The notes under the pieces: model-generated
The model's database searches: none
Told to the model about the DNA's origin: nothing
What the model saw: the letters and a program-made list of their open reading frames with translations, nothing else
Assembly: GCA_021324975.1 (NCBI GenBank)
Contig: JAJPIA010000060.1
Location: 1-34,545 of the forward strand
Source of the DNA: Bacillota bacterium
GTDB lineage: Bacteria > Sysuimicrobiota > Sysuimicrobiia > Sysuimicrobiales > Segetimicrobiaceae
DNA: 34,545 nt
Direction of reading: 5' to 3'
Translations under genes and position numbers: made by a program
Part shown: positions 1-34,545 of the stretch, in pieces
How the letters are laid out: every line of letters starts with the position of its first letter
How positions within the stretch are numbered: position 1 is the stretch's first letter

Positions 1-2
1 GC

Positions 3-413
3 ATCAGCAACGCGGCGAGCCAGTGGGGGACATCCGACCTCGCGTACATGAAGGGGTTCTGGGAGTATCCGGGGGAGCCGTGGGAGTCTCCGGAGTTCTA
101 CCGCGAACGCTCGCCGATCACGTATGCGCCGAAGATGCGGACGCCGACGCTGATCCTGCACAGCGAAAACGACCACCGCTGCCCGATCGAGCAGGGCGAG
201 CAGCTCTTTGTGGCGCTCCGCACACGGGGCGTGCCGACGCAGTTCGTGCGGTTCCCGAACGAGAGTCATGATCTCTCGCGCAACGGACAGCCCAAGCATC
301 GCGTCGAGCGGCTGCGGCACATCCTGGCGTGGTTCGGCACGTACCTCGGACAGCCCGGTGTGGGACCGGCGGCAACGGCGGACCGTCGCGCGGCCGTCAC
401 GGCCGATGAGTGA
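3..413 (+). CDS. S9 family peptidase (acylaminoacyl-peptidase type), C-terminal fragment
   Basis: This is the 3' end of a gene that begins before the window; the frame is open from base 3. The 136 visible residues are the end of an alpha/beta-hydrolase domain of the prolyl-oligopeptidase (S9) family, which cleaves or deacylates short peptides. The motif SENDHRCP carries the expected catalytic Asp and ESHDLSRNG the catalytic His; the nucleophile Ser would lie upstream, outside the window. The run from SPITYAPKMRTPTLILHSEN to the HILAWFGTYL end is typical of the bacterial S9C group. After this core there is a short Ala/Thr-rich tail of about 20 residues with no recognisable role. The stop is TGA at 411-413. 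The next gene starts 12 bases later, so the two may be cotranscribed, although their functions look unrelated. Confidence 0.9.
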   Translation: MSNAASQWGTSDLAYMKGFWEYPGEPWESPEFYRERSPITYAPKMRTPTLILHSENDHRCPIEQGEQLFVALRTRGVPTQFVRFPNESHDLSRNGQPKHRVERLRHILAWFGTYLGQPGVGPAATADRRAAVTADE

Positions 414-425
414 GCGCCCCGACAC

Positions 426-986
426 GTGACCCGGATCTACACTCGCAGCGGCGACGGCGGGGACACCGGGCTCTTCGGTGGGCAGCGGGTCAGGAAGGAC
501 GACTTGCGCGTGCGCGCCTACGGTGCGGTGGACGAAGCGAACGCATCGATCGGCGCGGCGCGCGCTGCGGAGCCGGGTCCGGAGATCGACGCGGTGCTGG
601 CGCGGGTGCAACACCACCTGTTCGATCTCGGTGCGGAGCTCGCCACGCCGCCCGCGGCGCCGCAGGCCGCGGCCGCCCACGTCCCGCGGGTCGCGCCCGA
701 GTGGGTCGCGGCGCTGGAGCGGGACATCGACCACTTCGAGGATGCCCTGCCCCCGCTGCGCGCGTTCATCCTACCCGGCGGCACGCCGGGCGGGGCGGCG
801 CTGCACGTCGCCCGGACGGTCGTTCGCCGCGCCGAGCGCGACATCGTGACGCTGGCCGCAGCGTCGCCCGTCAACCCCGATCTGCTCAGGTTCATCAACC
901 GGCTCTCGGACTTGCTCTTCGTCCTGGCGCGCGCCGCGAACCACAGGACGGGCGCCGGCGACGTGACGTGGTCGCCGACGCGGTAA
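426..986 (+). CDS. pduO: PduO-type ATP:cob(I)alamin adenosyltransferase
   Basis: A 186-residue protein starting at GTG 426. The family transfers the adenosyl group of ATP to cob(I)alamin, giving coenzyme B12 for B12-dependent mutases and reductases in the cytoplasm. The N-terminal TRIYTRSGDGGDTGLFGG segment is the signature ATP-binding loop, followed by the conserved AYGAVDEANASIG helix. The C-terminal half has the paired motifs RRAERDI and FINRLSDLLFVLARAAN, which form the ATP/cobalamin site in the trimeric PduO/MMAB fold. Length matches the family, which is usually 180-200 residues. No B12-dependent enzyme is nearby. It sits 12 bases after the peptidase and 184 bases before the TCA operon. 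The start fits the family because residue 2 onwards begins the conserved motif; there is no strong ribosome binding site. Confidence 0.93.
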   Translation: MTRIYTRSGDGGDTGLFGGQRVRKDDLRVRAYGAVDEANASIGAARAAEPGPEIDAVLARVQHHLFDLGAELATPPAAPQAAAAHVPRVAPEWVAALERDIDHFEDALPPLRAFILPGGTPGGAALHVARTVVRRAERDIVTLAAASPVNPDLLRFINRLSDLLFVLARAANHRTGAGDVTWSPTR

Positions 987-1070
987 CACACCGCCCCGGC
1001 ACGGATCGTTGAGCGCGGGTTCCCCCGTTCGTCCCCGATAACCGTCGACGTGCGCCGCGCGCCGCCGGAG

Positions 1071-1093
1071 CGCCGCGGCGCGCAGCCGCGGCG
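1071..1093 (+). promoter_or_regulatory. GC-rich hairpin upstream of the TCA operon
   Basis: A perfect 8-bp inverted repeat: arm CGCCGCGG at 1071-1078, loop of 7 bases, arm CCGCGGCG at 1086-1093. It lies in the 184-base gap between the adenosyltransferase and the sdhC-like gene. There is no T-run after it, so it is either a U-less terminator of the upstream pair or a leader hairpin of the sdh transcript. In sequence this GC-rich, such repeats also arise by chance. I found no convincing -35/-10 pair in the gap. Confidence 0.35.
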
Positions 1094-1170
1094 AGGGGAG
1101 GAGACCCACCACCGCGGACCGAAGCAGCACAAGAGAGTCGTATCGCAAGTCAGGCATCCGGACGGTTCCC

Positions 1171-1899
1171 ATGGCTGACCAGACGGCCTCGCACTCGTAT
1201 GCCCCGGAGTATCCATGGTGGCTCCAACCGATCGCAACGGTCGTCATCCTGAGCGCGTTCGCCCTATATTCCATCTGGGTGGCGTTCCAAGCGCGCGGCT
1301 ACGTCGCGCCATACCTCTCGCCGTTCTACTCGCCGCCCGTGCGCGTGGGCGCGATCCCGATCTCACCGGCCTGGTGGGTGGTGTGGGTGCCGGCGGGCTT
1401 CCGGGCGACCTGCTATTACTACCGCAAGGCGTATTATCGCTCGTTCTTCCGCGATCCGGTCTCGTGCATGATCGGCGAGTCGCGGCGACGCTACGCGGGC
1501 GAGACCGCGTTCCCGTTCATCCTCAACAACCTGCACCGGTTCCTCCTGTATCTCGCCATCATCGTGCTCGCGTTCCTCTGGCGCGATACCGTCGCGGCGT
1601 TCTTCTTCGACGGCCGGTTCGGGGTCCATCTCGGGTCGCTCGTGTTCCTCGTCAACGTCGTGCTCCTTAGCGGCTACACGGTCGGATGCCACGCGTTCAG
1701 GCACATGGTCGGGGGCAATCTCGACTGCTACTCGTGTGCCCGGGGCGGGCGTGTGCGCTACCGCCTCTGGCAGTGGGTCAATCCATTCAACCATCAGCAC
1801 GCGCCGTGGGCGTGGGCGAGCCTGTTTTCGGTCGCGGCCGCCGACGTCTACGTGCGGCTGCTCATGGCGGGGGTGATCTCGGATCCGAAGCTGTTCTAG
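1171..1899 (+). CDS. sdhC: Succinate dehydrogenase membrane anchor subunit (actinobacterial Sdh1-like, single-anchor type)
   Basis: A 242-residue membrane protein directly before sdhA and sdhB. It would anchor the succinate:quinone oxidoreductase and carry electrons to quinone. Hydrophobic segments lie near residues 20-40, 64-76, 116-137, 152-176 and 210-231, so about five helices in one polypeptide; there is no separate sdhD. Landmarks I recall from the actinobacterial anchor family are PYLSPFYSP (47-55), CYYYRKAYYRSFF (81-93), NNLHRFLLYL (119-128) and the end SLFSVAAADVYVRLL. Cys and His cluster at C173, H174, H178, C186 and C189, with H122, H208 and H210 as further possible ligands. That cluster is suggestive of a metal centre (see findings). 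The ATG at 1171 gives the family-like N-terminus; the ribosome binding site is weak. Assignment to Sdh is firm from context, the cofactor is inference. Confidence 0.85.
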   Translation: MADQTASHSYAPEYPWWLQPIATVVILSAFALYSIWVAFQARGYVAPYLSPFYSPPVRVGAIPISPAWWVVWVPAGFRATCYYYRKAYYRSFFRDPVSCMIGESRRRYAGETAFPFILNNLHRFLLYLAIIVLAFLWRDTVAAFFFDGRFGVHLGSLVFLVNVVLLSGYTVGCHAFRHMVGGNLDCYSCARGGRVRYRLWQWVNPFNHQHAPWAWASLFSVAAADVYVRLLMAGVISDPKLF

Positions 1900-1943
1900 C
1901 GCTGCGCGAGGGCGCCGCACCGCGAGGGGGAGGGTGTGTCCGG

Positions 1944-3665
1944 GTGGCTGACTGGTACGAAGCCCGCCGGTACGATGTGCTGGTCATCGGCGCCGGGGGC
2001 GCAGGCTTGCGCGCGGCGATCGCCGCCGCCGAGGCCGGCGTCAAGGTCGGCCTCGTCTGCAAGTCGCTACTCGGCAAGGCGCACACGGTGATGGCTGAGG
2101 GGGGCATCGCCGCCGCGCTCGGTAACCTCGACCCCAACGACAACTGGGAAGTGCACTTCGCGGATACGATGCGCGGCGGGCAGCGGATCAACGACTACCG
2201 GATGGTCGAGATCTTCGCGAAGGAGGCGCCCGAGCGCGTCTATGAACTGGAGCGGTGGGGCGGGTTGTTCGACCGGACGCCGGAGGGCAAGATCCTGCAA
2301 CGGCCGTTCGGAGCGCACACGTACCGGCGGCTGTGCCACGTCGGCGACCGCACGGGGCTGGAGCTGATCCGGACGCTCCAGGACCGCGCCGTGCACAGCG
2401 GGGTCGAGGTCCTCATGGAGGTGACGCTCAGCCGGCTGCTCAAGGACGGCGACCGCATCGCCGGCGCGTTCGGCTACCGCCGGGAGGACGGCCGCTTCAT
2501 CGCAATCGGGGCGAAGGCCGTCATCCTCGCCACGGGCGGCTGGGGGAAGGTCTACAAGGTGACGAGCAACTCCTGGGAGTGCACGGGTGACGGCTGCGCC
2601 ATGGCCTATGAGGCCGGCGCCGAGCTCATGGACATGGAAATGGTGCAGTTCCACCCCACGGGCATGGTGTGGCCGCCGGGCGTGCGCGGCATCCTCGTGA
2701 CCGAGGCGGTGCGGGGAGAGGGCGGCATTCTCCGCAACGCGAAGGGCGAGCGCTTCATGCAGACGTACGATCCGAAGAAGCTCGAGCTCAGCAGCCGGGA
2801 CGTGGTCTCGCGGTCCATCTATAAGGAAGTCGAGGCCGGGCGCGGGAGCCCGCACGGCGGCGCGTTTCTCGACGTCTCGCACCGCGGGGCGGAATACATC
2901 AAAAAGAAGCTGCCGAGCATGTACGAGCAGTTCCTCAAGCTGGCCGACGTGGACATCACCAAGGGGCCGATGGAAGTCGCGCCCACGATTCACTACGTCA
3001 TGGGCGGTGTGCGGGTGGCGCCCGGCGAGGGCGCGTCCACCGTCCCCGGATTGTTCGCGGCCGGCGAGGTGGCCGCGGGGTTGCACGGGGCCAACCGGCT
3101 CGGCGGCAACTCGCTCAGCGATCTCGTCGTGTTCGGCAAGCGCGCCGGCGAGCACGCCGCACGCTACGCCAAGGGCGTGGATGGCGATCCCCGGATCGAC
3201 GACGGTCAGGCGGATGAGGAGCGCCGGCTGTTGCTGCGGCCGTTCGACTCGGGCAGCACCGAAAACCCGTACGAGCTCCACGCCGAGCTGCAGGAGGCCA
3301 TGGGGACCCACGCGGGCATCGCCCGGACCGGCGAGGGGCTGCGCGCCGGCCTGGACAAGATTTTGAGCCTGCAGGAGCGGGCGGAGCGGATGCGCGCGGC
3401 CGGCTCGCTCCTCTACAATCCGGGCTGGCATGCGTGCCGGGACGTGCGCTTCATGCTGATCTTGTGCGAGGCTATCTTTCGCGCTGCGATCGAGCGGACG
3501 GAGAGCCGCGGCGCGCACTGGCGCCTCGACTTTCCGGATCAGGATGCGGGGTGGGGGCGTAAGAACCTCGTGGTGCAGCGCGGCGACCGCGGCATGACGG
3601 TCTCGACGCGGTCCGTGCCCGAGGTACCGCCTCAGCTCGCGCGGCTGCTCGAGGCCACGGCGTGA
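1944..3665 (+). CDS. sdhA: Succinate dehydrogenase flavoprotein subunit
   Basis: A 573-residue FAD subunit that oxidises succinate to fumarate on the cytoplasmic face of the membrane. The dinucleotide-binding motif GAGGAG is at residues 16-21. H47 in KAHTVMAEGG matches the His that covalently binds FAD. Substrate-site residues are visible at H237 (QFHPTG), R257 (TEAVRGEGG), the His of PTIHYVMGG and the Arg of GANRLGGNSL. Length is normal for the family. The frame is open back to 1686 but that stretch overlaps sdhC and lacks homology; GTG 1944, with a GAGGGGGAGG purine-rich stretch upstream, puts the FAD motif at the usual distance from the start. It is 44 bases after the anchor gene and one base before sdhB, so the three are one operon. 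Confidence 0.96.
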   Translation: MADWYEARRYDVLVIGAGGAGLRAAIAAAEAGVKVGLVCKSLLGKAHTVMAEGGIAAALGNLDPNDNWEVHFADTMRGGQRINDYRMVEIFAKEAPERVYELERWGGLFDRTPEGKILQRPFGAHTYRRLCHVGDRTGLELIRTLQDRAVHSGVEVLMEVTLSRLLKDGDRIAGAFGYRREDGRFIAIGAKAVILATGGWGKVYKVTSNSWECTGDGCAMAYEAGAELMDMEMVQFHPTGMVWPPGVRGILVTEAVRGEGGILRNAKGERFMQTYDPKKLELSSRDVVSRSIYKEVEAGRGSPHGGAFLDVSHRGAEYIKKKLPSMYEQFLKLADVDITKGPMEVAPTIHYVMGGVRVAPGEGASTVPGLFAAGEVAAGLHGANRLGGNSLSDLVVFGKRAGEHAARYAKGVDGDPRIDDGQADEERRLLLRPFDSGSTENPYELHAELQEAMGTHAGIARTGEGLRAGLDKILSLQERAERMRAAGSLLYNPGWHACRDVRFMLILCEAIFRAAIERTESRGAHWRLDFPDQDAGWGRKNLVVQRGDRGMTVSTRSVPEVPPQLARLLEATA

Positions 3666-3666
3666 G

Positions 3667-4431
3667 ATGGGGGCGGCCATGACCGACGCGACGCTGCATG
3701 TCTTCCGGGGCGACAAGACAGGCGGGGACCTGCGCACGTATCAGGTGCCCGTGACCGAGGGGATGGTCGTCCTCGATGCCATTCACTACATCCAGCAACA
3801 CGAGGACTCCACGCTTGCGTGCCGGTGGAACTGCAAGGCGGCGAAGTGCGGTTCCTGCAGTGCGGAGGTCAATGGCAAACCCCGGTTGATGTGCAAGACG
3901 CGGCTCGACCAGTTCATGGGGAGCCCCGTGACGGTGCGGCCGCTTGCGGCGTTCCCGTTGATCAAGGATCTGGTCACCGATGTGTCCTGGAACTACCGGG
4001 TGAACCAAGAGATCCCGCCGTTCACGCCGGCCCGGGACGATACGGGCCCGTGGCGCATGTATCCGGAAGACGTGGACCGGATGTTCGAGTTTCGCAGATG
4101 CATCGAGTGCTTCCTGTGCCAGGACGTCTGCCACGTGCTTCGCGAGCACGACGGCACATCCAGATATTACGGGCCACGCTTCATGGTCCGCATCGCCGGG
4201 CTCGAGATGCACCCCAAGGATACGGTCTCGCGCGCCCATCTCTTGCGGGGACGCGGCGGCATCGGCTTCTGCAACATCACGAAGTGCTGTGAGGAGGTCT
4301 GCCCCGAGGAGATTCACATCACCGACAACGCCATCATCCCCCTCAAGGAGCGCGTCGCGGACGAGTACTTTGACCCGTGGCGCGCGCTCCTGCGCGCCTT
4401 TCGCGGGCGCCGGGAGCCGCGGGGGACCTGA
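3667..4431 (+). CDS. sdhB: Succinate dehydrogenase iron-sulfur subunit
   Basis: A 254-residue electron-transfer subunit that links SdhA to the membrane anchor. Three cluster-binding regions are visible. C56, C61, C64 and C76 form the plant-type 2Fe-2S site. C145, C148, C151 and C155, and C202, C207, C208 and C212, supply the 4Fe-4S and 3Fe-4S sites. The order is standard for SdhB/FrdB. ATG 3667 follows the sdhA stop by one base; an internal ATG at 3679, giving a start MTDATLHVFRG, is equally plausible and would remove four residues. The extended linker between the 2Fe-2S and 4Fe-4S domains (DTGPWRMYPEDVDRMFEFRRC) resembles actinobacterial-type SdhB more than the E. coli type, in keeping with the single-polypeptide anchor. 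Confidence 0.95.
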   Translation: MGAAMTDATLHVFRGDKTGGDLRTYQVPVTEGMVVLDAIHYIQQHEDSTLACRWNCKAAKCGSCSAEVNGKPRLMCKTRLDQFMGSPVTVRPLAAFPLIKDLVTDVSWNYRVNQEIPPFTPARDDTGPWRMYPEDVDRMFEFRRCIECFLCQDVCHVLREHDGTSRYYGPRFMVRIAGLEMHPKDTVSRAHLLRGRGGIGFCNITKCCEEVCPEEIHITDNAIIPLKERVADEYFDPWRALLRAFRGRREPRGT

Positions 4432-4445
4432 TCCGGCCGGCGGCG

Positions 4446-4462
4446 GCCGGCGCTCCGCCGGC
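4446..4462 (+). promoter_or_regulatory. Hairpin between sdhB and icd
   Basis: Perfect 7-bp inverted repeat (GCCGGCG at 4446-4452, loop CTC, CGCCGGC at 4456-4462) in the 66-base sdhB-icd gap. No T-run follows, so it is more likely an RNA-stability or processing element between the Sdh part and the rest of the operon than a full terminator. Chance occurrence in GC-rich DNA is possible. Confidence 0.3.
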
Positions 4463-4497
4463 GGGCCGCCCGCCTACTCCGACCGAGGAGCCGCGAC

Positions 4498-5742
<1,245 letters not shown>

Positions 5743-5773
5743 GCGGCGCCGTGGGCGCGCAAAGGAGAGGTTC

Positions 5774-6718
5774 GTGGTCGTGAAACGGCCGAAGGTCAGC
5801 ATCGTGGGAGCCGGGAACGTCGGCCACTCGGCGGCTCAGTGGCTCGTGTCGCGGCGGGTCGCGGACGTGGTGCTCGTCGACGTGATTGAGGGCATGCCGC
5901 AGGGCAAGGCCCTCGATCTGGCGCAGGCGGGCCCGATCGAGGGGTTCGACCTGGCGGTCACCGGGACGAACGACTACGACGAGACCGCGGGCTCCGACGT
6001 GGTGGTCATCGTCGCCGGCGTCGCGCGCAAGCCGGGCATGAGCCGGGAGGACCTGCTGAATACCAACGCCGGCATCGTCACCGCCGTCACGCGGGAGGTC
6101 GCCCGGCGGTCGCCCGCGGCCTGTCTCATCGTCGTGACCAACCCGCTCGACGTGATGGTCTATCTGGCGTACAAAGCCAGCGGCTTCCCCCCGGCCCGGG
6201 TCATGGGGCAGAGCGGGGCGCTCGACAGCACGCGCTTCCGGACGTTTATCGCGCGCGAGCTCGGCGTCTCGGTGCGCGACGTGGCGGCGCTGGTGATCGG
6301 CGCCCACAGCGACACGCATATGGTGCCGCTCTCGAGCCTCGCCACGGTGGGCGGGATGCCCCTGCGGCTGCTGCTGCCGCCGGAACGGATCGCCGCGCTC
6401 GTCGAGCGGACGCGCCGGGGCGGGGCGGAGATCGTGGGCTTGCTCAAGACCGGCAGCGCGTTCTTCGCGCCCGGGGCGGCGATCTGCGAGATGGTCGAGG
6501 CGATCCTCCAGGATCGCAAGCGGGTGATCCCGGTGTCGGCGTACCTCACCGGACAGTACGGCGTCCGCGACCTATACGTCGGGGTGCCGGCGCTCCTCGG
6601 CGCCGGCGGCGTGGAGCGCCTCTTCGAGATCCCACTCGAAGGCGCGGAGCGGGCCGCGTTTGACGCGGCAGTGGCCAGCATCCGGGAGAACGTGGCGCTC
6701 GCCGGCGTGAAGGGGTAG
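5774..6718 (+). CDS. mdh: Malate dehydrogenase (LDH-like group), with an unusual active-site loop
   Basis: A 314-residue NAD-dependent enzyme that interconverts malate and oxaloacetate. The Rossmann motif GAGNVG is near residue 12 and D36 at the end of strand beta-2 predicts NAD use. R85 and R91 in ARKPGMSRED, N123 in TNPLD, R154 and H178 are the expected substrate and catalytic residues; the Arg of ARKPGMSR marks malate rather than lactate dehydrogenase. The catalytic loop reads GAHSDTHMVPL where the family is normally GGHGDTMVPL: Gly-to-Ser after the His and one extra His before MVPL. AGGAGA at 5763-5768 supports GTG 5774, with GTG 5780 two codons later as the alternative. It lies four bases before sucC, in the TCA operon. 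Confidence 0.95.
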   Translation: MVVKRPKVSIVGAGNVGHSAAQWLVSRRVADVVLVDVIEGMPQGKALDLAQAGPIEGFDLAVTGTNDYDETAGSDVVVIVAGVARKPGMSREDLLNTNAGIVTAVTREVARRSPAACLIVVTNPLDVMVYLAYKASGFPPARVMGQSGALDSTRFRTFIARELGVSVRDVAALVIGAHSDTHMVPLSSLATVGGMPLRLLLPPERIAALVERTRRGGAEIVGLLKTGSAFFAPGAAICEMVEAILQDRKRVIPVSAYLTGQYGVRDLYVGVPALLGAGGVERLFEIPLEGAERAAFDAAVASIRENVALAGVKG

Positions 6719-6722
6719 GCGA

Positions 6723-7850
6723 ATGAAGCTCCACGAGTATCAGGCCAAGGAGTACTTCGCCCGCTACGGCCTCCCGGTGCAGAAGGGCGTTGTGATCGAC
6801 CGCGCGGAGCAGATCGCAGGACTGGCGCTGCGCTACCCGGTCGTGATCAAGGCGCAGGTGCTCGTCGGCGGGCGCGGCAAGGCGGGCGGCGTGCGCCTGG
6901 CCTCGACGCCCCAGGAGGCCGGGGAGCGCGCCCGGGCGATCCTCGGGATGGACATCAAGGGGGAGCGCGTGGCCCGCGTGTTGGTGGCGGAGGCGGCGGA
7001 CATCGAGCGCGAGTACTACTTTGCGTTCGTCACCGATCGGGCCGCGGGCCGCGTCGCCGCGATCGCGTCCGGCGAGGGCGGCGTGGAGATCGAAACCGTG
7101 GCCCGCACGGCCCCGGAAAAAATCGTCCGTGCCGAGGTCGATCCGTTCCTCGGGTTTCCGGCGTATCAGGCGCGCGTGGTCGGGCGCCGCCTCGGGTTTG
7201 CCGGGGCCGCGCTCGAGGAGTTTGTGCGGATCGCCACCGCGCTGTACCGCCTGTACTGGACGGAGGACGCGGATCTCGCGGAGATCAACCCGCTCGCACT
7301 CGTGGGCGGCCACCTGCTGTGCGTCGATGCCAAGCTGGTGCTCGACGACAACGCGCTGTACCGGCACGCCGAGACGCCGCCGAACGAGGAGATGACCGAG
7401 CTGGAGGCCGCGGCCCGGCGCGCCGGCCTCGCATACGTCGAGTTGGACGGCGACATCGCCGTGATCGGCAACGGCGCCGGCCTCGTGATGAGCACGCTCG
7501 ACCTGCTCGCGCACTTCGGCGGGCGCGCGGCCAACTTCCTCGACGTCGGCGGCGGAGCGAGCGCCGAGGCGATGCAGACCGCCCTCGGCATCGTGCAACA
7601 GAAGCCCGGGGTGCGGGCCGTGTTCATCAACATCTTCGGCGGGATCACGCGCTGCGACGACGTCGCGCGCGGGATCGTCGAGAACCCTCCGAAGGTGCCG
7701 GCGAGCATCCGCCTGACGGGGACGAACGAGGCGCAGGGGCAGCAGATTCTCAAGGACGCCGGGATCGCCGCCGGGCTGGATCCCGACGAGGGCGCGCGCG
7801 TCGCCGTCGAGCTGGCGCGCCGTGGCGCGCGGGCGCGGGAGGCCCGGTAG
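6723..7850 (+). CDS. sucC: Succinyl-CoA synthetase (ADP/GDP-forming) beta subunit
   Basis: A 375-residue beta subunit that binds the nucleotide and pairs with SucD to convert succinyl-CoA to succinate with substrate-level phosphorylation. The N-terminal MKLHEYQAKEYFARYGLPV is the classic start of the ATP-grasp domain, with VIKAQVLVGGRGKAGGV forming the nucleotide loop and DLAEINPLAL the metal-binding strand. The C-terminal flavodoxin-like domain contains NFLDVGGGASAEAM and FINIFGGITRCDDVA. The length is close to E. coli SucC (388). The start ATG is four bases after the mdh stop and the stop TAG abuts the ATG of sucD, so the two subunits are translationally coupled. Confidence 0.97.
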   Translation: MKLHEYQAKEYFARYGLPVQKGVVIDRAEQIAGLALRYPVVIKAQVLVGGRGKAGGVRLASTPQEAGERARAILGMDIKGERVARVLVAEAADIEREYYFAFVTDRAAGRVAAIASGEGGVEIETVARTAPEKIVRAEVDPFLGFPAYQARVVGRRLGFAGAALEEFVRIATALYRLYWTEDADLAEINPLALVGGHLLCVDAKLVLDDNALYRHAETPPNEEMTELEAAARRAGLAYVELDGDIAVIGNGAGLVMSTLDLLAHFGGRAANFLDVGGGASAEAMQTALGIVQQKPGVRAVFINIFGGITRCDDVARGIVENPPKVPASIRLTGTNEAQGQQILKDAGIAAGLDPDEGARVAVELARRGARAREAR

Positions 7851-8720
7851 ATGGCGGTGATCGTGGACGCCGAGACCAGGCTCCTCGTGCAGGGCATCAC
7901 CGGCTATCAGGGCGCCTTCCACACCGGCCTCATGCTGGAGGCCGGCACCAAGGTCGTCGCCGGGGTGACGCCGGGCAAGGGGGGCGCCGCGGTGCACGGC
8001 GTGCCCGTGTTCGACACGGTGGACGAGGCCGTTCGGGCCACCGGCGCGAACGCCTGCTGCATCTTCGTCCCGGCGCGGTTCGCGCGCGACGCGGCCCTCG
8101 AGGCCGTGGCGGCGCGGCTCGACCCCGTCGTCATCATCACCGAGGGCATGCCCGTCCACGATGCGATCGAGGTCGTGGCCTACGCGCGGCAGCAGGGCGT
8201 GCGCGTGCTCGGGCCCAACGGACCCGGCGTGACGACGCCCGGTCAGTGCCGCGTGGGGATCATGCCGACGCACCTGTTCAAGCCCGGTCCGGTGGGCATC
8301 ATCTCGCGCAGCGGCACGCTCACCTACGAGATCGTCGCGGCGCTGACACGCGCCGGGCTCGGGCAATCGACGGCCGTGGGCCTCGGCGGCGACCCCGTCG
8401 TCGGGACCTCGTTCGTGGAGGCGCTCGAGCTCTTCAACGCGGACGCCGGCACGGAGGCGATCGTGCTGCTCGGCGAGATCGGCGGGAGCGCCGAGGAGCA
8501 GGCGGCTCGGTACATCGAAGAGCGCGTGGACAAGCCCGTCGTGGCATACATCGCCGGCCGGACGGCGCCGCCGGGGAAGCGGATGGGCCACGCGGGGGCC
8601 GTCATCTCGGGGACCCAGGGCACGGCCGACCACAAGATCCAGGCGCTCGAGGCCGCGGGCGCCCGGGTGGCGACGCTGCCGAGCGGCGTGGCGGCGTTGG
8701 TTGAGGCGCGCATGCGCTAG
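7851..8720 (+). CDS. sucD: Succinyl-CoA synthetase alpha subunit
   Basis: A 289-residue alpha subunit that binds CoA and carries the transient phosphohistidine. The CoA-binding Rossmann domain is marked by GITGYQGAFHTG (15-26), VTPGKGG (39-45) and ITEGMPVHD. GPNGPGVTTPG (121-131) corresponds to the GPNCPG motif, with Gly in the Cys position. H247 in GKRMGHAGAVISG is the phosphorylated His, equivalent to His246 of E. coli. The ATG follows the sucC stop with no spacer. It is the last gene of the TCA cluster; a short GC hairpin follows and then a separate promoter. Genes for 2-oxoglutarate oxidation, fumarase, aconitase and citrate synthase are not in the window. Confidence 0.97.
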   Translation: MAVIVDAETRLLVQGITGYQGAFHTGLMLEAGTKVVAGVTPGKGGAAVHGVPVFDTVDEAVRATGANACCIFVPARFARDAALEAVAARLDPVVIITEGMPVHDAIEVVAYARQQGVRVLGPNGPGVTTPGQCRVGIMPTHLFKPGPVGIISRSGTLTYEIVAALTRAGLGQSTAVGLGGDPVVGTSFVEALELFNADAGTEAIVLLGEIGGSAEEQAARYIEERVDKPVVAYIAGRTAPPGKRMGHAGAVISGTQGTADHKIQALEAAGARVATLPSGVAALVEARMR

Positions 8721-8731
8721 ACGCGCTCGCC

Positions 8732-8746
8732 CGGCCCGCCGGGCCG
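8732..8746 (+). terminator. Short GC hairpin after sucD (possible U-less terminator)
   Basis: CGGCCC at 8732-8737, loop of 3, GGGCCG at 8741-8746: a perfect 6-bp stem 11 bases after the sucD stop and directly before the promoter of the next operon. There is no T-run, so termination by it alone is uncertain; its position between two transcription units is the main argument. Confidence 0.35.
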
Positions 8747-8758
8747 TCCATTGGGCCA

Positions 8759-8767
8759 TGCTATAAT
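8759..8767 (+). promoter_or_regulatory. Extended -10 promoter (TGcTATAAT) predicting a leaderless mRNA
   Basis: TG at 8759-8760 and a consensus TATAAT at 8762-8767 form an extended -10 element; no clear -35 lies upstream, which such promoters tolerate. With the usual 6-8 base spacing, transcription would begin at about 8774-8776, on or next to the ATG at 8776. No Shine-Dalgarno sequence precedes that ATG. The holin-like/rapZ/yvcK mRNA is therefore predicted to be leaderless. Confidence 0.7.
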
Positions 8768-8775
8768 AAGTCGTT

Positions 8776-9117
8776 ATGGCGGGGCTGCTGGTCCGCTGGG
8801 CGATCAACGCCGTGGCGCTGTACCTCACGACGCTCATCGTGCCCGGCCTCCGGGTTACGAGCTTCGGCGGGGCCGTACTCGCGGCCCTCGTGTTGGGCAT
8901 CGTCAACGCGGTCCTCCGCCCGGTCCTGCTGCTGCTGACGCTCCCCCTCACGATCCTGACCCTCGGGCTGTTCGCGTTCGTCATCAACGCCGTGATGCTG
9001 TACGTGGTGGGCGTCGTGACACACCGGCTCATCATCACCAGCTTCCTCTCCGCCTTGATCGGCGCGATCGTGCTGAGCGCGATCAGCTTCGTCTTGTCGC
9101 ACCTGGTGGCCGACTGA
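8776..9117 (+). CDS. Small membrane protein of the phage_holin_4_2 (PF04020) family
   Basis: A 113-residue, almost entirely hydrophobic protein with about four membrane segments (residues roughly 5-25, 30-50, 55-80 and 87-110). The pattern of an N-terminal LLVRWAINAVALYLT, then LVLGIVNAVLRPVLLLLTLPLTILTLGLF and FVINAVMLYVV is characteristic of the chromosomal family named after phage holins. The function is not established, and in most bacteria the gene is not part of a prophage; nothing phage-like surrounds it here. Its TGA overlaps the ATG of rapZ by one base (TGATGA at 9115-9120), so rapZ translation is coupled to it. The ATG lies at the predicted transcription start. A link to the signalling proteins RapZ and YvcK is suggested only by the operon. 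Confidence 0.85.
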   Translation: MAGLLVRWAINAVALYLTTLIVPGLRVTSFGGAVLAALVLGIVNAVLRPVLLLLTLPLTILTLGLFAFVINAVMLYVVGVVTHRLIITSFLSALIGAIVLSAISFVLSHLVAD

Positions 9118-10025
9118 TGAGCCTGCCGCGGCAGACCGTCGACGCATCCGCGGGCGCCGCGGCCGCGGGCGGCGTCGAGTTTCTGGTGGTGACGGGACTG
9201 AGCGGGGCGGGTAAATCTCAGGCAATGCATGCCCTCGAAGACCTGGGCTTCTTCTGCGTGGACAACCTGCCGCCCGCGCTGATCCCGAAGTTTGCCGAGA
9301 TCATCCAGGAATCCCAGGGCCGGATCCGCCGGGTGGCGCTCGTGATCGACGTGCGCGGCGGCGAGTTCTTCAACGCGCTCGACGCGGCGCTCGCCGGCCT
9401 CGGCAGCATGGGCATCCCGTTTCAGATTCTGTTCCTGGAGGCGTCGGACGAGGTCTTGGTCCGCCGCTTCGAGGAGACCCGCCGCAAGCATCCGCTGGGG
9501 GGCAGCGTGCTCGACGGGATCCGGAGCGAGCGGCGGCGGCTCCAGCCGCTCAAGGAGCGGGCCCACAAGATCATCGACACGAGCGCGCTCAGCGCCCGCG
9601 AGCTGCGCGAGGAGCTGGCGGATACGTACGTCCGCGCGAGCGGCGCGCGCTCCCTCGTCGTGAGCGTCACGACGTTCGGCTACAAGTACGGGATACCCAT
9701 CGACGCCGACCTGGTCTTCGACGTGCGGTTTCTCCCCAACCCGCACTACGTGGAGTCGCTGCGCGCTCTCCCCGGCCACAGCGCGGAGATCCGCGAGTGG
9801 GTGCTGCAGTGGAGCCAGACGCAGGAGTTCGAGCGGCGGCTCCACGACCTGCTCGAGTACCTGCTGCCCCAGTACGCGGCGGAGGGCAAGACACATCTGA
9901 CCATCGCCATCGGCTGCACCGGCGGGAAGCACCGCTCGGTGGTCGTGGGCGAGGACCTCACCCGGTTTCTCCGCGGCGCGGGCTATCCGGTCCGCGTCAA
10001 GCATCGGGACGTGAGAAAGGAATGA
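9117..10025 (+). CDS. rapZ: RapZ/YvcJ family nucleotide-binding protein
   Basis: A 302-residue P-loop protein. In E. coli RapZ binds the small RNA GlmZ and guides RNase E to it, so controlling glucosamine-6-phosphate synthase; in Bacillus the homologue YvcJ hydrolyses nucleotides and affects competence. Walker A GLSGAGKS is at residues 27-34, followed by the family motif LEDLGFFCVDNLPPALIPKF and the IDVRGGEFF strand. The C-terminal domain shows TTFGYKYGIPIDADLVFDVRFLPNPHY and the IGCTGGKHRSV loop, which belong to the sensing/RNA-binding half. The length is typical, with an Ala-rich 20-residue N-terminal extension. The start is fixed by overlap with the upstream stop, and its own TGA overlaps the yvcK ATG. 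Whether it binds RNA here cannot be read from the sequence. Confidence 0.95.
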   Translation: MSLPRQTVDASAGAAAAGGVEFLVVTGLSGAGKSQAMHALEDLGFFCVDNLPPALIPKFAEIIQESQGRIRRVALVIDVRGGEFFNALDAALAGLGSMGIPFQILFLEASDEVLVRRFEETRRKHPLGGSVLDGIRSERRRLQPLKERAHKIIDTSALSARELREELADTYVRASGARSLVVSVTTFGYKYGIPIDADLVFDVRFLPNPHYVESLRALPGHSAEIREWVLQWSQTQEFERRLHDLLEYLLPQYAAEGKTHLTIAIGCTGGKHRSVVVGEDLTRFLRGAGYPVRVKHRDVRKE

Positions 10026-11395
10026 GCCTCAACGGAGCCCCAAAGCGGTCGCGCATCGGCCGGCTGCGCATGTGGCTGCGCTGGCTCGAGCCGGGGCTCG
10101 GGGTCAAGCGGTGGATGGCCGCCCTGGCGCTCGGCGTCTGCTTCGTGAGCACGGGCGTGGCACTGATCGTCAACGTCAAGCTGCTCGGGGTGCTCGAGCT
10201 CGGCCTCATCCAGGCGATGGACGTGGCCTACCGGATGACCGGCCACGTGTTCTCGCCGGCGCTCGGCGGGACGCTGCTCGTGCTGCTCGGCGTCGCGATC
10301 ATGATCCTGGGCCTCCGGGAGATGATCCGGTCGATCGTCGACGTGTTTCTGCCCCGCGGGGACCCACGGCTCGTGGAGATGCTCGTGCAGCAGCGGCAGC
10401 TGCAGCGGGGCCCCAAGATCGTGGTGCTCGGGGGCGGCACGGGGTTGAGCACGCTGCTGCGCGGCCTCAAGCGCGAGAGCACCAACCTCACGGCGGTGGT
10501 CACGGTGTTCGACGACGGCGGCTCGTCGGGCCGGCTCCGGCGCGAGCAGGGCATCCTGCCGCCGGGCGACATCCGCAACTGCCTCGTCGCCTTGGCGGAG
10601 GCCGAGCCGCTGCTGACGCGGCTGTTCGAGCACCGGTTCAAGGGCGGGGCCCTCGACGGCCACAGTTTTGGCAATCTCTTCATCGCCAGCATGTCCCAGG
10701 TCGCCGGCGACCTGGAGACGGCGCTCAAGGAGTGCAGCAAGGTCCTCGCGATTCGCGGCCGCGTCCTGCCCACGACGCTGCGCGACGTGACGCTCTGCGC
10801 CGAGTTCGCCGACGGGTCCATCATCAAAGGCGAGTCGGCGATCACGCGCGCGGGACGCACGATCCGCCGCGTCTTCCTCGAGCCCGCGCACGCGCCGGCG
10901 CTCCAGGACGTGCTCGAGGCGATCGCGGACGCCGATCTGGTCGTGCTCGGGCCGGGGAGCCTGTACACGAGCGTGCTGCCCAACCTCCTCGTCCATGGGG
11001 TCGTCGACGCGCTGCGCCGCGCGCGGTGCCCCAGAGTCTACATCTGCAACGTCATGACGCAGCACGGTGAGACCCGCGGGTTCAAGGCCTCGGACCACGC
11101 GCGCGTCTTGATCGAGCAGGGCGGGCCGGGGTTGTTCGACTACGTGCTCGTCAACGACCGGCGTCCGCGCAACCAGGCGTTGCTGGCGCGGTACGCCCAG
11201 GAGGGCGCGGAGCCCGTGGAGCCGGACACGGACGCGATCCGCGCGCTCGGGTTGCGCCCCGTGGCCGAGGACCTCATCAGCGAACACGAGTTGGTGCGCC
11301 ACGACCCGCGGAAGCTCTCCGCCGTGCTCTTGCAGTTGCTCGCCACCGTATCGCCGGAGGCGCGCCACGCCGTCGCGCCGGTGGGGCAGGCGTAG
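10022..11395 (+). CDS. yvcK: YvcK/CofD-like gluconeogenesis factor with N-terminal membrane anchor
   Basis: A 457-residue protein. The soluble part from about residue 130 is the YvcK family, structurally related to the CofD 2-phospho-lactate transferase and able to bind UDP-sugars in Bacillus, where it is needed on gluconeogenic carbon sources and for cell shape. Motifs are VVLGGGTGLSTLLRGLK (near 135-150), VFDDGGSSGRLR, LPPGDIRNCLVAL, GHSFGNLF and LGPGSLYTSVLPNLLV. Before it, residues 32-50 and 80-97 are hydrophobic and predict two membrane helices, an arrangement also known in some clostridial members but absent from the ~317-residue Bacillus protein. The start overlaps the rapZ stop by four bases. 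The usual third partner, whiA, does not follow; the nuo cluster begins 252 bases later. Confidence 0.93.
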   Translation: MSLNGAPKRSRIGRLRMWLRWLEPGLGVKRWMAALALGVCFVSTGVALIVNVKLLGVLELGLIQAMDVAYRMTGHVFSPALGGTLLVLLGVAIMILGLREMIRSIVDVFLPRGDPRLVEMLVQQRQLQRGPKIVVLGGGTGLSTLLRGLKRESTNLTAVVTVFDDGGSSGRLRREQGILPPGDIRNCLVALAEAEPLLTRLFEHRFKGGALDGHSFGNLFIASMSQVAGDLETALKECSKVLAIRGRVLPTTLRDVTLCAEFADGSIIKGESAITRAGRTIRRVFLEPAHAPALQDVLEAIADADLVVLGPGSLYTSVLPNLLVHGVVDALRRARCPRVYICNVMTQHGETRGFKASDHARVLIEQGGPGLFDYVLVNDRRPRNQALLARYAQEGAEPVEPDTDAIRALGLRPVAEDLISEHELVRHDPRKLSAVLLQLLATVSPEARHAVAPVGQA

Positions 11396-11497
11396 GAAGC
11401 GCGGGCCGCGTTCGCGAAGCAAACCCGGTGACACGCGCGGTCCGCCCCGATCGTGGGGGCCGGGTGATGTCGCGCCGCACGGTTCGCCGATTGCCTC

Positions 11498-11540
11498 CGA
11501 GCGCGACACGCTCGTCCGCACCGGTCCCCGCTGGGACCGG
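11498..11540 (+). promoter_or_regulatory. Tandem hairpins in the yvcK-nuoA gap
   Basis: The 252-base gap 11396-11647 holds no credible gene. It contains two adjacent inverted repeats: CGAGCG/CGCTCG (11498-11503 and 11509-11514) and a perfect 8-bp CCGGTCCC/GGGACCGG (11521-11528 and 11533-11540, 4-base loop). Neither is followed by a T-run. They may end the rapZ-yvcK transcript or sit in the nuo leader. No clear promoter was found here. Confidence 0.4.
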
Positions 11541-11647
11541 CGTCACACACCCCGTCCTGAGACGCCTGCGTCAGTGAACGGCACGGGCTCGGGGATCGGT
11601 GTGCCGGCGCAGGGGGCGGGGGCCGCGACGCGGGTTGGGGGGAAGGG

Positions 11648-12004
11648 ATGCTGCTCGACTGGGGATATGTCGCGATCTTCGTCGTCGTCGGGGCCGGCAT
11701 GGTCTCGCTGCCGTTTGCGATCATCGCGCTGCTCAGCCCCCGGGGGACGTCACCGCACAAGCGCGACACGTACGAGTCGGGCATGGAGCCGATCGGCCAG
11801 GCCTGGTCGCAGTTCAACGTCCGCTACTACCTGTTCTCCCTGATCTTCGTCGTCTTCGACGTCGAGATCATCTACCTGTATCCGTGGGCCGTCGTGGCCC
11901 GAAGCCTCGGCGCCTCCGCCTTCTATTCCATCGCGGCCTTCCTTGCCATCCTGGTGCTCGGTCTGGCGTATGCGTGGCGGAAGGGCGCGCTGGAGTGGTC
12001 CTGA
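11648..12004 (+). CDS. nuoA: NADH-quinone oxidoreductase subunit A
   Basis: A 118-residue membrane subunit of complex I (mitochondrial ND3 homologue) at the junction between the peripheral and membrane arms. Three membrane helices are seen at about 8-30, 63-82 and 91-110. The conserved loop KRDTYESGMEPIGQAWSQFNVRYY between helices 1 and 2 lies by the quinone channel, and FVVFDVEIIYLYPWA carries the acidic residues of helix 2. GGAAGGG directly precedes ATG 11648. Its TGA overlaps the nuoH ATG, so nuoB, C and D, which usually follow nuoA, are missing from this locus rather than displaced within it. Confidence 0.96.
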   Translation: MLLDWGYVAIFVVVGAGMVSLPFAIIALLSPRGTSPHKRDTYESGMEPIGQAWSQFNVRYYLFSLIFVVFDVEIIYLYPWAVVARSLGASAFYSIAAFLAILVLGLAYAWRKGALEWS

Positions 12005-12984
12005 TGCCCTGGTACGTCGAGCTGCTCCGGGCCGTCGTCGGGACGATCATCATCTTCAGCGGCGTGGCGATCGTGGCGGCGATGTTGGGCGTGCTCCTGG
12101 AGCGCAAGATCAGCGGCTGGATTCAGAGCCGGATCGGGCCGACGCACGTGGGGCCGCGCGGAGTCTTGCAGACGGTCGCCGATACGATCAAGCTGCTCCA
12201 AAAGGAACACATCGTGCCGCGGAACGCGGACGCGGTGATCTTCGCGAGCGCAGTTGTACTGGTCCCGCTCGCGGCCCTCCTGGACTACGTCGTGCTGCCG
12301 TTCGGGACCACCCGCTGGGGGCCGCTCATCTTCCGCGATCTCAACATCGGGGTGCTCTACTTCGCGGCGACGTCCTCGCTGATCGTGCTCGGCATTCTCA
12401 TGGCGGGGTGGGGCTCCAACAACAAGTACGCGCTGCTCGGCGGGCTGCGGTCCGCGGCGCAAATGGTGAGCTACGAGATTCCGATCGGCCTCGTGCTCAT
12501 CACGATCGCGCTGCTCGCCGGATCCCTGTCCACCGTGACGATCGTGACGATGCAGGCCCACCTGTGGTTCATCGTCACGCAGCCGGTCGCATTCCTGATC
12601 TTCCTGGCCGCGGCGACCGCCGAGGTCAACCGCGCGCCCTTTGATCTCGTGGAGGCGGAGAGCGAGCTGGTGGCGGGGTACTTCTCGGAGTACACGGGGA
12701 TGCGGTTCGCCCTGTTTCAGCTCGGCGAGTACGCCGAGATGTTCGCCATGGCCGCGCTGGCCGTGACCCTGTTTCTCGGCGGGTGGCGCGGGCCCGTGCT
12801 CCCCTCCGTGGTGTGGTTTCTGATCAAGCTCTACGCCCTCGTGTTCGTCTTCATGTGGGTCCGCTGGACGTTCCCGCGCTTCCGGATCGATCAGCTGCTC
12901 AACTTCTCGTGGAAGTGTCTGATCCCGCTGGCCCTGCTCAACCTCGTGGCCACCGCGTACGTCGTCATGGTCGTGCAGCGATGA
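12004..12984 (+). CDS. nuoH: NADH-quinone oxidoreductase subunit H
   Basis: A 326-residue membrane subunit (ND1 homologue) that forms much of the quinone-binding chamber. The family signatures are LLERKISGWIQSRIGPTHVGPRGVLQTVADTIKL near residues 31-64 (shown here only as landmarks), the loop AEVNRAPFDLVEAESELVAG with its cluster of acidic residues at 207-225, and YSEYTG-like FSEYTGMRFALF. About eight membrane helices are visible. The length is normal. The start ATG 12004 overlaps the nuoA stop and the stop overlaps the nuoJ start (ATGA), so translation of A, H and J is coupled. nuoI, normally between H and J, is absent. Confidence 0.97.
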   Translation: MPWYVELLRAVVGTIIIFSGVAIVAAMLGVLLERKISGWIQSRIGPTHVGPRGVLQTVADTIKLLQKEHIVPRNADAVIFASAVVLVPLAALLDYVVLPFGTTRWGPLIFRDLNIGVLYFAATSSLIVLGILMAGWGSNNKYALLGGLRSAAQMVSYEIPIGLVLITIALLAGSLSTVTIVTMQAHLWFIVTQPVAFLIFLAAATAEVNRAPFDLVEAESELVAGYFSEYTGMRFALFQLGEYAEMFAMAALAVTLFLGGWRGPVLPSVVWFLIKLYALVFVFMWVRWTFPRFRIDQLLNFSWKCLIPLALLNLVATAYVVMVVQR

Positions 12985-13481
12985 CCGGCGAGGCGATCGC
13001 CTTCTACGTGCTCGCCGCGATTACACTCTCCGCGGGGACGGTCGTGGCCACGAGCCCAAACCTGATGCACAGCGCCGTGGCGCTGATCCCGGCGCTGCTC
13101 GGCATCACCGGCCTCTACGTACTGCTCAACGCGGAGTTCGTCGCCGGCATCCAGGTCCTGATCTACGCGGGCGGCATCACCGTGCTGATTCTGTTCGTGA
13201 TCATGCTGACCGAGGGCGGGACCGGCCTCCACATCCGCCAGCGGAACGAGCAGGCGGCGGTCGCGGCGGCCGTGGCCGCGGCCACGGCCGCGGTCTTGGT
13301 CGCGGTGGCCAGCCGCACGCCGTGGGCGCACGGGGCGGGGACGCTGCCCTCCTACACGCCCGGAGCGATCGGACAGAGCTTCCTCGGTCCCAACCTCCCG
13401 TTGTTCGAGGGGACCTCGGTCGTGCTGCTCGTCGCGCTCGTCGGCGCGCTGCTCATCGCGCGAAAGGAGATCCGGGAGTGA
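12981..13481 (+). CDS. nuoJ: NADH-quinone oxidoreductase subunit J
   Basis: A 166-residue membrane subunit (ND6 homologue) with five helices. The landmark segment is NAEFVAGIQVLIYAGGITVLILFVIMLT, containing the pi-bulge helix that takes part in coupling quinone reduction to ion pumping. Before it, SPNLMHSAVALIPALLGITGLYVLL is also typical. A hydrophilic and Ala-rich stretch (about 78-105) separates this from the last helix. ATG 12981 overlaps the nuoH stop by four bases and the nuoJ stop overlaps the GTG of nuoK, so this stretch of the operon is tightly coupled. Confidence 0.95.
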   Translation: MTGEAIAFYVLAAITLSAGTVVATSPNLMHSAVALIPALLGITGLYVLLNAEFVAGIQVLIYAGGITVLILFVIMLTEGGTGLHIRQRNEQAAVAAAVAAATAAVLVAVASRTPWAHGAGTLPSYTPGAIGQSFLGPNLPLFEGTSVVLLVALVGALLIARKEIRE

Positions 13482-13786
13482 TCACGCTCGGGCATTATCT
13501 GGTGCTGAGCGCCCTCGTGTTCGGTCTGGGACTCTACGCCGCGCTGTCGCGGCGCAACGCCGTGGCGATGCTCATGGGCATCGAGCTGATGCTCAACGCC
13601 GCCAACATCAACCTCGTGGCGTTCAACAAGTACGCCGCTCCCGGCGCGATGCAGGGGCAGATCTTTGCGCTCATCGTCATCACGCTGGCCGCGTGCGAGG
13701 CCGCCGTCGGCCTCGCGCTGATCCTGGCGGCCTACCGGCGCTTCGAGACCACCTACGTCGACGACCTGCACCTCATGCGATGGTAG
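13478..13786 (+). CDS. nuoK: NADH-quinone oxidoreductase subunit K
   Basis: A 102-residue membrane subunit (ND4L homologue) with three helices. The conserved glutamates of the ion channel are visible: E36 in MGIELMLNAANINLVAF and E74 in LAACEAAVGLAL. Length and helix spacing match the family exactly. The start is GTG 13478, overlapping the nuoJ TGA; a good ribosome binding site, AAAGGAGA, lies at 13462-13469 inside nuoJ. The nuoL gene starts seven bases after its stop. Confidence 0.95.
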   Translation: MITLGHYLVLSALVFGLGLYAALSRRNAVAMLMGIELMLNAANINLVAFNKYAAPGAMQGQIFALIVITLAACEAAVGLALILAAYRRFETTYVDDLHLMRW

Positions 13787-13793
13787 CCGCCGG

Positions 13794-15680
13794 ATGACGT
13801 CCATCGTCTGGGTCCTCCCGCTCCTCCCCCTCGCCGCGTTCGCCGCGATCGCGTTCTGGGGCGACCGCCTCCCGGGCCGGGGCGCCTATGTGTCCATCGC
13901 CGCGATCGTCCTGGCCGCGGTGGGCGGGCTCGTTGTGCTGGCGCAGGTCGCCGCGGGCGCGCGGGCCGATCTGACCTACACCTGGGCCGCCGCCGGCGGG
14001 CGCCCGATCGTGGTCGGGTTCATCGTCGACCCGTTGAGCGCCGTGATGGTGGCGATGGTCGGCTGCGTCGCGTCCCTGATCACGATCTACTCCGTCGGAT
14101 ACATGGCGGGGGACCCGCACTACCCGCGGTTCTTCGCGTACCTCTCGCTGTTTCAGTTTTCCATGCTGTTTCTCGTGCTCGCCGACAACCTGCTCTTCAT
14201 CTACGCCGGCTGGGAACTCGTGGGCTTGTGCTCGTACTTGCTGATCGGATTCTGGTTCGACCGGCCCGCGGCGGCCCGCGCCGCGCTCAAGGCCTTCATC
14301 GTGACACGCGTCGGCGATTTCTCGATGATGATCGGGATCCTCATGCTCTATCTCCGGACCGGATCGCTGCGGTTCGACGACGTCTTTCACGCGATCGGGA
14401 CGGGGGCCCTCGGGGGCGCCTTCCTCACCGCCGCCGCGCTCCTGGTGTTCGGCGGTGCCGTCGGCAAGTCGGCCCAGGTCCCGCTCCACGTCTGGTTGCC
14501 CGACGCGATGGAGGGCCCGACCCCGGTGAGCGCGTTGATCCACGCGGCGACGATGGTGGCCGCGGGCGTGTACCTGGTGGCGCGCGCCTACCCGTTGTTC
14601 CTACTGTCCCCGGGCCACGCCGCGCTTACCGTCGTGGCCTACGTCGGCGGCATTACCGCGTTGCTGGCGGCGACGCTGGCGATCGTGGAGGACGATCTCA
14701 AGCGCGTCCTCGCCTACTCCACGATGAGCCAGTTGGGGTACATGATGCTGGGCCTGGGCGTGCTCGGGTACACGGCGGGGATGTTTCACCTCATCACGCA
14801 CGCCGTGTTCAAGGCCCTGCTGTTTCTCGGCGCCGGCAGCATCCTCCATGCCGTGGCCACCAACGACATGAGACGGATGGGCGGGCTCGCGCGGGCCATG
14901 CCGGTCACGTTTTGGACCTTCGTCGTGGCGACGCTCGCGCTGACGGGCATTCCGCCGTTCGCGGGGTTTTTCAGCAAGGACGCCATCCTGCTCGCCGCGT
15001 ACGCGCACGATCGCGTGCTGTGGCTCCTCGGGTTGGTGGGGTCGTTCTTGACCGCGCTGTACATGGGCCGGTTGTGCTGGTACACGTTCGCGGGCGAGTT
15101 TCGGGGTGGCGGGGCGCCTGGAGCCGCGCACGGTGACGGGGCCGGGCATCACGCGGGCCCGCCGCGCGAGAGCCCGGCGGTGATGACGGTGCCGCTGGTG
15201 ATCCTGGCCGTGCTCGCGATCACGGTGGGCTGGGTCGGCGCCGGTGTCTTCGGCGACCCGTTTGCCCACCTCATCCGGTTTTCCGGGCTCGAAGCGCCCG
15301 TGGGCAACAGCGGCGCGCTGGCGCTCGCGGTGGCCGCGGCCGTCGCCGGGTGGGTGGCGGCGGGCGCGCTGTATCGATGGCGGATCCTCGATCCGGAGGC
15401 GCTCCGCCGCAGCCTGCACGGTGTGTACACGCTCCTCGTGCGCAAGTACTACGTGGACGACGCCTACGCGTGGGTGTTCGTGCGCGCGGGCGCCGCGCTG
15501 GTCTGGATCGCCGGCGCGTTCGACCGGTACGTCATCGACGGATTGGTCAACGCCGTCGGCTGGCTCGCCGGCCGGCTGGGGCTCGGCCTCCGGTACGTGC
15601 AGAGCGGCCGCGAGGAGACGTACCTGCTCCTCGCCGCCCTCGGCGTCGTGGTCATCGTGCTCGTGCGGTTGGCGTGGTGA
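13794..15680 (+). CDS. nuoL: NADH-quinone oxidoreductase subunit L
   Basis: A 628-residue antiporter-like subunit (ND5 homologue) at the far end of the membrane arm. It has about 14-16 membrane helices. Key motifs are WELVGLCSYLLIGFW with the conserved Glu near residue 141, AVGKSAQVPLHVWLPDAMEGPTPVSALIH (helix 7-8 region with the channel Lys and His), and DDLKRVLAYSTMSQLGYMM. A His- and Gly-rich loop (about 436-460) is poorly conserved. The C-terminal region includes the long lateral helix and a final membrane helix ending VVIVLVRLAW. The stop overlaps the GTG of nuoM. Length is slightly above E. coli NuoL (613). Confidence 0.97.
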   Translation: MTSIVWVLPLLPLAAFAAIAFWGDRLPGRGAYVSIAAIVLAAVGGLVVLAQVAAGARADLTYTWAAAGGRPIVVGFIVDPLSAVMVAMVGCVASLITIYSVGYMAGDPHYPRFFAYLSLFQFSMLFLVLADNLLFIYAGWELVGLCSYLLIGFWFDRPAAARAALKAFIVTRVGDFSMMIGILMLYLRTGSLRFDDVFHAIGTGALGGAFLTAAALLVFGGAVGKSAQVPLHVWLPDAMEGPTPVSALIHAATMVAAGVYLVARAYPLFLLSPGHAALTVVAYVGGITALLAATLAIVEDDLKRVLAYSTMSQLGYMMLGLGVLGYTAGMFHLITHAVFKALLFLGAGSILHAVATNDMRRMGGLARAMPVTFWTFVVATLALTGIPPFAGFFSKDAILLAAYAHDRVLWLLGLVGSFLTALYMGRLCWYTFAGEFRGGGAPGAAHGDGAGHHAGPPRESPAVMTVPLVILAVLAITVGWVGAGVFGDPFAHLIRFSGLEAPVGNSGALALAVAAAVAGWVAAGALYRWRILDPEALRRSLHGVYTLLVRKYYVDDAYAWVFVRAGAALVWIAGAFDRYVIDGLVNAVGWLAGRLGLGLRYVQSGREETYLLLAALGVVVIVLVRLAW

Positions 15681-17185
15681 CGGGCGTGCTGAGCGTCGTC
15701 CTGTGGCTCCCGGTCGCCGGCGCGCTGATCCTGCTTGGGATTCCGCGGGACCGGATACGCGCGCTCCGGAGCACCGCGCTCGCCGTCGCGCTCCTGGAAC
15801 TCGCGGCGACGATCTGGGCAGGCGCCGCCGTCGATCTGGCCCGTACCGGGACGCTGCAGCTCGTGGAGCGGGTCCCCTGGATTCCCTCGATCGGCATCAG
15901 CTACCATCTCGGCGCGGACGGCGTGAGCCTCCCGCTGGTCGCGTTGACCGCTCTGCTCGTCGTGCTGTGCATCGTGTACTCCTGGCGCATCGAGACCCGC
16001 GTCAAGGACTACATGATCCTGTTGCTGCTGCTCGAAACCGGCCTGGTCGGCGTGTTTCTCGCGCTGGACCTCTTTCTGTTCTACGTGTTTTGGGAGGTCA
16101 GCCTCGTGCCGATGTACTTCCTCATCGGCATCTGGGGCGGGGCGCACCGCGGCTATGCGGCGATGAAGTTCTTCCTGTATACGCTGGCGGGCTCGCTGGC
16201 GATGCTGCTCGGCATTCTGGTGGTGTACCTGCACGCCTCGCCCCGCACGTTCGATCTGGTGGATCTCATCGCCCGCCGGCCGCTCGCGCACGATCTCCCG
16301 CTCGCCGTGCTGGCGTTCTGGGGGTTCTTTTTGGGGTTTGCCGTCAAGGTGCCGCTGTTCCCGTTCCACACCTGGCTGCCGGACGCGTACGCCGAGGCGC
16401 CGACCGCCGGGAGCGTCCTGCTCGCTGGTGTGCTCTCGAAGCTCGGCGCGTACGGATTCATCCGCATCGTGCTGCCGTTGCTGCCGGACGCGTTCCGGCA
16501 GCTGGCGGGGCTCGTCGCGGTCCTGGCGGTGATCGGCGCGGTGTACGGCGCGCTGGTGGCGCTGGCCCAGACCGACCTAAAGCGCATGATCGCCTACAGC
16601 AGCATCGGGCACCTGGGCTACGTCATGCTGGGGGTCGCGGCGGCCGCGGCCGCCGGTGGGAGCGGTGCGCTCGCGGATGCCGCGACCAAGGCCCTCGCCG
16701 GCGCGACGCTGCAGATGCTCGCGCACGGCATCATCACGGGCGCCCTGTTTTTGATCGCCGGCGTGCTTGCGGACGGGCAGGCGCGGACGGGGAACCTCGC
16801 GGAGTTCGGCGGCCTGTGGGCGCGGGTGCCGGTGTTTGCGGCCGCCGCGTTCGTGGCGATGCTGGCGTCGCTCGGGCTCCCGGGCCTGATGGGCTTCGTC
16901 GCCGAGTTCCTGATCTTCCTCGGCGCCTACCAGGTGTTCCCGGTCCTGACCGTGCTCGCGCTCGTCGGCGTGGTGCTCACCGTCGTGTATTTCCTGTGGG
17001 CGATCTACCGGCTCTTCTTTGGTCCCCTCAACCAGCGGTGGGCGGCGCTGCCGGACCTCGACGGCCGCGAGCGATGGGTGCTCGCCCCGCTGTGCGGCCT
17101 CATGGTGATCGTCGGCATGTACCCGGGGCCGCTCGTGGCGGTGATCAACGCCACGGTCGCGAACATCTTGGGCCTGGTACGGTGA
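15677..17185 (+). CDS. nuoM: NADH-quinone oxidoreductase subunit M
   Basis: A 502-residue antiporter-like subunit (ND4 homologue). The channel Glu is in FYVFWEVSLVPMYFLIG, the Lys helix is FAVKVPLFPFHTWLPDAYAEAPT followed by AGVLSKLGAYGFIRI, and DLKRMIAYSSIGHLGYVMLG is the second half-channel motif. About 14 helices are expected. The frame is open far upstream, but homology begins at GTG 15677, which overlaps the nuoL TGA, and the following TGVLSVVLWLPVAGALILL forms the first membrane helix. An Ala/Gly-rich insertion AAAAAAGGSGALADAATKALAGA near residues 318-340 is slightly longer than usual. The next gene starts 16 bases later. Confidence 0.96.
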   Translation: MTGVLSVVLWLPVAGALILLGIPRDRIRALRSTALAVALLELAATIWAGAAVDLARTGTLQLVERVPWIPSIGISYHLGADGVSLPLVALTALLVVLCIVYSWRIETRVKDYMILLLLLETGLVGVFLALDLFLFYVFWEVSLVPMYFLIGIWGGAHRGYAAMKFFLYTLAGSLAMLLGILVVYLHASPRTFDLVDLIARRPLAHDLPLAVLAFWGFFLGFAVKVPLFPFHTWLPDAYAEAPTAGSVLLAGVLSKLGAYGFIRIVLPLLPDAFRQLAGLVAVLAVIGAVYGALVALAQTDLKRMIAYSSIGHLGYVMLGVAAAAAAGGSGALADAATKALAGATLQMLAHGIITGALFLIAGVLADGQARTGNLAEFGGLWARVPVFAAAAFVAMLASLGLPGLMGFVAEFLIFLGAYQVFPVLTVLALVGVVLTVVYFLWAIYRLFFGPLNQRWAALPDLDGRERWVLAPLCGLMVIVGMYPGPLVAVINATVANILGLVR

Positions 17186-17201
17186 CGGGCGGGAGGCGCG
17201 C

Positions 17202-18641
17202 GTGAACCTCGGGCTGATTGCGCCGGAGTTGTGGTTGGGCCTGCTCGGGCTCGGCCTGCTGCTCGTGGAGATGATCACCGGCTCGGAGAGCAAGCGGGTC
17301 GTCGGGTGGATCGGCGCCGCCGGGCTGGCGCTGGCGCTCGTGCCGTCGTGGGGCCTGCTCGGCCAGCCGGCCCGCTTGATGTTCGGGGGCGCTTACGCGG
17401 TCGACGCGTTTGCCGCGTTCTTCAAGATCGTCGCCGCGGTGAGCGGGATCCTCGTGCTCCTCGCGGCCATGGCGTTCTTCCGCGACCGTCCGGCGGAGCA
17501 CGAGGGCGAGGTGTACGTCCTGATCGTGTTCATGGTGCTGGGCCTCGTGGCGATGGCCGCCGCCGCGGACCTGATCCTGCTGTTCCTCGCGATCGAGTTT
17601 GTATCCCTGATCTCGTACGTGCTCGCGGGCTCACTCAAGGCGGACGCCAAGAGCAGCGAAGCCGGCGTCAAGTATTTCTTCTTCGGCGCCGTGGCGTCGG
17701 CGACCATGCTGTACGGGTTCTCCTACCTCTACGGGGCCGGCGGCAGCACGAACCTGTACCAGCTCGGGCCGCGGCTGGCGGGCCTGCCCACGCCGTTTCT
17801 GGTCGTGGCCGCGGTGCTGGTGCTCGCCGGCCTCGGCTTCAAGACCTCGCTCGTCCCGTTCCATCAGTGGACGCCGGACGTGTACGAAGGCGCCCCGACG
17901 CCGGTGACGGCGTTGCTCTCCGTCGGCAGCAAGGCGGCGGCGTTTGCGGCCCTCCTGCGCGTGCTCTACGTCGCGCTGCCGCCCGGTGCGTGGGTGTCCG
18001 TCCTCGCCGTGCTGGCGGCGGTGACGATGAGCGTCGGCAACCTGCTCGCGCTCTCGCAGCAGAACATCAAGCGGATGCTGGCCTACAGCTCCATCGCGCA
18101 CGCCGGCTATATGATGATCGGCGTGGTCGCGCTCGCCGCGTCGCCGACGCCGATGGGGTCCGGCGTGACCGCGGTGCTGTACTACCTGCTCGCCTACGTG
18201 TTCACCAACACCGGAGCGTTTGGCGTCGTGATCGCGGCCGAGCGCCTGCTGGGGTCCGATGCGATCCCCGACTACGCCGGGTTCGGCCGGCGCGCCCCGC
18301 TGGCCGCGTTTGCCATGACCGTGTTCATGCTGTCGCTCACCGGAATCCCGCCGACCGCGCTGTTCTGGGGCAAGCTGAGCCTCTTCGGCGCGGCGCTGCA
18401 GAGCGGTCTCGGCTGGCTCGCCGTCGTCGGCATCCTCAACAGCGCGCTCTCGCTCTACTATTATCTGGGCGTGGTTCGGGTGATGTACGTTCAGGTCCCC
18501 GCCGATACGGCGCCGGCTTCCGAGGGGCTGCTGACCCGGGCACTCTTGGTCGCGGCCGCCGGCGCGACGCTCGTGCTTGGCATCTACCCCGAGCCGTTTG
18601 TCCGCCTCGTCCAGCACGCCTCGCTTCTGCTTCGAGTCTGA
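17202..18641 (+). CDS. nuoN: NADH-quinone oxidoreductase subunit N
   Basis: A 479-residue antiporter-like subunit (ND2 homologue), the last of the seven membrane-arm genes. Typical segments are LFLAIEFVSLISYVLAG with the channel Glu, GLGFKTSLVPFHQWTPDVYEGAPTPVTALL, SVGSKAAAFAALLRV with the Lys, and QQNIKRMLAYSSIAHAGYMMIG. About 14 membrane helices span the whole length, which is normal. GGGAGG at 17190-17195 supports GTG 17202. It closes the cluster; a stem-loop lies 12 bases after its stop and the following 443 bases are non-coding. Confidence 0.96.
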   Translation: MNLGLIAPELWLGLLGLGLLLVEMITGSESKRVVGWIGAAGLALALVPSWGLLGQPARLMFGGAYAVDAFAAFFKIVAAVSGILVLLAAMAFFRDRPAEHEGEVYVLIVFMVLGLVAMAAAADLILLFLAIEFVSLISYVLAGSLKADAKSSEAGVKYFFFGAVASATMLYGFSYLYGAGGSTNLYQLGPRLAGLPTPFLVVAAVLVLAGLGFKTSLVPFHQWTPDVYEGAPTPVTALLSVGSKAAAFAALLRVLYVALPPGAWVSVLAVLAAVTMSVGNLLALSQQNIKRMLAYSSIAHAGYMMIGVVALAASPTPMGSGVTAVLYYLLAYVFTNTGAFGVVIAAERLLGSDAIPDYAGFGRRAPLAAFAMTVFMLSLTGIPPTALFWGKLSLFGAALQSGLGWLAVVGILNSALSLYYYLGVVRVMYVQVPADTAPASEGLLTRALLVAAAGATLVLGIYPEPFVRLVQHASLLLRV

Positions 18642-18653
18642 GCGTCCATCGCG

Positions 18654-18680
18654 GCACCGCGGCACGAATCCCGGCGGTGC
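18654..18680 (+). terminator. Possible terminator stem-loop after nuoN
   Basis: GCACCGC at 18654-18660 pairs perfectly with GCGGTGC at 18674-18680 across a 13-base loop, starting 12 bases after the nuoN stop. There is no T-run. Its place at the end of a long operon makes a terminator or 3'-end stabiliser plausible, but not proven. Confidence 0.35.
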
Positions 18681-18840
18681 GGCCGCGGCGCGCGCATCCG
18701 GCGTGACCGGGAGACGAGGTTGCCGCGGTTCGCCGGGCCGCGGGGGCAGTGGAGCGATCTTCACCTGCGAGGTAATTGCACCGGCCCGCGCCGGGCGCGA
18801 AAATGTGCTTGCGGATGCGACCGCGCTCGACCGGAGGTGC

Positions 18841-18851
18841 TGAGTGACTCA
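18841..18851. promoter_or_regulatory. Palindrome upstream of the ATPase promoter
   Basis: TGAGTGACTCA is an 11-base perfect palindrome around a central G. Its centre is about 64 bases before the inferred transcription start at 18910, a position typical of activator sites. The flanks do not extend the symmetry. A binding protein is not known; this is a weak candidate. Confidence 0.3.
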
Positions 18852-18873
18852 CACGACCGTATTCGGCTCAACC

Positions 18874-18903
18874 TTGACAGCCGTTCCCGTCGTCTGCTAC
18901 CAT
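18874..18903 (+). promoter_or_regulatory. Sigma70-type promoter ahead of the ATPase operon
   Basis: A perfect -35 TTGACA at 18874-18879, an 18-base spacer, and -10 TACCAT at 18898-18903 preceded by TGC, so also an extended -10. The expected start is near 18910, 175 bases before the first ATPase start codon. In a genome this GC-rich a full TTGACA at the right distance from an extended -10 is unlikely by chance. Confidence 0.7.
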
Positions 18904-18910
18904 GTCGCCG

Positions 18911-18976
18911 GCGAAGGCCTGCCTTTGCGGGCCGCGTGGAAGCGGGAACGGTCTCGTCCACGAGCGCTCTTTTTTT
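18911..18976 (+). ncRNA. Candidate leader attenuator or small RNA: two hairpins and a T7 run
   Basis: Directly after the inferred start, GCGAAGG (18911-18917) pairs with CCTTTGC (18922-18928), 7 bp including one G-T pair. A second, two-tier hairpin follows: CGTGGA (18935-18940) with TCCACG (18957-18962), and inside it GGGA (18944-18947) with TCTC (18952-18955) around an ACGG loop. Seven bases later is a run of seven T (18970-18976). This could end a roughly 66-base RNA, acting either as an independent small RNA or as a conditional terminator in the ATPase leader. The 7-base gap between stem and T-run is longer than ideal. It does not match a riboswitch class I recognise. Confidence 0.5.
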
Positions 18977-18993
18977 GTCTATGCGTAATTTAA

Positions 18994-19021
18994 GCGTGCG
19001 GATGGCAGCGAGTTCGCACGC
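18994..19021 (+). promoter_or_regulatory. Third leader hairpin
   Basis: GCGTGCG at 18994-19000 pairs perfectly with CGCACGC at 19015-19021 across a 14-base loop, downstream of the T-run. It would be present only in transcripts that read through towards the ATPase genes. Confidence 0.4.
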
Positions 19022-19054
19022 GCGCACAGTGCTGCGTGATCCCGCGGGCGTGTA

Positions 19055-19066
19055 GTGCGATCGCAC
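19055..19066. promoter_or_regulatory. 12-base palindrome abutting the first ATPase ribosome binding site
   Basis: GTGCGATCGCAC is a perfect palindrome ending one base before the Shine-Dalgarno stretch GGAGAGGAG (19067-19075); ATG follows at 19085. As DNA it could be an operator; as RNA it is too tight for a simple hairpin but could dimerise. It contains the GCGATCGC octamer, which is simply abundant in some genomes. Confidence 0.3.
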
Positions 19067-19084
19067 GGAGAGGAGCCGGATTCC

Positions 19085-19453
19085 ATGGTCGCCGAGCACA
19101 AGCCTGACGAAGCGCATCGGGCGCTCCGGCCCGAGGAGCGCTTCAAGGAGCTCGTCGCGATTCGGGAAAAGGAGACGGAAGTGCGCTCGAAGCTCGAGGC
19201 CGCGCGGACTCAAGCACACGAGCGGCTCGCGTCCGTGGGTGAGCAAATCAGCTCTCGCCGTGCCGAGGCGATGAAGCAGGCCCAATCGGAGGTGCAGCGG
19301 ATGCGCGCCCAGGGTCTCGCCGAGGCCGAGGCGGAGGCGCGGCGGTTGCTGGAGCAGGCGGAGCAGGAGGCTCGAGCGATCGAGGACCACGTACGGCAGC
19401 GCCGGCAGGCGCTGTTGGACCAGCTCAAGGAGGAGCTTCTGGCCCGCAAATGA
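19085..19453 (+). CDS. atpH: V/A-type ATPase peripheral stalk subunit H/G
   Basis: A 122-residue, highly charged, Ala/Glu/Arg-rich protein predicted to be one long coiled coil from about residue 16 to the end. This fits the G/H (Thermus subunit G, archaeal AhaH) partner of subunit E in the peripheral stalk, which resists rotation of the A3B3 head. Identification rests on composition, length and position as first gene of the operon, as in Thermus; the sequence itself is low-information. ATG 19085 has a strong ribosome binding site GGAGAGGAG nine to ten bases upstream; an in-frame upstream extension to 19055 would cross the palindrome and is less likely. The stop overlaps the ATG of the next gene. 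Confidence 0.82.
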   Translation: MVAEHKPDEAHRALRPEERFKELVAIREKETEVRSKLEAARTQAHERLASVGEQISSRRAEAMKQAQSEVQRMRAQGLAEAEAEARRLLEQAEQEARAIEDHVRQRRQALLDQLKEELLARK

Positions 19454-21411
19454 TCCGCGCGATGAAGCGAGTATATCTCCTGTACACGCAGGAGAAGCAG
19501 GACGAACTCGTCAGCCGCCTCCAAAAGCTCGGCCTGCTCCACCTGGAGGAGAGCCGGCTCGACGGGGTGGCTCTGGACGGCGGACGCCCGCGGCGCGATC
19601 TCGGCGAAGATCGCAAACGGGTCGAGAACCTGCTGTTGAAGGCGCACGGTACCCGCGACCTGCTGGCCGAGGTTCTCGCGATCGCGCCTCGCGATGCCGC
19701 CCGCGAAGCATATCCGACCCGCCTCGAGGGTCTCTATCAGCAGTTGCGCGATCGGCTGGATCCCCTCGAGGGCCGTTTGAAGTCGCTCGTGGCCGAGCGG
19801 CGGGAGCTCCGTGATCATCTCGCCGCCGGGGAGCGGCTGGCCGATGCGGTGCGCGTGTCGGAAGAACTGCTCAAGGCGCTGCCGCAAACGGGCTACACCT
19901 TCCTCCCGCTTATTCTGGCTCCCGAGCAGCGGCCGTTACTGGCGGGGATCCGGCAAACGCTGGAGCAGGAAGGCGCCGGCCGGTTCGTGGTGGCGCAGGA
20001 GAAGCTCGGGGTCGACCGGATCGAGCTGATCGTGGCTGCGGAGCCCGAGTACGCGTCCGCGGCGAGCGAATACCTCGAGAGTCTCGGCGTCCGGCCCCTG
20101 GCGCTGCCGTCACACGTCGCCGGCGGCTTCGTCGAGGGGATCGCGCAACTTCGGGCCGAGGCCGTGACGATTCCGCGCCGCCTGGTCGAGATCGACGAAG
20201 AGCTCCGCGTGCTCGGCCGCGAGCACGCGGCCGACATCGTGGCGTTGACGAACGCGCTCGAAAACCGTCTGGCCCAGCTCGAGGCCGCGGCGGTGTTCGG
20301 CTACACGGACTACACGCTGCTCATCGCGGGGTGGATCCCCCAGGACGGGTTTGCAGGGTTTCAGGCCGCCCTGCACCAGGAATTCCCCGGGATCATCATC
20401 CGCGAGGAGGCCCGAGGCCGCGTTGACGACGAAGAGCCCGTCGCCTTCAAGGAGGGGCGCTGGGCCCGTCCGTACCAGTTGTTCCTGCAGGCGTTCGGCA
20501 CGCCGAAGGCTGGGACCGTCGATCCGATCCCGACGATCAGCATCTTCTTCCCGATCTTCTTTGGCCTCATCCTCGGCGACGTCGGGTACGGGCTGGTCGT
20601 GCTGGCGCTGGCGTTGTGGGGGCTGCGTGGATTCCCGGGCGCCGGCGGCGCGCTCAAGCGGATGTCGGCCTCAGACGCCGGGCGCGAGGCCCTCACCATC
20701 ATGGTGCACGGCGGGGCGTTCACCGTCGTGCTGGGCTGCGTGTTTGGCGAGTTTTTCGGGCTCACCTTTCAACAACTCGGGATCCCCCGCGTCGGCGCGT
20801 GGCCGTTCAGCCGCGTGGAGAGCGCCATCGTCTTTCTGCTCGCCACGGTGGTCCTCGGCGCGGCGCAGGTGACGCTGGGGTTCATCTTCGGGATCGTGAC
20901 CGCGGTGCATCAGGGGAGCCGCAAGCATCTCGTCGTGAAGATCGGGCTCTTCATGTCGTTCGTCGCCTTCACCCTGATCTTCGGGCGGTTGATGGCGATC
21001 GTGCCCTCCGCGCTGCTCCTGCCGGGCATCGTCCTCTTGGTCCTGGCGCTGCCGCTCCTGATCTACGGCGGCGGCACCATGGTCATCCTCGAATCCCTGA
21101 GCCCGTTCGTGCACATGATCTCCTACGCGCGCATCATGGGATTTGGAGTGGCGAGCGTCGTGCTCGCCGAACTGATCAACACGTTCGCCGGCGCGGTCGG
21201 CGGGGTCGGCCACGTCGTCGTCGGCGTGCTCCTGGCCGCGATCGTGATTCTGGTCCTGCAGCCGGTCAACCTCGTCTTGGGCGTCTTCGAGGGCACGATC
21301 CAGTCCGTGCGCCTCCACTGGGTGGAGTTTTTCGAGAAGTTCCTCTTGGAGCAGCTGGGGGGAAAGCCCTACCGGCCGTTCAAGGAGAAAGAAGCTGCGA
21401 CAGAACCGTGA
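19450..21411 (+). CDS. atpI: V/A-type ATPase subunit I (a-subunit homologue)
   Basis: A 653-residue membrane subunit that forms the ion half-channels beside the rotor ring. The first ~340 residues are a soluble two-lobed domain with long coiled coils (residues about 85-140 and 225-280), which contacts the peripheral stalks. From about 350 onward there are roughly eight membrane helices. ISIFFPIFFGLILGDVGYG, MVHGGAFTVVLGCVFGEFFG, and the helix SYARIMGFGVASVVLAELIN carrying the essential Arg are typical; the C-terminus VEFFEKFLLEQLGGKPYRPF is also characteristic. Length matches Thermus subunit I (about 650). ATG 19450 overlaps the preceding stop by four bases. The next gene begins 28 bases after the stop. 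Confidence 0.96.
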   Translation: MIRAMKRVYLLYTQEKQDELVSRLQKLGLLHLEESRLDGVALDGGRPRRDLGEDRKRVENLLLKAHGTRDLLAEVLAIAPRDAAREAYPTRLEGLYQQLRDRLDPLEGRLKSLVAERRELRDHLAAGERLADAVRVSEELLKALPQTGYTFLPLILAPEQRPLLAGIRQTLEQEGAGRFVVAQEKLGVDRIELIVAAEPEYASAASEYLESLGVRPLALPSHVAGGFVEGIAQLRAEAVTIPRRLVEIDEELRVLGREHAADIVALTNALENRLAQLEAAAVFGYTDYTLLIAGWIPQDGFAGFQAALHQEFPGIIIREEARGRVDDEEPVAFKEGRWARPYQLFLQAFGTPKAGTVDPIPTISIFFPIFFGLILGDVGYGLVVLALALWGLRGFPGAGGALKRMSASDAGREALTIMVHGGAFTVVLGCVFGEFFGLTFQQLGIPRVGAWPFSRVESAIVFLLATVVLGAAQVTLGFIFGIVTAVHQGSRKHLVVKIGLFMSFVAFTLIFGRLMAIVPSALLLPGIVLLVLALPLLIYGGGTMVILESLSPFVHMISYARIMGFGVASVVLAELINTFAGAVGGVGHVVVGVLLAAIVILVLQPVNLVLGVFEGTIQSVRLHWVEFFEKFLLEQLGGKPYRPFKEKEAATEP

Positions 21412-21439
21412 AGTCGTCGAAAAGGGGGGAGTAGTGCTC

Positions 21440-21763
21440 ATGAGTCGAAAGACGGCAATCCAGATCGCCGCCGCGGTCGTGCTCTTCAACGTGCTCCTGG
21501 TGGGGCTTGCGATTCGCGCGTGGGCCCAGGCGGCGACGGCTCCCGCCGGCGGGCTGACGGATGCCGGCCTCAAAACGGTCGGGGCGGGGTTGGCGTTCCT
21601 CGGCGGCGCGATCGGCACCGGGGTGGCCCAGTCGCGGATCATCGCGGCGGTGCTCGGCGCGGTGGCCGAGGACCGGTCGCAACTCGGGTTCGGCATCTTC
21701 TTGATGGCCTTCCCGGAGACGTTGGTCATCCTCGGGTTCGTCATGGCGTTCATTCTCCGTTGA
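21440..21763 (+). CDS. atpK: V/A-type ATPase subunit K (rotor-ring proteolipid)
   Basis: A 107-residue proteolipid that forms the rotor ring. Residues 6-31 look like a signal peptide ending AWAQA, as in the Thermus subunit, followed by an Ala/Gly/Thr linker and two membrane helices (about 44-72 and 82-106). The ion-binding Glu is E93 in FPETLVILGFVMAF, and LGAVAEDRSQ is the polar loop between helices. It is therefore a two-helix ring subunit, not the duplicated four-helix eukaryotic form. A GTG at 21434 is in frame, but GGGGGGAG at 21424-21431 is only two bases from it and eight from ATG 21440, so ATG 21440 is preferred. Q64 in helix 1 might matter for ion choice; H+ versus Na+ cannot be settled here. 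Confidence 0.93.
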   Translation: MSRKTAIQIAAAVVLFNVLLVGLAIRAWAQAATAPAGGLTDAGLKTVGAGLAFLGGAIGTGVAQSRIIAAVLGAVAEDRSQLGFGIFLMAFPETLVILGFVMAFILR

Positions 21764-21767
21764 TGCG

Positions 21768-22349
21768 ATGGATCTGCTAGCTCAGATCGAGCACGAGGGC
21801 GCACAAGAGGCCGAGCGGATCGGCGCGGAGGCCGAGGCGGAGGCCAAGGCGCAGCTGTCGCGCGCCGAGCAGGAGATCATCGCCGAGGTCGAAGCCTACC
21901 GGCAAAGCGAGCGTCACCGCATCGAACAGGAGCAGCGCCTGATCGTGAGCCGGGCGCGGGCCCAAGCGCGCGCCATCTTCTTGAAGGCCAAGAGCCGCGC
22001 GGCCGAAGCGCTTTTCGCGAAGCTCGTGGAGGAGACGACGAACGTGCGGGCCGACGCGGCGCGCTACCGGACGTTCCTCGAGCGGTGTCTGCGGGAGGCC
22101 GAGCAGGAGGTGCGCGGGCCCCTGGTACTGCACGCGGATGCGGCGGATCAGACCGTCATCGAGGAGTTGCTCCGCGGCACCGCCCACCGGCTGGGCGGGC
22201 CGATCAAGACGGCGGGCGGGTTCATCGCCACCGACGCCGGGGGCCAGCTTGTCCTGGACAACCGCCTCGAGACGCGCATCGCAAATCTCCGGCAACGCGC
22301 CCGCTCCGAGGTGGGTAAGGCGTTGTTCGTCGGCACCGTCTCCGCCTAA
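21768..22349 (+). CDS. atpE: V/A-type ATPase peripheral stalk subunit E
   Basis: A 193-residue stalk protein. Residues 1-85 are an almost unbroken charged helix (AERIGAEAEAEAKAQL and onward) that should coil with subunit H/G. The C-terminal part, about 95-190, is the globular head that binds the top of the A3B3 hexamer; VVLHADAADQ-like LVLHADAADQTVIEELL and GGFIATDAGGQLVLDNRLETRI are typical of the family. Length is close to Thermus subunit E (188). It starts five bases after atpK. Its stop TAA is two bases before the ATG of the subunit C gene. Confidence 0.93.
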   Translation: MDLLAQIEHEGAQEAERIGAEAEAEAKAQLSRAEQEIIAEVEAYRQSERHRIEQEQRLIVSRARAQARAIFLKAKSRAAEALFAKLVEETTNVRADAARYRTFLERCLREAEQEVRGPLVLHADAADQTVIEELLRGTAHRLGGPIKTAGGFIATDAGGQLVLDNRLETRIANLRQRARSEVGKALFVGTVSA

Positions 22350-22351
22350 CA

Positions 22352-23425
22352 ATGTCGTACGAGTACCTCAACACGCGGCTCCACTTCATGATCGTCAAGC
22401 TGCTCAAACCGGCGCAGTACGAGCAGTTCCTCGAGTTGCGGGACCTGGGCGACCTGATTTCCGCGCTGGCGGAGACCGACTACGGCCCGGATCTGGAACG
22501 CCACGCCGTCGAGCACGCGGAATACCCGCTCGTGGAAGCCGCGCTGATGCACAACGTCCAGCGGCATTTCAACAAGCTGTGGTCCATGGCGTTTGCCGAC
22601 GCGCGGCCGCTGGTCCGCATCCTGCTCGAGCGCTTCGAAGTCTTCAACCTCAAGACGATCTTGCGGGGATTTCACGCCGGGACCGATCCCGCGGAGACCG
22701 CGCGCGGGCTCTTCCCGACGATCCTCTACCCGACGTCGTTCTACCAGGAGCTCCTCAAGCGCGACGGGATCGGCGGCGTGATCGATTACCTGCTCACCGT
22801 CGGGAACCGGTACTACAAACCGCTGGCGGAGAGCTATCCGAGCTACGAAGCGAATCACAAGCTGGCGGTCCTGGAGAGCGCCGTCGATTCTTACTACTTC
22901 GCCGGCTCGCGCCGGGTGTTGCAGGCCGTCGGCGACGAGAACGCCGTGGCGGTCCGCCGGACGCTCGGCACCGAGGTCGACCTGTTGAACCTCGTGTACG
23001 CGCTGCGCGTGGTCGAGGAAGGCGTCGAGTCCGAGGAGCGGTACCGGTACATCCTGGACGGCGGCGAGCGCCTCTCCCGGGCTTTCATTGAGGAGCTGAT
23101 CGGCAGCCCCGACAAAGCGTCGTTCTTCCGCAAGCTCGACGGCACCGAGTACGCGTCCCGGGCCGGTGGGTTCGAGGACACGCTCGGCGTCGGCGAGTTT
23201 CAGGAGCGCCTGGAGAACTATCTGTATCAAGAGATGTGCCGCTACGATCCGGGGCGGACGTTCGACATCCACATGGCCTCGGTGTACGTCTGGCGGAAGT
23301 ACGTGGAGATGACGGACCTGCGGGTGATCGCGAGCGGGCTGTGGCGGCGCGTGCCCCGCGAGGAGATCGAGCGGAAGATGATCTGGGTCAAGGGCGTGAC
23401 GCCCGAGCGGGCGGTGGCGGCGTGA
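22352..23425 (+). CDS. atpC: V/A-type ATPase subunit C (rotor coupling, d-like)
   Basis: A 357-residue soluble subunit that caps the rotor ring and connects it to the central shaft (D and F). It is mostly helical with the threefold repeated architecture of the C/d family. Recognisable stretches are [11 protein letters not shown] at the N-terminus, [29 protein letters not shown] and, near the end, [20 protein letters not shown]. The tail [17 protein letters not shown] is short. Length is a little above Thermus subunit C (323). Its stop TGA overlaps the GTG of the subunit F gene, showing tight coupling. Confidence 0.93.
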
Positions 23426-23741
23426 AGCCCGTCGTTGTGGCGACGAGCGATCTGGCGGACGGGTTTCGCCTCGCGGGGATCCCCGTCTACGAGGTCGACG
23501 ACGGCCCGAACGCGCCCGCGGGGCAGACCCGGGCGATCATCGAGGCGGTGCTCGCCCGGAACGACGTCGGCATCGTGCTCGTGGACGAGCGGTACATGGC
23601 GGACTTCGAGCAGGCCTTCGGGGGGCGGGAACTGCCGATGGTCGCCTCCTTCCCGGCCGAGGAAGTTCACCGGGACGAGACCTACATCGACGAGTTGACC
23701 CGGCGCTACCTGGGCCAGAAGATCTACGTGGAGGGGTCCTG

Positions 23742-23742
<1 letters not shown>
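23422..23742 (+). CDS. atpF: V/A-type ATPase subunit F
   Basis: A 106-residue small subunit of the central shaft that binds subunit D and tunes activity. The first ~80 residues form the CheY-like fold: [36 protein letters not shown] and [10 protein letters not shown] are family-typical. The C-terminal part is the mobile helix that reaches towards the head. GTG 23422 overlaps the preceding stop; although the frame is open upstream, homology starts here. The stop overlaps the ATG of the catalytic subunit A gene by one base (TGATG). Confidence 0.94.
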
Positions 23743-25499
<1,757 letters not shown>

Positions 25500-25504
25500 G
25501 ACGA

Positions 25505-26908
25505 ATGGCGACGGGACTGTACGGCAAGGCCTATCGGAAGATCCAGGACATCAAGGGGCCCCTGATCTTCCTCGAGCCGGTCAAAGACGTCCGGTACGGG
25601 GAGCGGGTCACCATCACCGACAGCCAGGACCACAGCAAGGGCGGCCAGGTCCTCGATGTCGGGGAGCGGGCGATCGTCATCCAGGTGTTCGAGGGCAGCG
25701 ACGGCCTCGACAAGAAGGCGACCGCGGTCTTCTTCACGGGCGACGTCGTGAAGCTCGGCCTGTCCGAGGACATGTTGGGCCGCGTATTCGACGGTTCCGG
25801 CAAGCCGGCGGATGGCCTCGGCGACGTGTACCCGGAGGCCGAACTGCCGATCAACGGCAGCCCCCTCAATCCCGTGGCCCGCCGGCAGCCGTTCGAGTGG
25901 ATACAGACCGGCATCTCCGCGATCGACATCATGAACACGCTCGTCAAAGGCCAGAAACTGCCGATCTTCACGGGTGCGGGGCTGCCGGCAAACCGGGTCG
26001 CCGTCCAGATCGCGCGGCAAGTCATCCGGCAGTCAGGCGAAGAGCTGATCGTGGTGTTCGCCGGCATGGGCATCACGTCGCGCGAGTACAGCTACTTCTA
26101 CCGGGAGTTCCAGGAGAGCGGCGCGCTGGCCAACTCCGTGCTGTTCCTGAACCTGGCCGATGACCCGACGATCGAACGCATTTTGACGCCCAGGCTTGCG
26201 CTCACGACCGCCGAGTACTTCGCGTTCACCAAGGGGCGCGACGTGCTCGTGATCATGACCGACATGCTGAACTACGCCAACGCGCTGCGGGAGATCAGCT
26301 CCGCGCGCGAGGAGATTCCGGGACGGCGCGGGTATCCGGGCTATCTCTACACCGACCTGGCGACCAACTACGAGCGCGCGGGCATCGTCAAGGGGCAGCG
26401 GGGCAGCATCACACAGCTGCCGATCGTCACGATGCCGAACGACGACATCACGCACCCGGTGATCGATCTCACCGGCTACATCACGGAGGGCCAGATCATC
26501 CTGGCGCGCGAGCTCGACCGGAAGGGCTACTACCCGCCGATCAATCCGTTGCCCAGCCTCTCCCGGCTGATGAACCTCGGTATCGGCAGTGACAAGACCC
26601 GCGAGGACCACAAGCAGCTCTCGGACCAGTTGTATGCGCTCTACGCGCAGGGCAAGGATCTGGAGAAGCTCACGGCGATCATCGGGAGCGAAGGGCTCGG
26701 CGCGGCGGAGAAGCAGATCATCGACTTCACCACGCGCTTCGAGAGCGAGTACATCAACCAGGGAGACCAGCCCCGCAGCCTGGAGGAGAGCCTGGCGCTC
26801 GGCTGGGATCTGCTCTCCGGCGTCGCGCGCGGAGAGTTGCGCCGGGTGGAGGACAAGTACGTCGACAAATACATGACGAAGCGGGCGGCCAGAGCGGCCG
26901 GCGACTAG
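25505..26908 (+). CDS. atpB: V/A-type ATPase regulatory subunit B
   Basis: A 467-residue non-catalytic partner of subunit A. Its equivalent of the Walker A loop, FTGAGLPANRVAVQIA near residue 156-171, lacks the Gly-Lys-Thr/Ser, which is the standard mark of subunit B. Other conserved parts are VEGPLIF-like IKGPLIFLEPV, GRVFDGSGKPADG, NPVARRQPFEWIQTGISAID, GITSREYSYFYREF and LTDMLNY-like MTDMLNYANALREIS. Length matches Thermus subunit B (478). It is the last of the tightly packed genes; 225 bases without a gene follow before the subunit D gene. Confidence 0.97.
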   Translation: MATGLYGKAYRKIQDIKGPLIFLEPVKDVRYGERVTITDSQDHSKGGQVLDVGERAIVIQVFEGSDGLDKKATAVFFTGDVVKLGLSEDMLGRVFDGSGKPADGLGDVYPEAELPINGSPLNPVARRQPFEWIQTGISAIDIMNTLVKGQKLPIFTGAGLPANRVAVQIARQVIRQSGEELIVVFAGMGITSREYSYFYREFQESGALANSVLFLNLADDPTIERILTPRLALTTAEYFAFTKGRDVLVIMTDMLNYANALREISSAREEIPGRRGYPGYLYTDLATNYERAGIVKGQRGSITQLPIVTMPNDDITHPVIDLTGYITEGQIILARELDRKGYYPPINPLPSLSRLMNLGIGSDKTREDHKQLSDQLYALYAQGKDLEKLTAIIGSEGLGAAEKQIIDFTTRFESEYINQGDQPRSLEESLALGWDLLSGVARGELRRVEDKYVDKYMTKRAARAAGD

Positions 26909-26962
26909 TGCTTCATCTCGTATGCGCAACGAGGGTAGACGGGCCGGGCGGGCCTGGCCGGA

Positions 26963-26981
26963 GCGGGCGTTCGACGCCCGC
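26963..26981 (+). promoter_or_regulatory. Hairpin in the unusual atpB-atpD gap
   Basis: GCGGGCG at 26963-26969 pairs perfectly with CGCCCGC at 26975-26981 across TTCGA, 55 bases after the atpB stop. The remaining gap to 27133 shows no convincing gene or promoter. With no T-run it could be a partial terminator, a processing site or a stability element that lowers subunit D relative to A and B. Confidence 0.4.
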
Positions 26982-27133
26982 GATGCTTACAGCTGCGTGG
27001 CCTAACTTTCCTTGCGCTGCGGACGAAGCGAAGGCACGGCACCCATCAGGCGTCGGTGCGTGGAGCGGAGGACAGGTCCGCCCGGCACGAGCCCTTGCCG
27101 AAGTAATGCGATGACGCACTAGGAGGCACCGCG

Positions 27134-27811
27134 ATGGCGGTTGAATCCGTCAAGACCACGCGGGACGAGCTCCTCCGGACGCGGCAGGAGCTGAAGATCG
27201 CCCAAGACGGCAAGGACATTTTGGAGAAAAAGAAGGAAGCGCTTCTGAGCCGCTTCCTGAACATGGTCCGGGCCTACAAGGGCAAGCGCGAGGCCCTGTT
27301 GGACGACATCAAGCACCTGAAGGACACGCTGGCCCTGACACGCGCCCGCGAGGGAACCGTCGCCGTCCGCTCGCTGGCGCTGGCGACCAGCCAGGACCTG
27401 TCCTTGGAGATCTCCAAGGACAACGTCATGGGGACCAAGATCTTTCACATGGTCCACACGGCGCTGCTGCGCGACATGCTGTCGCGCGGCTACAATCCGG
27501 CCAGCATCAGCAGCCGGATCGAATCTCTGGCAGCGACGTCCGAGCGCCTGCTCGACAAGTTGCTCGCCATCGCGCACATCGAGCACAATCTCAAGACGGT
27601 CGGCAAAGAGATGCGGGCGTTGAATCGAAAGATCAACGCCCTGGAGGAGTCGATCATCCCGAACCTCCGGATGAGGCTGCGGTACATCCAGGATGCGCTC
27701 GAACAGCACGAGCGCGAGGAGCTCTTCCGGCTGAAGATGATCAAGCGCGTGCAGGCGGCCAAGGTCGAAGCGGCCGGCAGCTCACCCGCTGTGCCCGCGG
27801 CCGCCCTGTAG
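27134..27811 (+). CDS. atpD: V/A-type ATPase central shaft subunit D
   Basis: A 225-residue subunit, the main rotating shaft inside the A3B3 head. It is a long antiparallel coiled coil: residues 1-70 (VKTTRDELLRTRQELKIAQ and on) and about 125-205 (LEESIIPNLRMRLRYIQDAL), with a short globular middle. These are textbook family segments. The Ala/Pro/Ser-rich last 15 residues are extra. A full consensus ribosome binding site AGGAGG (27121-27126) lies seven bases before ATG 27134, the strongest in the operon, in keeping with independent re-initiation after the long atpB-atpD gap. The Clp1-like gene begins 47 bases after its stop. Confidence 0.96.
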   Translation: MAVESVKTTRDELLRTRQELKIAQDGKDILEKKKEALLSRFLNMVRAYKGKREALLDDIKHLKDTLALTRAREGTVAVRSLALATSQDLSLEISKDNVMGTKIFHMVHTALLRDMLSRGYNPASISSRIESLAATSERLLDKLLAIAHIEHNLKTVGKEMRALNRKINALEESIIPNLRMRLRYIQDALEQHEREELFRLKMIKRVQAAKVEAAGSSPAVPAAAL

Positions 27812-27858
27812 CGCAGTTCAGGCCGCGGGGGGCCCCGGCGAAGGGATCGAGCACCGGC

Positions 27859-28776
27859 GTGATCGCGGGGTGGCGTGCGGTCGTCCGGGCCGTGGTCGAT
27901 GTCCCCGGGACCGTGATGATGCTCGGGGCCGTCGACGTCGGCAAGACGACGCGCGCCGCGGTGCTGGCCAATGTCGTGTGCCGCGTGGGGCGGCGGGTCG
28001 CGATCGTGGACGCCGACATCGGTCAATCGGACCTTGGGCCTCCCACCACGGTGGGTCTCGGTACGCTGGATCGCCCGGCGCGGCGGATGACCGAGATCCC
28101 GCTCCGCGCCATGCACTTCGTCGGCGACACCTCCCCGCAGGCGACCCAACGGTTCCTCACGGCGGGCATCCGGCGCCTGGTCGCGACGGCGCGCGAACGC
28201 GGTGCCGCAACTGTGATCGTCGATACCACCGGCTGGGTCGAGGGGCGGGCGGGCATCGCCGCCAAACTCCGTGAGGTGGAGGCCGCGGCGGCGCGCCACG
28301 TCGTGGCGATCCAGCGGGATGATGAAGTCGAGCCCATCCTCGAGCGGTTGCCGGCCGGGGTGTTGGTGCACCGCCTGCGCCCCCACCCGCGAACCCGGCC
28401 CCGGTCGGGGGTCGAGCGGCGCGCTTTTCGCGAGCGACAGTTTGAGCGGTACTTCCGCGGCGCCGCGACCCGGGTCCTCGATCTTCGAGTTCTGCGTCAA
28501 GAGCGCGCGGTAAGTTACGCCGGGCGGTACATCGCGCCGGCGGACGTCGTGACCGGACTGCCGTACCGCGAGCTGCGTCACCGGCTCGTCGGGCTCGCCG
28601 ATGATGCGGGTGGGCTGATGGCGCTCGGGACCGTGACCGGCGTTCGGGCGGGCGGCGCCGCGGTGGACGTGTTTGCGCCCCCGCCTCTTCAGGATCGCAT
28701 CAGCACGCTTCAGTGGGGAGCGCTCCGCGTGTCGCCCGCCGGCCGCGAGGAAGGCCGCACGCGTGGAGCCGCGTGA
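27859..28776 (+). CDS. Clp1/Grc3-type polynucleotide 5'-kinase-like P-loop protein
   Basis: A 305-residue protein whose first half is a Clp1/Grc3 P-loop domain. Walker A is GAVDVGKTT (23-31). DADIGQSDLGPPTTVGLG (51-68) is the family's second motif, and VDTTGWVEGRAG (121-132) matches the Clp1/Grc3 signature NTxGWVxGxG. In eukaryotes and archaea these proteins phosphorylate RNA 5'-hydroxyl ends; in bacteria the family ('Clp1/GlmU family') is uncharacterised as far as I know. Residues 133-230 include a basic stretch (HPRTRPRSGVERRAFRERQF) that could contact nucleic acid, and the last ~70 resemble the small C-terminal beta domain. GTG 27859 lies 11 bases after a GAAGGGAT-type site. It follows atpD by 47 bases and overlaps the DUF881 gene. 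Kinase activity is inference. Confidence 0.82.
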   Translation: MIAGWRAVVRAVVDVPGTVMMLGAVDVGKTTRAAVLANVVCRVGRRVAIVDADIGQSDLGPPTTVGLGTLDRPARRMTEIPLRAMHFVGDTSPQATQRFLTAGIRRLVATARERGAATVIVDTTGWVEGRAGIAAKLREVEAAAARHVVAIQRDDEVEPILERLPAGVLVHRLRPHPRTRPRSGVERRAFRERQFERYFRGAATRVLDLRVLRQERAVSYAGRYIAPADVVTGLPYRELRHRLVGLADDAGGLMALGTVTGVRAGGAAVDVFAPPPLQDRISTLQWGALRVSPAGREEGRTRGAA

Positions 28777-29533
28777 GGTCCGACCGGCGGGCGCGCGGAC
28801 CATGCTCGCGGCGCAACCCTGGCAGCTTGCGCTGACGGCGGTGGCCGTCGTCGTGGGGTTCGTCCTCGGGGTCCAGGTCCGGACGGAGCGGTCGATCGAG
28901 ACGAATCTGCAGGTTACCTCCGGGCGGCTCGGCGAGGTCGCCTACCGGTACCGGCAGGTCGAGGCGCGCCAGGCGGCGCTTCGCAGCCGGCTCGCGGAGT
29001 TGCGTCAGGAAATCGCGGACGAGGAGCAGCAGGCGGCGGCGGGGCGCGAAGCGACGGCGGCGCTCGCCGCCGATCTCGCGCAGTTGCGCACCCTCTCGGG
29101 GTTGACGCCGGTGCACGGACCGGGCGTGCTCGTGGTGATCGCGGACAGCACGCGGCCGCTCAAGCCGGGGGAGGATCCCAACCTGGTGCTCATTCATTAT
29201 TCCGACGTGCATGCGGTCGTCGCGACGCTGTTCGCCGCGGGGGCCGAGGCCGTCGCCGTCAACGGCGAGCGGGTGGTCGGCACGACCGGCATCGCCTGCG
29301 TCGGCACGACGATCCTGTGCAACGCGCGCCGGCTCGCGCCGCCGTACCGGATCGAGGCGATCGGCGATCCACACGTGCTCCTGGCCGCCGCCGTCGCGCG
29401 CGGCGGGATCCTCGACGAGTTGCGCGCGTTCGGGTTTCCGGTGGCGGTGACCGCCGAGAGCGACGTGCGGCTGCCGGCATATACCGGCACGTTTGTGCAC
29501 CAGTTCGCCACGCCGGTTGAGACCGGGAGGTAG
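28763..29533 (+). CDS. DUF881 protein (YlxW/YlxX-like), membrane-anchored
   Basis: A 256-residue protein with one N-terminal membrane helix (about 20-38), a coiled coil (about 45-100, with QARQAALRSRLAELRQEI) and a DUF881 domain from about 105. That domain is recognised by LTPVHGPGVLVVIADS, NLVLIHYSDVHAVVATLFAAGAEAVAVNGERV, and TTGIACVGTTILCNARRLAPPYRIEAIGD. Homologues often lie in cell-division gene clusters with sbp, ftsA and ftsZ; their biochemical role is unknown. GAGGAAGG at 28747-28754 is eight bases before GTG 28763, inside the preceding gene; ATG 28802 is the alternative, shorter by 13 residues. It ends five bases before the DUF1290 gene and is cotranscribed with it. Confidence 0.88.
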   Translation: MEPREVRPAGARTMLAAQPWQLALTAVAVVVGFVLGVQVRTERSIETNLQVTSGRLGEVAYRYRQVEARQAALRSRLAELRQEIADEEQQAAAGREATAALAADLAQLRTLSGLTPVHGPGVLVVIADSTRPLKPGEDPNLVLIHYSDVHAVVATLFAAGAEAVAVNGERVVGTTGIACVGTTILCNARRLAPPYRIEAIGDPHVLLAAAVARGGILDELRAFGFPVAVTAESDVRLPAYTGTFVHQFATPVETGR

Positions 29534-29537
29534 AGAC

Positions 29538-29903
29538 ATGGTGATTCCCATTCTCGGACTGTTAGCGGGGCTCGCGCTCGGGCTGCTGGTGAGCTTCCAA
29601 GTTCCCCTGACGTACGTCAAATACAGCGCGATCGCCATCCTGGCCGCCGTGGACACCCTGCTCGGCGGCGTGCGGGCCCAGTACGAAGCGCGATTCGACC
29701 TGCGCGTGTTTCTGTCGGGGTTCGTCGTCAACACGGTGTTTGCGGCGGGCCTGACGGCGCTAGGGGACCTGCTCGGGCTGGACATCTATCTCGGCGCGGT
29801 CGTCGCCTTCAGCATCCGGATCTTCAACAACATCGGGTTCATCCGGCGGGACCTGCTGGGGCTGGTGTGGAAGGCGGCGCCGCTCGAGGCGGGCGAGACG
29901 TAG
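29538..29903 (+). CDS. sbp: DUF1290 small basic family membrane protein
   Basis: A 121-residue protein with about three membrane helices (residues 3-22, 25-42 and 55-82). The segment LGLLVSFQVPLTYVKYSAIAILAAVDTLLGGVRA (shown only as a landmark by its ends), FLSGFVVNTVFAAGLTALGDLLGLDIYLGAVV and the end AFSIRIFNNIGFIRRDLL are characteristic. The family is named after the Bacillus sbp gene beside ftsA/ftsZ and has no known function. Here it is paired with the DUF881 gene, as usual, but the division genes themselves are not in the window. GGGAGG before ATG 29538 is a plausible ribosome binding site. A strong inverted repeat follows 14 bases after the stop. Confidence 0.92.
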   Translation: MVIPILGLLAGLALGLLVSFQVPLTYVKYSAIAILAAVDTLLGGVRAQYEARFDLRVFLSGFVVNTVFAAGLTALGDLLGLDIYLGAVVAFSIRIFNNIGFIRRDLLGLVWKAAPLEAGET

Positions 29904-29917
29904 TCCGGCGCTCGACC

Positions 29918-29951
29918 CCGTCCGCGGATCCGGGCGGCCGATCGCGGACGG
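29918..29951 (+). terminator. 9-bp inverted repeat between sbp and gap
   Basis: CCGTCCGCG (29918-29926) pairs perfectly with CGCGGACGG (29943-29951) across 16 bases. It lies in the 114-base gap before gap. No T-run follows at once, though the next bases (GGAAAATCATTTCC, near 29960-29973) form an AT-richer mini-palindrome. It may end the ATPase/Clp1/sbp transcript or sit in the gap leader. I found no clear promoter in the gap. Confidence 0.45.
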
Positions 29952-30017
29952 CGCACCTGGGGAAAATCATTTCCGACAGCGGACGGGCGCGTCGGTCCGC
30001 CGGAGGAGGGGCGTGGG

Positions 30018-31022
30018 ATGGCACGCATCGGGATCAACGGCTTCGGTCGCATCGGCCGGCTCGTGCTGCGCGCGATGCTTGAGCGGCATCCAGGGCTGGA
30101 GGTCGCCGCGGTTAACGATCTGACGGACGTGCGGACGAACGCGCATCTGTTCCGGTACGACAGCACGTATGGGCGGTTCGGGGGGAGCGTGGAGGCGGCG
30201 GACGGCGCCATCGTCATCGACGGGCGCACGGTCCAGGTGCTCTCGGAGCGGGACCCCGCGAAACTGCCGTGGCGGGCTCACGGCGTCGATCTCGTCGTGG
30301 AATCCACCGGGCGTTTCACAGACGCGGCACGGGCGGCGGGGCACCTCGAGGGCGGCGCGCGGCGCGTGCTAATTACCGCGCCGGCCAAGGGCGAAGACGT
30401 GACGGTCAACATGGGCGTCAACCACACCGCGTACGATCCCGCGAAGCACCGGATCGTCAGCAACGGATCGTGCACGACCAACTGCCTGTCCGTGACGGCG
30501 AAGGTGCTCTCGCAGGCGTTCGGGATCCGGGGCGGGTTCATGAATACGGTGCACTCGTATACGAACGATCAGGTGATCTTGGATACGGTGCATCACGATC
30601 TCCGGCGGGCGCGGGCGGCCGGGTTAAACATTATTCCCACGACGACCGGGGCCGCCAAGGCAATCTCACTGGTGTTGCCGGAACTCGTGGGCAGGATGAA
30701 CGGTCTTGCCCTCCGGGTGCCCACGCCGACCGTGTCGATGGTGGACCTCACGGTGAGCCTGGAGCGGCCGGCCGGCGTGGACCAGATCAACCGCGCATTC
30801 CGGCAGGCGGCGGACGGCGAGATGCGCGAGTATCTCGGCTACACCGAGGAGCCGCTCGTGTCGATGGACTTCAAAGGCGATTCCCGTAGCGGGATCGTTG
30901 ACGGCGCGTCGACCATGGCCCTCGGCGATCTCGTGAAGGTGCTGTCGTGGTACGACAACGAGTGGGGGTACTCTTGCCGCGTCGCCGATCTCGCGCACTA
31001 CATGCTCGAGCGAGGCGCCTGA
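30018..31022 (+). CDS. gap: Type I glyceraldehyde-3-phosphate dehydrogenase
   Basis: A 334-residue enzyme converting glyceraldehyde 3-phosphate to 1,3-bisphosphoglycerate with NAD. The nucleotide motif [10 protein letters not shown] opens the protein; N33-D34 in AAVNDLTD favours NAD. The catalytic Cys is C152 in [10 protein letters not shown], where the usual SNAS has become SNGS, and the partner His is H179 in [23 protein letters not shown] near the end is fully typical. GGAGGAGG at 30002-30009 supports ATG 30018. It heads a gap-pgk-tpiA-secG unit, the common arrangement in many Gram-positive-related lineages. It can serve glycolysis or gluconeogenesis; the presence of YvcK in the window suggests regulation of that branch, but that is inference. 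Confidence 0.97.
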
Positions 31023-31068
31023 GCACTCGAGCCGCCGGCGCGGAGCGCCCGCGGCGGAGGGACTGGTG

Positions 31069-32247
31069 ATGCGGAAGAAGACGATTCGTGACGTCGACGT
31101 GCAGGGACGCCGCGTCTTCGTCCGCGTCGACTTCAACGTGCCGTTGGAGCACGGCCGCATCACGGACGACCACCGGATCGTCGCCTCGCTCCCCACGATC
31201 ACCAACTTGCTCGACCGCCGGGCCGCCGTCGTCCTCGCGTCGCACCTGGGCCGGCCGAAGGGGCCCGATCCCGCGCTCCGCATGAATCCGATCGCGTCGC
31301 GCTTGAGCGAGTTGCTCGGGCGGCCGGTGCGGAAACTGGATGATTGCGTCGGGCCGGCCGTTGCGGACGCGGTTGCCGCGCTCGGGCCGGGGCAGACGGT
31401 GCTGCTCGAAAACCTCCGGTTTCACAAGGAGGAGGAGGCCAATGATCCCGCGTTTGCCAGGCAGCTCGCGTCGCTCGCCGACCTCTACGTCAACGACGCG
31501 TTCGGCACGGCGCACCGCGCACACGCCAGCACGGCGGGCATCGCGGCGTACTTACCGGCCGTCGCCGGCCTCCTGATGGAGCGGGAGCTGGAGTTCCTCG
31601 GTAAGGTGCTGGAGCGGCCGCAGCGTCCCCTGGTCGTGATCATGGGCGGGGCCAAGGTCGGGGACAAGATCGGCGTCATCCGGAATCTCCTCCGGCTGTC
31701 GCAGACGATGCTGTTGGGCGGGGGGATGTGCTACACATTTCTCCGCGCCGCCGGGGCCGAGATCGGGGCGTCGTTGGTCGAGCAGGACCGGCTGGACCTT
31801 GCGCGCGAGCTTACCCGGGAAGCCGAGCAGCGCGGGGTGCGCCTCCTCTTGCCGGTGGACGTAGTGGCGGCCGAGCGGGTCGAGGCGGGCGCCCCCACCC
31901 GCACCGTCGACGCACGGGCGATTCCCGCCGGGTGGGCCGGCGTCGACCTCGCGCCGAGGACCATCGCGACGTTTGCCGCGCCGATCGCCTCCGCGGGCAC
32001 CGTTCTGTGGAACGGGCCGATGGGTGTGTTCGAGATTCCGGCGTTTGCGGAAGGTACGCGGGCCATTGCGAGGGCGGTCGCGGAATCCTGCGCCGAGTCC
32101 GTCGTGGGCGGGGGCGACACCGCGGCGGCGGTGGAAGAGTTTGGGTACGCGGACAAGATGACGCATGTCAGCACCGGCGGGGGCGCCTCCCTCGAATTCA
32201 TGGAGGGCCGGACGCTGCCGGGCGTCGCCGTGCTGCAAGATGCCTAG
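31069..32247 (+). CDS. pgk: Phosphoglycerate kinase
   Basis: A 392-residue cytoplasmic enzyme that transfers the acyl phosphate of 1,3-bisphosphoglycerate to ADP. The N-terminal signature [19 protein letters not shown] with substrate Arg and Asp residues is present, followed by ASHLGRPKG. In the C-terminal nucleotide domain [18 protein letters not shown] and [15 protein letters not shown] are standard, and [13 protein letters not shown] closes the domain. Length is normal. GTG 31066 is in frame, but GGAGGG at 31056-31061 is better placed (seven bases) for ATG 31069. It is 46 bases after gap, and its last codons overlap the start of tpiA by eight bases. Confidence 0.97.
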
Positions 32248-33013
32248 TCCAGGGAGCGGCGCGGCGCGTGTCCCCTGCGTCGCGGCCAACTGGAAGATGC
32301 ACCTGACCCGCGAGACGGGCGCGCGGCTCGCCCGCGACGTCCTCGCGGCCGTGGGCGAGGTCGCGGGGGCGGAAGTGATCCTGTGCCCGCCCGCGACGGC
32401 GCTCGATGCCGTGGCACGAGTGCTCGACGGAACCCGGATTGGCTTGGGCGCCCAAACGATGCACTGGGAATCGCAGGGCGCCTACACCGGCGAGATCAGC
32501 GCGCCGATGCTCGTAGACCTCGGATGCCGCGCCGTCATCCTTGGGCACTCGGAGCGCCGACAGTACTTCGGTGAGCGTGACGAGGACGTCGGCCGCAAGG
32601 TGCGGGCCGCGCTGGCCCACGGCCTGACGCCCATCGTCTGTGTGGGCGAGGGCCTCGACGAGCGCCGGCGCGGGGGGACGGACACCGTCGTTAGCCGGCA
32701 AGTGGCGGCGGCGGTCGCCATGGCGCCGCCCGAGCGCCTGGCCGCGCTGGTCGTCGCCTACGAACCCATTTGGGCCATCGGCACGGGCTTGACCGCCACG
32801 GGCGCCGAGGCGGCCCGGGTCGCGGCATTGATCCGCACCCGAATTGGCGCCGTGCGTGACGCTGAGGGCGTGCGCGTCCTCTACGGCGGGAGCGTCAAGC
32901 CCGCGAACATCGGCGAGTTCCTCGAGGAGCCGGGCATCGACGGCGCGCTCGTGGGCGGCGCCAGTCTCGACGCGGAGGCGTTTGCGGCGATCGTCCGGGC
33001 AGCCGCCCGTTGA
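32240..33013 (+). CDS. tpiA: Triose-phosphate isomerase
   Basis: A 257-residue TIM-barrel enzyme interconverting dihydroxyacetone phosphate and glyceraldehyde 3-phosphate. Catalytic residues are in place: N17 and K19 in ANWKMH, H103 in GHSERRQYF, and E175 in [11 protein letters not shown]. The phosphate-gripping loop that follows and [12 protein letters not shown] near the C-terminus are typical. The frame extends upstream, but ATG 32240, overlapping pgk by eight bases, gives a short nine-residue lead before the barrel and is the only reasonable start. With gap and pgk it provides the triose-phosphate segment of glycolysis. The secG gene follows after 62 bases. Confidence 0.96.
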
Positions 33014-33075
33014 GACTTGGACAGCGGCTTGGGCCGTGTGTTAGTGTAGAGAGGTTCTAGCGTGGGGGTGCATCA

Positions 33076-33306
33076 GTGAGCACCATTGTTTTGATCATTC
33101 ATCTCATTGCCGCGGCCGCCGTCATCGGCGTGATCGTGCTGCAGGGGCCGAAGGGCGAGGGCCTCGGCTCCATCGGAGGCGGTGGCGCGCGGTTGTTCCA
33201 CGGCCCCAGGCCGAGGGAGACGCTGTTTCTCCGGGTGACCGCGTCGCTCGCGATCGTGTTCGGCATCACGTCGTTGGTTCTGGTCCTCACCAACTTCGCT
33301 CGCTGA
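33076..33306 (+). CDS. secG: Preprotein translocase subunit SecG
   Basis: A 76-residue membrane protein of the SecYEG export channel. Two helices (about 3-22 and 53-72) flank a Gly-rich cytoplasmic loop, GPKGEGLGSIGGGGARLF, which is the family hallmark. SecG aids insertion and movement of preproteins with SecA. The start is GTG 33076; a GGGGGTG stretch is a possible ribosome binding site. The gap-pgk-tpiA-secG order is frequent in bacteria, and E. coli also has a tRNA-Leu gene close to secG, so the placing of the tRNA-Leu 1.2 kb further on is a loose parallel only. Confidence 0.95.
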   Translation: MSTIVLIIHLIAAAAVIGVIVLQGPKGEGLGSIGGGGARLFHGPRPRETLFLRVTASLAIVFGITSLVLVLTNFAR

Positions 33307-33320
33307 AACCCTGTTCCCGG

Positions 33321-34361
33321 GTGGCCCGAAAACACGCAGAGTTTTCATCGCTCGACGACGTCAGCCGGTACACGGCCGACGGGCGCAACCGTCTCCACAG
33401 CGCGTCCCACGAAGAGATCCGTGCCGGCGCGACCACGGATGTGTATTTCGTCCGCACGCTGGAGATTCTGCGATCCCTCGGATTGGCCGCCACACCCGTC
33501 GTGGCCGAGATCTTTGGGAGCCGAAGCGGCGTGCTCGTGGGCGTCGACGAGGTGCACTATCTGCTCCGCGACAGCGGCGTGCGGATCGAGTCGCTGCGCG
33601 AGGGCGACGCGTTCGCCGATCGCGAGATCATCATGCGAATCGAGGGCCCGTACGCCGCGTTCGGCATGTTCGAGACCGTCATCCTGGGGATGCTCGCGCA
33701 TCCCAGCGGGTGGGCCACGGCCGCCCGCGAGGTGGTGGACGTCGCGGGAGACGTCCCCGTGTATTCGTTTGGCGCGAGGCACGTTCATCCCGCCGTCGCG
33801 CCCGTTATGGAGCGGGCCGCCATCATCGGTGGCATGCGGGGCGCGGCGTGTGTGCTCGGCGCCAAGCTGGCCGGCCAGGAGCCCGTCGGCACGATGCCTC
33901 ATGCCTTCATCCTTCTCGTGGGGGACACCGTGCGCGCAGCCACGGCGTATCATGAGCTGATGCCGTCCGGCGTGCCGCGGCTCGTGCTCGTGGACACCTT
34001 TACCGACGAGGCCGTGGAGGCCGTGCGGCTCGCCGAGGCGATGGGCCGTAACTTGTCCGCCGTCCGCCTGGACACGCCGCGTGAACGCGGCAGCGTCACG
34101 CCGGAACTGGTGCGCGAAGTGCGAGCCCGGTTGGCCCTCGTCGGGTACCCGGACGTCCAGATCTTTGTGTCGGGCGGCATCACGCCGGACCGCATGCCGG
34201 CCCTCATCGACGCCGGCGTCTCCGCGTTCGGGGTGGGCAGCTACGTCAGCGGCGCCCCACCGATCGACATGACGATGGACCTCCGCGAGATCAACGGCCG
34301 CCCGATCGCAAAGCGCGGGCGCATTCCCGGGCGCACGCTCAATGAGCGGCTACGGCCGTGA
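33321..34361 (+). CDS. pncB: Nicotinate phosphoribosyltransferase (short form)
   Basis: A 346-residue NAD-salvage enzyme that joins nicotinate to PRPP to give nicotinate mononucleotide. EEIRAGATTDVYFVRTLEIL begins the core; IMRIEGPYAAFGMFETVILGML, VYSFGARHVHP (with the His of the phosphohistidine cycle), GTMPHAFILLVGD and IFVSGGITPDRMPALIDAGVSAFGVGSYV follow the family pattern. It is the short type known from archaea and several bacteria, without the C-terminal extension of the longer PncB proteins. GTG 33321 is the first start after the secG stop, 14 bases before; no good ribosome binding site is seen and about 28 N-terminal residues precede the core. The pairing with glycolysis and export genes looks like simple operon growth. 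Confidence 0.9.
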   Translation: MARKHAEFSSLDDVSRYTADGRNRLHSASHEEIRAGATTDVYFVRTLEILRSLGLAATPVVAEIFGSRSGVLVGVDEVHYLLRDSGVRIESLREGDAFADREIIMRIEGPYAAFGMFETVILGMLAHPSGWATAAREVVDVAGDVPVYSFGARHVHPAVAPVMERAAIIGGMRGAACVLGAKLAGQEPVGTMPHAFILLVGDTVRAATAYHELMPSGVPRLVLVDTFTDEAVEAVRLAEAMGRNLSAVRLDTPRERGSVTPELVREVRARLALVGYPDVQIFVSGGITPDRMPALIDAGVSAFGVGSYVSGAPPIDMTMDLREINGRPIAKRGRIPGRTLNERLRP

Positions 34362-34391
34362 TCCGCGCTGTGCGGCGCGCGTGCCGCTGAA

Positions 34392-34421
34392 TTGACAGCG
34401 TTTGGGGGGCGTTCGTATAAT
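34392..34421 (+). promoter_or_regulatory. Consensus sigma70 promoter of tRNA-Leu
   Basis: Perfect TTGACA (34392-34397) and perfect TATAAT (34416-34421) separated by 18 bases. The expected start is near 34428, 33 bases before the mature tRNA. This is the strongest promoter in the window, as expected for a stable RNA gene. Confidence 0.88.
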
Positions 34422-34428
34422 GAGGTGT

Positions 34429-34451
34429 CCCTGCCGCACGATCCGGCAGGG
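34429..34451 (+). promoter_or_regulatory. Hairpin in the tRNA-Leu 5' leader
   Basis: CCCTGCCG (34429-34436) and CGGCAGGG (34444-34451) form a perfect 8-bp stem with a 7-base loop, right at the inferred 5' end of the precursor. The following GCTTTCGTT is a poor T-run, so it may act as a weak attenuator or protect the leader until RNase P removes it. Confidence 0.6.
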
Positions 34452-34460
34452 GCTTTCGTT

Positions 34461-34545
34461 GCCGGGATGGCGGAATCTGGCAGACGCGCACGTTTGAGGG
34501 GCGTGTGGGGAAACCCGTGGGGGTTCAAATCCCCCTCCCGGCACC
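34461..34545 (+). tRNA. tRNA-Leu (anticodon GAG), 3' end at window edge
   Basis: The 85 bases fold as a class II tRNA. The acceptor stem is GCCGGGA (34461-34467) with TCCCGGC (34536-34542); discriminator A is 34543. The anticodon stem CACGT/GCGTG encloses loop TTGAGGG, giving anticodon GAG, which reads CUC and CUU. A long variable arm (GGGG/CCC-type stem with AAA loop) is typical of leucine tRNA, and the T arm is GGGGG-TTCAAAT-CCCCC. The window ends in CC, so an encoded CCA tail is likely, with its A just outside. Confidence 0.95.

Follow-up and report, generated by a model that had tools for sequence, protein, structure and literature searches.

The window, that is, the whole 34.5-kb stretch of DNA analysed here, belongs to a 4.43-Mb genome (G000) and contains the junction between a nuo operon and a V/A-type ATPase operon. 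The gene upstream of the junction is nuoN (NCBIfam TIGR01770, E 1.6e-112), and the two long genes preceding it look by eye like nuoL and nuoM. A gap of 443 bp (18642-19084) leads from nuoN to the ATG at 19085 of the first ATPase gene. This gene encodes an atpH-like (G/H) stalk subunit, whose Pfam match (PF16999, E 3.8e-4) is below the curated cut-off. The remaining subunit genes were assigned from profile matches, with F named from its position and open reading frame. A search of G000 for ATP synthase genes returned matches only to the A and B subunits of this operon, and the V/A-ATPase is apparently the sole ATP synthase of the genome. The features are as follows:

17202-18641, + strand: nuoN, directly preceding the gap that holds the leader
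18874-18903, + strand: predicted sigma-70-type promoter with extended -10 (TTGACA 18874-18879, 18-nt spacer, TACCAT 18898-18903, TG 18895-18896)
18911-18976, + strand: predicted leader RNA released on premature termination, ~66 nt, placed from the promoter position
18916-18933, + strand: hairpin 1 (GGCCTGC/GCGGGCC), overlapping the 5' arm of the putative terminator; not conserved as a structure
18920-18968, + strand: putative terminator stem in the register of the relatives (18920-18927 with 18961-18968; 18929-18933 with 18955-18959)
18929-18969, + strand: putative terminator hairpin, the window's own minimum-energy fold, 16 pairs, ending exactly at the U-tract
18970-18976, + strand: U7 tract of the putative terminator, abutting 18969, then a conserved G
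18994-19021, + strand: third hairpin, 7 bp (18994-19000 with 19015-19021, 7/7 pairs), at the junction with the swapped-in operon
19055-19066, + strand: 12-base palindrome adjoining the Shine-Dalgarno sequence; no more frequent than chance, and imperfect in G002 (by eye)
19085-19453, + strand: atpH-like (G/H) stalk subunit gene, first gene of the V/A-ATPase operon
19450-27811, + strand: V/A-ATPase genes I, K, E, C, F, A, B and D

The predicted promoter and terminator

A preliminary description of this DNA had reported a TTGACA/extended -10 promoter followed by two hairpins and a T7 run, with a third perfect 7-bp hairpin beyond the run and a 12-base palindrome next to the ribosome binding site. 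All of these are present at the positions listed above. Its remark that long T-runs are rare here also holds, since no other run on the + strand of the window reaches six T. The window is 68.7% G+C and has one A6 and no A7 on the same strand, and T7/A7 runs average 0.2 per window in 15 shuffles. A second promoter-like match, TTGACA-18-TATAAT, occurs at 34392-34421.

Transcription was assumed to start 7 nt after the -10 (18911). The candidate terminator hairpin is GC-rich and stable (-18.9 kcal/mol over 41 nt) and the U-tract follows it directly, as in intrinsic (Rho-independent) terminators. Unlike these, which lie behind a gene, the terminators considered here would come ~31-64 nt into the predicted transcript that they cut. 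In the window, the element stands between the promoter and the first gene of the operon, which is the position of an attenuator. Terminators were scored (d) with a d'Aubenton Carafa-type formula, whose zero is uncalibrated for this organism. The window's terminator scores 21.5, a value reached by 0/60 shuffles, though 6/60 exceed zero. Folded as a whole, 18910-19090 is no better than shuffles (z = 0.14), and the 70-nt leader fold of the window gives z = -1.65 against shuffles (p 0.063). Hairpin 1 and the terminator hairpin overlap and are mutually exclusive.

Conservation in related genomes

Leaders were collected as the region ahead of atpH at 36 loci, of which 35 came from 40 AtpI matches and the last is L018, an outside contig whose leader is counted with those of the window's family (f1). 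The leader of G011 was taken from another contig (L068). The AtpI matches left out are those of G034, G040 and G042 (contig ends), that of G013 (partial match) and one copy in G026 (C1:746138), where no such promoter was found. G026 has two different V/A-ATPase subunit I genes, at C1:459601-461523 and 746138-747991, and the copy at 746138 is without a promoter-hairpin leader. Families f5 and f7 are represented by one leader each. nuoN lies upstream of the leader in 35/36 cases, the 36th being at a contig end, and another gene intervenes in one of those 35 (G033, L047); this gene (L047 500-1018) looks DinB-like by eye.

The promoter, the hairpin and the U-tract are conserved, unique in their genome and syntenic in position. 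A DNA search of 61 genomes returned, besides a long match in G002, a 56-bp match in the congener G001, in which the core at 18929-18983 is 50/56 identical (89%) and likewise stands ahead of a V/A-ATPase operon. In the gap before the -10, 25-nt bins are 16-64% identical between the window and G001; the binned comparison is usable to about 19005, the end of the G001 slice. In G001 the T7 is followed by GTCTATGGGAGTGTCC and then by the atpH ATG. The promoter, hairpin and T-run are found between nuoN and atpH in 11/12 f1 genomes and in L018, and the one f1 genome without a leader in the set is 64% complete. TTGACA with a spaced -10 is present in all 12 f1 leaders, including that of L018, whose T-run is T5 then A. 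Thus the layout is syntenic across species (12/12 f1 leaders, 7 with d > 0). The distance from the U-tract to the atpH start is 14-22 nt in 9/12 f1 leaders, which places the hairpin in the 5' UTR of the atp mRNA.

Within G000 the layout is confined to this locus. A pattern of TTGACA, a -10 and a T6 52-80 bp later has 13 distinct sites in 43 genomes, and 11 of these are the atp leader; the single site in G000 is that of the window. The reversed pattern occurs only in G038, twice, and not in G000. The forward pattern also picked up two promoter-hairpin-T-run layouts elsewhere in G007 and G008 (L060 and L067, minus strand, around 1501). A covariance model (R1) was built from the 12 f1 leaders including the window, so that matches to these are by construction. 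It matches the window at 18920-18977, and a search of the 43 genomes with stricter filters gave nothing besides its own leaders below E 0.038.

The stem shared by the relatives has 13 pairs, of which the window forms 10 (the exceptions are two C.C and one U.U) and G002 forms 12. The minimum-energy hairpin of the window uses a different lower stem and still ends at the T7. In the 12-row alignment, the 13-pair stem is paired in 82.1% of cells, and sliding the 3' arm lowers this to 31-42%. Three of its pairs have changes on both sides, compared with six when the stem is slid by +1, and a C-G to U-A change is common to the window and G002. Column shuffles reach the observed value in 8/500 cases for both-side cells, 39/500 for the paired percentage, 100/500 for the covariation score, 118/500 for pairs with both-side changes and 311/500 for pair types. 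Only the both-side cells stand out. RNAalifold arrives at almost this stem; it finds a single compensated pair, and its covariation term is 0.16. Folded one by one, the f1 leaders rarely beat shuffles (p < 0.05 in 2/12). We regard the covariation as modest, and because of this the case for the terminator stem is built on the conserved layout and pairing. The preliminary description had named conservation of the stems upstream of the atp genes in relatives as the thing to look for. Layout and pairing are indeed kept and compensatory changes are few, and the leader thus passes that comparison.

The same position is occupied by hairpins of different sequence in two other families, f2 and f6. Overall, d exceeds zero in 19/36 leaders: 7/12 in f1, 5/8 in f2, 7/8 in f6 and 0/8 in f4, f5 and f7 together. 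The real d is reached by 0/60 shuffles in 8/12 f1, 5/8 f2 and 7/8 f6 leaders. Five f1 leaders have d at or below zero, and L018 with its T5A has d -13.2. In f2, CCCAGGA...CCTGGG-TTTT is present in 5/8 leaders (d 8 to 32), and 6/8 fold with z -3.1 to -4.3; one (L047, G033) keeps the hairpin and has no T-run. The f5 and f7 leaders and two f2 leaders of genus g16 (L036, L052) have no terminator. Each of the eight f6 leaders has TTT or TTTT behind a hairpin, and in seven of them d > 0. The hairpin and U-tract are often stronger in f2 and f6 than in f1. The f4 leaders have no proper U-tract and d < 0 in 6/6, and 3/6 fold better than shuffles (p < 0.05). Counted from the assumed start, the terminator ends at about +59 in the window and at about +31 to +46 in f2 and f6. 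Over f1, f2 and f6 its place is behind the promoter, at about +31 to +64, and in f2 and f6 only 4-12 nt precede the hairpin.

Of the other pieces, the third hairpin and the palindrome fall outside this conserved core, and hairpin 1 is not conserved. Hairpin 1, or the 5' segment that holds it, is stable in the window (p 0.016), while G001 gives 0.084 and the mean z over the 12 f1 leaders is -0.52. It was rejected as a conserved antiterminator, since p < 0.05 is found in the window only and 0.084 is the lowest p among the other 11 leaders. Perfect 7-bp hairpins are common in the window (144, with 85 in shuffles), and thus the third hairpin alone means little. The 12-bp palindromes number 23, with 25.7 in shuffles. 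Since the atpH start is 14-22 nt past the U-tract in 9/12 f1 leaders, there is no room in these for the third hairpin or the palindrome, and both were dropped as parts of a device. An H-type pseudoknot between the hairpin 1 loop and the 3' arm, drawn by eye in g1 and g2, was discarded because stem 1 pairs poorly in g3 and L018. The ATG within the -10 of the window opens a reading frame but is upstream of the predicted start and absent (by eye) in G001 and L018, which removes it as the start of a leader peptide, and no conserved leader open reading frame was seen.

Origin of the ATPase operon behind the leader

The genes on both sides of the ATPase operon resemble those of the congener. The window NuoN is 82% identical to that of G001 and 88% to that of G002 (C-terminal 249 residues), and the downstream GAPDH is 83% and 91% identical, respectively. 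Overall, the flanking genes (17202-18641 and 27859-34361) are about 64-92% identical to their G001 counterparts; for subunits I, A and D the range is 28-58%. The window AtpI is 28% identical to that of G001, 90% to that of G002 and 70% to that of L018. The AtpA and D subunits of the window are 57.5% and 37% identical, respectively, to those of G001. The AtpA of G001 itself is 87-89% identical to six f1 members compared and 70-76% to six other members of the order.

An AtpA tree was calculated from 38 rows (30 loci of the order, 7 from other phyla, and L018 with 37% of columns; the midpoint root is for drawing only). In this tree G001 falls into a group of 28 rows of the order (98/99). The window, G002 and L018 form a group (100/100) outside it, and 5/7 rows from other phyla make a third group beside those two. 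On these comparisons, the V/A-ATPase cluster at 19085-27811 is xenologous. The operon of the window is foreign to the order and has been exchanged in place, with the promoter and the leader staying behind. Thus the leader has outlasted its original genes. That G002 still forms 12 of the 13 pairs of the shared stem after the exchange suggests that selection has continued; the stem of the window is weaker.

L018 (DOUU01000237.1) is filed under a Deltaproteobacteria MAG, but its NuoN matches those of the genus at 77% (window) to 85% (G001) identity. It is probably a misassigned contig or bin. At L018 795-897, about 103 bp after the T-run resemble the start of G001 atpH in register (63%, E 3e-5). 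This could be a relic of the old atpH start between the leader and the swapped-in operon; we word it as a possible relic because unrelated GC-rich matches reached E 2e-4.

Within one genus, this leader thus stands before two ATPase operons that are only distantly related, which is a natural experiment. It separates control bound to the locus from control bound to the enzyme, and it makes this question testable. Among the literature matches listed on operon replacement, none concerns a V/A-ATPase leader.

Attenuation and competing explanations

We suggest, with a probability of about 0.58, that the 5' leader of the V/A-ATPase operon holds a promoter-proximal intrinsic terminator, that is, an attenuator without a sensor of its own. 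RNA polymerase would start near 18911 and transcribe the hairpin at 18929-18969 and the U7. Part of the polymerases would then release an RNA of ~66 nt, and the rest would continue into atpH-D. The share of read-through would set, and may regulate, the amount of ATPase. With a bare terminator this share would be either fixed or set by the polymerase and general factors. We infer the start site, the termination event, the read-through share and any regulation from the arrangement of the letters. If it terminates as predicted, the element would attenuate an operon for a V/A-type ATP synthase. The preliminary description had proposed a conditional terminator controlling the ATPase genes. The part that stands is a terminator-like hairpin and U-tract, conserved between the promoter and atpH. 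The assembly of all the pieces into a single device does not, since hairpin 1 is unconserved, the palindrome is at chance and the third hairpin lacks room in 9/12 f1 leaders.

A survey of premature 5' terminators describes attenuators of unknown signal (Genome Biol. 2010, PMC2965389). As far as the main text of that survey goes, its examples share with the present one a Rho-independent terminator between the promoter and the first gene, syntenic across species; they differ from it in that here the operon is that of a V/A-ATPase and no sensor or antiterminator was found. The terms 'ATP synthase' and 'atp operon' have no occurrence in that main text, with the tables lying outside it. A streptococcal study (PMC3675131) describes a small RNA mutant with more ntp (V-type ATPase) transcript, which is a different arrangement. 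Among the literature matches listed, judged by title and opening of the abstract, none reports an attenuator of a V/A-ATPase operon.

The main rival explanation is that the hairpin ends the nuo operon and that its place behind the atp promoter is a coincidence, with atp transcripts passing unregulated. Since nuoN is almost always upstream (35/36) and only 2/36 gaps have a terminator with d > 0 before the promoter, the hairpin may end nuo transcripts. The hairpin length limit was 50 nt in this upstream-gap scan and 62 nt in the leader scan, and L026 and L027 score lower in the former for this reason. Two single cases point the same way: the f7 leader (L024) has no terminator of its own and one with d 17.6 upstream of the promoter, and in G033, where a gene separates nuoN from the leader, the U-tract is gone and the hairpin stays. 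However, an element that served nuo only would be free to sit upstream of the promoter, whereas in f1, f2 and f6 it is downstream and must act on atp transcripts too, and in 9/12 f1 leaders it directly precedes the atpH ribosome-binding region. We therefore consider an exclusively nuo-serving terminator unlikely. The two roles can coexist, and a leader terminator would probably also stop read-through from the nuo operon.

Hairpins near the 5' end of an mRNA, as in the ompA leader, can have a stabilising role. A protective hairpin of this kind on the ATPase mRNA, with the U-tract as a standby site for the ribosome or S1, would have the 5'-end structure in common with the leaders studied here. 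It would also fit f4, where structure is found without a proper U-tract and half of the leaders beat shuffles. Against it, U-tracts abut the hairpins in three families (f1, f2 and f6), the window has no second run like its T7, and the terminator score lies above that of shuffles. We think this role improbable.

The leader position before an operon is common to riboswitches and leader-peptide attenuators. A ligand-sensing switch, in which hairpin 1 and the terminator exclude each other, draws on the overlap of a stable hairpin 1 with the terminator 5' arm in the window. However, none of the 12 f1 leaders gave a conserved 5' alternative fold, that of the window being non-significant in the other 11, and the 4-12 nt ahead of the hairpin in f2 and f6 (assumed start) leave no room there for an aptamer or leader peptide. 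Unlike such systems, the leader also has neither an aptamer match nor a conserved leader open reading frame. The window has no Rfam match at gathering score (the best weak one is DUF3800-VI, 14.1 bits with a cut-off of 35, E 4.3), in agreement with the earlier statement that it could not be matched to a known riboswitch class. Since a conserved antiterminator is missing and two families have so little sequence before the terminator, we judge a riboswitch very improbable; the same two points argue for a bare terminator instead of a classical switch.

A stand-alone small RNA of ~66 nt with targets elsewhere we also judge very improbable. The promoter and terminator do delimit a short transcription unit, but outside the stem little of the sequence is kept once the genus is left. 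In addition, all the leaders examined precede atp genes, and in 9/12 f1 leaders only 14-22 nt separate the U-tract from the atpH start. R1 with strict filters found no strong second locus. Such an RNA is possible as a by-product of termination.

For the sensor-less attenuator itself, one speculative extension may be mentioned, to which we give little weight. The leader terminator might throttle what is apparently the sole ATP synthase, with read-through set by the state of the polymerase (nucleotide levels, elongation rate, NusA/NusG), which would amount to feedback from the energy state. Control of this kind would go with the promoter instead of the proteins, and would thus have survived the replacement of the entire ATPase operon.
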